From NCBI GenBank assembly GCA_030867875.1, contig JAOWCC010000577.1, positions 151,954,344-152,018,343 of the forward strand: a stretch of 64,000 nt of DNA. The letters run 5' to 3'. The notes below the pieces were generated by a model. That model saw only the letters and a program-made list of their open reading frames with translations. It made no database searches and had not been told where the DNA came from. Origin of the DNA: Actinernus sp. WN-2022. Lineage: Eukaryota > Cnidaria > Anthozoa > Actiniaria > Actinernidae. This document shows, in pieces, positions 1-64,000 of this stretch. Within the stretch, counting starts at the first letter, position 1. Each line of letters begins with the position of its first letter. The translations under genes and the position numbers were made by a program.

Positions 1-110
1 AGACCCGGTAATCACATCTGAGTAGAACAAGCACTGCTAATGATCAGTGCATTCACTGCATCTGCATGTATGTTGCCTGTGCTTATACTTATGTTGCTAG
101 TGTGAACCAG
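1..110. mobile_element. End of a GTGCTTAT...GCTAGTGTGAACCAG element
   Basis: The last 50 bases match the right end of the element at 12352-12623. The left part lies outside the window. Confidence 0.55.
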
Positions 111-504
111 CCAATTGTTTTATTCTTTAATAGATAACAGTATTATTATGCTGCCACAAATTATTCATATTCACTGTAAGATTATGACTTGCAAATTATT
201 CAGTATATTTTATGTTTCAAGTGCAAATTTGTTTGTCTTTTTCAGAAAGACTGTTCACAAATTAGTCAACATTAAAATTTAAGGCACCAAATCAGTACAA
301 ACTTATATATCTATTCATGCATGTATATTGGTTGTTAGCTGACAACCTACGAGTTTTTGTGAAATAAAGGAAATTTGAAAAATATATCAAGCTTTTGTTG
401 TGATCAATGAAAGTTAATATAAAAATGTAACTTAAGGTATATGTGCATTCTATGTTTTAAAAACGTTATATCAACTTTTAGAAAAGGCTCAGTGATGAAA
501 CTCT

Positions 505-940
505 TTTTTTTTTGGGTTAAAATAACCATATTATCAACCATTTCAAAAAAGGTTAAATTGGCCAAAGTTAACTAAAAAAATGGGTTCTCTCAGATGCATC
601 CCAAGTACCATTTTAATTAGTCAATTTGACTAAAGAAATGGTTATTTCAACCTATTAAATAAGGTTCTTACCAATTTCGAATAGGTTAAAATAACCAACG
701 GAAAAAGGTCAAAGTAACCAAATCTGAAGGTTACTGTTACTGATAAACAATGGATGAAAACAACCACTAGAGAAATGTTGAACTAACCAAATTTAAAGGT
801 TATAATTACCAAACGAATTGGTTAAATCAAACAAAAATTAATTGGTGAAAATGAATTTAAAAAAGGGTTCTCTCAGATGCATTTAATGACCAATTTTTAA
901 AGGTTATTTCAACTGGTCATTTTTTACAGTGTATAAGCTG
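505..940. repeat. Degenerate AACCA/TGGTT-rich repeat
   Basis: Many AATAACCA and GGTTA words at irregular spacing. GGGTTCTCTCAGATGCAT occurs at 582-599 and again at 865-882, showing an old duplication of about 280 bases. Confidence 0.55.
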
Positions 941-2160
941 GCAATTTTGAAGACATATACGTACTCAATTTATCCAAAGCCGGCACAGGACTGAATGCGT
1001 AACTCTTTTACATTTAAATATAACTTTCAAAATATAGTATTACACTATTTTGGTTTTAATTTGACGGCAAAATATAGATGTGAACATTGCAAAAATATAC
1101 AGTTAATGCATGTAATGTTGGCTTTCACGAGCTTCCGTTCGGCGCATTTTATCTCTGTTTATTTTTTAACGAAACCGCTAACCAGAGTTCTACAGCAACA
1201 GGTGCAATACTAATTTACCTTTTAGTTTTGTCATGAAGTTGTGGTTACACGCACATGAGCCAGTCATTTTTGTCTTCTGTGAGTACAACTTTAAAATGCT
1301 TACCTACGCCCCTGCCGACTAATTGCTATTACCAACCATAACTGATTGTTCATGCTGGGTTTTTGGTAATAGTCAGAAATCCGGAAAATTAATCACTGAG
1401 TAAACCTATTATGTGTTAACAATAACTGAAACTCTTACCATGTTGTCATTACTGATATTCGAGCATGAAATGGCGGTTCTTTACCAGATTTCTCAAGAGC
1501 CGAATGGTTGTCCCAGTGACCAGAATATAGTGCCCGCCCGGAGTGCCCGATCAAAATATTCACGTGTAGATTGATTTTAATGTCGTTATGGCGTCTTTCT
1601 ATTCGAGTTGGTACAACTCATTTATTTATTTCGTTTTCTTCGTTCGACTGACGTTGGTTTAGGTTCTAAAAAGGGCATAAACAGTTTGGCGTTGTTTACC
1701 TTCTCTTATAATAGTTAATATACTTTATTTATAAACACGTTCTTTATTCTCGTTGAAGTTAATGTAATCACAGTACCACATTTATTTCACGTTTATAGCG
1801 GTGACGACACATGAAACAATGTTTGCTAGGCTCATTTTCTTGGGTGAACCAGTGAGCACCAATAGTTTGGTAAAGAAAATGAAGTTCAATAAAGTCAACA
1901 AGATCTTTCAGAAAGGAGCGGTGGTACTGATAATAACAGTGATCTGAATACACAAGGGAACGAAACGAAACACATATCGCAAAATTAAAGGTTTCGCAAG
2001 GTCAAAAACAAAAAGCCCTAATGTCGTCGTCTATTCTCATGTAAATCACCTACTTTGCGTCAAATACTCCAGACCATCATTTATTTGGGTTTTAGCTAAT
2101 GGATGGGTATAATTGTTTAAATTTGATTTAAAGCGGAGGTAATAAATCATTGTTTTCCAG
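941..2160. other. No recognised gene
   Basis: Short frames only. No domain, clear repeat or paired splice sites were recognised apart from a donor-like GTGAGT at about 1277. Confidence 0.5.
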
Positions 2161-2363
2161 CTAATCCCACGTCGGTGGTCCACTATAACACAGAGGTAGG
2201 AGCACGTTTTTTCTTCAAGGCAGGTTCACGGTCAGATGTGATTCAGAGTCCCCTGACTCCTCATGGAAAAATTGCTCAGGCTCTTTGTCGTTACGTGTTT
2301 CATCGGTGCAAGCCTCGGTACTGTAACCTACCCTTCTCTGATGTGGGACCCCAGAAATCCAAT
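2161..2363 (+). CDS. Possible orphan exon, unknown gene
   Basis: TTGTTTTCCAG precedes 2161 and GTGAGTAG follows 2363, and the frame between is open for 67 codons from phase 1 to phase 0. It reads NPTSVVHYNTEVGARFFFKA, later ALCRYVFHRC and RYCNLPFSDVG, with three closely spaced cysteines in a compact stretch. I do not recognise the family. No neighbouring exon was found with certainty, so it may be part of a gene that starts outside the window, a relic, or chance. Confidence 0.3.
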
Positions 2364-3359
2364 GTGAGTAGACAAGTACTAGTACATTAGAAACATCTTT
2401 TGTTATCAAATATAATATATATTATTGAAAAGGAACTCTGTAATCAGCCGGTCGGCTGTGTGTATAGGACTATTGCTTTCATCACTGCGTTCACTGTTGT
2501 TTAATTATTCACTAGCTAGTGAAGACCTACTTTGAGATCTTAACTAACTCGTGGCAAGTCAATATGGCAAGGCAAGGAAAATACTATTGTTTTGGGCCTT
2601 CGCGAGTTAAGGCGATTTAACATCCCAGAGTAGACCTTTAACCTTAGTAATATCCCGAAGACAAAGTTTTAGACCTGGAAGACGCAGTAAATTAAACGTT
2701 TACTGCGTTATTGCCTTATCCATTAAGCGGTGTATTACTGAAGTATTTCGACATTAGCGCTGTATTGAATACTCTGAGCTAAATTGATTGCCTAGAACAA
2801 CAGAAAGCTCTATGCAACTCATCCTGTACATGCGCTAGAGTAGATGCTGAAAAGTCAGGTAATATATACTCTAAATTTTCCGACTATGCGAATTTCTTTC
2901 ATCCCAAACACCCAAGCATCCCAAATACTGAAGAACGAGATCTGCAGCTGTACTAATGACGCTTTTACTGATCTTTTTTGACCTTCCTAAGTTTAGAGTT
3001 TAAGGATTTGCTAAATATAGTTGTCAATAGTCGGCCTTCCCTTCTAACAGAGCCTAGCTCCCTTTCTGTTGTAATCAGTGATCACTTCCCCCGCCAGTTC
3101 ACGAAGTGTTTGCCTCCCTCCGTAAAAAAAAATCAACCGTGAGTTGAGTGTGATGTGTCCAAAACAGTTCAGTAATGTAGTGGGGAGTGTGTGAGGAGTA
3201 AAAGCAGGGCCCCATCAACTTTAAGCTGTAATACTCAGCCTGCTGTAACAAATAAAATATTTTATTTATTTTATATTTTTATTTTATTCAGTATTACGAA
3301 AGAAAGTGAGGAATAGAATTAAAGGCTCTCCTAGCTAGTATAGGGAAATAAAGTTCGAA

Positions 3360-3587
3360 TACGGCAGCGCAGTGTTTTTAACCTTGATGTTGTTCTGAGT
3401 AAAGACCTCTTGATTCGAATTTCAACCATATATCCATGGTCATAAAACTAGTCATCGATTCTAGAATTGTCTGCTTGTTTACTATAGTTGTAAAAATTTC
3501 AAAAGTCCGAACACGGCATGTACAGCGCAGTTTTTAACCTTCATGTTGTTTTGAGTAAAGACCTCTTCATTCGAAATTCAACCAAGT
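3360..3587. repeat. Direct repeat pair of about 68 bases
   Basis: AGCGCAGT, AACCTTGATGTTGTT and GAGTAAAGACCTCTT occur at 3366-3428 and again at 3521-3584, about 155 bases apart. Confidence 0.7.
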
Positions 3588-3642
3588 CAGTATCATCATA
3601 AAAACTAGAATTGTTCTGTAGTAATTCTGTAAGATTTCATGC

Positions 3643-3692
3643 ACTTAGTTCAGTTCGGTGCGGTGTAACTTAGTTCAGTTCGGTGTGGTGTA
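3643..3692. repeat. 25-base tandem duplicate
   Basis: ACTTAGTTCAGTTCGGTG followed by a CGGTGTA-like end occurs twice head to tail. Confidence 0.7.
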
Positions 3693-4425
3693 AACAGTGG
3701 AGCATTGTACCACGTACTACCGTGCTGTACACTTAAGTGGCGTAAAGTTCCGTCTATTTGCATACGGCTAACATTGTAAAAATGTGTGGCAAAAGTGTAA
3801 ACAACTTTAAAATATATAGTTATTTTTAAGTTTAAAGGAATAAGCTAGAAAAGGATTAAGGCAGAGAGAAGGAAGACGGCTAATTAAGCGGTATTGACTC
3901 CCGAATCGGTCCCAATTGAGAATTGTGGTGAGTAGTTGTGCCTTTCAGTCCTGTTACGCGAGATTTTAAGTAACAGTCCGAGCAAGAGGTAGGCACAATT
4001 CTATTGTTCAGATGCAATTTGCTTTCCCCACTTTAGTATTTTCTGTTTTTCATACTGACAACTCATCAACCCTTAAATCATAAATTTCTGAAATTAAATC
4101 CACTAAAAATGCATTTTAAAGGTACAGTTCTTTTGTGTGAGAACATGTTGCCCAATCAGAAGAGTGCAAAACAATAACCAAGAAAACGTTCAATTTAAAA
4201 ATGTTTCCCATATTGAAAGTTCGTCATATTAGAAGTTATGAGAGTTTTCACAAGATGCAATTCAAATCTGTTTACAAAATAAGAAAAAATATTCTTCTTC
4301 TTCAAGTTTAGATAGATTTTAATGTCTAAGCCAATGAGGTGGAAGATTGAAACAATACTACAATTAGCACTTTTTTTCATTCCATGCATAACATATGCAT
4401 ACCTCTTGCGCGGACCATTACTTAA

Positions 4426-6070
4426 GAGCGACTGCCTGTAAATATCGAGAATCGCGGGACAACGGTGAAATTTCGGAATCCTTCATATTTTGCCAGAACA
4501 TACCCTTGGGTGAACTGTTTTAGGAAATCATATCAAAAAGTTCCAGCGCTTTTTTAATTTGGCGATTTTTACAAAAGATTGAAAATACGGCCCCAGAGCG
4601 GTTTTTGGCTTGTCGAAACGACCGAATCATCACGCAACAACAAAGAGCTAGGGAAGTCTTATAAAAACTCCAATGGAATCATACTTCACACACGTATTAA
4701 AACAACTCTTTGACCTCAACATCCAGCAAGAATATATTCCGATAGTGTAATTTATTCTTTTTTCTCCGCCTTTTTAAACATGCATATTTTGGATGCCAAA
4801 ACATAAGACAAAATAATGGCCAAGTTTGACAGCCCTAAGTGACTCCTGGTATATGATTTTTTTAAATAAAAACTACACGGCATGAAAGCTTGGTTATTCT
4901 AGTTTAATCTAGCAAAGTGCCAACTTTGGAATCCAAACGCTTCCCCTCGGCAAAATAAAACGACCATGTACTGTAAGAGAGACGATTTAACCTCTAATTT
5001 TACAGTGCTTATCATAAACACCCATTCAAAAAATAAACAAACATCCAAAATCACTTTTCAACTACTCTTAGCTGGTCTTTTAAAGCTCTGAAAGTGAAAT
5101 GTTACCTTTTGTACCTTTTTATCAGTCGAGATTTTGAGCCTGAGAGCCGTTAATTGAATGGTAGCTATATATAGATTCCCGTGCGAATCCGATCAAACAT
5201 TGAAACAACAACAGCGTTGTTCCAGTCATCGAATTGGCCGAAATTCACCAGGCTGTGCTCATTAAATGCCTACACTTACATCGGAAGTACATTCTAAACG
5301 ACAAATATATCAGATCCTGCAGTTATTTCTGAAGCCAAACGAAGACATTTTCATTCTCAAAGATCTGACCTGTCACCTATCAGTAACGCTAGCGAAGCGC
5401 CGGCTCAACGAATACAACTCTAGTTTACAAGTCATGTTATGAGAACTAAAATAAATTCCTGCACCTTCTTTATAAGCCAATAGAAAGCTTAATTCAGACA
5501 CATGGAGATAAACTACTGACTCAACTCTGCATGATAACGATTCCCCTAAACCTGTCTAAAATAGCCCGGTAAATATAATGATGATGATAAACAACTGAGC
5601 TGAAAATATACTACTCACCGACAAGAAGGCCCATTTCCACCACTTTTATTTATCCACCCGGACTATCCATTGTGGTGAGGGTCCTAAACGCCAGGCTAAA
5701 CGATATGCAATAACTTTGTAGTGAGTGATCAAGGTGAACATAACTGATGAAATGTGACACTACTGGAATGTAACGCAACTCGTGCATGCAGCCCCGTTAC
5801 CCGCATAAATTAAATACTTTCTGTGTGGAGAATAACGTGAACTTCGGATCCTATTATCGTAATTTTTCATGTATGAATTCTAGCCGAAGCAAAAAAAATT
5901 TAAACCACAACAAATATTTCAAATTAGTTTTCTGTTTAGGCCATCCCAATAGAATGTTTCATTTCCCATCGCCCGACCGACCCAAGTTTTTTTGGAAAAG
6001 TAAAAAAAAAATTCAAAGCTCGACACCGACCCAATTTTTTGGATAAGTAAAAAAAAAAAGTATTGAAGCC
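4426..6070. repeat. Left arm of the giant inverted repeat
   Basis: Complementary to 8431-10031 over its full length with few differences. Short open frames here occur inverted in the other arm and are not genes. Confidence 0.85.
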
Positions 6071-6195
6071 CCCTTGAAAACCAGTAACAATGCATTATAA
6101 CAGGAGCCCATTACTAGCATTATAAGCATGGCCTAGGAAAAGAAATTTGCGCCGGGCAGAATTGCTGGAAAAAATTCATGTACACAGATAGTCCC

Positions 6196-6375
6196 TAGCC
6201 TCCTCCGCAGGCAACTCCTATATGTTTCAGGCTTCGCCGGAAGCCAATCCGAGCGGCGAAGCCGCGAGGGGACATTTGTTTCATCCTCAGACCCTTGCTC
6301 GTCTCTCTTATACAACAGGAAGCTCGCCGGTTTCACATCTTTTTTTTAATTAGGAGTTGCCTGCGGAGGAAGCTA
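6196..6375. mobile_element. Short element with TAGCCTCCTCCGCAGGCAAC ends
   Basis: 25-base ends pair with few mismatches around 130 bases of spacer. It is nested in the centre of the giant inverted repeat. Confidence 0.65.
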
Positions 6376-6839
6376 GATAGGCCCAAGTCCCATGGTGGCT
6401 CTGTTATGCCCTCAAAATGAAAGAAATAGCATTTCTGAGACACAGTTTCACCACTGTGCCGTATTATGTTTGGTAGGGAGGGGGGTCAGATATTATACTT
6501 TGGTTCCATATCCAAATGCTCCGACGACCCCCTACTAGCTCCCCCTACCAGCCATACCCCCCAACTGTTCAAATCGTATGCACATATTATCGCACCTACT
6601 ATGCATTCGATTGTGCCAGCAAGTGCAGGGAAATACGCATCCGAGAACCAGAAATTCAAAATTTTCCCCGGCCCGCCTAGAAACTCGGTCCTCAGCTGGG
6701 CGTCGGATGTAGCTACTCCCAGTACTAGGAAAGTGCGAGGGGAATACGTCGAGGTCCAGGGGGAACGAATCTCTCGTACATGGGTCTCATGCCAATGGTA
6801 ATTATACATGAGTCTCATGCCAATGGTAGTTGTTGAAAT

Positions 6840-7065
6840 ATATTTGACATTAACAGGACACAGCTTGGTTATTTTAGGAAATACACCCGATTTGTGCTAA
6901 GGAGTGCATGTTTTAGTTATATAACGATGATCTGAGGACCCAGAGGATACATACAATGGGTAACAACTAACGAGGGTAGCCTTCCAGATCGATATAAAAA
7001 TAACTCAAATCACGTGTTGTGAAACTAAAAATAGATTTCAAATAGTTATCATGGGGCATGGGGAT
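6840..7065. repeat. Dispersed repeat, inverse of 18660-18900
   Basis: Blocks such as ACTAACGAGGGTAGCC and ATCATGGGGCATGGGGATTC match the other copy in inverse order with moderate divergence. Confidence 0.65.
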
Positions 7066-7099
7066 TCGCTACCTCATCCTCTCTTGGTTCAGGGGATTA

Positions 7100-7765
7100 T
7101 GTAAGGGTTATCGATCTGGAGCGAGGAGGTATGGGATTTATTCACCGAGGGTTTCGCCCAAGCAAGCGCGACACCCGGGGTGAATCAGCTCCGCTTATTT
7201 TTCACGTGGCTCGTTTTTCTTTGTACCAGTTTCTGGGGAATATATCGCGAAACCCCCGCCCAGTTCCAAAGGCAGAGGGAATCTCGCAACATATTCCCCT
7301 GGACATATTCCCCCCAACTTATTCCCCTCACTTTCTTTCATACTAAGTTCTACTTACTCTTTACTTACGGAGAAGTAAATAATTATGTAATGGAACATGG
7401 AAAACACGGCATGTGTCCTGAGCGGATCTCTTGGTTTAACCGTTTAATACTAGCCTGCTATCCCATCCACTACACCATAAGCTTCATTGGTTGAAAGAAC
7501 CGAGAGAAAAAAAATTGTGATAAGCTCTATTGTGTCAGCTTTGCCATAGTCCTTGGACTTCGTATTCTATGAACGGGAATTTTATGCAAAAATATTTCGT
7601 GCAACGAAATGAACCTCGCCATTGTGAGGAATTAGCATTTGTCTGCCTTTCACTCGGGGTTATGAGATTATTCACCTCGAGTGCTGCCCTCAAGCGGAAC
7701 CCTAGGTGAATAAATCAGCCATACCCCTCGATCGAGGCCGATACCCCTTTTACAAACCGATAACC
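7100..7765. mobile_element. Nested inverted-repeat element
   Basis: GGTTATCGATCTGGAG and GGTATGGGATTTATTCACC (7107-7148) are inverted at 7704-7765. Non-coding. Confidence 0.5.
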
Positions 7766-7922
7766 CGAGCTGAAGCCAATAAAATGCATATTTTTTTCAC
7801 TGGCGAGGTTTTGTCCGTTATCAGTTGTACGAAATAACTAAAATTACTGTTCACAAATCTTCTCATTGTTTCTTTTTTCTCGTTGCTTGTAGCGTAGTGG
7901 ATAGGACTAGTTGTGGATTGAC

Positions 7923-8358
7923 AATAGGCCCTTTGCAGGACCTGGTCACGTGACCTTCTTAGTCTGTCAATCAAAAACAAGTTGGCGCTAGAACAACATG
8001 AATGCCAGAAATGGAAAGAGCAAGCCAAAATTAGCCAAAAGAGCAAGCCAAAATTAGCCAAAAGCCCAAGTTTTAGGTTCATATCTTTAAAACTGAAGGA
8101 ATGGCATTGTTTTGAAAACTTTATAATTTAGCTTAATTTAGGCACGGCTTGCCAGTCAGCAAAGATATCCTTACAAACCGAGAGTTTTTTTTTCAAAAAA
8201 TTGCCATTCCTTCAGTTTTAAAGATATGAACCTAAAACTTGTAATTTTTCTAATTTTGGCTTGCTCTTTCCATTTCTGGCATTCATGTTGTTCTTGCACC
8301 ATTTTTATTATTGACAGGCTAAAAAGGTCACGTGACCAGGTCCTGCAAAGGGCCTATT
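7923..8358. mobile_element. Inner palindrome, AGGCCCTTTGC family
   Basis: Arms 7923-8105 and 8203-8358 are inverse copies separated by about 100 bases. The left arm has an extra copy of GAGCAAGCCAAAATTAGCC. It shares termini with 18575-18609. Confidence 0.8.
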
Positions 8359-8430
8359 TGCATGAGAAAGGCAAGAAACTAATACGTAGAGATCTCGAGC
8401 ACGGAAAAGATGTGTAGTTAAAAAAACATC

Positions 8431-10031
8431 CGGCTTCAATCCTTTTTTTTACTTATCCAAAAAATTGGGTCGGTGTCAAGCTTTTTATTTATTTTTTTAC
8501 TTTTCCCAAAAAAATTTGGGTCGGTCGGACGATGGGAAATGAAACATTCTATTGGGATGGCCTAATTTGAAATATTTGTTGTAGTTGTAATTTTTTTTGC
8601 TTCGGCTAGAATTGAAACATGAAACACAGAAAGTATTTAATTTATGCGGGTAACGGGGCTGCACGAGTTGCGTTACATTCCAGTAGTATCACATTTAATT
8701 TTAATATGTTCATCATTTTGAAAAAAAATCGATCAAGTTTAGGACCCTCGGGCAGTTAACTTCTTTTCAAATACTGAGTACCAAATTGGATAGTCCGGGT
8801 GGATAAATAAAAGTGGTGGAAATGGGCCTTCTTGTCGGTGAGTAGTATATTTTCAGCTCAGTTCTTTGGTATCATGATTATACTTACCGGGCTATTTTAG
8901 ACAGGTTTAGAGGAAATCGTTATCATGCAGAGTTGAGTCAGTAGTTTATCTCCATGTATCTGAATTAAGCTTTCTATTGGCTTATAAAGAAGGTGCAGGA
9001 ATTTATTTTAGTTCTCATAACATGACTTGTAAACTAGAGTTGTATTCGTTGAGCCGGCGCTTCGCTTGCGTTACTGATAGGTGACAGGTCAGATCTTTGA
9101 GAATGAAAATGTCTTCGTTTGGCTTCAGAAATAACTGCAGAATATGATATATTTGTCGTTTAGAATGTACTTCCGATGTAAGTGTAGGCATTTAATGAGC
9201 ACAGCCTGGTGAATTTCGGCCAATTCGATGACTGGAACAACGCTGTTGTTTTTTCAATGTTTGATCGGATTCGCACGGGAATCTATATATAGGTACCATT
9301 CAATTAACGGCTCTCAGGCTCAAAATCTCGACTGATAAAAAGGTACAAAAGGTAACATTTCACTTTCAGAGCTTTAAAAGACCAGCTAAGAGTAGTTGAA
9401 AAGTGATTTTGGACGTTTGTTTATTTTTTGAATGGGTGTTTATGATAAGCACTGTAAAATTAGAGGTTAAATCGTCTCTCTTACAGTACATGGTCGTTTT
9501 ATTTTGCCGAGGGGAAGCGTTTGGATTCCAAAGTTGGCACTTTGCTAGATTAAACTAGAATAACCAAGCTTTCATGCCGTGTAGTTTTTATTTAAAAAAA
9601 TCATATACCAGGAGTCGCTTAGGGCTGTCAAACTTGGCCATTATTTTGTCTTATGTTTTGGCATCCAAAATATGCATGTTTAAAAAGGCGGAGAAAAAAG
9701 AATAAATTACACTATCGGAATATATTCTTGCTGGATGTTGAGGTCAAAGAGTTGTTTTAATACGTGTGTGAAGTATGATTCCATTGGAGTTTTTATAAGA
9801 CTTCCCTAGCTCTTTGTTGTTGCGTGATGATTCGGTCGTTTCGACAAGCCGAAAACCGCTCTGGGGCCGTATTTTCAATCTTTTGTAAAAATCGCCAAAT
9901 TAAAAAAGCGCTGGAACTTTTTGATATGATTTCCTAAAACAGTTCACCCAAAGGTATGTTCTGGCAAAATATGAAGGATTCCGAAATTTCACCGTTGTCC
10001 CGCGATTCTCGATATTTACAGGCAGTCGCTC
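8431..10031. repeat. Right arm of the giant inverted repeat
   Basis: The inverse of the left arm. Small insertions and deletions account for the 40-base length difference. Confidence 0.85.
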
Positions 10032-10492
10032 TTAATAGCTAACATCAGGGGCTAATATGCACCACTTTCCTCTTGACCTGTTAGGTTATTACTATTTAAT
10101 TTTCATCACCATGGTCGCAAATTAGGATTTGTTTCCTCCTGAGCTCTGCCGAAGCTTTAATTGACAGCGCAATCAGTCTTTTTAATTTTAAACTTTCAAT
10201 AAACGAAAAACGTCAGTCGTCAGTTTCGGTGCACTGAATAGGTCACAGCGTCTTTATTGAACCACATATGTTATTGTTAAAAGGGCTTAAGAAATGCCAA
10301 CTAATTAAATGGTTCTATTTTTCGTTTGTTCAGCAAGCCATATTATGCGCTTAATGAACAACTGGTTTAGCTATAGTGTACGACAGGAAATGCATCTGTC
10401 GTCAGAGATCGAATCGCGTTGTGAAAACGATGAGATATTATGTGGTGCTGCATTGTCCAATGAAATATACGCCGGTGACAAGTGCACCATAT

Positions 10493-10710
10493 TTAAGGGT
10501 GCGTTCGATTGATCGTATTCCGGAATAAGAATACACAGAATGATCACTACAAATCTTATATCGGGATTATTTAACCACCGAAATACTAAATGTATCCTGA
10601 ATATCATATTATGTAAGGAAGCGTTTGTAGCTTACAGTGCAAAATATGCGGCCGAACCAGTGATTTCCAGAGACTATTCCATCTATTCCTATTCCGGAAC
10701 GCACCCTTAG
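10493..10710. mobile_element. Inverted-repeat element (AAGGGTGCGTTC termini)
   Basis: Ends AAGGGTGCGTTC and GGAACGCACCCTT, with an inner GTATTCCGGAAT pair. A related internal segment occurs alone at 11709-11840. Confidence 0.75.
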
Positions 10711-11708
10711 CTTAATCTCATGCAAAAGCGGAAAGAAGTTTGGTAACAAGCTAAAGCGGTATTGTCTCGCCGTTTCAATTCGATTGACATAGCCATTTCA
10801 AAATAAAACCAGGATTCATTTAAATTCATTTAAATATATTTTAGCTTACGATGTCACCGCTCGGGACTCCCGCGGGTCATCTGTACGGTTGAAAGATGGG
10901 GAAAGCAGTCGGCGGGGAAAGAGGAGGTTAGCTATGGAGAGCTGAGCCCTGCCAAACTTTAAGCTAATAAAAGCATTAGAAACTAAAGCACCAAGAACTT
11001 TAAGGGCACTGTCGACGATCAAAAGATAAAACTTCTTTACTCAGATTAGAAGAGTATGTTTTACAGGTATACTGGAGAAAATTTTAGACAATTTTGATGA
11101 AGGATGGTAAAGATTTCGAGTAGATGTAAACCGAAATCAAGTTTCTAGAATTAGCTTGTGTAACCCAATTGCAACTTAATTGTTGCCATCCTCTATCAAA
11201 AAACGTCTGAAAAGCATATCATGATCGCATGGTGTTTCTCTCCATCTCAGAGTGCTATTTTTGTAGTTTTGTTTCAAAGAAAATTCAACGGAAGGTTCAA
11301 TCGATTGACAGCTAGACACGAGTGCCCTTGGAAGCCACTGTATCGAGGCAGCCGTCTATTTTATTACAATAATGTACCATGCTGTGAACCAATCAGTCCG
11401 TTAACAAAGATCTCTATATATAGAACTATTTCATGTGCACTAAAGCCATATCATATACTTCATTGGCCTGTGTCACCTTCTCTTCTCGTCAAAAATATAC
11501 ACATTTAATATCAAAACGACTCTTGCGATCCACAATAGAGTTTTCAGTTGCTAAGTAACGGAGTGACTCGTTCAAACAAACCGCTCATTATGAACATTAT
11601 TGTAATGGCTTCTACTTTCTCACAGCTCATCTCAATGTTTCATCACGAATAATGTACTCCAAGTAATCTCTAGTTTTAGACTTTTTTTTATCTAAGACGT
11701 AATTAAAA

Positions 11709-11840
11709 AATACACAGATCAGAATTATCACTACAAATCGCTTATATCGGGATTGTTAGGAACTGGAATACTAAATATATCCTGAATATCATGTCAGCAG
11801 ATGCTCAGTTACAGTGCAAAATGTATCTGAACGAGGCCTT
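11709..11840. repeat. Copy of the interior of the 10493-10710 element
   Basis: ATACACAGA, ATCACTACAAATC, TATATCGGGATT and TATCCTGAATATCAT occur in the same order as at 10535-10660. Confidence 0.65.
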
Positions 11841-12351
11841 CCGCTCTTAATTAGACGCGTCGGAGTATCTTTACTTTTCATCAGTAAATTTTAGGCGCTT
11901 CATTAGCCTGAGTAAACAGCCGCGTCTCGTAGCGGACTCACTATACAGTCTTCATTTGGCAAATAATTGATACAACTCATGTAATCAGCTATAGATCATA
12001 GACAAGATTTAATAACAAAATCTTACTTTATGAACCATAATGATGTCTTCTAAAGTTTCATACTAGCTAATTTATGCAACATTCAAACGTGTAATCTGTC
12101 CGAATTATCACGAATAGAGAGCTGTAATCAAGTCTTGTTTCCTTGGCAATGGAACGTGTGCTCAACAAATTGTCCACGTATTCCTCATCCACGGCTAAGG
12201 ACATTGATATTTATCGACAGAAGATTAACAGTTGAGAGTAGCTAGAAAGAAAGAAGACTTAAGTGATGATATATTTTCAAACTACTGATTCGTTTCTTTA
12301 GTAGCCATGTAGAAAATTGTTTTCTACAAAAGAACTAAAGATACATGTATG

Positions 12352-12623
12352 ATAGGGACACAAGCATTAGCGTAAGCAACATACGCAGACGCAGTAATGT
12401 ACTGATCATTAGTGGTACTTGTTCTTATCTCCGTAAGTACGCACTGCATCTGTGTATGTTGTATGTGCTTATATGCTTATATCCTGGTTCGTAATAGCGA
12501 CACAAGCATAAGCACATACAACATACGCACACGCAGTAATGTATTGATTATTAGCGGTACTTGTTTTTATCTCATAATTACGGCAGTTGCTTGCACTTAT
12601 GCTTGTGTCGCTAGTATGAACCA
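12352..12623. mobile_element. Two adjacent copies of an inverted-repeat element
   Basis: Two units of about 140 and 128 bases, each with GACACAAGCATAAGC-type inverted ends and the inner pair ACATACGCA...GCAGTAATGTA. They lie head to tail and share a terminus. Confidence 0.65.
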
Positions 12624-12989
12624 TCTTAACTTATTCCTGTATCCCATTCATAAAGGGTCAGCCCTTCTTTCCTATCCAACAGTTTTTTCTTAAAGTATTT
12701 GTAGTTATCTTCTTACACCGTAATTTGCCATATGATACTGATTTTTATTATTCAGTTCCTCAGTATCCCGAATCAGTCTGATTGGTTGATTCACCTGCAA
12801 ATAACTGCGCGCAAATAAGTGTTTGCAATTGCCTGCAAATATTGTTGTGAGCATGCGCAGTGCTGTTCAACAACAAATCCAACATGACCGCTCGGTTTCT
12901 AGGGTGTTCAGAGGAGGAAATTGTGAGCATGTTGGATGCCAAAGGTAACAAACACGGAATAATAAAACAATTATTGGAACTCCGACTAT

Positions 12990-14441
12990 CGCAAAATATG
13001 ATGAATTGTCTGTTTCTCGCTACCAATTATTTGCCTCTGATCTGCCTTTAGCCTGATTTTCAGACGGTACGAGGTCGTCCGCTCACTTCCTCCCCCTCCC
13101 CGTCTGATGGACTTCATAGACTTTCGTGTTCCTGACGTCATAATGTCAACTAATCAGAGTTTACACTTTTGGCAAAGTCTGGAATTTAAGGAATGTGCTC
13201 GCATATTTTTCTGAATGGCGTTGGGGAAGAACTGAAATGTCACCAGGCAAGACAGTTAACCGCACCTCTCAAATGCTGCTTTTAGGTTGAAATAGGTATT
13301 GTAATTAGATCATTTATTGTAATTTTATTTTTCATAGGAAACCAACGTAATTGGCTAACGCTGTGTTGGTTCTCCTGGCCTCTATGTTTTGTTTGTTGTA
13401 TATTTTACTTTATTCTATTTTGTATCTTCTATTATGGCCGAAGTAAGTAAATAAAATAAATAAATAAATAAGTTGTAAAGTTTTCAGGATTTCGAAGCTA
13501 TATCCAGAGCAGAAGAAAGCATTGGAATCGTTCATTCATCGAAACGATGTGTTTGTGAATCTACGTACGGGCTTTGGTAAATCACTAATCTTCCTCCGCT
13601 TATAAATCTCATGCATTCAATAGATCTCAAACATTCTCCTAGGTTTTTGGCTTTTAGAAGACCAAATCTTTCATGGAATATTATGAATTTTGTGCAGGAG
13701 TGAACACACATACTGAGTATGTTATGGAAAAAGTTTCATGGCACTTGGGAGAATATTTATGTTTTCAGAATTATGAACACACTTCCGTAAGTTCATCCCG
13801 GGTTCATGTACGCGGCAATGGCATCTAAACTTTGCACAAAAAGTCCGGTTAAAACAATCTCTGATACCAAAAAACCTACACTAGGACAACTTTAGGGTCT
13901 TGTGTGACTAATCGGCATACATATCAAGCTTCAAAACGTTTTAAAAATAAAAGTAAAAACGTAAAAGTTCTAAGATTACAATAACAAACTTTACAGCATA
14001 GAATCGAGGCTGATATTTCTTGTATACATTCTCATACACTGTCCTGCAAATACTGCACGCAAACTTCCGTTTAAAAAGTTCCTGATCTCCAAAGAACCAC
14101 AGCAGCTCAAACAGGATACCATTCTGAGAAATCGAGAGAAGTTTGAAGCTGTAGAATGTTTTTTTCCAGTGCATGAAGGCTGATAGTTCCAACTAGTAAA
14201 AGCCGCTATTGCACGACTGTTCTACACTTCACGATTCAATTCTTACGCGTGTTCGTATTGGCTTATTGTAGAAACAAAGGTTGATGACGTCAGGAACATG
14301 AAAGTCTATGAAGTCCATCAGACGGGGAGAAGGAGGAAGTGAGCGGACGACCTCGTACCGTCTGAAAATCAGGCTAATCTGCCTTCGGCATCGGCAAATA
14401 ACTGGTAGCTCGCCACAGACAATTCATCATATTTTGCTCAG
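12990..14441. mobile_element. 1.4-kb inverted-repeat element with a helicase fragment
   Basis: Arms of about 150 bases (12990-13140 and 14283-14441) include GCCTGATTTTCAGACGGTAC and GGTCGTCCGCTCACTTCC inverted. The spacer holds a RecQ-like fragment at 13489-13605 and no intact gene. Confidence 0.7.
13489..13605 (+). pseudogene. RecQ-type helicase fragment (motif I region)
   Basis: After TTTTCAG the frame reads SKLYPEQKKALESFIHRNDV then LRTGFGKSLIF and stops. The Q-like LYPEQKKALE and Walker A TGFGKS are the start of a RecQ-family helicase core. Only 38 codons remain. Its place inside the inverted repeat suggests that it travelled with the element or was captured by it. Confidence 0.6.
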
Positions 14442-14752
14442 CCTCGTCCAATGATTGCTTAATATATACGATTTTAACATAGGTTCTATTTAAGATTATA
14501 TTCAATATTATTTCGATATTTTTAATTCTTATATAATTTTAATATTCCAACTTCGGGCACAGAACAAATTCCAAGCAGATGATTGCCTAATGGCAGTGCT
14601 CTATTGGTGACTACATGCATGCAGCTCGCAGTGCGTACAGTTGGAATATTAAAAGTTAGACTTTATGTTCGTGTTTTATTGACAAATACAGAGACACTTG
14701 CTGACTGCATTCATGTCGCACAGTCAGTGCGTGCCTGTATTTAAGCAATAGA

Positions 14753-14922
14753 CCACACATTTAAATGTGTTTACTGGCGAAATAAAGCACGCGGGATGTT
14801 GGGAGAACACAAGAAATGCTTATAATTCGCAAGCCGAAGGCACGTGATTTTCAAGCATTTCTTGTGTTCTCCCAACATCCCAAGTGCTTTATTCCGCCAG
14901 TAAACACATTAAAAATGTGTGG
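14753..14922. mobile_element. Foldback element with 75-base arms
   Basis: CCACACATTTAAATGTGTTT pairs with its inverse ending at 14922. The arms run through GGGATGTTGGGAGAACACAA to AAGCATTTC with only a few mismatches and a loop of about 25 bases. Confidence 0.85.
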
Positions 14923-16475
14923 TATATTTAATTGCTTTTATTAATGATATAACTACGACACAACGCAAGCAGGCGTGTCGATTTCTATGTGTTTACCGGA
15001 ACAATAGACCATTATGATAGATTTTTTGATTCTATAAGCCAATCAGAGCGCTCGTACTATCTGGGTTATATCATAATTGTTAATAAAACACGTCCACAAG
15101 TCCCTACCCTTAAATATTATAATAATAATGATAATAATTGCTGCCGCAGCGAGCGAGCCTGAAGCGAGCGATCAAGGCAGCAGTTCTAATCTGTAAGGGA
15201 AGAGGCCGGTCAAAACAATGGTACTCTGGCGGGACCCAATTTTGATGGAAAGGGGGTTGTACCCGGAACCCACCACCTATTTTGGCAAAATCTAGATTTT
15301 TGACCACAAATATCTTCTTGAATAAAATACTTATTGAAGAAATAACTATATTTCTAGCTTCTACAGGCAGAGAAGAAGATGTGTCTGCATTAAAATCAGG
15401 TATCTCTATTTGACAACGCGAGAAAATCACCCTCGAAAAAAGGGGTAGGGGGTATTACCCGCCACCCACCACCTCCCCTGACAAAATTGGGTCCCATTCG
15501 AAATAACCTCGATTTCTTTTTTTTGACCACAATGCATCACTTCTATTGTCTTTTTTACCACACTGCTTTGCAGGCATCTGATCGTCACGTGACATTACAC
15601 GAGGTGGAACCTGCATTGTTTGAGCTAACTACGTTCAAGCGTTCTTTAATGCATTTCTGTGTACGCAATCTTTGTGTAATCATGAATTTGTTGAAGTGTA
15701 GACGTGTAGGCGAACTCTTTCTAACTCTGTGTGAAATATCAGGATCTCTCCTGTTATCAAGATGGTGAGCAGCAAATAATTTTCTTCTCGGGCTTCGATA
15801 AAGTCAAAACATTTACGACTACATTCTCAATTACAGTTGATTTCCGGTATTTAAACTTCACCTGGGAGAACAGCAGTTTTTGTTGTGCCGGGAATCTTAG
15901 GAAAATGTCGGGAATTGGTAGGCTCAGGAAATTTATCGGGAGATCGTTGATATGTCGGGACAAAATGAAAATAAATAGCGACAACTTTTGAGTTACGCAC
16001 CACAGCTCAAAAAGGATTCAGTCGCACGATAGCCCCAAAACTACAAAATATATTCATCTAACACCTTGGCATTTTTATCACCCAGTAATCTATTTTTCCT
16101 GCCGAAGTGCTACTGTAGGTTCTCTTCTAATACACTTCCTTAACTGAGTGTAGCAGCATTCACTGCCTGTTAGGTATACTAGTTATAATAACATAGGTTC
16201 TTGATGCGCATTAAAAAATATCAATGCGCTTACTGAACGTCTGGTACTGCAGTTATTTACAACAATGGATAAATATATGAATAAAAAAGTATTTTTTACA
16301 ATCTAATGTGGATATAGAACTAACAACAAACATATGTAAGCTACTTTGAAATAATAGGTCTTAAGAGCAGATTTAAATTCAGAAACAGATTTACAGGACT
16401 TAATATGACCTGGTATTGAGTCCAGAGTTCAGGGGCAGCATAAGAGTAGTCGCGTCGGCCATAGGTGACAGTGGA
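14923..16475. other. No recognised gene
   Basis: Contains a direct repeat of CACCCACCACCT and GACCACAA words around 15240-15535, and CGGGAA-rich repeats at 15890-15960. No exon of the ephrin-fibrinogen gene could be assigned here, although its first exon should lie upstream of 18198. Confidence 0.45.
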
Positions 16476-16606
16476 AATGCAGATATACTATATAGTAATA
16501 CATTAAATGCAGCTATACTAGTAATACATTAAATGCAGCTATACTAGTAATACATTAAATGCAGATATACTTTAAATGCAGGTATGCTAGTAATACATTA
16601 AATGCA
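16476..16606. repeat. About 26-base tandem repeat
   Basis: Five variants of a unit containing TACTAGTAATACATTAAATG, head to tail, with small deletions. Confidence 0.85.
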
Positions 16607-16849
16607 GAAACCTCACAACCATTTTCATGTTGTTGATGTAAATTTTGATCAGGGTTTGACAACCTGGCCCCAGATAATGATATAATACGTATTGTCAGTT
16701 TGATTATCATTTCAGCGCAGTGCTCTAGCTTGCAAACACAAGAAACCCCAGCGAACTCGCTACCAAGTAAAATCATGACATCATACTTGTGCGCACAACT
16801 TGATAACGTGCAAACAATCTAATCGGAGTGATTGAAAGAGGCTTGACCG

Positions 16850-17070
16850 AGGGTCTGAATGGGGGGAGGAGGGTCTACATGTCAGTTGTCAGTTAAATTT
16901 TTGGCCATTTGTCAGTTGTCAGTTAGCCCTAGTTAATCATTACTAGAGAAAATTTACAATGTTTGACCCACAAACACCAAATTTGTCAGTTGTCAGTTAT
17001 TTTTCGGTTGTCAGTTGTCAGTTATTTTTAAGGCCGTTTGTCAGTAGGCAGTTAACCCCATTCAGACCCT
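16850..17070. mobile_element. hAT-like short element with TGTCAGT repeats, copy 1
   Basis: The termini AGGGTCTGAATGGGG / CCCCATTCAGACCCT are flanked by the 8-base duplication CTTGACCG (16842-16849 and 17071-17078), the hAT hallmark. The interior is an array of GTCAGTTGTCAGTT-like motifs. Confidence 0.85.
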
Positions 17071-17200
17071 CTTGACCGACTGACCAATCAGAACACTCGG
17101 TTTTCAAGATTAACATACTTGTGATTTCCGAAAATCCGACATTGAACCAACGTACCTATGTACGTATACAAATGTACTTATCACCAAATCTCGTGAATAG

Positions 17201-17325
17201 GCCATTTTGACGATGTTGCGGGTGCAGCTAGAACAATGGCTATCTGTTAAAAATAACACAAGGCGGGTTCTTAGAAGCTCGCGTCTATTGTTCTACTGAT
17301 GCGTGTGCAACATCGTCAAAATGGC
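17201..17325. mobile_element. 125-base palindromic element
   Basis: GCCATTTTGACGATGTTGC pairs with its inverse at 17307-17325, and CTAGAACAATGG pairs further in. Confidence 0.75.
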
Positions 17326-17851
17326 ACATGTGACCACAGGGAACCCAAGCGGGAAGCGCAAATGCACTCAATCAGAAGTTTCATGAAGTTCGGCGCTTTG
17401 CGCAGGTCGTGAGGTAACTATTATACTGACATTGAATTTCAGGCTTTTCATTACCTTTAGTACTCTTTGTAAACCACTGTGTTTCTATTTCTTTTACAAG
17501 GGTGGTCTCAATAAAGTTATTATTATTGTAGTTATTCATACCAAACTGGCTTAAACATGTTTATCTAAACAAGTTTAAAATAATACCTGTTCACCCCGCG
17601 TGCTTGCTCAATTGCGCTAAACTAGTTTCAAACTGACCAACAACAACAACAAACAAACATATAAAATTACACTGACCCGCAAAAAGATAAAGCTAATCGT
17701 GGCGGGCCGTGAATAATTAAACAGAAGAAGCTAATTTAATAAACAACCTGTTCTGTAATTTAACACTATCGTGATAGAGGCAAGATAAACTCTGTTTAAT
17801 TAACAGGTTTAATTGGTGTGAATAGGGTTCAGATAATGAATTAAACATAAA

Positions 17852-18177
17852 CAGGAGCCCATTACCAGGAGCATCCATCTCCCATACTAGGTCTGTGAGT
17901 CAACGTATGACCGGATTGAGCTATATTTAGAACAGATCTCACCGGAGTTCAGGTGCCCACACTTTGGGAATCCAATCAAACCATAGTCAGGACAATGCAG
18001 CGTTAGTAAAATCACCTCAAAGAACAATAGGTCATTCTTAATCTCGATAATTACGGCAAGCATATGCACGATCGCAGCAGAGTCAGAAGGCGGTTACCCG
18101 GGAAACATGTTCTAAAAATAGCTCAAACCGGTCATACGTTGACTAACGGGTATAGTATATATGGACGCTCCTGGTAA
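17852..18177. mobile_element. Inverted-repeat element, CAGGAGCCCATTACC family, copy 1
   Basis: Starts CAGGAGCCCATTACCAGGAG. ATTACCAGGAGC is inverted at 18160-18177. The subterminal GTCAACGTATGACCGG also pairs with its complement near 18135. It ends about 20 bases before the first ephrin exon. Confidence 0.8.
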
Positions 18178-18197
18178 TAAAATATTGCACACACCAG

Positions 18198-18505
18198 ATT
18201 CAAAAATGGAGCATCCCTGAGCGTTCTTACGATGTCAAAGATTAACTTCCTATGCCCGAACGCAGCCCTGATTCCCGCCAAGACACTACTCAATATTGGA
18301 TTGCATCAGATGTATGAGAATATATGGGTCGTCGACAAAGCTTCATTTGACTCTTGCACAGTAGATCTCAGCAGAAAGTTCCCTTATCAACGCATACTTG
18401 AGTGTAACACTCCGCTGACCCTTAAGTGCCACCTGATGGTGTTTCAACAGTTCAGCGCTACAGGTGGGCTGGAATTCCAGCCAGGAAAAGAGTACTATTT
18501 CATAG
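18198..18505 (+). CDS. Ephrin domain exon (N-terminal and central part)
   Basis: The acceptor is ACACCAG before 18198 and the donor is GTAAGT after 18505. The frame starts FKNGASLSVL, which matches the F-x-N-G that follows the NPK of ephrin N termini. The preceding intron is phase 2 and an A-ending codon is completed there, so a Lys as in NPK is possible. The exon holds three of the four ephrin cysteines, the YENIWVVDK strand and the EFQPGKEYYF strand. An inverted-repeat element ends only about 20 bases before the acceptor. Confidence 0.85.
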
Positions 18506-21500
18506 GTAAGTGGAGTCGACTGGCTTAAAAATTGATTTGGCTATTGATAAGTATCTATAACCAAATAAAGGGACATAAGGTCATGATAGGCCCTTTGCGA
18601 GACGTGGTCACGTGACGTTTTGCTTGTCAAAAAAGTGCTTATCAAGAAAGGATGAGGCAAGAGAACGAATCCCATGCCCCATGATAATTATTTGAAATAT
18701 ATTTTTAGTTTCACAACACGTGATGTAATCTAAGTTATTTTGATCTCGTTCTGGTAGGCTACCCTCGTTAGTGACCAACTGTTTATATCCGCGGGATCCT
18801 CATTGCATCGTTATAAACCACTTCTTGTCACAATAGCGCCTATTTACGCCAATCAGGTGTCTTTCCTACAATAACCGGGCTGTGTCCTATTATTCTGAAA
18901 ATTATCGTTGGAACAGACCCATCTCTTATCTCTTGTGCTAGTACAATATCATATGCCGATGCCAGGAATGAAAAGAGCGAGCCAAAATTAGTAAGGGTGT
19001 TTCATATCTTTAAACAGTAGGAACAGGAGCCCATTACCAGGAGCGTCCATCTTCCCCACTGTGTCTGTACCCCAACACAGAGGTAGATGAGGCTATTTTT
19101 AGCATTGCGTTTCGCGCGAAATAGAACAAAGGTAGGCTATTCTTAGCCAATCAGATAGCTAACGTCACTTCTCATTATCATTCTTCTCACTTTCAACGCG
19201 GGAATTCGAATTGCTGGTTTTCACTCAATCCCCAGAGATTCAAATGTTGGTGCCCCAACAAAAGAAGCTAACGAGGAATCTATTGTTTAAGGGCACCAAC
19301 ATGGCGGCAAACTCTTTTCGCGGGAATTTCGAATCTAAAAATAGCCTCATCTACTCCTGTGCTGGGGACCCAACCCATAACAGAGGAACGCTCCTGGTAA
19401 TGGGCTCCTGGTAGGAAGGGCAACTTTTTGAAATCTCAAAAGAGCTGATGAGGCTCGCTGGCACGGCTTGCGCAGGGCTATAAAACTGTCAAACGATGCT
19501 ATTCTAAAATAGATTATCTACAAAAAAAAGGAAATTATAAAATGGTAATTATGTTTAACAAATAGATTCCATTCTGCCGTGCGTCTGTCCTCTTATAGAT
19601 GCACAGGTGACGTCACGACACGTGGAGAATAAAGAAGTGCACCACGAGATGCAGTCGAGTGGCGTGACTGATCGAGATGCAGTCGAGTGGCGTGACTGAT
19701 CGAGATGCAGTCGAGTGGCGTGACTGATCGAGATGCAGTCGAGTGGCGTGACTGATCGAGATGCAGTCGAGTGGCGTGACTGATCGAGATGCAGTCGAGT
19801 GGCGTGACTGATCGAGATGCAGTCGAGTGGCGTGACTGATGTTCTCTTCACGTTTTGGTGTCGTCTGTACATCTATAAGAGGACAGACGCACGGCATAAT
19901 GAATCTATTTGTTTTATATAATGATCGCAAACTAAGTTTAAACTATAATAAAAACATCCAATCAAAACGAGTTGGGAAATTGGTTGCGCGCGCTCATGAC
20001 GCCAACCAAATCAGATCAAACGAATCCGCCTAATAATTGTTTTGGTCCGAAATTAACGCAACTAGTCCTTTATATTTCATTTATTTGTTTTAGCGACTTC
20101 TGACGGCAGCAAGGCATCTCTCAAATTGGGTTCCGGCGGACACTGCAGCAGTCATAATATGAAGATTGCTATCTACGTTTGTACTGGCTCAAGTGGTAAC
20201 TATGATGATTAAAATAATTAGATACTCCTTCAAAGTGTATAAAGTATTTATAGTCGAGCCTATAAGCGAATCTCGAAGTGAATAATGCTCCGCCTTCCAT
20301 AATATCTCTTCCAAACTATTTCCCTGTTTTTCCAAACTATATCATTTGAGTCAGACTCTCCGTATTACTCCAGTGAGACAAATAAAACCTTGTTGCAAGT
20401 ATATATGTCCTAAAGATTTGTGGTTTAACTTGCCCATTTGGGGATATTCTTTACTATTTCGGATATTTCTATTACTGATTGACCTACTGACACTGAAAAA
20501 GTGGCAAATCGAAATGGTAATTTTATTCGTAGTGGAACTTTAAACCAAAGTTTTAACGTATTCAAACTCTCCTTTCAACAATGTTGAAAGGCCATGTCAA
20601 ACGGATTCGACATCGTGTTCCCACAAATGCTGTACCAAATGAATGTTGAAATCGTTTGTTCAAGGCTTAAATTTTACAACATTGGTGCTGGATTTACAAT
20701 TTATCACACAATCAATCATAATAAGGTTTTAATAAGTAAGCTTTGAACAGCGCTTCGTTTTGCAGAATAGAGAAATTCAACTATAAGCCAAGGCCCAGTT
20801 AATTTGACTCATTTTTTCGGTCGTTGTTTCTTCAGATCCAAAATGTCAACCAGTCGTCCCTACGACACAAACTCCATTGACTTGTCCAACCCAGGCTCCG
20901 ATTACCACAGCTCCTACAACCATACCTCCTACAACCATACCTGCAACCACTACATCGCCACCACCAGTACTGCAGTGTGTGGGTAGGTACTTCAAAAGCT
21001 CATGGCTAACCATGTGGGATGCGCGTTTAAGAACTGATCAAACATTGAAGATCAGCAGGAAACGTTGCACTTATCGGCTAGCCTGCAAATACAACCGTCT
21101 CGTATGACGTTTTGCGGCCAGGATCTGGTTGCGTCATTTGATTGGCTCGCATATTAGACATATTAGCCAATCAAATGACGTCATGACCAGATCCTCGCCG
21201 CAAACCTCATCAGTATGGAATTTTTGGCCTCGAATCGCAGACGTCTCTCTTGGGGGACGCGTTTGATTGTGGCTCTCAATGCGAGACGGCTGTGTTCGCA
21301 GGCTAATTACGGGCGTGCAGACTTTACTTCTCGAATAAGCGAGTCCGGAGTTTTAACGAGACAATAAGAAAAACGCGTACGAGTACGGCCGGAGTCGGGA
21401 TAAATAATTCAGAAACTAAAGCCGAGGCTACGTACATACATACATCGGGGCTAATAGCTGATGCGTATACCTGTCACACAGAACACAATAATGAAATAAT

Positions 21501-24500
21501 TGATGTCTATATTTTAAAATGTACTAACGTAAGCGGTATTATGAAATAACCCAGAGGAATCTCGCACGCTGGTTGGCTGTAAACCGTGTTTGTATTGTGG
21601 GCATGCGATTGTGATTTTAATCAGCAAAACTGACAGAGATAGTTTGACTAGAATACAACGGCCTCAGTTGCTAAGAAAACATATCACTGACATTTGTCTT
21701 TTAAGTTATTTGTACGTAAAACACATAAACGGATAATAAGTCTAGTTTTCAACCAATTCTCCTGACAGACGACTAGAATGAGAAATCGAACTGGAGAGGG
21801 AAAAGCAACATTTCCATATGTCTCAGATTTAACCTCAAACTAAATGAAAGTTTTAAGTTTAGCAACAGTCCGCTAACTCCGTGAGTCCGACCGGCAATTT
21901 TGGCGTTGAAGAAGTCACGAAATAGTAAGGCCAATCATTCAGCCTGTTTGGTCTTAGATAATTCAGAGAGGATTTTTAGCTTTCTCCCATATATATACCA
22001 TAGCCGAAAAACCTGAATTTTGCAAACTACCATGTCTGGCAGTTGTGAAGTTATGAAACCAATTCAAACTTTCTGATTTTTCTCAGAACAAATTGGGCCT
22101 CAAACAAAATGTCAAAAACGACCTTTTCCCTCTTCCCTTGCACGCTAAGGCTCATCTCATTGGAAGGTCCCAACAACTAAATCTTTCCATTGATTTTGGC
22201 GAAAATAAGAGTTCAAATTTACTAAAAGCTGCTCCAAAGGGAGCATGTTTTCTCATGCACAGTCGACGACAAAAACACACGTTTCATACTAGACTGCGAG
22301 TTTTTCTTCCGTCCGTCCCTCACTCTCCTCGCCATTCCCGGGAATTCGTTTCAGACTCGGTCCTATTCCTCGCTCGGTTAAAATGAGTCTTATTAAATCA
22401 TGTTTGTGATCAATACACACGGGGACTGGTGACCAAGAAAGATAAAGGAACTTGCTCGCAGTCTACCCATTTCAAGTCCTCTATTCCTTGGCTTAAATTT
22501 CTGGAGAAAAACGTATTGAATTCTGAGTTATTCTTTTCGGGGAATGTCGTAAGTTTCAAAATAGAGCCACACAGAGAAGTGCCTTCGTTTCTCTCAATTC
22601 ATTATATTGGTATTTTTTGAGTGGTTATATTCATATATATGAAGGCTGTTTTCGTAAAAGCAGTCTTACCGCCTCAACCCCAATTTGAGCGCTAGTCCAG
22701 AGAAAAATATGCTCCCTTTGTCCATACGGTCTCGGTAACGTGTTTTATGAGCAAGCTTGATAACGCATTGATGTGAAGCGCTAGTGCTTCCACTTCAAAC
22801 CCTTTTCGTGTTAATGCCTTACATATACATACGTGTTATCACTTTTAAGGTCTTAGTGACATCCAAGCCATCACAAATCAGACCAATATACTCCCGTCGA
22901 TACACCAGGAAACGAGCAAGATCCCATTAATTATGGCTGCTTTACAAACCTTAACTGAACAACTCGATGAAGTGAGGGATAAGTTGGACAATTGTTCCAG
23001 CCCGTCTACCACGCCTGCAAGTACCAGTGCGCCTGCCACATTACCAACCACCAAACCAGGTAAAATAGCCTATAGAAACTTCTAAAATAGTTTAAATATC
23101 CAGAAATTTAGTCCAGAAGCTAATTATGGGTAGTACAGATCTTTTCAATCCGTTGCTAGGGGTTCGCACTCGACTTAGGAGGAAATTAAAACCAGGGCGA
23201 TTTTGCATCTCTACTCATTTTTTTCTTAGAATTACTCCGCTCTCCTAATGAAGAGTCAGACCTAAACCTTGGCTCAGCTAAAAATCCACAGAGATAGACA
23301 AATGCAAGAATGCTTGCTCTAATAGGTCAACATCGCAACCAATGTTCGTGATATCATAGTTTAATTTATTTAACACTGAAGAAAGAAGGTTGCGGAGTTC
23401 TTTCCATCAAAGTAATGGTATTAATTTCTTATTATGAGTTGTGCGCGATATAAAATCAGTTACTTAACGACGGGTCGAGACGTATCATTCACATAGAGCG
23501 GTTTTCGATTGAGTGTCGAAAGTAAAAAGTGATTGCTTTGGTTTTGCGTTTACTTACTAGCTTTTCTATTAGCTGTGAAAATCTGTGAAAAGGTGCAAAG
23601 CACGCTTTGTAACCCTCTGGGTTTTTAAGCTTAGAAAAATGCTCTTTTCCATTTTTTTATCTCATTATTATGTGCTTTATAATCTTGGCAATGGTTAAAT
23701 CGGAATCGGAATCTGTTTGGTAATTATCAGCCAATAAAGGTCTAACCTGAAACTAAACATTGGTTTGGTCAGTGAGGCAATCATTTTTTTTTTTTTTTTT
23801 TTTTGTATTTTGTCAATTTTTTTTTCCTGTATTACAAATTGATTTTACAAAAAAACGGATAACATAGACAAGCAGTACATAACATAAATAAAAAAATAAA
23901 AATTAAAAAAGCAATTTGACAAAGATACATCATTTTGTTATTTTAGCGAGAGTTATCGATATCCATGATTGCATTTCCTTTTCTTCATGATTGGTTCAAG
24001 TAAAACCATGCAATCACGAATTACTTCAGTTTTCTCTGTAATTAAGTTTGTTTTGGTTTTACGACACTCAATCGAAAACCGCTCTAAAAGCAACTTTTAT
24101 TTCCTGATACAGTTCTGAAAAACTGCAAAGAGCATTACTTAGCCGGAGAGAAAACAAGCGGTGTGTATCGCATCGCCCCCGACGGTCTTGGCGAGTTTGA
24201 AGTGTACTGTGATCAAACCACTGACGGTGGGGGGTGGGCTGTGTTTCAAAAACGCTTCGATGGCACCGTAGATTTCTACAGAACATGGAAGGATTATAAA
24301 TCTGGGTTTGGTACTCTAACGGGCGAGTTTTGGCTCGGACTTGACAAGATTCACCGGCTAGCTGTGACGCCTGTGACGTTAAGAGTGGACCTTACAGCTG
24401 CGGATGGAGAGAAGCGATTTGCAAAGTACACTGGGTTCAAAATTGGAGACTCTGCCAGCAAGTACAAGTTGACTTCTGGAACTTACTCAGGTAAAACAGT

Positions 24501-27230
24501 CAGTAAATTCAGATGACTAATCTTTGCAATAGTAAAGCGATACCAAAGTGCCACGTACCATAGAGCCATTGCATAAATGACGTCCAATTTTAAAATACAT
24601 TGTTTATGAATATTTAGTCTCGTATTCATGCGAAAATGCTTTTGTGTGGCAGACGCCATTTATGCAATTAATGGTCTATATATGGAGTTGTGGGGACATG
24701 AGGGGAAGGCTGGGAAAACAGGAAATTATTTATATAACTGTGGATTACTTTAGTCCGCTTATGCTTTACTAGCAGGGACCCGCGGAACTTAGGGATGGAC
24801 CATTATATATATATATTTTTGGGGAGAGGGGGTTGGGCAAATACCCCTAATAAATTTGAACACAGGATTTGAAAAGGAAAAAAAATTGTGCACAATAAAA
24901 TGAAGGAAAAAAATATCGTGCAATAAACACAGGCAATCCACAATGAAATCGATGGCTCCATAAAATAGACAGTGTGATGCATGCCCGGAAGGGCCTAAGG
25001 GGGCCGGGGGGGGGGGGGGGGGGGGGGGATAAAAAGACCGAGGATTGCCTCAGAAAAGCTGAAAAATACCCTACAAAATACTTCACCCAGAAAATGCAAA
25101 CTCTAAACTTCTACCGTTTAAATTTCCGCCAATCCAAAATATGGGTCAGTTCTCGGGCTAGCTTCGCGACAAAATATCGGCTATGGTGTGGCGCCTCTTA
25201 AGATCCACCTCTCAAAAATACCAGATTCTAAAAATATTTTAGTTTTGCTTCAAGAACCCCTAAAATACCGGATCACCAATTTTACCCCCTACAAAATACG
25301 ACGATCATCCCCGTCCACCAAGTGTAGGGAGGGATGTATATCAATGGCGTGGTCTATCAGACAGGAGGGTCTGAATGGGGTTAACTGACTACTGACAAAC
25401 GCCCTTAAAAATAACTGACAAATGACGATTTTTTTTACTGACAACTGATAACCGAACAATAACTGACAACTGACAAATTTGTTTTTTGTGGGTCAAACAT
25501 TGTAAATTTTCTCTAGTAATGATTAAATAGGGCTAACTGACAACTGACAAATGGCCAAAATGTTAACTGACAACTGACATGTAGACCCCCCTTTCAGACC
25601 CTCCTAAATCGTCAATGTTGATGCAGTAAAGTATTTTACATCTTGTTCAACCATGTTAGGGCGATTTATGGTCGTGATATTGCTTTAAAATGCATTATAA
25701 ATAATTGAAATGACGTCATTTTATATATGGGAGATTTACTAATGAGTTGAACATGAATTGAGTCAGAACATTGAACTTGTTAATAATAATAATAATAATA
25801 ATTCCTAACGATAAACATAGAAATAATACAATCATTAATTAATTAATTAATTAATGTTTGGTATATAGCGAATAGCTGAAGGAATAAAAACCAGCCTATC
25901 TGATGTAATTTCGCCCAACTAGATTAATTTTTTGCGTAATTACTCGCGCAAATGAAGTTCAGGGGGGGTTAAGCCGTTTTTTCTCGCTTTTTGCTTGGCC
26001 GAGCGGAGCCTGGGCAACTGGTTAACGTTAATTCTGTGTTTCGGTGTTGAATATGAAAACTTAGAAACCATTCAGTTTTGTCATGAATAGCATTCCCAAC
26101 ACATTTTGCTAACACAAATGGGTATACCATTTCCAGGGGGGGTGGGGTAGGGAATAATTGTAATTGAGAGCTTATGTTTCATATGTAGCAAATAGTTAAA
26201 GGATTCAAAACTAGTCTATCGTATGTAATATCGACCACCTAGCTGAAATCTTTGCGTTATTACTCGCGCAAATGAAGTTCAGGGGGGGTTAAACCGTTTT
26301 GAATTTTTGTTTTTGCTAGCATTTCCCCCCCTGAACTTTAATGTGAACCACATTACGAGGAACCCCTGCAGTTTTCTATGGGTAACGTTTTGGTAAAACC
26401 CCCATGTCTCTACGATGTTGCTTTCTACCGTAAAAATCCATCGCCCTTTCCGTTTTGGCCGCAAATCATGCTGGGACAGTTTCATTGGCTATTTCCGAGT
26501 CCAGAACTGGATGAAATAACGTTGCAGCGTTAAAACCATAGTGTTGGTAGTAAACACGACGAACACAACATATTGGTTTCAAATTTGGGGTAAGATGTGC
26601 GAACCTTGCAAAACTGAGGGGGGAGGGGTGGAAAATCCTATGCCTTTCCTGTTCAAAATGGAACCCTCCCCCATTAGAAGTGGCTAGAATGAAGTTGCAG
26701 CTTACAAATAATGGTTTTGATAGTAAACACGACGAACACAACATATAGGTTGCAAATTTGGGGTAAGAAATGCGAACCCTGCAAAACTGAGGGGGGAGGG
26801 GTGGAAAATCCTATGCCTTTCCTGTTCATAATGGAACCCTCCTCCATTTAGAAGTGGCTAGAATGAGGTTGCAGCTTCAAATCACAATGCATGGAGTGAT
26901 GTGGCAGAGTTAAAACCATGGTTTCTGCACTCGACGCGACAACCGCCATGCGGCATGAACTGCGGATGACTGTCGGTTCGCGAGCTTGTGATGACATTCC
27001 ATGCACTTCGATTTAAAATAACAATCGTTTCAAGGAGAAACGTTCTCTGCTGATGTTTAGGCCACTTATTTCCACGCGAAGTGCTTCAAAATTCCACTTG
27101 AGCCTTAGTAGGTGGGAAAACACCATACACCCAGGATCACTACCATGCAAGTTGCATGGCACTACCCAAGACGCGCTATGACGTAGCTAACATCTAACAC
27201 GCATGTTGGATTATCGTTAGCGGTATCCAC

Positions 27231-27264
<34 letters not shown>

Positions 27265-30200
27265 GATAACGATAACGATAACGATAATAACGATAATAAT
27301 AATAACGATAATAATAATAATAATAATAATAATAACGATAATAATAATTCCTAACGATAATCATAGAAATAATACAATCATTAAATAATTAATTAATTAA
27401 TGTTTGGTATGTAGCGAATAGTTAAAGACGTACAAACCAGCCTATCCTATGTAGTTTCGCCCAACTAGAACAAATTTTTGATGTATTATTCGCGAAAATA
27501 AAGTTCAGGGGGTTAAGGCGGTTTTTGTAGCTTTTTGCTTGGCCGAGCGCCAAGGCACAGTATGCTTTGTTTCCTTCATACGCAGGAGGGCCTGGGTAAC
27601 TGTTTAATATCAATTCTGTCATTCAGTGTTGAACATGAAAACTTAGAAACCGATCGGTTTCATCATGAATGACATTCCCGAGACATTTTGCAAAAATAAA
27701 TGGGTATACCATTTCCAGGTGGGTGGGGTAGGGAATATTTGTAATTCATGGCTTAATGTTTGGTATGTTGCACATAATTAGGAGAAATAAACACCATCCT
27801 ATCTGATGTAATTTCGCCGAGCGAGATTAACTTTTTGATGTATTACTCGCGCAAATGAAGTTCAGGGGAGGGGGGGGGGGGGTTAAGCCATTTTGAAATT
27901 TTATTTTGGCTGTCATTTCTCCCCCTGAACTTTAATGTCAACCAAATTAAGAAGACCCCCTGCAGTTTTCCATGGGTATCATTTTGGTGAAAACCCCATG
28001 TCTCTACGACGTTCCTTTCTACCCGTAAAAATCCATCGCCCTTTCCGTTTTGGCCGCAAAGCATGCTGGGACGGTTTCATTTGCTATTTCCGAGTCCAAA
28101 ACTGGATTAAATAAAGTTGCAGCGTTAAAATCTTAATTTTGCCTCCACTACACAATTCAGACACACACAGTCATATAGGATACTTGGGGATGTCGGTCAG
28201 CCGAGCCCGACAGCGTTTATTCATATAATTGCTCATAACAGCTTACAGGCATTCGTTCTTCAACTTTTGGTCTCTATTTACTACTATTATTAATTATTAC
28301 GACACTGCCGGATACGAAAACCCAAAACCACTGTGTGGACTAAACGGGAACGTATACTCCCACCAATGCAGTGCCGCCAACTCTGGGAGCTGAGGTCATC
28401 TAAATACATAATTGCTCATAATAGCTTACAGGCATTCGTTCTTCAACTTTTGGTCTCTATTATTATTAATTATTGCGACACTGCCGGATACGAAAACCCA
28501 AAACCACTGTGTGGACTAAACGGGAACGTATACTCCCACCAATGCAGTGCCGCCAACTCTGGGAGCTGAGGTCATCTAAATACATTTAGTCCAATATGAT
28601 AAATACAATCTTATGCCGATTTAAATTAAACTCGGACGATTCTAACCTAGCCAGAATGGTTTCCCTTAATGTTCGTTATGCCTCCGGCTTCTCGATCCAA
28701 TCATTTAAAAAAAATTAAAAAAAATGAAGCAAGGTAGCAAGGCTGACCTAGAATGAATTCAACCTCTTAACAGTCACCTACTTATGGCATACTACATTAC
28801 CCATAATTCTCAGCACTACTCTCTCCAGGCTTCTGTTCCGTGCCAGCAAAATATTCATTTCTGTGAATTTCGTACCTCAACTAACATAAATTACACATTT
28901 TGCCTCCACTACACAATTCAGACACACACAGTCATATAGGATACTTGGGGATGTCGGTCAGCCGAGCCCGACATGCATATAGATTTACAAAGGTAGGGCC
29001 CGAGTGGTGAACCGTTAGCCTTTGCCACTGACATGACGTTAGCATTAACATATTTCCCTCTATCATGCCGCTGGAAGTTTCCGTCTGGGATACGAGAATT
29101 AGCAGCTGAAAAAGCTCCGCCAGACCTTTTGGAATGTGTACTAAATTTGGAATTATCGGGGACAATGTCTTTAAATAATTTCTTAAACAATCCCCTAAAA
29201 TAGAGTAGCTAACATGCTTTTTCATACGCAAAAGGCGTTTCTGCTTATGGATCCAAATAAAATATCACTGGAATTTCGTTAATTCCGGCCTTAGACATAT
29301 ATATGTATATACAACCTTAATAACTGGACAAAATACGATTTATGCTAGATGTAGACTTGGATGTCTCTATCAAATACTGTAAATATAGGGCCAATGAAAT
29401 GGATTGGCGGAAACAGATTTTACTTATAAGAATTCATGTGCAAATAATGTCCATCTATTAAATGCTGTAAGGTAGGGTTCAGTAGTCCCTCTGGATCTGG
29501 ATGCTAGAACTGCTTTATTTCAGGTTCTCCTTTATCTGTTTGGTTCTATCACTGGTAATGTCTGATGACCACAACTCGTTAATGTCTGATAACCACAACT
29601 CGTTGGCAACTTCTGCATGGAGAAAGAAAAATGAAACAAACGAAAAATAAGGGCATACAGTGAAAGCAGTGATATGGCAAAGACCATGTCAGTATTGAAG
29701 TATCGATAAATTTCATAACATGGTAAGATTATAATGCCCATCCAAGGCGTGGCCACAATGCCTGATACACCCCTTCAGGGTACCCCTTTAGGGCCGACTG
29801 AAAACACATTTTCAGCGATTACGTGTTACATAAATTCTTTCAAAATCTGTGCAGAAACATAACACCATTCCTAGTTGAAAAACTTAAACATTTATTGCCA
29901 AATATACAATTGTTAATTGGCTTTACCTCTCATAAACAACTCAGGATTATTTATTGCTTAAAACTACCCAATCTTGGACGAAATCACTCCAGTGTATCCC
30001 ATCTGAACAAAGTACAGGCCAGAAATGACCCAATTTCACAGCGGTACAATTACCATGCCTCTAGCATTACGTACTCGTGTAATCAATTACTTTACAAGTC
30101 AGATAGACAGGCTGACATAAGCAATTGTTGTCATAACTCCCAATCCTGGGAAAATGCATTTACCCCACAATATCGTGGTCGATAATACCGAGTATTAAAC

Positions 30201-33200
30201 TTTGGCACCTTAGCCTTTGGCACCTTAGCCTTGTAACAAGCATGCGAACCTATCGCACGTGTGCGGACCCCATATAGGACTTCAGAGCCGTTCATGACAA
30301 TTTTAGCTACGTTTACATTGTCTGTAAAATGCATTTACCCGCAAGTTCGTGGTTGCTGATAATGAGTATTAAACTTCGGCAACTTAGCCTTGTAACAGCA
30401 TGCGAACCTATCGCACGTGACCCCATAAATGGTGAATACTATAAGAAATGCATAGTCATTAATAGTATCGATGATCGTCATAATCTATTATTCTACTAAT
30501 TTCTTCAACATAAGAATTTAGCTATCTTGGAATCCATTGTGCCTCCAAACTTATTCCCTTGATACAGTTCTGATAAATATCTAAAGCGATACCGAAACTG
30601 CAGATAGGCCGGGACCTCAGAGCCATTCATGACAATTTTGGCTACGTTGTTTACATTGTCTGTAAAATGCATTTACCCCGCAAGTTCGTGGTTGCTGATA
30701 ATGAGTATTAAACTTCGGCGGCTTAGCCTTATATAACAGCATGCGAACCTATCGCACGTGTGCTGACCCCATAAATGGTCAATACTAAGAAATCAGTCAT
30801 CATTAATAGTATAATCTTCATAATCTATTATTCTACTAATTCTTCTGCATAACAATTTAGCTATCTAGGAATCCATAGGTCTGTGATAAAAATCTAAAAT
30901 GATGAAATGTAGATATGGCACCTAGAACGTTCATGACAATTTTGGCTACATTTATGTAAATGTCTGTAAGCCATGACACAGTTTATGAGCAAACACTTTG
31001 ACAGACAGGGAGACTGTATACAACCGGCTCTATTAGGTAGAAATTTGAGACATTTCAATTTCTGACCTATTTTGGTGGAAAAACCTTTCTTCAAAGTCTA
31101 ATGTACTTCCACATGCTGTAGCGGATGCGTCACTGAAATAGACTCGGTCAGTCTATTTTTAACAGGCCATAAAGGGATACCGTTAAGTTTATTAACAACC
31201 TAAGTTCTATAACAGACAGAATAAGCCGAGTAACATACAACTGCTGATTTGGTAGCGGAATTGCAGAGTGATAACAGCGTGAATATTCCTTGTCGTAAGT
31301 CTAGAAACATTCCCCATTGCACACAATTACAACTGAAATAACTTTGCCGCAACATATTGCCAATTTTCTTAACATGGAATGTGGAACTTAATGAATGGAA
31401 CACTGCGGTAAGATCTTTTGACAAGCTTTGAATTATTTTATCTTTAGCAGCAATGGTAGCATCTGAAGCGTTAAATTAATTAGGGCACCAAATATATTTC
31501 CAATGAGAATTAACTTCATTAGGTAGGAACCGAACTTAAACAGATCGGAATGCACTTGTAAACTGACAATTTGCCGTGCTAGAATATAACTGAATGTTAC
31601 TACAAGTCCATAGTATATATACACTACAGTAGATTTCCTTCAGATCTCCACTTTTTAATTAACAGTTTTGAGCAATTCGACCTTAACGAAATATGGTATT
31701 GAACTGAAAACGAAAGGCAAAACGTGCGATTCGTCTGTAAATATCCACTAAAACAACCAATATGTCATTTGTTCTTCAAAAATTACTACGTCGTAATAAC
31801 GGCTTTCAAGTCGAAAGACTGCACATGAAGTGCTCCATGCTTAACAAATTCCTTTTAGGACAGACACATCTTCTCATCTAAACTTGTTCTTATATATATT
31901 CAATTATTTGTATGTGTAAGATCTAGAATTAACTTACGGACTTCTGAAAAGAAACAGATAATGGTTAACAATATTCGACTTGGTCTGACACTTCTGAAAT
32001 ACAATCAAGACACAATAGTTCGTTAAACGCTTCTTCTACAAACACGGCTTCTTCAAGAGCCGACTTATTATTTTGTGCCTTTTAAGGACCAGGAATGTAC
32101 AAAAACGGCAATAAGTAGCTATATAGCCAAGGTAGACAACATATAAAACAATTAAACCGAGGCACACCATTGCCACCCATTGTTTAAAAGCTCTACGTAA
32201 ATTCCCTTAACAGAGTTGCGCCTCTGAGAAGTTTTAAAATTTAGTATTAATGTTTTCAAGTTGTTGGCATTCAACCTCTGGTACGTTACGTATACTAAAA
32301 CCACAATCAACCTCTAAGGAACTCACAATGACAAAATCAAAAATTCCAGTTAACCGGAACATACTACACCTTTTCGTAAATGTCGACACTTTCGCCTAGT
32401 CGTTTATGGAGCATTTGACGAGCGGCAAGGAAGTCAGGACAATTCGCCAACCAGCGTCCATATAGCCTGTGTAGCAAGCATTTCTGTGGGTTTTCCGATT
32501 GTGTCGTCTGTGTGGTATAAAGTGGTAATCTGGGAACCAGATTATGGCTTGGAGTTTCCCTCACTCTTTGATGTTAGGCTCTGGAGGATGTGAAAAGCTT
32601 AGGCAATTTCACAACTCTCGCTTCTGCTCTGTAGATAGTTTTCTCCTCCTCCTCATCTTTGACTGCTTCTAGTACTGCTTTAGCGGATTTGTACTGTTCC
32701 TGGTTGCTTTTCTTTTTTGAATGAGGGCGTTCCACCTGAAGTTTTTATCTGCTTAATTTCTCTAATCTGTTCTGCTGCACTTTGTGAGTCATTAGACCTT
32801 TTAAGGGCTGCCATAGTTCTTTATAAGAGTAATCACATCTGAAAAATGAGATCTTCGTTGTTGCGTTCGGTGTTCTTTTTAACTTCGGTTTCTTCCAAAA
32901 TGAAGCAAGGTAGCAAGGCTGACCTAGAATGAATTCAACCTCTTAACAGTCACCTACTTATGGCATACTACATTACCCATAATTCTCAGCACTACTCTCC
33001 CCAGGCTTCTGTTCCGTGCCAGCAAAATATTCATTTCTGTGAATTTCGTACCTCAACTAACATAAATTACACGTTTCGGCAGTAAGAAATGCGAACATTG
33101 CAAAACTGAGGGGGGAGGGGTGGAAAATCCTATGCATTTGCCGTTAACTGATAACGGTGCCCTCCCCATTAGAATTGGCTTGAATGAAGTTGCAGCTTTA

Positions 33201-35520
33201 AAATCTTAGTTTGGGTAGTAAATACGACGAACACAACATATTGGTTGCAAATTTGGGGTAAGAAATGCGAACCTTGCAAAACTGAGGGGGGAGGGGTGGA
33301 AAAAGTGCCCTCCCCATGAGAAGTGGCTAGAATGAAGTTGCCGCTTTAAAATCTTAGTTTGGGTAGTAAACACGACGAACACAACATATTGGTTGCAAAT
33401 GTGGGGTAAGAAATGCGAACCTTGCAAAACTGAGGGGGGAGGGGTGGAAAATCCCATACCTTTCCTGTTAATACATTTAGAAGTGGCTAGAATGAGGTTG
33501 CAGCTTCAAATCACAATGGATCAAGTGATGTGGCAGAGTTAAAACCATAGTTTCTGTACTCGACGCGACAACTGCCACGCGGCATGAACTGCGGAAGGCT
33601 GTCGGTTCGCGAGCTTGTGATGACATTCAATGCACTTGGATGGAAAATAACAATCGTTTCAAGGTGAAATTTTTTGGCGATGTTTACCCAACACTCGCTA
33701 TGACCTAGCTAGCGTCTAACACACCTGTTGGATTATCGTTAGCGGTATCCACTAGTGTAATACCGGTATAAGAGAAATAATAAAATGAATAATAACAACA
33801 GATAAACAAACGCAATTGATTTTTTCTGAATTAGTTTTTCCCGTAGAACTCGAATTTGTTTATTATTTTGGCGAAAGGTGAACTCTAGGGGGTGCAGCCG
33901 ACATTTTCTAGCCCTATTTTCATTAAATCGTGTAAAATTTTCAGTATCATTTGATTATCGTTAGCGGTACCCAATTGTGTAATATAATAGATATAATAAA
34001 AATATCCACTTGAAGATTTAACTTGAGTTGGTGTCTTAAAAATTCAAGTGGCCACTGTATTTTGCGTGTTTGATTATCGTTAGCGGTATCCACTTGTAAC
34101 GACAACGACAACGACAACCACAACCACAACCACAACCACAACCACAACCACAACCACAACCACAACCACAACCACAACCACAACCACAACCACAACCACA
34201 ACCACAACCACAACCACAACCACAACCACAACCACAACCACAACCACAACCACAACCACAACCACAACCACAACCACAACCACAACCACAACCACAACCA
34301 CAACCACAACCACAACCACAACCACAACCACAACCACAACCACAACCACAACCACAACCACAACCACAACCACAACCACAACCACAACCACAACCACAAC
34401 CACAACCACAACCACAACCACAACCACAACCACAACCACAACCACAACCACAACCACAACCACAACCACAACCTTTAACCAGGATAAACCTTTCAGCTAA
34501 CAATAGGGACCTTAAGCAACCACGACGGCAACGTCTAGGACGACGGCATAAAACAATAGCCTTAATTACAAAATACAATAACTGCACATGAAAATGCACG
34601 TAGTCGCCTACATTTTCACCGTTCTCTGCAAAAACACAACGTGAAAACCCCAAATTGTAAGTTTTAAAGATAACGCGAACGTAGAACGTAAATCAAATCA
34701 TTTTTCGTTCAGCGTGATCGGAACTCTATAGTCATTATATTTTTCGAAAATCTGGTTGTGAAAAACAATTGAAGGCGAACAAGGGAAATAATAAACACCA
34801 AACTTCGGGAGAATGTTTTTCCTACGTCCCGTCGTCACTGCCGTCGCCGTCCTGGTTGCTTAAGGTCCCTAGTAGTTATCAATGGGTGCTCTGGAAAATT
34901 ACAACAAAAGGATCGGAACAATAAAATGTACAGTAAAATAACTAAGACGTCAACTCAATATAACCTAATTCCAAGAGTATATAATATAATAATTAATTAC
35001 TAATATCTAAAATCTAAAAATATCACCTAATTTCGATTTAAAAACTATATTTTAACAACAACGATACTTCTTTTACTGCTCTAGGTAGTCCATTAGAATC
35101 TTTAGCTTGTGATTGGCCAGCAGAATTGAACTCGCGGGAAACACACTAAAAAAATAACCCGGTCTGTATAAACGTCGCTTCATAGACGTAGTATACGAGT
35201 TGGACGCTCCGGGTAATGGGCTCTTCACACGTCTAATTTGATCATGTTGACTGATCATAGGAACTGCAGGCGATTCTTTGGCATTCACCAACGGAGGCAA
35301 GTTTACAACCTTCGACCAAGACAACGACACATGGGATGGAAAGAACTGCGCCACGTTGTTTAAAGGAGCTTGGTGGCACAAAATGTGTCACGAGGCGGAT
35401 TTGAATGGAGTGTACCGCAACGGCTCACACCCTGGTGACTTTGCAGACGGCATTATTTGGAGAACTTGGAAGGGGTACGAATACTCATTTTCCAGAAGTG
35501 AGATGAAGATCAAGCTCTGA
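18198..35520 (+). CDS. Ephrin-domain plus fibrinogen-C-domain secreted protein (5' exon missing)
   Basis: Six exons (18198-18505, 20094-20195, 20836-20982, 22850-23059, 24113-24490, 35261-35520) join in one frame. Junction phases are 2 into the first exon and 1 at all five later joins. About 467 residues are seen. Residues about 1-136 are an ephrin ectodomain: the four family cysteines lie in FLCP, DSC, LEC and GGHC, with YENIWVVDK, LEFQPGKEYYF and MKIAIYVC in the expected order. Two Thr/Pro-rich linkers follow, with a short leucine-rich helical stretch between them, then a full fibrinogen C-terminal domain with its calcium site (DQDND) and paired cysteines. The last residues are the normal end of that domain, with no membrane segment or GPI signal, so the protein is probably secreted. 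The known families suggest ligand or glycan recognition outside the cell. The signal-peptide exon was not found. Both domain calls are strong; the function of the fusion is unknown. Confidence 0.85.
18575..19020. mobile_element. AGGCCCTTTGC...GGTCACGTGAC family element with nested repeat
   Basis: Starts with AGGCCCTTTGC and GGTCACGTGAC as at 7926 and 8355, and ends with GAGCGAGCCAAAATTAG as near 8000. A second repeat (about 18660-18900) is the inverse of 6840-7065. Confidence 0.55.
19024..19410. mobile_element. Inverted-repeat element, CAGGAGCCCATTACC family, copy 2
   Basis: Starts CAGGAGCCCATTACCAGGAG and ends with the inverse. The inner arms GATGAGGCTATTTTTAG pair with CTAAAAATAGCCTCATC. 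It is 387 bases long. Confidence 0.8.
19561..19909. mobile_element. Inverted-repeat element with a minisatellite core
   Basis: About 40-base inverted ends (AATAGATTC, GCCGTGCGTCTGTCC) enclose the 28-base minisatellite at 19645-19840. The whole unit is 349 bases and non-coding. It lies between the first two ephrin exons. Confidence 0.8.
19645..19840. repeat. 28-base minisatellite, exactly seven copies
   Basis: Seven head-to-tail copies of a unit starting CGAGATGCAGTCGAGTGGCG, 196 bases in all, with almost no divergence. There are no spacers, so it is not a CRISPR array. Confidence 0.95.
20094..20195 (+). CDS. Ephrin domain exon (C-terminal strand)
   Basis: A pyrimidine-rich tract and TTTTAG precede 20094. 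The frame completes an Ala codon and reads ATSDGSK, then GGHC and MKIAIYVC, the last strand of the ephrin fold with its fourth cysteine. The donor at 20196 (GTAACT) is not perfect but keeps the frame. Reading on past it would stop within four codons. Confidence 0.8.
20836..20982 (+). CDS. Thr/Pro-rich linker exon 1
   Basis: The acceptor is TTCTTCAG and the donor is GTAGGT, phase 1 at both ends. The 49 residues start DPKCQPVVPTT and are mostly Thr and Pro, with a near-duplicate APTTIPPTT type repeat and four cysteines in all. Such segments are normally O-glycosylated extended stalks. The frame is set by the join. The other open frames over this stretch are shadows. Confidence 0.75.
21079..21305. 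mobile_element. Inverted-repeat element (TAGCCTGCAAATAC termini)
   Basis: TAGCCTGCAAATACAACCGT and its complement bound 227 bases, and a second, inner palindrome (ATTAGCCAATCAAATGACG region) fills the centre. It lies in the intron after the first linker exon. Confidence 0.75.
22850..23059 (+). CDS. Helical plus second Thr/Pro linker exon
   Basis: The acceptor is TTTTAAG and the donor is GTAAAA, phase 1 at both ends. The 70 residues begin GLSDIQAITNQ, continue with a heptad-like leucine pattern (MAALQTLTEQLDEVRDKLD) that could be a short coiled coil for oligomer formation, and end in a Ser/Thr/Pro tract. Coiled-coil stalks before fibrinogen domains are usual in ficolins and related proteins. 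Confidence 0.75.
23494..24086. mobile_element. TA-flanked inverted-repeat element (GAGCGGTTTTCG termini)
   Basis: GAGCGGTTTTCGATTGAG at the left is repeated inverted at the right, each next to TA. About 590 bases with T-runs and no coding. It is a mariner-like non-autonomous element by its TA target. It ends about 27 bases before the fibrinogen exon acceptor. Confidence 0.8.
24113..24490 (+). CDS. Fibrinogen C domain exon (first half)
   Basis: The acceptor ends ATACAG and the donor is GTAAAA. The 126 residues include NCKEHYLAG, SGVYRIAPDG, FEVYCDQTTDGGGWAVFQ, FYRTWKDYKSGFG and GEFWLGLDKIH, a nearly exact fibrinogen-related domain core. Both cysteines of the first disulfide are present. A TA-flanked inverted-repeat element ends about 27 bases before the acceptor. 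Confidence 0.92.
24557..24675. mobile_element. Short palindromic element in the last intron
   Basis: Inverted ends ACCATAGAGCCATTGCATAA and its near complement around 24645-24675, 119 bases apart. Confidence 0.55.
25006..25028. repeat. Run of 23 G
   Basis: An uninterrupted G run in a region (24795-25330) with GGAAGGGCCTAAGGGGGCC nearby. The surrounding sequence resembles the family at 35620-35942 in its GATGATCG-type motifs, but the borders are unclear. Confidence 0.9.
25366..25602. mobile_element. hAT-like short element with TGTCAGT repeats, copy 2
   Basis: The reverse complement of the element at 16850-17070, with the same AGGGTCTGAATGGGG terminus and internal AACTGACAACTGAC repeats. No clear target duplication was seen here. 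Confidence 0.75.
25804..27230. repeat. Microsatellite-bounded repeat block, copy 1
   Basis: The block starts CTAACGATAA just after a (TAA)n run and ends GATTATCGTTAG (to 27220) just before another (TAA)n run, so its termini are inverted. Inside are a 370-base unit, a 360-base unit rich in AAGTTCAGGGGGGG, and two 170-base tandem units (26528-26703, 26705-26880). A second copy follows at 27350-33760. Confidence 0.65.
27229..27352. repeat. (TAA)n / (AACGAT)n compound microsatellite
   Basis: TAA repeats mixed with AACGAT hexamers, about 120 bases, between copies 1 and 2 of the repeat block. Confidence 0.9.
28137..28212. repeat. Split direct repeat B2
   Basis: The outer copy of the 76-base repeat. 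Its left border cuts off a local repeat unit after TTAAAATCTTA, so it marks the end of the inserted element. Confidence 0.8.
28216..28585 (+). repeat. Tandem duplicate carrying Kazal-like fragments
   Basis: Two copies of about 180 bases (28225-28403 and 28408-28585). Each encodes, on the + strand, a frame reading AGYENPKPLCGLNGNVYSHQ then CSAANSGS and a stop. CGxNGxxYxxxC is the core of a Kazal inhibitor domain. The rest of the domain is absent. It lies between A2 and B2 of the tyrosine-recombinase element, so it may be a piece of host gene carried along. Confidence 0.6.
28725..28897. repeat. Split direct repeat A2
   Basis: The second copy of the 170-base repeat, directly next to B1 (28898-28973). 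Confidence 0.85.
28898..28973. repeat. Split direct repeat B1
   Basis: 76 bases, from TTTTGCCTCC to GCCCGACA, identical or nearly so to 28137-28212. It overlaps the end of the recombinase frame. Confidence 0.85.
28918..29240 (-). pseudogene. Tyrosine recombinase C-terminal fragment
   Basis: The minus strand reads FSTHSKRSGGAFSAANSRIP followed by NFQRHDRG. HSxRSGGA...AN...F.RHGRW is the box II region of the recombinases in DIRS/Ngaro and related elements, with the His and Arg of the active site. The part before it (SYSILGDCLRN) lies in another frame, so there is at least one frameshift. The catalytic tyrosine would come further on, and the normal ending is not clear. Confidence 0.65.
30130..30815. 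repeat. Imperfect tandem repeat, about 340-base spacing
   Basis: A block starting near TCTGTAAAATGCATTTACC and continuing through GAACCTATCGCACGTG to the ATAAATGG region occurs at about 30317-30480 and 30658-30815, with a degenerate third copy in 30150-30300. It lies inside the tyrosine-recombinase element. Confidence 0.6.
32575..32820 (-). pseudogene. Gag-like ORF start of the tyrosine-recombinase element
   Basis: Minus-strand ATG near 32818 reads MAALKRSNDSQSAAEQIREI. After a frameshift it continues NQEQYKSAKAVLEAVKDEEEE. A Lys-rich, charged helical start of this kind (KKxNxxQYKxxxxVLxxV) is common at the first ORF of such elements in cnidarians, from memory of the family. The stop in the first frame and the shift show decay. 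Confidence 0.4.
32902..33072. repeat. Split direct repeat A1
   Basis: About 170 bases nearly identical to 28725-28897, in the same orientation, about 4.2 kb apart. Only a few single-base differences were seen. Confidence 0.85.
33082..33505. repeat. Tandem array of about 150-165-base units
   Basis: Three units (about 33082-33190, 33195-33342, 33345-33505), each with ACACGACGAACACAACATA-type starts and AAAACTGAGGGGGGAGGGG cores. They are the same family as the two units at 26528-26880. Confidence 0.75.
34098..34473. repeat. (ACAACC)n microsatellite, about 376 bases
   Basis: About 62 near-perfect hexamers, with ACAACG at the left edge. It follows GATTATCGTTAGCGGTATCC as other microsatellites here do. 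The hexamer has no stop in any frame of the minus strand, which makes long false ORFs (Trp-Leu, Cys-Gly and Val repeats). Confidence 0.97.
34505..34870. mobile_element. Inverted-repeat element (AGGGACCTTAAGCAACCA termini)
   Basis: Starts AGGGACCTTAAGCAACCA and ends with the reverse complement at 34870. About 30 bases of each end pair with few mismatches. It is 366 bases long with no coding capacity, so a non-autonomous DNA transposon. Confidence 0.8.
35200..35226. mobile_element. Fragment of the CAGGAGCCCATTACC family
   Basis: GGACGCTCCGGGTAATGGG matches the right end of the elements at 17852-18177 and 19024-19410. Only this end was recognised. It ends 35 bases before the last fibrinogen exon. 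Confidence 0.55.
35261..35520 (+). CDS. Fibrinogen C domain exon (second half) and stop
   Basis: After ATCATAG the frame reads GTAGDSLAFTNGGKF, then the calcium-binding DQDND, CATLFKGAWWHKMC with the second disulfide pair, LNGVY and IIWRTWKGYEYSF, ending EMKIKL and TGA at 35518-35520. This is the normal C-terminal end of the fold. The exon lies 10.8 kb from the first half, which is a very long intron for this gene. Confidence 0.92.
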
Positions 35521-35619
35521 CAATAACTTTGATCCTCTCTTCTGTTGCCACTTTGGCACTCTGAAGAGACTAACCCTTATGCCATTTCGTCGTAACGTGG
35601 GATCGTACAGTGAAGTTTT

Positions 35620-35942
35620 CCCGGGGGGGGGGGGGGGGGGGGGACTCCCATATAAAAGGGGTAGGGATGCTCGTCAGACATTTTCGATTTGACCCCTAAG
35701 AGGTACTAAAATGGGTGTGGCTCAAGCTTATTTTGACCCCTAAAAGATAATATAACTGTAAATTGATAACAGCTTTTTTGTTCAATTGACACCCGACCCC
35801 TAAAAGGTACCGCTTTACATAGAAATGTCTGTGTTTGATGGTGGATACCCTAAGTGGTACCAAACTCCTGATTTTAACCCCTAAAAGGTACGACGAGCAT
35901 CCATGTACCCCTCACATAAGGGAGTCCCCCCCCCCCGGGGAA
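35620..35942. mobile_element. Inverted-repeat element with G/C-run ends
   Basis: The left end has about 22 G and then GACTCCCATAT, GGGATGCTCGTC. The right end has GACGAGCATCC, GGGAGTCC and a C run. The interior repeats CCCCTAAAAGGTAC-like motifs. It lies in the 3' untranslated region of the ephrin-fibrinogen gene. Confidence 0.7.
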
Positions 35943-36135
35943 GTTTTGCGTGCGAAATTACGACACTGCAATCAGATATCACGTTTTACAGTGAGATTTT
36001 GAGTGTTAAATGACACTGCAATCAGATATCACGTTTTACATTTTAATATGTTAAGTTAAGGTCAGTCTGATCGAGCCATATCTTCTATATCCCAGAGAAC
36101 GGTCGGTATTTGTAGGTGTATGATATACTTCTATC

Positions 36136-36141
36136 AATAAA
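36136..36141 (+). terminator. Polyadenylation signal for the ephrin-fibrinogen gene
   Basis: An AATAAA lies about 620 bases after the stop codon, with another AATAAA-like stretch at about 36150. It is the first clear poly(A) signal downstream on this strand. An inverted-repeat element with C/G runs lies between it and the stop. Confidence 0.45.
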
Positions 36142-36609
36142 GGTTGTCGGAATAAAATAAGAAAATAGACACGCCGTGTCTCAATTTGAATAATGGTGAA
36201 AGACTAAAACAAAAGGAAATTAAGAATTCCCTATTCATCATTCAAGAGAATACAATGAAGCCAGACGGAACACAGCAGTATATGCTCTTCATTTTTGCCG
36301 TGTAAATTAAGAGTGCCCTACCCAAAATGTTTGTCGGACAAATCGGACTTTTGTCTCAGCTTTCCTATTTACCAACCGACAACGTTTTTCACTGAGTTGA
36401 ACCAGATATTTACGTAGCATTACTGTTAACATAAATAGATATTAAGTACATAAATAATAAATAGCCACTATTTCAAGAGTGTTAACTGATAATTATTTTA
36501 ATTCATAGTTGCGGTACAAAAAATGCAGCAAAGCCCGTAAATGATGAATAAAGATCAGATGTAAAATATCTTCAAGCTCAGTTTTCTATACCTTATATTG
36601 AACAATTAT

Positions 36610-36930
36610 CCACTGAAGTGGAGGGGAATATTTACTGGTGGATATTTACCTCGCCGCGAACACTTTTCACCGACACTGAGGTGAATAACTGTTTTAGTAT
36701 ATACCACACAGGTGAATTATATCCAGCACCAACTAGTTATTATATTTTCTGTCAAATGGACAGAAAACATCGCTGCTTCGCTCGGAGGTGAATAGCAAAG
36801 GATATTCACTTCCGGAGTAGCCAATCAGAGCGCGCGAAAAGCACTATTCACTTGTACATGTGTGGTATATACTAAAACAAATATTCACCTCTGTGTTGGT
36901 GAAAAGTGGTGGATGTTTACCTCGCCGCTT
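36610..36930. mobile_element. Inverted-repeat element (GGTGGATATTTACCTCGCCGC)
   Basis: CACTTTTCACCGACACTGAG and TTTTAGTATATACCACACA are inverted at 36850-36915. The region has repeated GGTGAATA and CCTCGCCGC words. Borders are approximate. Confidence 0.6.
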
Positions 36931-37569
36931 CACGACTCGGAAAATACCCGCCATTATTATATAGCCATACGTTTTTCAGATATAACGTGCGCCCTCATTG
37001 GTTGAGTTATGGTCGCCTGACAAGTAACAAAACAAACTCTTTCCCGCGCGGGCAACAATTTTGATAACTTTGACGTCAGAGGTAACAATGCATTAGTTGT
37101 TGTCAGCTGGTGTCGCGTGCGCCACTGGCTAGCTAAAGGCGGGAAATATTTGTTTACCAAAATGATCTTCATCAAAAGCTTACATTTTTCGATAAAAAGG
37201 AAGCGTTTAAAATGGAACCTCCAAAAACATTTTACATATTCATCAAGCGTGAGAGAGAGAGAAATTGGTAGCTAAAAAAAGATGCAAGAAAGAAACAAAA
37301 CGCCGACGGTGGCAACGTTTAGTGTCGTATATAAAGCAGCTACCCGAGGAGAAGACGACAAACCTCGCCTGTACACGTAGTAAAACGTATGTGATATAAC
37401 AAAACACTTAATGACTGGTCCCTCGGGGAGGGGGACATGGGGGGGTGGGAGGCGGACATTTGGGGGCTCTCATGATCAACACCGCAACACCGCAACAAAA
37501 TCACCGCATGTAACGTTGACCAAATACCGACACCACAATGACGCATAATATTTTTAAGAGTCCCGTGAT

Positions 37570-38237
37570 TTACATGGATTTGCCTTTGAAAATAAATGTT
37601 TCACTAAAATCAACTATTTTAAGCAATGATGTATCGTCTGTATACAAGAAACAGTTTGATGATATTTTATTGGGAAGGTCGTTCATATAAATCAAAAAAA
37701 GCAAGGGACCAAGAACAGATTCTTGAGGTACCGGCCTGCTCTTATTTCTAACCAATCACTTCTTTGACCTTCAATTATTACTCGTTGTTTCCTTCCAGAT
37801 AAATAACTTGCTATCCAGCTTAAAAGTGGGTCCCGAACACCTAATGACTTTAATTTGTGCAGAAGTCCATCGTGCCATACTCTATCAAAGGCTTTACTAA
37901 TATCGAGGAAAACCATTCTTGTATCAAACCCCTTTTCCAATGACTCATAAATTTGATGCACAATATATTAAATAAGCTGGTTAATTGTAGAATCCCTGGA
38001 CGAAAGCCAGCCTGGAAGGGATACAAAAAACCTATTCTTATTAAAAAAATTGTACAAACGAATAAATACGACTTTTTCAATTATCTTAGAGAGACTTGAA
38101 AGAAACGAAACGGGGCGGTAATTCAATTTACTTTGCCGGCCGTCCTTCTTGAAAAGTGGAATTACGTTTGCAAGTTTTCATTGATTTGGAAAATGACCGT
38201 GACTAAGCTATTTATTGATTAGGCTAGTAAAAGATTT
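37570..38237 (-). pseudogene. LINE reverse-transcriptase fragment, C-terminal part
   Basis: The minus strand reads, over three frames, ANVIPLFKKDGR, NYRPVSFLSSLSKIIEK, MVFLDISKAFDRVWHDGLLH, WIASYLSGRKQRV, SVLGPLLFLIYMNDLP and the active-site YTDDTSLL. These are the ordered motifs of a jockey/CR1-like reverse transcriptase. Stops and frameshifts show it is dead. Its N-terminal continuation lies at 39838-39975, across an inserted element. Confidence 0.85.
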
Positions 38238-39837
38238 ATGCACTAGTCAATTGAAACTCCGGCCCCCCGACCCCCGGGACATAGCGGGGAATGTAACATT
38301 TATACAGTGTTACATTTTGACCTTTTCCCCGCCCATCGGGGGCAGTTGGCTGTTACAATACCCGCCCCTATGGCCCCGACATGTGCTTCAAAATTTTCAA
38401 TTAGGAGGAGGCATTGAGAAATTGAATATACATAAGCTTCAGTATCATGACCCGCACGACCCCGCGCGCGCTTTCCTTTCAAAACCATTTACAAAAGTCT
38501 CGTGATGAGGGCCGGACGTGTATGGCGTGAGCGAACCGGAAAAAGCCGGCGAGGTCCGTACGTCCACTCATCATGACCTCGAGCCAAATATTTTCCCGTC
38601 CGACCCTCCCACTCAGTCAATAAGTATACCTAATCTGTTGTTCCATTATTTGAAAGAAACACATTTTCTGAAGCACACTTTCTATTACTATATTTACTTA
38701 TTACTATCGTCGACATCGACCCGTTCGCGTCAAATCTCTGCAAAAACACCGTATGTGTGGGGGGAGGGGGGTTACTCCTGTTTGTGACGCATTATGTATG
38801 TGCGCTGGGGTGGGTCAGGATTTTGAGCTCGGTTTGGGCAGATCAGGGTCAGGATTTGAGTGTAATTTGGGTGCAGTCAGGGTCGGGGTTCAGTATTTGT
38901 TAGGTAGTTAGAGTTCAGTTTTTTTTAGCTACTATGCCAAAAAAAAGACATTCTGTTGCCGCATTTTGATCGCCTGCCCACATGCAAGCACTGAGGTTCC
39001 CATACATTGTGATGTCGCTAATTCGTACTTCAGTACATATCTATATGTACTTCATCTGCTGATTTGTTTACCCAATGCCACATCCCGACTTGAAATGTTC
39101 CGTATTTTGCATGCAATCCCGGTACGCGGTATACCGGCCGGGATATATATTCGGCCGTGTTTTGAAAACAATTTAAAGAAGGGGCAATCAGGGTTTTTCC
39201 CCAAAAAGGGGGCAATCAGGATTTTGGAGCTCGGATTGAGTCAAACATGCAGGGTCGGGGTTTGAGCCTCTTGGCCTCACATACATACCCGGCCCATTTT
39301 TCATGTCCCCCCCCCCCCCCCCCCCCCCCGGACACCAAACGCTTGGCTTGCTTGGGACAACAACTCAGTTATAGTGGAATTTCTATCCACAACCACAACT
39401 TTCGTACGATTATTGTAACGAAGAAAGCACCTGATATGAGAAGTAAATACATGCATTCCAACCGAAGTTCGTGAATAATGGCGACATAGATCTCATAAGT
39501 TTGAATATGTATGATGATTGAATATATATAAACTGATCACTACATGAATAATTCATGTAGAAAACGAATCGCATTAATAAACCATGTGTTTAGGACTAAA
39601 AATAGCGATGGGTAAAATTGCCTTTACAGCGTTGTTGATGCTCGGGCCCAGTCCCGCTCTATCGTGGCTGGCGTTACAACCACCGCTGAAATCCCCGCAA
39701 ATTTTGCAAATCGTTACTTTCCCCGTTCCACCGCAGAAATGCAGCGTTAAATGTGCGTTATTCCACGGCCATGTCCCCGTTAATGCCCCGCTATGTCCCG
39801 GGGGTCGGGGGGCCGGGGTTTCAATTGACTAGTGCAT
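38238..39837. mobile_element. 1600-base inverted-repeat element inserted in a LINE
   Basis: The ends ATGCACTAGTCAATTGAAAC and the following GGCCCCCCGACCCCCGGGAC are inverted at 39785-39837. The LINE frame resumes on each side. The interior has G/C runs (C run 39307-39329), CAGGGTCAGGATT-like repeats and no recognised gene. Confidence 0.8.
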
Positions 39838-39975
39838 TATATAGTCCATCAGCACATAATTTTATGATATTGTTACCAACACCATCATGACCGCAAGCTT
39901 TGGAAATGTCCACAAGTCTTAGTAGGCCGAGTACTTCGTCTTCAGTAGCTTCTAAGCGTGAAAGAAAAAAAGTCA
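39838..39975 (-). pseudogene. LINE reverse-transcriptase fragment, N-terminal part
   Basis: The minus strand reads LEATEDEVLGLLRLVDISKA then CGHDGVGNNIIKLCADGL, which normally comes just before the segment at 37570-38237. The two are one copy interrupted by the element at 38238-39837. Confidence 0.7.
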
Positions 39976-40494
39976 GTTTGAAAATAATCCATTGGAGGAA
40001 GTGACTGATCCCGTGTCCGAATTCTGTCTGTTTAACAAAATGTTCATTAAAAATAAAAGCCTTTGTTTGAGAATCGTAAATAGTACTGATAATATAAAGG
40101 TCATAAAAGAGAGACGCATAATAAAGAACGCTAAATTAATACCTAAGTAGAGAAAATGGCTTAGTTGCAGAATACCCCCTCCACTCAAAAGATCGCTTGA
40201 AAACTGCGCTAAATTCTCCACTTTAGTTCAGGTGTATTTAGACTCGTTCTATGAATTAATTTGGGTCGAAATGGTTAGATTTTTTTATTATTTCAGGGTT
40301 AGGTTTTTAGAAGGTTTGTATGAAAAAAATGAGAAATGAATTATTAATGAACCAAAGGAGGTGATTTATACTGTATTTAAATGTTAATAACTTTGCAACA
40401 ATGGAAGACCAAACTCTCGAACTTACTTTTGCAAGCTTTAATAAAGACGGGAGCGAGTAGAGAATACCCGTCCATTTTTTGGAGTTTAATAAAA

Positions 40495-41030
40495 TTAAAT
40501 GTACCGCAGTCCCGCAGTGATCTCAAAGCCTTATGGTTAACTATGAATCCTATAACATTTGAGAACGAATTGTATATTTGAATTAACTTTGAATCCTACA
40601 ATCTTTTGAGAACGACAAAGTTATATATTTAAGTGCTACCGCAGTCCGCAGTCCCGTAGTGATCGCAAAGCCTTATGGTCAACTTTGAATCCTACAATCT
40701 TTTGAGAACGACAAAGTTATATATTTAAGTGCTACCGCAGTCCGCAGTCCCGTAGTGATCGCAAAGCCTTATGGTCAACTTTGAATCCTACAATCTTTTG
40801 AGAACGACAAAGTTATATATTTAAGTGCTACCGCAGTCCGCAGTCCCGTAGTGATCGCAAAGCAACCCTAACCCTAACCCTAACCCTAACCCTAACCCTA
40901 ACCTAACCCTAACCCTAACCCTAACCCTAACCTAAGAATCCTACAATCTTTTGAGAACGACAAAGTTATATATTTAAGTGCTACCGCAGTCCGCAGTCCC
41001 GTAGTGATCGCAAAGCCTTATGGTCAACTT
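40495..41030. repeat. 96-base satellite array
   Basis: Unit starts at 40591, 40687, 40783 and 40936, each beginning GAATCCTACAATCTTTTGAG, with a more diverged unit at 40546. The first three full copies are nearly identical. Confidence 0.92.
40866..40935. repeat. Interstitial telomere repeat (CCCTAA)n
   Basis: About twelve CCCTAA units, two of them shortened to CCTAA, replace the last part of one satellite unit between GATCGCAAAG and GAATCCTAC. TTAGGG-type telomeres are general in cnidarians and most animals outside insects and nematodes. Confidence 0.95.
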
Positions 41031-41109
41031 ATGGCTTCCTGTGTTTATCTGACGGACTGCGGTAGCAGTGAAAATATACAAGTTCATTGTGGACGGGTAT
41101 TCTCTACTC

Positions 41110-41810
41110 TAGCCTAAAGACGGCATGCATTTGCTTCGCCTAATACCCTAAGTTTGTTTGGCATTATGCAAATAAAAACAGCCATATTGGAATAAGGTGT
41201 ATAAGATGTTTATTATAATTATGGCTTCTTCATTTTCTTTGAGACCGGAAGTGGGCGGAGGGTCCGTACCGGAAGTTATGGACCGCAGATTGACCAATCA
41301 TATCTCGCGAAATTACTTTATAACTGAATAATTCTTGTTTCTTTTTAATACGACCATAATTATGCGAACCGCAGAACTGCTTTAACAAGGTAACTATATA
41401 CAAATTAAATAAATGCATTTTCCTTTAAGGCCTGAACTAACGAGAACATATTGCTGCATCAACATTTGTGAATTTCAGTGTTTCACAAAACGCGCGCAAA
41501 ACATTTGTCGCGGAAGCAAAATTTGCTCCCGAAACAGGCGTGAAATTCTGAAAACCTTTCTAAAAATAACCAGTCTGTGTTTATGTTTGTGGGACATATG
41601 ATATATTCCTGCCACGCTATGATTGGTTCGCTATTGTTTGAATCGGAACTATGAATATGACATTTTCATTATGACGTCATTTTACTATACAACTACCAGA
41701 ATATTTTAAAATTTTCTTTCTCATTCAGATTTATCAACTCCTTTGAGAATTCCAAGACAATGGTTGAAATCAGAGGAACAAAATGATTCGCGCTAAGAGT
41801 TCTGGTAGTT

Positions 41811-41846
<36 letters not shown>

Positions 41847-43100
41847 GGCTACCGGAGCCAAAACCATTGTTTTAATCCAAGATGGCCGAACTGCGATAAT
41901 CACTCGGCCCATGTAAGATTGTTGTGGAAACAAATTTTGCTTTTCCAACTGACAAATGTTTCCCGTTTGCTCGCCGATCGGAAGCAACATAACAATAGGT
42001 ATTTAATTTGCAGGAAACAGTCACATGTTGATATAATACGTCATCAACGAGAGCTAGTGATCCCCATGGGAAAGGCGTTGCCATGGATGCTGGACGGGAA
42101 GCCATATTCCAAAACGCAGTTTCAGAAAGATAGACAATCGTTTGGAGGTGGGGAATAGCATTTACACACATATTTTGCTAATAACACTACCGACTCGTAC
42201 AACGCTTTTAATTAAATATGTGAAGTCAGATATTTTTTGCCGTCCAGCTGGTCCAGTACAACCACGTGCTTGCATTCCTGCAAAAGACCTTTGTCTCTTC
42301 CCGCTCGTTTGCTCAACCAAAAAAACATTATTATCATCAACAATAGTTCTGCACATTGAACAGTGTTTCCTCGTCCGGCCTTTAAGCCTATAATACACGG
42401 TTCAGCATAGTTGATTAACAATTTAAAGTTGCAGGATGCTGATCAACAAATGTTGACAAACGTGTATCATAGGTTATTTAATTGATATCATGATTCAACA
42501 AGTTGCAACTTGTGGAAAGGAATATAATTTTGTACTCCATTCAGATAGCTCAGTGCAACTTGTCGAAGAACATCAGATACAACCTAACTACCCTTGCTAC
42601 GATGTTCAACCATGTATCATAGCTTATTTGATGTCGTTTAATAAGTTGCAACTTGTGGCGGAATAAATTGTAGCTTTTAATTAACAAAACATTCCCCGTT
42701 AGCTTGTCTTGTTAGTTTATCCAAAATGGAATTTTGTTGTCCAAAGGGGGGAGCTGTTTTTTTTTGCGCAGAATCAAGTTATTATACCTTGATTTCATAC
42801 CAAATCCTCCAACCTCTCTCCTCTTTGTTCATGTTAATTGTTTTATTGGATTAATTAGTATTTGTTGCATGTTTAAATTGTCTACACTCTACTTTGACGA
42901 AATTGTTATTTAAATTTAAGAAATGATTTTGCAATACAATACATCGAGAAAGAAATAAAGAAAATATTTCTCATATTTTCTTACACGATCTCGTTTCTAT
43001 ACTGATGAGATTGATTAGATGCCCTCGTGCATTTCACATCATCGTAATTACAAACTCTCGTGAGTTGTCGCCTGAGATTTTGCAACACTTATTTTGGAAC
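41110..43100. other. Intergenic region before the H-lectin gene
   Basis: Several overlapping short frames at 41870-42420 without recognised domains. CAACAAGTTGCAACTTGT-like words recur at 42490-42660. Regulatory sequence of the H-lectin gene would lie at the right end. Confidence 0.45.
41808..41846. repeat. (TAA)n microsatellite
   Basis: About thirteen TAA units after CTGGTAGTTG. The motif AACTACCAGAAT lies inverted at 41691. Confidence 0.9.
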
Positions 43101-43104
43101 TGGA

Positions 43105-43111
43105 TATAAAA
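43105..43111 (+). promoter_or_regulatory. TATA box of the H-lectin gene
   Basis: TATAAAA sits about 30 bases before the likely transcription start at 43133-43140, which is followed by a short first exon ending in a strong donor (GGAG/GTAAGT) at 43174. This spacing is typical for a focused core promoter. Confidence 0.55.
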
Positions 43112-43134
43112 ACCCGCTGTTTTTCTCGGAAGCT

Positions 43135-43174
43135 ATTTACTATCGTCGTTTCTCAGTGGAGAACTGAGCTGGAG
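43135..43174 (+). other. Untranslated first exon of the H-lectin gene
   Basis: About 40 bases between the inferred start and the donor at 43175. It has no ATG, so it would be 5' untranslated sequence. The start is inferred from the TATA box position, not seen directly. Confidence 0.45.
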
Positions 43175-43588
43175 GTAAGTTTCTCTTTTCTACGTTGAAA
43201 GTCATGTGCTTTTATCAATCGACCCGCGCCGGGAGAGAAACTGCAGAAATAGCGAATGACACTCAACAATATATATTCGCTGTGCACTTCCTTCGGCTAC
43301 ATTTAAATATATACACGACTGTTTAGCTTTGAAACCAGTTAACGTGTATTATTTTATTTCTTATAGTTGGCAAATCACAAGAAAATGTAAACGTTTATCT
43401 TCTGATATAATTCTTAGCCTCCGCGAAGTTGCGTTCAAAATATATCAGTACTTCTGCCGAACTGCTGACGACGATCAATAATGCTTAAAAGTATTTTTTA
43501 TGGTTCGTCAGCGAAGTAGGAAATAAAACTAACCTTATTAGCGTTCTTTCTCAGGTTCATGTCGAGTCGACTTCTCTGCGAAGACACT

Positions 43589-43637
43589 ATGAAATTCCTC
43601 TACTCTGCTCTGCTGCTTCTGTTTCTGGTTTCTCAAG
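43589..43637 (+). CDS. Signal-peptide exon
   Basis: The exon starts at 43555 after TTTCTCAG and ends before GTAAGC. It codes for a short Lys-containing start followed by a hydrophobic core rich in Leu, ending in phase 1. The next exon completes a Gly codon. Confidence 0.8.
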
Positions 43638-46600
43638 GTAAGCACTAATTGCACATTCGATACCACCTTCCGTTTCTCAAAATTACACTAAACGTAAAAG
43701 TAAAGTGCTATTAATATTTTGTCGGACTTTTCAGTATATTCTTTGGTAGCATTCGACATACTGTCGAGTAAATGACAGTAAAGTTCAGGGAATTATTGCC
43801 TTTCTGTTCCATCTCTTTAAAAATTGTCTGTTGTGCAAACACTGATTTCTAGAATACGCAGACTACGCTACATGTACCTAGGGCAAAACTCTCCGGATTC
43901 GCTGAACAATATGGAAGAATTCGGGCACTTTTTAATTTCATCTAGTGTAAACTTAGTCATTTAATAACCAAGTTTCCGTCTTCAGTCCAGTTAAAATAAC
44001 TTTTGTTTATTAAAACAAACTTGTTTTAAGACAGACCGAGCTGTACTTTCGTACATTGAGCCCGCAGTGCGCCAGCGGGTTTCCCCAAAAGTAAAATAAA
44101 AATGGCGAATAACATTACTATAAAATTACTGAAAATCAAAAAAAAAAAAAACTCTGAACGCATTCTTTTTATCCTTGTCATCATTTCTGCTGAAAAAATA
44201 GACTAAAAGAGTTGAAACTTACATTTCGTTTTGATGTATCAAATACTGTGCCATCGAAGCCATGTATTTATTACTATGCAACAGAAAACTCACAAATGTC
44301 TAACTTTAAGAGATTCATTGCCGATAATGTATTACTGCTACGCAATTTGCCAAAATGGCAGGGTGAATTTTTTTTTTACCACCTGCTCACGAGAGTGTTG
44401 CCCATGAAGCTGGAATATATGCATTTCCTTTTGGCCTGTAAAAACTCCTCCGTTCCAATTTTTGCAATTTTCCTGCAATTTCAGAAGGCATTCATAATCC
44501 TAAAAACGTTTTTTTAAAGCAGCGTTAGGCATTTGTAAACTTCGCATGGGCGAAATTCTTACCAATAAATACGTTCAAAGCTCTATTTACATATGTTTTT
44601 CTCCTTTCTATGATTCGCTCAACCTTTTTAAAACCGTCCTCGTTTCCTGCTTGTGGCATCATCGTATAAAATCTCTGAAGAAACTGAATTTATCTAACAC
44701 TCTTTCCGGACGCCATGCTTGTTTCTATACTTTTAGAGAACACCGCTGGCGTTTTGCAGGCTCAGTGTCAAGTGGCGGCCGGCCGCCATGACCGAGATTT
44801 CTGGCGACGAGAGGATCAGAACTCTCTTAGATATATCGAGTAATCTTACATCCTTCTCGAGAAACGTACAATAGTTACCCTTTAACAAAAAGACCGTTAG
44901 TCTAGTAAAGGGAGCAATGCTGTCTCATAATTTCTTTTTTGAAGGAATGTTAATACAGTCAACTCTCTCTCCTGCGATCACTTCCCATAAGTGACCACTT
45001 TACCAAAGAACCGTTTTTTTCTCAGTCAAATTCTGTTGTAAAAACTCTCTCGTAAGCGACCAACGCAAACATTCTTAAGCGACCGCGACCACTTTTTAGT
45101 CTCAACACTTGACATTTTCTATTGTTTTGTTTCCAATAAGCGACCACCAAAGTAGATTGTACTGTATTTTTAGAAAATCATTATTCAAATACCACAAAGT
45201 TCAATTGACCTATATCATTATGACGTCATATCAAAACAATCTATTGTTTAAACGCTAAGGATCACGGTCGTGGGAGGGGGACAAAACATCAACAACACAA
45301 AGGAAATCGGTATCAAATACATTTTGTAGAACGAAGAATAGCGGTAACAGCCACCAAATACGGTAAATATTGTGGGATAAACATTGATACAGCTGATATC
45401 TGGAAACCAGACAATTCGAAGTTAAACTTTCCTCAGTAGAGCAGATTTAGTTCAAAATTCTATTGTTCAAGTCGATTCTGTCCCCCTCGTAAACAAGCCG
45501 TGACGTCTTAATGATATAGGGTAATTAATGGCGCTGACAGATAAGAAACTGAAAAAGATTGGGAAAAATTTGAGCTAGAACTTCCGTGCTTAGCTATGTT
45601 GTTATGGTGACAGCGTGCTAGAGCTGTGCAAAAAGTCTGATCCCGGCGTTTAGCAAGCACTTGGGCTACCTGTGTCGCTTTTTCCCGTAAGCGACCACCT
45701 CCCGTAAGCGACCACTTTGTCCATGCACGAAGGGTGGTCGCTTAAGAGAGAGTTGACTATAAATTTATTAGGAAAATAAATACGTTTTATAAATGACTTT
45801 TATAAAGGTCATGGCATGTTGTTCGGACGAGGAACATTCCTAGTGTCGTCACCAAGTGATTTCCTATGCAAGACGTTCGCGTTTAATCCAGCGTTTCCAT
45901 CAAGCTCGGTGCGTGTCCAACTCGCCTTGCACATGAACGAGGTTACAGGTCCTACGTACGAAGCCGCGGTGAGCTGGGTCGAGCAAGTGAGCGCAGGCGG
46001 TTTCACTGCATGTGTTGCCGCCTCTGGTCCAATCGCTGGCAACAGAACCGTGAGCTTACAGTGGCTGGCATATCGAAATGCTCCAGGTGGATTGACAGGA
46101 ATCGAGTCTCTGACTATATGGACTACGGGAACAAAATGCGTTGATATCGACTTCGTTAGCGCTGGGAAGGTAGGGAACGTTTGCCTCTTTGCAGTTTTAG
46201 AAACGGGTAAGAGTACTGAGTTCATATGGTGAATTAGATGCAATACAACTATTTCTATACCTCCCATAGCACTTAAAGCGTTGCCGGCTTATGGTGTCGA
46301 ATATAAAAACTATAGTAATGCTAACTATAATAAATATATCTTAATCAAAGTGTTCCGATCTTTTTTCCGCCACTTTGTAAACTTCTCGTGACAACAGTAA
46401 TAACAACAACAGAGAAAAATTTAAACAATTGCTATAATTGCAAAGTTGTAAATGTACCTTACGGTTGTGTTCGGACGTAAGGAAACCATATCACCAGGAC
46501 ATTTCTGGTTTCCGGGTCGCGTTACTGAAATTACGATTAGAGCTAGTATCTACCGAAAGGGTACTCCTTGAACACGAAGATAGACATAATTGTCCACTTT

Positions 46601-47534
46601 GGAAACGAGTAGCGGATTGGGGCGAGTGTGGTCAGGCAAAGTCGCTTGCGATCGTTACAGAGGACACTCATCGTGCAGAACCCAAACAAACATGGCGAAT
46701 ATCTGATAAGTGTCTTCTGTCAATCTTATTTCGCTTTCTTCGATGAGTTATTTGCAATATTCGCCATGTTTGTTTGTATTCTGTACTGCATGTTTGCGTG
46801 TCCCCTGTAACGATCTTGTTGAACTATCGAAACCTTTTGTAATCCATTGTACCGAAAAAAGATGGCGGCTGTACATTGGACCACAATCCCTTGCGAACCT
46901 AACACGGTCAAAATAACTCGTAGAAATCATCTATTCTCTTCAATAACAGTGGATTGGCAACAGCATTTGTACTTGCTCGTTTTTAAGAAATTGCAACCTC
47001 TCTACCGCGATTTTATAACTGATTTTAAGTTTTTCGTGCGCAAAGGATTTAAAAACTGATAATACTTAGAATCAGTAATAGTCATTGCTTTTTTTCTTTT
47101 CCAATTGTGTATCAAATCCACAGACCTTTAGCAAACAGCCGTACGTATTTGTGACGTCATTACACGGAGTGTCCCGTAACAAACACGATGCTGCCAGTGT
47201 GTGGGCTGAGGATGTCACTAGGTATGGATTCAAAATCTGCCTGCGAGAGTTGAAGAGCTTTGACGGCGAGCATAAAAGTATTACTGCGGTAAGTATGTAT
47301 TTTGTAGAAACGCTATAAAGTCTTTCGAAGTCTCAACTTTGGTGACATTGTTTTGAAATATTCCTGATAATCTTGCTAGGCCATCGGTTCTTTCAACCGT
47401 TTAATACCGTGACGTTTAATTTATAGTTTTTAATCCAATCTAGATGTGCTTACACACAATGAACTAAAAAACCCAGGATTCTGGCGTTGCAGTCTGTTAG
47501 GCTTCCTGGAGTTTTGATAAACATACATATATAA

Positions 47535-47576
<42 letters not shown>

Positions 47577-50500
47577 CGAATTCAACTAGCGAATACTTTA
47601 ATAGTTTCGCTTACCGAAAATCTTCCTATAGTCTAAACTGCCCCTACCGTCTCAAATATCACTTTCACGACAGTAGTTTTGGATGATATCGCAACAAAGG
47701 CTTACGATATCGCAGCTCAAAATTAGAATTTCGAATGAGAATAAATAGCAATGCCTGACTTGCCTCGGTTTGTTGTTCTTCGAATACTCTAAACTTGACA
47801 TTTCCTTTTAAGGTTGATTATCCTGAAAATATCGAGCGTTGCCATCATGTAAATTAGCCGCGGCCTCATTTGGATTCAGGAGGCCTTCACCTCTTAAAAC
47901 CTTGCATTTTATTGGATTCCATTAGGACTGCACTGACAAAGAATTCCATTGTTATGGTTAGGGTTTGTATTGCTTCAGGGTTAGGCATTGTTTGGAGAGC
48001 CAGTACTATTCCAGGTTCCGAGGAGGTGAAGGCCGCCCTTTGGATTAGGGCAAATACTAATCATTTCTTTCTTTATTCCTATTATTTATTTACTTATTAA
48101 ATATTCACAAATAAAGAAATAAACAATCATGAGAATTCATCGATACTTTGGCTCCTTGTAGGATTGGCTAGCACTAGAATCTATTCCGGCTGGTTGGGAG
48201 GTCCCTTACGAGAGCGTCGTCACTCTGCCCAACACTCGCAAACTCGGCAGTACACAACACTACAGCTTCTGTAAGGTATGGTCTATTATTGTAAAGCGCT
48301 TTCAGGCGCGGATCCAGGGGAGCTAAACGAAGGTACAAGCCAAAGGAATGTTCAAGGCGCGAGCTCCTAGGGGTGTCTTGGGGAATGCCCCCCTCCCCCC
48401 CCCGAAATTTACAAGCTCTGAAACGCTATTTCCAGCGTTTTCGATGCAATATTTTATCGAAAATCTACCTAAATCGAGAGCCAAATTGAACAAGTTGAAC
48501 AAATAGACAAATAAACGGTCTGGATCCGCGCCTGGCTTTGTCTTGTTTATTGAGCGTTTCCTGGTTTGAATGGAGAGAGTGAACAACAAAGGCCATCTAA
48601 AATGTGAGCACACAGCTAGTCCTTTGGGGAAATCAATACTACGCCTGATATTGGGATTAGACGGCTCTATGGATGTGATCTGTCAGCGAATATTTTTGGA
48701 ATTTATAAAGTAGTATACCAGGAAGAGTTGTCCTAAGAGTTTTTTCCCCCCTGGCTTTAATTTTAAAGATATGCATCTGGAGATGAAACTTGCAGCAGTT
48801 TCTATTTCAGTTTGGCTTAGCTTGCTCTTTCAAATTTCGCCATTTAATTTGACCCAGAAGATAATGCAATGTTTTCTCTAAATCTTTCACTGTGTCGAGT
48901 TATTTTAAGTCTGCCTCGTATACTACGTTATAAATTCAAAAATATTCGGTGTCATCCCAATTCTACGCCACGGTGCTAGAGCCAAATTTCCTCTATCTTT
49001 AAAATAACGAAGACTAACATGAGAAATAACTTTAAAAATCTATTATGTAATGTTTAAAGTCCGACAATGAGGACTGGACGGGGATTTCAAGTCCGCGCAA
49101 TTTGTTCCAGTCCGAGGCGCAGCCGAGGACTGGAACTAATTGCAAGGACTTGAAATCCCGTCCAGTCCGAAATTGGAGGACTTTGAACGACTTCAACTCC
49201 TCATTAATTATTCGGGAGGAATCAAAGACAAATAAAAGTTGCTGGTAGTTTAGTATTTTGCAAGGAAAACTAAAAAATATCGAGAAAATAGGGCTACAAA
49301 TTCTTTTAATCACTGTTATTATGAAGAGCAAAGTTAATTGAACAATCAGTGCTATTCAATTGCCTTTTGTTCATAATGCAATCAAATAAAAGAGTAATTA
49401 TGCATGCCATGATGTTTTTCAATAATTTATTCGTAGTAACTGGAAAAATTTCCAGTTACTGGAACAACTTGTTCCAGTAACTAGAAACTTTTCCAGTTAC
49501 TGCTAGGAGGACTAGACCAGGTATCCAGTGTCCTCAAGGGATTAAAATCAGACCATTGGATTGGCTGAATACCTCGTGAATAATTAATGAGGACTTGAAA
49601 TATATATCCATACCTTAAAGATTTTAAGAATGGTTCAATATTAGGGTAAATAGTTCTCCTTCTATTACTAATGTTGACACTAATTAATCCACATTAGAAA
49701 CGCTGAACATTTACATTACATTAAAGGCAATGGCAGTTTTTTTAAATTTATTATTATCCTATTTGCTTTAGAGGTAGAGATCAGTTGCAAAGACACTGTC
49801 CTTTTTGATAATCAAGTACAACAAATACTTATAGTTTGAGTGTTCTCATAAATACACACTTGATCCCCAATGGCTGTTAACTGACCTATTGACTTGCGAT
49901 ATTTCAAATCCATTCTGTTTTAGAAAGTGAACTTCACCAATCCATTTTATTCTAAACCCGTGATGATCACCACTGCCCGTCACTACTGTGACAAAACCAA
50001 TCCCAAGACTATCTATCCAGATCGTAATGCCATCACAGAGTGGATTGAGGTAGGTTCCTTTTCGCTGAAACTTTGCCATTATACTGTAGAGGTACAATAG
50101 ATATAAAACAATGCGTTTCAAGCCCAGCGCCGAAGATAAGATTGTGTAAATTTTACAACATCTAATTAATTTAAAGTTCCATCAGAAGTTTTCCTTTGGT
50201 GACTTATCTGGTCGCAGATGTTATCTTTGATGTGCCGCTAACTATGAAATAACGATCTTTGATGAATTTGAGTTTCAGCAAATACACTGAGTATAAATGA
50301 ATTTCCCGTCTACAGGATGTCACTCTCAACGACTTCAGAGTGTGCATGAAGGACATCCAACCCTACGCCGGCCATCATGATCCTGTAACTATTAGTTACA
50401 TGGCTATTGGATGTAAGTTGACGAGTTTAGGCTAGGATGACTATGAGATAGCAGACTTGTCTGTTAGTCTTCTGTACATGTATACTTTTGGATACAGAAA

Positions 50501-53500
50501 TCAGTATGATTGATCTAACACGAACATATACTTGTAATTATAGATCTGAATCCTTGCCTTAATGTTCGTTGTACACACTATGCAACATGCAATGCGTTTG
50601 GACCCAAAGATGCTCGTTGTGTCTGTGCAAAATCCTGTCCTGACTTTGAGGACCTTCTGTGTGGTAGCGACGGCAAAACGTACAAAAACCTGTGCACATA
50701 CCAGAAATACATCTGTGAGACACACCTGAATATCACCATTATACACCCTGGTGCTTGCTATCGTAAGTACCGTCACATTTATTTTAAAAATTGTTTTTTA
50801 CTATTATTAAACAAGGACCCGCACTTTGAAAGGGCATCGACCAGGGGCCAACACAAAACATTTATACGTGCATGTATTGTACAAGTCTGGTAATTGTTTT
50901 CCAGCCTTTATAATAATCAATGGCCACACTTGGCCAATACAATATTGTATATTGGCCCCCGGATGAAACAATTTCACACTTGTCTCTATCAGGCTTAGCT
51001 TAATCAAGTGAACAACTTTGTTGAAAGCTCGGCAACATGTGATCTCTGACATTTGCTATCGCGCGAAATTCAAATCATGCCCCCAAAATTTAATGTTTAA
51101 AATACACTTAAAGAGTTTGTAAACAGTTCTAAAACACTGGCATAACTGAGCAACTAGCTTCATGTTGTTTACTTTTTCTTGCAATTGGCTTATTTTAACT
51201 TCAGCAACTTAGCATTCTAACAAGACTGGTTACTTGCTTAACTGTTCTGAATTTGGTCACTCTGAATCACTCTGACAAATCCCTCCAAAAAATGGGACGT
51301 CCTGCAAAAAAATTGTACTAAATTTCTCGAGCGCAGTACTGACAGTTATATTTGATTGCACAGAATCGCTCTCATTTTGATCTCTTTTCTCTTCCTGTAG
51401 CATTCATTCTTCATCGTGGTCGTGTATTGCTAGACTTGAGCACTACGGATGTTAAGTGCCAAGTAGTAACCTACTCCACAAAAAACTTCATGGTCGGTGG
51501 TGCTGTTCACGTACAGGCGTCTGTCAACTACTACAGCTCTCCTGATCACTCCTTCGTCCACGATGCTGCAGTAACCTGGGCCGAGCAAATCAACACCGAC
51601 AACTTCACTCTGTGCGCGCTTAAGGCTGGTAGGAACGACCGCAAGACACCGGATAGCGGGCGCACGTTCGTTGATTACATTGCGTACCAGGGAGCACCCG
51701 TGGGAGCCGTTGCAGGTGAAGTAATATTGAAAGACTGGTGGCCAGGAACGACATGCCAAGAGATTTCGCTGCCATTGGTGAGTTTTTGTTTTCAGTCAAC
51801 TTCAGAAGCACCTGAGTTTGATGATTGCGATGATAATTCGTTCCAATGAAGTTCAAATAAGGTTTATTGCTGATTGGAAGTGTTTTCTTGATTGATGCAA
51901 CCGTGCCTATGTTTGCTAGGGTAAATTTTTTTCAACACCATACGCATTGGTTACCTCTGAACACATGGTCGTGGGACAAAAGCACGACGCCGCCACTATC
52001 TGGATTGAAAACCCCACCTCATCTTCAATCAAAGTATGTCTTAGGGAACTCCAAAATTTCGATGGACTTCACAAGGACATCCATGTGGTGAGCACTAGAA
52101 TACTAATCACATCACTTTGTCTTTGAAATTTTCTGAAGTAATGCTACAAGTGTCGGTTATTGTTTTTGCCATCACTTGGTATTGCTACACTGAGAATAAT
52201 CCATTTGTAAAGGCTCGTGTTCACAACAATAGGAGTGCTACAATCCGACGCAAAACCTAATGAGAACTAGGGTGCAATTTGAAAAATACGCGAGGCATGA
52301 GAAAATTGATGTTTTTGTCCCCCTCCCCTCCCCACCACACACCTATGCAATGTTGTGTTTAAGACGCAGAATTTTGCGTTAAACCCACACCCGACCAACA
52401 TTGTATCGGGGGGACGGGGGGAAGTGAAAACAATGACCATTGATCCCCTAACATTATTTTAAAATGAAATGCAGCGTCACGTTGTTGTGATTTTATCATT
52501 AGTTTTGCATCGGATTGTAGACTCAATTTCATGAACGCTTCGGACAAGCAACTTCAAGTGTTTGATAACATCAGGGTTCATATTTTCTGATATACGTACA
52601 CAGGTCCACTAAGTTACATATTTTCGAACCAATGATAATGCGTGTATTTCAAAGATATCTTGTACAATAAAAGTGGAAAAAATCCCATGAATCTGACATA
52701 TTTAGGCGCACTAGCTCTTGCTAATTTCTTTGCGCGCGGTAGGCAATGAAGTTCTCGAGTAACTGGCTTCTGAGTCTTAGCGATACTTACTACCAAATTG
52801 TGATTGTGCCAACCAGAGATCCATTGGTTCCTGACACAAAGTGGCCTTTTGAAATCATGGTTGACAGTAGCATAACAATTGTAATGTTTATCAACACGAA
52901 GTATCGCCATTCCAGAAATGAGTACTTAGAGTCACCATTTGTTTATTGGAGTATTGAATTTCTTTCAACTGCGCTTGTGATCTTTGTTACCGTGTTACGT
53001 GACCTATTGGATAGAGCACAAGTCTACATCATTCAGTACTATACACACTATACATAACTCGCGCGGTCACAACACGAAAAAGAGGCCAGTAGGTCCTCTG
53101 GAATGATGAAGTTGAAATGCTAGCAGGAGGTGTGAAACGTGTTGAACATGATTGTTTAGTTGAACAATGTTGCTAATCTGTCCTTTTATTTTTCTTTATA
53201 GTACAACCCGCCAGGCGCATAGCAAATTAACGGCATTGTTTCACTGAACATTCGTTCAGTGCATTTCACAATCTCCCCGGGCGCTTCAATTTCAACATTC
53301 CAGAGGACCTACCGGCCTCGTTGACGTGCTAGTTACCAGGACTTATGCATAGGGTCTATTGGTAATTGTGGTATTTTCTTTCTAACTCGTAGAACTGGAT
53401 AGCTTACGATACCCTTCCTGTTAACATGAAAGCCGAACGAGTGATCATCACCTTTGCCAACTCCCTACTACCCAAAGTGCAGGACAACTTCGCTTACTGC

Positions 53501-55890
53501 CAGGTATAATTAATGTGTAATATAGACAATGAATGTTTTCTATCAACAAGGCAAAAGCAAGCTTTCAAATTGGAGAAACCACCTTGTTTAATCATTGTGA
53601 TTTTTTTATTTTGCCGTGACAGTCTGGTTTTATTGCACGCACGAAAATATTGCAGCACTCGTACAAATCGGTACGGTCTCGCCAGGCCATGCGGTCAGTT
53701 CAGCTCTCACGCTTGTGCCTCGAAGGAAAGTCTCTTTCTCCTGCGTTTTAAGAACATCTCCTCGTTCAAATCAGGTTTACGTATTTCATTTGGGCGTCGA
53801 TCGATATGAATAGAATGTCCATCAGGACTGGGCATGTTCCCATATCGTACGTCGCACATTGCAAAAAGAAGCAATGATCGCTCTCCAGCAAAACGGAAAC
53901 ATAATATTAGGAGCAGTTAGCCCAGCTTTTCAATGCCGGGAACAGCATGGAAAAACAATTCCCAGGCTTGAGCATGCAGTCTGTACTTACCTTGTCGAGG
54001 TTGTGAGGAAGGTCATGGCGAAAAATATCGTATCGTACATCATGGCCGCCGCGCATGCGTAGAATGCATTACAAGTCGTTCCAAAATTAGTGAAAACAGT
54101 GAAGACAAGGCTTACCTTTTCGCAATTTTCCAATTTGCTGCTTTAATATTTATATTTCTAGAGGTCCAAGTTTTAAATTCAGTTAACATGCCTGCTCCTG
54201 CCCTCTACTATGATTGCTAACAAGTTGTGGATGATTAGACCGGTTCCCGATGCTCTGCAAAAAAACGACCCAAATTAGCTAGAGCCGCCATACATCTTCT
54301 GTTAAATACTGTAAAGGCCAGTCAGAAAGCTCAATCACAAAGACTTCCGAGTAGTTCATGTTTGAGGTCCACAAGTTTGAATCTGTTCTGCAGATACCAA
54401 AGTAGAGTTAACGCCAGAAAAACGAGTTGAAATACTTGCTTTGGTGGTTCCAAACGTCCTGTAAATAACTGCATTTTAACGCCAAAACTCTCCTTCCCAA
54501 ACGTACAAAGTTTAAAGGGACAGACCCGACTCGTTCAGCTGTTACATTTCCCTTCGCGCAGGACGTTGAAAACAGCAGCTCGTCCGCCATTTTGACTGTC
54601 TATGTCCATGTAACCTCTCCTCATTCTATTAACACTCATCAACGGCTTTCTTTTTTTTAATAGATTTTCACGTACGCGCCCGCAATGACAACCGCTGACT
54701 GTACGAAATTGTTCGCCATGTTAAGATTCTTTTCTCCAACGTGGAACACAATAAGTTGAATTATAATAGAGGCTTTTCATTGATTGAGTCGTAATCCTAT
54801 TGGACTTCACTGATAAAGAATCCATTGTTTTAGTGTAGGCTATTGTTTGGGTAACCAATAACATTTCAGGTTGCAACATCTGCCCCGATTTTTGACTACA
54901 GTTAATTTTTTAAGTGCACTCATGTTTGCAACCTTTACATTTTGCTGGTTTGTTAATGACAACATTGCTTTGGATTTTAGAACTTGGGATTCAGTGGTAA
55001 TTACACGACAACGCCTACCATGTTAGTAACTGCTGTCCACAGCACAGTCCTCGGCAAACTCATCCCAGAGTACAACAGTATCTCCGTCTGGATAGAGGTA
55101 ACTCTTAAATTAAGTTCACTATCATAACAATCAGCAAGATCCTCCATAATGGGTTACTTTCTGATCGGGGAAATCTGAGTGAAAACATTTGCGTGATACG
55201 ATCGGAGTGATTCGGAAATCCATGCATAAATTTTCCCACGAAGCATGAATCCCATTGCTCTTTACGCAAGCTATACCCATTACGAAATGCCTAAACATAC
55301 TAGCCTAAGGAGTTGCACATGTTCATCTTCTCGAAGGGTTAATTAAAATTTGATAGGTAAAAATATCGAAAACGATATTTAGTTGTAGATAAAAACGTGC
55401 TTTATATCAAATGTGTAGTTGCTTGCACTTCCGTTGGTCGACTTTTCTTATGTTTAGTATGTTCTGTTTTCAGTTCATCACTGTCAATAATTTCCGTGTC
55501 TGCATAAAAGAACTCCACACCCCCAATGGCTATGACCCAGTCGTCGTATCAGCACTTGCACTTGGTATGTCCTACAATCCAATGGTTAATTAACATTGCA
55601 ACTGCATGTATTGTTCCTTAACGACTTCGTTTTCATTTGCTGGAACCACTTACGTCTTAATCAAAATAAGTTTAAAGCAGCATATTTATTCTGCTTAAGC
55701 TTTTACGAAGTGACTGGTTCTACCAATTCGTAGTCATTATACATCATTCTGCAATTATAGCGCTAAATAGAACTAATTACTTTTTCTATTATTTAATTAG
55801 TGCTATTTGCTAAATGTTTCACGGATATGTTCTAAAATTAAATTGATAGATCTGAACGAATACTTGTTCTCTTATGTTTCAGGATCCTAA
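43589..55890 (+). CDS. Secreted protein with six H-type-lectin-like modules and a central follistatin/Kazal module
   Basis: Thirteen coding exons join in frame into about 667 residues. Residues 1-17 are a signal peptide (MKFLYSALLLLFLVSQ). H-type-lectin-like modules lie at about 37-107, 124-198 and 224-305. A follistatin/Kazal module lies at 306-378 with ten cysteines. Three more lectin-like modules lie at about 390-475, 495-567 and 590-667. Each module repeats a pattern of V-x-V strands, A-x-x-W-(A/V/I)-E, G/N-F-x-x-C and a closing W-x-A or Y-x-A strand. H-type lectin folds bind sugars, often GalNAc, as trimers. No membrane segment follows, so the protein is secreted. The ATG at 43589 has A at -3 and starts the signal peptide directly. 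An in-frame ATG at 43559 is a weaker alternative. Sugar binding is inferred from the family only. Confidence 0.85.
44956..45759. mobile_element. pogo/Tigger-like non-autonomous element in intron 2
   Basis: CAGTCAACTCTCTC at the left and GAGAGAGTTGACT at the right, each next to TA, bound 804 bases. GTAAGCGACCAC words recur near both ends. TA target and CAGT-type start fit pogo-like elements. Confidence 0.75.
45808..46169 (+). CDS. H-type-lectin-like module 1 exon
   Basis: The frame enters in phase 1 and leaves in phase 0 at GTAGGG. It carries SVRVQLALHM, YEAAVSWVEQV, GGFTACV and VSLQWLAYRN, in the order of an H-type lectin domain, then the first strand of module 2. This exon has the same place and phases as 51401-51777 in the second half of the gene. 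Confidence 0.85.
46651..46814. mobile_element. 164-base palindromic element in intron 3
   Basis: ATCGTTACAG...GGACAC and CAAACAAACATGGCGAATAT are inverted at 46760-46814, with a short loop. Confidence 0.75.
47124..47288 (+). CDS. H-type-lectin-like module 2, first exon
   Basis: A phase 0 exon of 55 codons between ATCCACAG and GTAAGT. It reads YVFVTSLHGV, DAASVWAEDV, YGFKICLREL. It is clearly similar to exon 51920-52087 (YALVTSEHM, DAATIWIEN, IKVCLREL). Confidence 0.85.
47536..47568. repeat. (TA)n microsatellite
   Basis: About seventeen TA units in intron 4 of the H-lectin gene. Confidence 0.9.
48162..48275 (+). CDS. H-lectin linker exon, end of module 2 and start of module 3
   Basis: A phase 0 exon of 38 codons between CTTGTAG and GTATGG. 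It begins DWLALE and ends HYSFCK. It corresponds to 53393-53503, which begins NWIAYD and ends FAYCQ. Confidence 0.8.
48303..48534. mobile_element. hAT-like short element (CAGGCGCGGATCCAG)
   Basis: Perfect 15-base inverted ends, 232 bases apart. CAGGxGCGGATCCAG is a common hAT terminus in animals. A clear 8-base target duplication was not seen. Confidence 0.85.
49053..49187. mobile_element. Foldback element in intron 5
   Basis: AAAGTCC, GGACTGGACGGG and ATTTCAAGTCC are inverted within 135 bases. Further GGACTTGAAAT and CCAGTTACTGG words to 49600 may belong to a longer unit. Confidence 0.65.
49924..50049 (+). CDS. H-type-lectin-like module 3, first exon
   Basis: A phase 0 exon of 42 codons between TGTTTTAG and GTAGGT. 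It reads VNFTNPFYSKPVMITTARH and ends TEWIE. It corresponds to 54981-55097, which ends SVWIE. Confidence 0.8.
50316..50412 (+). CDS. H-type-lectin-like module 3, second exon
   Basis: Between TCTACAG and GTAAGT, leaving in phase 1. It reads DVTLNDFRVCMKDIQP and closes with VTISYMAIG. It corresponds to 55474-55564 (VNNFRVCIKEL, VSALALG). Confidence 0.8.
50544..50762 (+). CDS. Follistatin/Kazal module exon
   Basis: A symmetrical exon, phase 1 at both ends, of about 73 codons. Ten cysteines are spaced as a follistatin-type EGF-like half (C-x4-C-x5-C-x8-C-x-C), then a Kazal half with LCGSDGKTYKNLC. The family includes serine-protease inhibitors and matrix proteins such as agrin. A symmetrical phase 1-1 module is typical for exon shuffling and sits exactly between the two lectin cassettes. 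Confidence 0.88.
51401..51777 (+). CDS. H-type-lectin-like module 4 exon
   Basis: Acceptor CTTCCTGTAG, donor GTGAGT, phase 1 in and 0 out. It reads AVHVQASVNYY, HDAAVTWAEQIN, DNFTLCALK and FVDYIAYQG, then the first strand of the next module (CQEISLPL). It is the counterpart of 45808-46169. Confidence 0.85.
51920..52087 (+). CDS. H-type-lectin-like module 5, first exon
   Basis: A phase 0 exon of 56 codons between TTTGCTAG and GTGAGC. It reads FFSTPYALVTSEHM, KHDAATIWIEN and SIKVCLRELQNFDG. The LRELxxFDG block is shared with exon 47124-47288, good evidence that the two halves are duplicates. Confidence 0.85.
52212..52541. mobile_element. Inverted-repeat element in intron 10
   Basis: CTACAATCCGACGCAAAAC pairs with the inverse near 52498-52524, with weaker pairing outward to GTGTTCAC. 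Confidence 0.65.
53082..53319. mobile_element. Inverted-repeat element in intron 10
   Basis: GAGGCCAGTAGGTCCTCTGG is inverted at 53300-53319 with one or two mismatches, 238 bases apart. It ends 73 bases before the next exon. Confidence 0.75.
53393..53503 (+). CDS. H-lectin linker exon, end of module 5 and start of module 6
   Basis: A phase 0 exon of 37 codons between CTCGTAG and GTATAA. It reads NWIAYDTLPVN and ends NFAYCQ. Confidence 0.78.
53504..54980. other. Intron 11 of the H-lectin gene
   Basis: Short frames on both strands; no exon or known element could be assigned. Confidence 0.5.
54981..55097 (+). CDS. H-type-lectin-like module 6, first exon
   Basis: A phase 0 exon of 39 codons between GATTTTAG and GTAACT. 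It reads NLGFSGNYTTTPTMLVTAVH and ends SVWIE. Confidence 0.78.
55474..55564 (+). CDS. H-type-lectin-like module 6, second exon
   Basis: Between GTTTTCAG and GTATGT, leaving in phase 1. It reads FITVNNFRVCIKELH and ends VVVSALALG. Confidence 0.78.
55883..55890 (+). CDS. Terminal mini-exon with stop
   Basis: After TATGTTTCAG the frame completes Gly, adds Ser and stops (TAA at 55888-55890). This small last coding exon is analogous in place to the join at which the first half runs into the follistatin/Kazal exon. Confidence 0.65.
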
Positions 55891-55972
55891 AGTAGATTGA
55901 CAACTAAAGGCAAAGGTTTTACCTACAGATGAATTAAGAAGATATTATATTTATCTATCAAATACTTGTACT

Positions 55973-55991
55973 AATAAATTATTGCAATAAA
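55973..55991 (+). terminator. Polyadenylation signals of the H-lectin gene
   Basis: Two AATAAA hexamers (55973-55978 and 55986-55991) lie 83-100 bases after the stop codon. They fit the end of this transcript well. Confidence 0.7.
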
Positions 55992-56057
55992 ACTATTAGC
56001 GTCCCATTCGTTGTTTTTGTGTCGAGTCTTCGAAGAATATATACATATACTAACTTC

Positions 56058-56195
56058 TTATTAACCGAGAGCGAGGTCTTTACGGGAACTATCAGACCGA
56101 GGTCTTGACAGTACGGACTGAGCAATAGCGAGGTTCGTACATAAAAGACCGAGGTTTGATATTTCCCGTAAAGACCGAGCGGACGAGATTAATAA
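56058..56195. mobile_element. Short inverted-repeat element after the H-lectin gene
   Basis: TTATTAACCGAGAGCG and GGTCTTTACGGGA are inverted at 56162-56195. The interior repeats GACCGAGGT. Confidence 0.65.
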
Positions 56196-57324
56196 CTAAA
56201 AGATGTTTATTATATGGCACTTCCTTAGTTGGAAAACATAAATATAAAACCGGAAGTTTAAATTTTACATCCGGTTGGCGCGTGTGCGTCCTAGAGATTG
56301 TACTTTTCGCGCCCTTTTGAGTTTTGTTTGAACACAGTCGTGGAAGGTCAAATCAACGTTATTTTGAAAAATTTATCCGTATGAACTATGATTAGAACTA
56401 AATTTACTATTTCTGAGGCAACACTGTTTTTATTGTTAACGAATTGAGACGGAATACGTTGTTCTAAAGAAAATGGGCGAAAGGACGAAAAGATCGACGC
56501 CACCTGTTTTGCGAACCTTGAACAATTTGTACCTGGCTTCGTGGCTATCACTGGAAAATCTGTAAGTGGCATCCTGAGCCAATATTAGCGGCCAGCAAAT
56601 CTCGCTTGGCTGTTTTCCTCAGAAGTACTAGGAAAGGCACTGCCGGTGGACTACTCGAGGGACCGAAGTTCGAGCTTGTCAGTTTGTGTACAAGATATTT
56701 TCACTTTGCAGCAAATAATGGACGTGACTTTTCGAAGCCCTTATTCCAAAAGATATTGACTAAATAGCCTTGAGGAATTTTCATCAGGAATCTTTTGGAT
56801 ACTATTTGAAAACATGAAAGCCGGTGTTCCAGGCTCATAAAGTCTTACTTCGCCGCTAATTTTGGGAATGTCTGATGAAGAAGTTGGATAAGTAATAGGT
56901 GGTCGAAGTCGGCTGGAGGTAAGGTTACCAATATTACGTTCTCCTTGTTTATCGACTCCAGGAACCGACAGAAGGGTTTTATGTCACTAGCTATTTTATT
57001 TACGAACCTCTATTCCATACTGGCTGTTTGGAACCTCCACCGGCCTTTGCCGTTGGCCATGTTGTTTTTGTTCATTATAACGTTGCTTTCTATTTCAGTA
57101 GGGTAATAAATTTGACTTTCGGAATATTGTTCCTTGCTCATTTTGCACTTTCTCTCCGTTTTTCTCTAAAATTATGACAGTTCAGCTGTTTTTAGGGCTA
57201 TCAAAGTTTGCCGGTCATTGACATATCTCTTAATGGCCGTGGGCATTATGGGGAAATCTCTACCGCTAAACAGCCAATCGGAACGCGCGCTTTTACCGGA
57301 AGTAGCTCTTGCCATATAATACAT
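56196..57324. other. No recognised gene
   Basis: A frame starting at 56472 (MGERTKRSTPPVLRTL) is short and without support. TATTATATGGCA words at both ends of this stretch may mark an old element. Confidence 0.4.
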
Positions 57325-57429
57325 GTACATCTACACACGTTGCAAGTACATCTACACACGTTGCAAGTACATCTACACACGTTGCAAGTACATCTACACA
57401 CGTTGCAAGTACATCTACACACGTTGCAA
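57325..57429. repeat. 21-base minisatellite, five copies
   Basis: Five perfect copies of a unit GTACATCTACACACGTTGCA plus one base. The unit length is a multiple of three, which creates false repetitive ORFs on both strands. Confidence 0.95.
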
Positions 57430-57959
57430 GTACACTATTAATCAATGATAGCCGGCGAACAGTCTCGTGGCAATAGAGTGAGGGAGAAGAGCCTGCATGG
57501 ACGTTGTACAAATGTGAATTACGCCGGCCCCTACATCCATCATTAGGCTTAGCTATATGGACAAATCTGTAATATGGAAATCGTACGTTGTACGGCTGAT
57601 CTCTTCAAGTTGTTTATTGTGGAAATGATGGGGTTAGCCATCTTCCTTAAAGTGCCTCTGAAGTGACAAAATTAACCCTTATTTTATTTTATCAACTTTT
57701 AATCTTCCCTTAGTCATTTTGTGGAATTAAAAATACATTTGGAGAGCACGGACATTATGTTACTCCTTGTCGAAGTTATTTATTTATTCTTAGTTTTTTA
57801 TTTAATACATTTTTTTTCCTTTACAATAATAAATTGGAATTAATAGTAAATTACATAACCCAATAATAACAACAATAACTACAAAAAATACAAAACACAT
57901 TACACGGATAACTAATTTATGAAGGAAAAAGTACAGTTCACTTTGATTTTTTCATTAAC

Positions 57960-58340
57960 TTTTACACCTTATACTAAACTAAGTGGTAAAATTAAACTGT
58001 TCCATTTATCCAAGTGCTTCTTAAGTAAAGCTATCTCCATTGCAATAATAAGTTCTGTTTTGTAAACTAACTTAATTTTACTTATAAATGGTTTTAAGGA
58101 GGGTTTTTGTTTCTTACATTTACAATAGTATAAATATCGCTTCCCTATCATTACAATATGATTAATAACTAAAAAAATCTTCTAACTCAACACCCCAAAA
58201 TAAACTTCTAAAGTAAGAGCATCCAGCTTGTCAAAATCATGCGAGAATTTTTATACCGTTTAGTGTTTTGAACATCTAATATTCGTCTTCGTAAATAATA
58301 CAAAATACGGTGCGTTTTTGTCTAATTCTCATTCTAAATA
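57960..58340 (-). pseudogene. LINE ORF2 C-terminal fragment
   Basis: The minus strand reads NHIVMIGKRYLYYCKCKKQK, then PSLKPFISKIKLVYKTELII and KKHLDKWNSLI. This NH..L.GKxYIY.C+.KxxxPSxxxF...K...ExxxA pattern is the usual C-terminal end of L1-like/Tx1-like LINE polyproteins. The segment before it is broken. AT-rich sequence to 57780 would be its 3' tail. Confidence 0.5.
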
Positions 58341-58800
58341 TGTCTTACTTGAGGGTAGCCTGGGAAACCAGCCGACTCTTATCGCTCCCCACTCGCGAAA
58401 GAGACGTCTGGGAAGTGAGGCAGAAAATGCCATACTGATGACGTAGCTGATAGCCATTTCACGATGCATAAATTAGTTGCAATTCTCAGAAGCCGAATGC
58501 GAACAACAGAGTTCTTTTCAAGTAATATAACTACCGAGGCTGCTCGTTTGCTTGGCAGTGGATCACCGTCATGAACAACCATGAAATTCAAGTAGTCAAC
58601 AGTTTCGATAAACGTACAATAAATAAGAAGAAATACCCAATCTGTTTAACGACATTTGCTTTCGCTACATCGGGCTTTACTTTGACATGGCCGCGCTTCG
58701 TAGTACCAGTATTGTTTCTCCTCAACTTGCTCGGCTGGGAATTTTGTTATAATGGTTAGACTTTTGAACGACTATTCCTGATTTTGATATACTTTTCAAT

Positions 58801-59265
58801 GGCTGTTATTGCGGCTGAGCCAAATACCATGAAAGGGTCAGCGGTTTCACCCATCTTATCGGGTCATCGACTAGTTTGAGGCTGTTTCAGCTGTGAGCTT
58901 TTTCCATGAAATATCCACGTTTTACTCTGCTTTATCATTCGATGCACTAGTAGCGACTGTAAGACGCTGAGTGGCCTGAGGATGGACTAACCGATTTGAT
59001 AAGGCTGAATGCGAAGAGGAGTTGGCGTGTGAGTTGTTGACTTTACGGACCCAAGAAGCTTCTGAAGACTAAACTTGTAAAACCATTCCGTCAAATCACT
59101 CCAGTAGCCAAGGACGGACACCACTTAACATTTATTCTTGATTTTCTTTAGAAATAATCGTTTGGGGCATCATTTTCTTGGTGATCTCCGTTCAACATGA
59201 CTCCATCTCTGTCGTTTTCAGGAGGGCTGAAACCGCTGTCCATTTGGCTCAGCCGTAATAACAGC
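58801..59265. mobile_element. Inverted-repeat element (GCTGTTATTGCGGCTGAGCC)
   Basis: GCTGTTATTGCGGCTGAGCC is inverted near 59240-59265. About 465 bases, non-coding. Confidence 0.65.
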
Positions 59266-59745
59266 TATTCCTTTCTCTCCATAGTCAGATCACTTCTCCG
59301 GGCCGATCCAGAGCGGAACGCAACACAACACAGGCACAGTGAAAGAAAGTGACATCAATTAAAATCTGATCTGATTAGATCGGCCAGCTACTGGAGAAAG
59401 TGTTGAGGAGGCGGGGCTAGACATATGGGGGCGTGAAACGTGGTTTTCTTTCAATCGGCTTTTTCTCGGCAAACTTTAAGCTACAGTAAGAACTTTAAAA
59501 AGCTAAAGGCGAACACGAATTCATCAGAATCCTCTAAAATTTGGCATTCTAGTAGATTAATATTCTGGTAACCAAAGTGTGTCTGAAAATTGTAAAATTT
59601 ATTATTTATCGTTTTACAACCTTTTACGCAAGTCCATTCAACTTCTAATGAAGTGTGTTTACCTGAAAATAGTAAAAATTCCACAACTCTACAAGTATTT
59701 GGAATATTGACAAACGCAGACACTTTTGTTGATGCGATACGTACT

Positions 59746-59816
59746 GTTTAATAAACGAGCATCAGTGTTTTATCAGTTTTAGACCTGATAAAACACGTGC
59801 TGCGAGTTTATTAAAC
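59746..59816. mobile_element. 71-base hairpin
   Basis: GTTTAATAAACGAGCA and TGTTTTATCAG are inverted around a loop of 8 bases. Confidence 0.7.
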
Positions 59817-60371
59817 GGCTTCAAAAACTTATAATGGTTACTTAATGAACGATTGAACCTTTGTATTCACAACGCCATGCAAAATATTCGAGTAATCACT
59901 GCCTGCGTTTACGAATATCTCAAGGGAATTACATGAAGAAATTACCATACTGTGTTGTTTGAAGCGGCGTTTCGCAATTGTTCGGCAAAGAACAAGCTTG
60001 GGCAAGAACTGAGCTGCACTTGAAGGATTTGGTGTCGTGGTTTACATCGATAAAGTTCAAGACCTGGAAAGCGATGTGACTGACATGACGGCAGACTCTA
60101 AATTTTTGACTCTGGCACAAAATATGAAGATGATGTTTGTCAGTTTAATGCACGTTTTTATTATTTTACGGCTGTGAGTTTGGTTTAATAATTGGAACTA
60201 AACAGTGGCTCGGTAAACAAGTAATGGTAGTTGGATAACTTCATTTTAAAACTATTATCTGTGTATCTCGGTAGTCTGCTGATATTAGTAAATTTAGTGC
60301 AATTTTTTTTATCTAGGTACCTTATGTTCCGTGTACTTTTTGCTATCTTTTGGTCTTTATCAGTGAATTCT

Positions 60372-60443
60372 TAATTAGGATGAAACTTTATATAAAATTT
60401 CATGTTCATTAGTATTCTTTATGTAAAACGTTCATCCTAATTA
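60372..60443. mobile_element. Small palindrome
   Basis: TAATTAGGATGAA and its exact inverse 72 bases apart. Confidence 0.5.
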
Positions 60444-60653
60444 GCAATTCAATGAGAAAGCTGAAACATCAATAGAAATTCCAAGAGTTGCAAGGTGCTT
60501 AACCATTGCCTCAATTATTAACCCCGTTTCCCCCTTGGACAGAATTCAAATCCCTCCGCGGGCTTTTTAGAATGACGAGATTTTATCAGGTATAAAGGAG
60601 CATGCACGTGACTGATTTGCTTCATCTGATTGGACAAAATGCTCATTAATTAT

Positions 60654-60789
60654 GCATGAGTTTTTGAAGAACTATTTCAAACACGATTTGAAGTCTTTTA
60701 TCAGGGGTTCCAAATATTGAGAAAACTCTCAATATTTGGAATCCCCTGATGAAAGACGAACAATGAGTGTTTGAAATGTCTTCTCATGC
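60654..60789. mobile_element. 136-base foldback element
   Basis: The centre GGGGTTCCAAATATTGAGA pairs perfectly with its inverse (about 60705-60753). Pairing continues outward to GCATGAG at both ends with mismatches. Confidence 0.8.
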
Positions 60790-60929
60790 GAATGCTAAAC
60801 CGAAAATTTACATACGCTTCTTTTCAAACTTCATTAGCAATTATTTTTTACTGTTTGACTGTTGTATATAATTATTCAATAGATGGCTTATTATTCTTTT
60901 TTGATGGCAGTGATTTCAACTAGCGTACC

Positions 60930-61005
60930 AGTAGTGTAGTGGTCAAGAGCCGGTTAGCACAAGCAGTTGGAAGGGTCAAGGTTCGAACTCCAGTGGAGGC
61001 ACACT
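60930..61005 (+). repeat. tRNA-like promoter sequence (SINE head or tRNA relic)
   Basis: TAGTGTAGTGGTCAAGAG resembles an A box, and GGTTCGAACTCC about 40 bases later is a perfect B box. The stems do not pair well enough for a functional tRNA. A tRNA-derived SINE head or a degenerate tRNA is likely. Confidence 0.4.
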
Positions 61006-61318
61006 TTCTTTCTATGTCGTTCTTTACTTCTTCACTCCTTATTTGTAGTTTATCAGTATGTAATTGGTTCATGAATATGATGGTTAAGAAATATTGATCA
61101 CTAGGGTTGGAAATCTGATCAAACACTAGTACGTTTGGAACTGGTGTTTCATTGGATGTCAAGATGAACACGCAAAAGTGTCAATTGGCCGCCGTAATGT
61201 TACTTTGTTTCTCTCTCCGCCTTCTTTGCTGTTCTTCTCATTTTCTTCTAATCTGTTGAGGCAGCGAGGGCAGGAGACGTCGCGTCTGTTGTTCTGTCTC
61301 GTGACCACGAGTGACCAC

Positions 61319-61469
61319 TGTAGTGTTATGTTAATACGTATGATGTAATGTATGACCCGCGGGATTCGGGAGATCCCGAGAACATGTGCGCGTGTGAGAA
61401 TAAACATACTTGACTTGGGTCTAAGAGAGAATGGTCGAGTCGTTGATCTAGCTAGTCAATACCACAACA
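61319..61469 (+). repeat. Probable 5' LTR of a Ty3/gypsy-type element
   Basis: The stretch starts TGTAGTG and ends CACAACA, and is followed at once by TGGTGTCAGAAT, a typical primer-binding site that pairs with a tRNA 3' end. An AATAAA-type signal lies at about 61400. The right border is well supported. The left border is inferred, because the 3' LTR lies outside the window. Confidence 0.5.
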
Positions 61470-61487
61470 TGGTGTCAGAATAATAAA
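61470..61487 (+). promoter_or_regulatory. Primer-binding site of the LTR element
   Basis: TGGTGTCAGAAT directly after the LTR end has the TGG start and the form common to tRNA-primed Ty3/gypsy elements of invertebrates. Confidence 0.5.
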
Positions 61488-61618
61488 GTTCCTACGACTC
61501 ATTGTGGCCGCTGTAACGCCTTGGAAGTTGTGAAAGTCGAAATTGAAGGGAAATTTAGTCAAAATCTTTACAAATTCGTCGATTCAGAGGTTGCTCGAAC
61601 CGACACTAGCGAAATGAA

Positions 61619-63322
61619 ATGGCGGCATATCAAATTTCTCCTCCACCTCAGATGAACTTTCAAGAGCCAGAAGCATGGAAAAACTGGATCCAAAGGTTTG
61701 AAAGATTTAGAACAGCTAGCGAATTGGATAAAAAGTCAGAAGAGATGCAGGTATGTACCCTAGTTTACTGTATGGGAAACAAAGCAGAAGACATTCTGAG
61801 CTCATTCTCCCTGCCAGACGGAGACGAAAAGAAATATGATGTCGTGAAAGAAAGATTCGAAATACATTTTGTGTGTAAGAGGAATGTTATCTTTGAAAGG
61901 GCTAAATTTAATCAACGCCGTCAAAGGGAGGGGGAATCTGTTGAGAGTTTCATCACTGATCTGCATAAGCTGACCGAAGGGTGCGATTACGGCAGTTTAA
62001 GAGACGAAATGATCAGAGACAGAATAGTTGTTGGATTAGCCGATGCTAAACTATCCGAGAAATTGCAGCTTGACCCGAAACTTACCCTAGAAACCGCAGT
62101 AAATCGAGCCCGCCAGTCAGAAATAGTCCATAAACAACAACATTTGATAAGGAGTGGGTTTCAGGAAGAGGAAAATATTGAAGCGGTTTTTGGCAAGCAA
62201 AACCAAGCACGCGCTCAATGGCGCCGAAATCCACAGGGAGCCCAAAAGCCAAGCGTACCAAATAGAGATACCGGCACGGAGACTTGCACACGCTGTGGGA
62301 GAAAGGCCCATAGTAGAGAGCAGTGCCCAGCAAAAAACGCAAAATGCCATAAGTGCCAAAAGATTGGACATTTTGCTTCTGAGTGTAGATCCGGAAAAGT
62401 TGGAGAAATCTGCGAAGAGGAAGTGTTCCTTGGCAGTGTAGATGCTCAGGGAGATAGCCCCTGGATGGTTGAGCTCAAATTAGCCAATTCCAAAACAATG
62501 TTTAAGTTAGACACAGGCGCCGATGTTACGGTGATCCCAGAGACAACCTATCACAAGTTTAAAGAAGAGTACCCACTTAGAGATCCAGCAAAGAAACTGT
62601 TTGGGCCAAACCACAAACAGTTGGGTGTAGTAGGGCAGTTTACAGCCAGACTACAGCACGGCTCTAGTACCACTGATCAAGAAATCTATGTTGTTGAGAG
62701 CCTGAAGCATTCACTGCTGGGACGACCAGCTATTCGGGCGTTAGGTCTGCTGAAAGTTGCAATCGATAACCTTACCTCGAACAATAAGAGCGATCACAAA
62801 TCAGAGTTCCCAGAGCTTTTCAGTGGACTTGGTAAATTAGAAGGTGAATACAAGATAGAGTTGAATCCAGGAGCCCAACTATTTGCCATACATGCTCCAC
62901 GGAGGATACCCATACCCTTACGGGATAAAGTAAAGGCTGAGCTGAAGAGGATGCAAGAGCTCGGGGTTATTACCCCCATTGTACAGCCAACAGAGTGGTG
63001 TGCTGGTATCGTCGTAGTCCCAAAACAAGACGGTAGAGTCCGTATATGTGTGGATCTCACAAAGTTAAACGACAATGTAAAGAGAGAGAACCACCAACTA
63101 CCATCAGTAGATGAGACACTAGGCTTACTTAATGGAGCTAAAATCTTTAGTAAACTTGATGCCAACAGTGGGTTTTGGCAAATTCCCTTGGCCAAAGAAT
63201 CAGTCCCACTGACCACGTTTATAACACCCTTTGGAAGATTTTGCTTCGAACGTCTTCCGTTCGGAATAAGTTCTGCACCAGAACATTTTCAAAGACGGAT
63301 GTCTCAAATCCTAGAAGGATAA
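61619..63322 (+). CDS. Gag-protease-RT polyprotein, first segment
   Basis: A frame of 567 codons. Residues about 1-200 are a Gag-like region. Two CCHC zinc knuckles start at Cys 223 and end near residue 257. The aspartic protease motif DTGAD is at 298-302. The reverse-transcriptase N-terminal half follows, with VRICVDLTKLN and LDANSGFWQIPL (first catalytic Asp 514). The frame ends at TAA 63320-63322, just before the RT active-site DD motif. Gag and Pol are in one frame with no shift, as in several invertebrate Ty3/gypsy lineages. The copy is otherwise intact in this window. Confidence 0.92.
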   Translation: MAAYQISPPPQMNFQEPEAWKNWIQRFERFRTASELDKKSEEMQVCTLVYCMGNKAEDILSSFSLPDGDEKKYDVVKERFEIHFVCKRNVIFERAKFNQRRQREGESVESFITDLHKLTEGCDYGSLRDEMIRDRIVVGLADAKLSEKLQLDPKLTLETAVNRARQSEIVHKQQHLIRSGFQEEENIEAVFGKQNQARAQWRRNPQGAQKPSVPNRDTGTETCTRCGRKAHSREQCPAKNAKCHKCQKIGHFASECRSGKVGEICEEEVFLGSVDAQGDSPWMVELKLANSKTMFKLDTGADVTVIPETTYHKFKEEYPLRDPAKKLFGPNHKQLGVVGQFTARLQHGSSTTDQEIYVVESLKHSLLGRPAIRALGLLKVAIDNLTSNNKSDHKSEFPELFSGLGKLEGEYKIELNPGAQLFAIHAPRRIPIPLRDKVKAELKRMQELGVITPIVQPTEWCAGIVVVPKQDGRVRICVDLTKLNDNVKRENHQLPSVDETLGLLNGAKIFSKLDANSGFWQIPLAKESVPLTTFITPFGRFCFERLPFGISSAPEHFQRRMSQILEG

Positions 63323-64000
63323 GAAGGAGTCCTGTGTCAAATGGATGACGTGTTAGTGTTCGGAGGCAACCAGGAGGAACATGATAAGAATCTGACAGCA
63401 GCTCTACAGAGACTCCAGAGAGCAAAGATAACCCTGAATCCCAAGAAATGTGAATTCTCCAAGAGTTCAATCAAATTTCTTGGGCACATCATCAGCGCAC
63501 AGGGGGTTTCTGCAGACCCAGAAAAGGTAAAGGCCATTCAAGAACTGAAAAGCCCGACATCAATTCCAGAAGTCAGACGATTTCTTGGGATGGCCAACCA
63601 ACTCGGGAAGTTTCTGCCCGATCTAGCGAACACAAGCAAACCCTTGCGGGACCTCCTCAGCAAAAAGAACACTTGGACGTGGGGAGAGCAGCAGGAAACA
63701 GCCTTTAAGAAGATTCAAGCAATGCTGACCAGTGCCCCAATACTCGCCCAATACGACCCTAAAAAGGAGACACGTGTAACTGCAGATGCTTCAAACTATG
63801 GGGTTGGCGGTCTTCTCACTCAGATGCAAAGCAACGGCGAGTGGAGACCAGTAGTATATGCATCAAGATCGATGACAGACACCGAGAGCCGATATGCTCA
63901 GATTGAAAAAGAGGCTCTAGCTATCGTGTGGGCTTGTGAGCGTTTTCGAGAGTACTTGATTGGGACGTCTTTCCACATACACACAGATCACAAGCCTTTG
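63323..64000 (+). pseudogene. RT-RNase H continuation after an in-frame stop (partial)
   Basis: The same frame continues without further stops for 226 codons to the window end. It carries the RT active-site MDDVLVFG, KCEFSKSSIKFLGHIIS, the thumb region, and the start of RNase H (TADASNYGVGGLL, then IEKEALAIVWACERF and TDHKPL). The single stop at 63320-63322 separates it from the N-terminal part, so this copy would not make a full Pol unless the stop is read through. Integrase would lie beyond 64000. Confidence 0.88.

Follow-up and report, generated by a model that had tools for sequence, protein, structure and literature searches.

Ephrins are taken as membrane-bound signals that act at cell contact. 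Angiopoietins and angiopoietin-like proteins are secreted ligands of receptor tyrosine kinases, composed of a coiled coil and a fibrinogen head, and in angiopoietins it is the fibrinogen head that binds the kinase receptor. Cnidarian ephrins have predicted transmembrane domains (PMC2405795), and PMC6993872 states that the Eph receptor-binding domain was identified only in ephrins and reports it in two proteins of Endozoicomonas montiporae.

The gene described here lies in a stretch of 64,000 nucleotides (the window) from the anemone Actinernus sp. WN-2022, which is part of a 190-Mb contig in a 1.39-Gb assembly. Like the ephrin-B type and the cnidarian membrane ephrins (PF00812; for instance P0133), its product has an ephrin domain with four cysteines, but hydropathy indicates no membrane helix inside the protein, and the ephrin-type tail is replaced by a stalk, a coiled coil and a fibrinogen head. 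It shares the fibrinogen C head with its DxDND stretch and a putative multimer stalk with ficolins, tachylectin-5A and other secreted fibrinogen lectins (PF00147), from which it differs by the N-terminal ephrin domain, the coiled coil and a WWH motif in place of WWY. As in angiopoietins and angiopoietin-like proteins, a coiled coil is combined with a fibrinogen head, but the expected receptor-binding head is here the ephrin domain. The database proteins P0001 (Nematostella), P0002 (Actinostola), P0005 (Oculina) and P0007 (Porites) agree with this architecture in every domain and in the linker, and are orthologues or near-orthologues of the window fusion. P0001 is named 'techylectin-5A isoform X3', and the names of the fused proteins, as far as shown, omit the ephrin half. 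The preliminary description of this DNA had stated that no described protein is known to join the two domains; this holds in so far as no description was found in the open-licence literature, the available portions of PMC6208414 and PMC3640398 containing nothing on an ephrin-fibrinogen fusion, but the architecture is present in databases under other names.

The gene extends over about 33 kb (2263-35520) and consists of seven exons on the + strand, which join into a single frame of 1,506 nt coding for 501 residues and closed by TGA. All six introns are of the GT-AG type. Exon 1 (2263-2363) contains the start codon, a hydrophobic leader and an N-terminal piece of the ephrin domain, and its end, like the start of exon 2 (18198-18505), is in phase 2; exons 3 to 7 start in phase 1. 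The bulk of the ephrin domain is encoded by exon 2 and its C-terminal part by exon 3 (20094-20195), followed by a first S/T/P-rich stalk with Cys174, Cys187 and Cys218 in exon 4 (20836-20982). Exon 5 (22850-23059) encodes a heptad coiled coil up to Cys268 and then a second S/T/P-rich stalk, exon 6 (24113-24490) the N-terminal part of the fibrinogen C domain, and exon 7 (35261-35520) its C-terminal part, with the motifs DQDND and WWH..CH and the stop codon. The preliminary description had listed six exons joined in one frame with consistent phases, and all their coordinates are correct, with AG before and GT after each and TGA at the end of the last; the exon count was wrong, as exon 1, 15.8 kb upstream, had been missed. 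The two exons from 18198 on do contain the four ephrin cysteines, as had been proposed, but not the complete ephrin fold, the N-terminal piece of which comes from exon 1.

The sequence of exon 1 is MEKLLRLFVVTCFIGASLGTVTYPSLMWDPRNP, followed by the donor GTGAGT, and its phase 2 end is the one needed by the exon at 18198. At the join of exons 1 and 2 the window protein reads YPSLMWDPRNPIF, compared with NPSILWDSKNPIF in P0005-P0007 and YPSIQWDHRNTIF in P0132, and the I residue of the window version is created at the splice. The four fused clusters whose N-terminus is full have a counterpart of exon 1, as a PSxLWDSKNPIF-like stretch in P0005-P0007 and as PSIQWDHRNTIF in P0132. The exon was traced by tblastn, in which single matches were weak (E 0.47 and 9.9), and a scan of the + strand from 1 to 18400 for a W...N motif gave six matches, one of which came after a hydrophobic stretch starting with Met and was followed by a donor in the right phase. 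The strongest proof of this predicted exon is its match to P0005-P0007 and P0132. A leader exon near 18198 was rejected, as no hydrophobic start with a fitting donor was found in a scan of 8000-18197. A pseudogene was ruled out, the 1,506 nt being without stop or frameshift and conserved in two orders.

The introns contain several repeats. MITE-like elements with near-identical inverted ends (CAGGAGCCCATTACCAGGAGC...) are present at 17852-18178, stopping 19 bases upstream of exon 2, and at 19024-19410, inside intron 2. In the same intron, a 28-base unit is repeated in tandem, with seven identical copies (19645-19840). In intron 6, about 63 copies of the 6-base repeat AACCAC, with 99% matches, extend from 34098 to 34473 and produce meaningless long open frames on both strands, and a 176-base unit is duplicated at 28225-28585, where an open frame weakly matches part of the Kazal domain (E 0.013), short of the cut-off.

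Three protein searches returned both domains in one protein for two of 4 hits, eight of the best 120 of 1,322 hits and five of 81 hits, respectively, the 1,322-hit search having scored only candidates that share most words. Together they comprise nine database clusters (P0001, P0002, P0005-P0010 and P0132), and the domain pair, which the preliminary description had proposed to look for in other genomes, is thus joined in the same way in other anemones and in stony corals. Of the named sources, Nematostella vectensis and Actinostola sp. belong to the Actiniaria, Oculina patagonica and Porites lobata to the Scleractinia. All four are thus hexacorals, and no octocoral, medusozoan or bilaterian protein with both domains was among the matches listed (best 120 of 1,322). 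The gene had been thought to be of interest in a symbiotic or colonial animal; Nematostella, which carries it, is neither. The N-terminus is complete in four of the nine clusters (P0005-P0007 and P0132) and absent in the other five, which include isoform X3 from Nematostella and the partial protein from Actinostola.

The preliminary description had named two adjacent genes as the finding that would contradict a fusion. An ephrin gene and a neighbouring fibrinogen-related gene wrongly joined could account for introns as long as 15.8 kb and 10.8 kb, and the named Nematostella, Actinostola, Oculina and Porites proteins are probably gene predictions. Five of the nine clusters (P0006, P0008, P0009, P0010 and P0132), with 445-511 residues and both domains, nevertheless come from contigs that, at 1,774-2,563 nt, have no room for such introns, and since the gene in the window extends over 33 kb, these contigs most likely represent spliced transcripts. 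The N-terminus is full in P0006 and P0132, while P0008, P0009 and P0010 begin inside the ephrin domain. Furthermore, the linker exon at 22850-23059 is conserved across two orders. It matched the linker of the Nematostella and Actinostola fusion proteins in tblastn (22858-23115, E 1e-11; 22855-23058, E 4.6e-8), and because it belongs to neither domain, a chance join is excluded. The sequence of P0002 ends at the codon at which exon 6 ends in the window and has an odd insert at about the exon 4/5 join, so that both boundaries may be common to the two genes. The C-terminal tails of 26 ephrins with a transmembrane-like (TM-like) stretch had a best E of 0.23 in the window and thus nothing below 0.2, a weak result, as in the control on the ephrin loci with 1.5-kb flanks nothing fell below E 0.08. 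Two wrongly joined genes are therefore a most improbable explanation, and we regard the fused ephrin-fibrinogen architecture and its conservation as real with near certainty. It is a new architecture of known domains and apparently old in Hexacorallia; as the same join occurs in other anemones and in stony corals, the fusion looks like an old gene that has been retained, and less like an accident in a single genome.

The origin of the fusion was addressed with trees of either domain. In the fibrinogen-domain tree, calculated by a quick method with a simple model from 119 of 122 rows (P0023, P0038 and P0058 were below the required coverage, from which the partial P0002 was excepted), the ten fused rows are on one side of a branch with an SH-aLRT of 94, which was not a starred branch. 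The ephrin-domain tree of 48 rows contained the window, 41 found proteins less P0141, which was too short, and seven exons of the same genome, L006 being the window itself and therefore dropped. It has no single fused clade: the fused label needs four changes, of which starred branches force at least three, and the fused rows were on one side in 0% of 200 bootstrap trees. After this tree had been viewed, 13 rows were removed, namely nine that were long or divergent and the fragments P0144, P0152, P0153 and P0156, which had been placed among the fused rows. The resulting 35-row tree needs two changes and has the fused rows on one side in 6% of the bootstrap trees, and one clade was not rejected (p-AU 0.288). 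A single origin of the fusion is likely. The window pairs with Nematostella in both ephrin trees (support 100/95 with 48 rows and 96/95 with 35 rows).

As to its function, we lean towards the fusion being a secreted, clustered Eph ligand, the fibrinogen head of which would attach it to a glycan, matrix or microbial surface. A Pfam search of the 467-residue product of the six exons gave only two domains above the cut-off, both of which had been predicted: Ephrin at residues 6-131 (7.7e-17, 62 bits, cut-off 25) and Fibrinogen_C at residues 258-466 (7.3e-71, 238.9 bits). The solved structure scoring best by sequence with the ephrin part is ephrin-B2 (4.4e-12). Cysteines C53, C87, C103 and C154, which we take to be the four canonical ephrin cysteines, are invariant in an alignment of five sequences (A1). 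At the ephrin loci of the same genome, the exon ends after Y-Y/F-F-I/L-G and is followed by GT in seven of eight cases, including the window.

The loop that presumably enters Eph and faces the receptor is FSATGGLEF in the window, shorter than FSPNLWGLEF of human ephrin-B2 and without its L-W, the residues that enter the Eph pocket. Its length varies among the fused proteins (FSATPEGLEF in Nematostella, FSAVGPSGLEF in Porites), and these features would fit an ephrin domain that has lost Eph binding and only lends structure or adhesion to a lectin. This seems rather unlikely to us, since the core and the cysteines of the domain are conserved and L-W is also missing in several cnidarian ephrins with a TM-like stretch, among them the Nematostella 'ephrin-B2' P0133 (FSATADVLEF) and P0003 (YSALSSQVF), and is therefore not a deficit special to the fusion. 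Related loops are encoded by other ephrin exons of the same genome (YSATAQGLEF in L001, QSATAQGLEF in L003 and FSATAQELEF in L005), and L001 and L005, which like P0133 have a loop close to that of the Nematostella fusion, cluster in the ephrin tree with proteins in which a TM-like stretch is present. The predicted fusion loop is closer to those of cnidarian ephrins than to that of human ephrin-B2, which makes Eph binding plausible. Receptor-type genes are at hand, as the genome has 17 matches to the Eph ligand-binding domain (Ephrin_lbd). Eleven of these 17 are located within C398:6.29-6.83 Mb and C632:0.10-0.33 Mb, a distribution suggesting that Eph-type receptors have expanded locally.

A search of the ten fused proteins for 19-residue stretches with a mean hydropathy above 1.6 revealed none past the N-terminus that could be an ephrin-type membrane tether, and in nine of the ten the fibrinogen domain forms the C-terminal end, the exception being the partial P0002. 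The leader of P0005 is below the 1.6 mark. From the hydrophobic leader and the lack of an internal anchor, both by hydropathy, we infer that the protein is secreted, and the soluble product foreseen in the preliminary description is thus probable. The absence of an internal anchor would also suit a soluble antagonist, which occupies Eph receptors while not being backed by an ephrin-bearing cell and so blocks membrane ephrins, and TM-like ephrins occur in the same genus or species as fusions (P0133 in Nematostella, P0127 in Porites). We consider such an antagonist improbable, because clustering is predicted from the conserved coiled coil, and soluble ephrins, once clustered, activate Eph receptors.

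The favoured clustered ligand depends on the linker (residues 175-293), of which 45% is S, T or P and which has two N-glycosylation sequons, NQT and NCS. It contains cysteines 187, 218 and 268, the latter two invariant in an alignment of eight sequences (A3). When a heptad register was counted backward from the cysteine of the linker motif [DE]NC[ST], the eight core positions were V, L, I, M, F or C in all ten fused proteins, the best other register giving six of eight. The register had been fixed by eye on two sequences before the count. In P0007 the motif occurs a second time, at residue 89, and this unrelated match was excluded. The cysteine at the end of the coil, in core register, is conserved in 10/10, and this position would suit an inter-chain disulphide. 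The structure models represent the Porites orthologue P0007, not the window protein itself. The model from eight sequences was useless (mean pLDDT 37.9) and that from 65 sequences good (80.3), with helices at 219-231 and 233-265, a pLDDT of 57-81 in blocks from 221 to 270 and values below 50 in the stalks. The multimeric product that had been suggested is therefore probable, on coiled-coil evidence (the heptad core and the middling-confidence helix in the P0007 model) that goes beyond the earlier basis of this claim.

In the reading that we favour, chains would join through the coiled coil and the core cysteine Cys268, perhaps also Cys218, so that the ephrin heads would be clustered, as the membrane does for ordinary ephrins. 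By analogy with ficolins, several fibrinogen heads would anchor the molecule to a glycan, the extracellular matrix or a microbial surface. A clustered Eph ligand would then be shown away from ephrin-bearing cells, and Eph receptors nearby would be triggered (or blocked). If the conserved clustered fusion works in this manner, Eph receptors of corals and anemones would also receive a soluble or matrix-bound ligand.

The last two exons encode a complete fibrinogen C domain, as had been described, the match covering positions 3-219 of the 221 in the profile. The D-x-D-N-D stretch, which we take to be the fibrinogen calcium site, is present in nine of the ten fused proteins, including the window; the tenth, the partial P0002, is without that exon. 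By sequence score, the best solved structure for this part is ficolin-2 (2.7e-63), and the head of the P0007 model superimposes on L-ficolin with a TM-score of 0.95 by target length and 40% identity over the head. The best 50 of 514 Foldseek rows obtained with this model (E up to 10) were all fibrinogen heads and included no ephrin row, and the assignment of the ephrin fold therefore rests on sequence. All nine fused proteins that have the exon carry WWH where most fibrinogen heads have WWY; at this position, 112 unfused heads have Y in 96 cases, F in nine and H in four, three being not determined. WWH is a mark of the fused group and may alter the choice of ligand, and with this substitution in 9/9 ficolin-like acetyl-group binding cannot be assumed.

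Fibrinogen C domains are numerous in the genome, with at least 170 matches when 150 of 463 candidates were scored. Many of these span almost the whole domain within a single open frame and are clustered, for example on C685, C540, C635 and C1398. Ephrin matches were found in eight places including the window, plus C685:26766531, and none of the fibrinogen matches listed is on the same strand as one of the eight other ephrin places and less than 100 kb away from it. In a search of the genome, the linker part of the query matched only at the window, and the fusion therefore seems to be single copy.

The abundance of fibrinogen C domains would fit a molecule that is mainly a pattern-recognition lectin or opsonin, whose fibrinogen heads bind microbes or algae and whose ephrin heads bring this load to Eph-bearing cells for uptake. 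Published work points in the same direction: the fibrinogen-related protein (FREP) family of the anemone Nematostella is vastly expanded and FREPs are implicated in innate immunity (PMC12549020), and Eph-driven uptake has been hypothesised from the ephrin genes of coral Endozoicomonas, which might aid entry into coral cells via Eph receptors (PMC4781883, PMC9743535). We nevertheless hold this lectin role to be unlikely, if worth keeping in mind, as the linker exons are found at one genomic place only, unlike a fast-multiplying immune family, and several FREPs are tied to mature cnidocytes and suggested to be venom components in the same study (PMC12549020), a further role that the fusion may have. 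These readings overlap in part with that of a surface-held, clustered Eph ligand, and the odds given to them do not sum to one.

The Eph ligand that we favour would link Eph signalling to the recognition of glycans or microbes, in a way that can be tested, in animals where bacterial ephrins have been proposed to serve coral-cell entry (PMC4781883). A bolder extension, which we think quite unlikely, is that a secreted hexacoral Eph ligand with a lectin-type head is an innate bridge by which Eph receptors, otherwise regarded as receptors for cell contact, read glycans or microbes and which bacteria imitate or intercept; if this were true, Endozoicomonas with ephrin genes of its own would be imitating or intercepting an existing uptake route of the host. 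Two pattern scans of genome contigs for bacterial ephrins, in which 34 and 68 stretches matched, gave no relative.

The remainder of the window contains other features. Two open frames at 45780-46232 and 51343-51849 are alike by eye (AAVSWVEQ...FTACV and AAVTWAEQ...FTLCA) and have no Pfam match; we presume that they are perhaps an H-type-lectin-like repeat. A Kazal domain match (3.5e-8) is located between them, in 50519-50890. Retrotransposon pieces are found at 61610-63322 on the + strand, with zinc knuckle, aspartyl protease and reverse transcriptase matches, and at 37692-37967 on the - strand, with a reverse transcriptase fragment.
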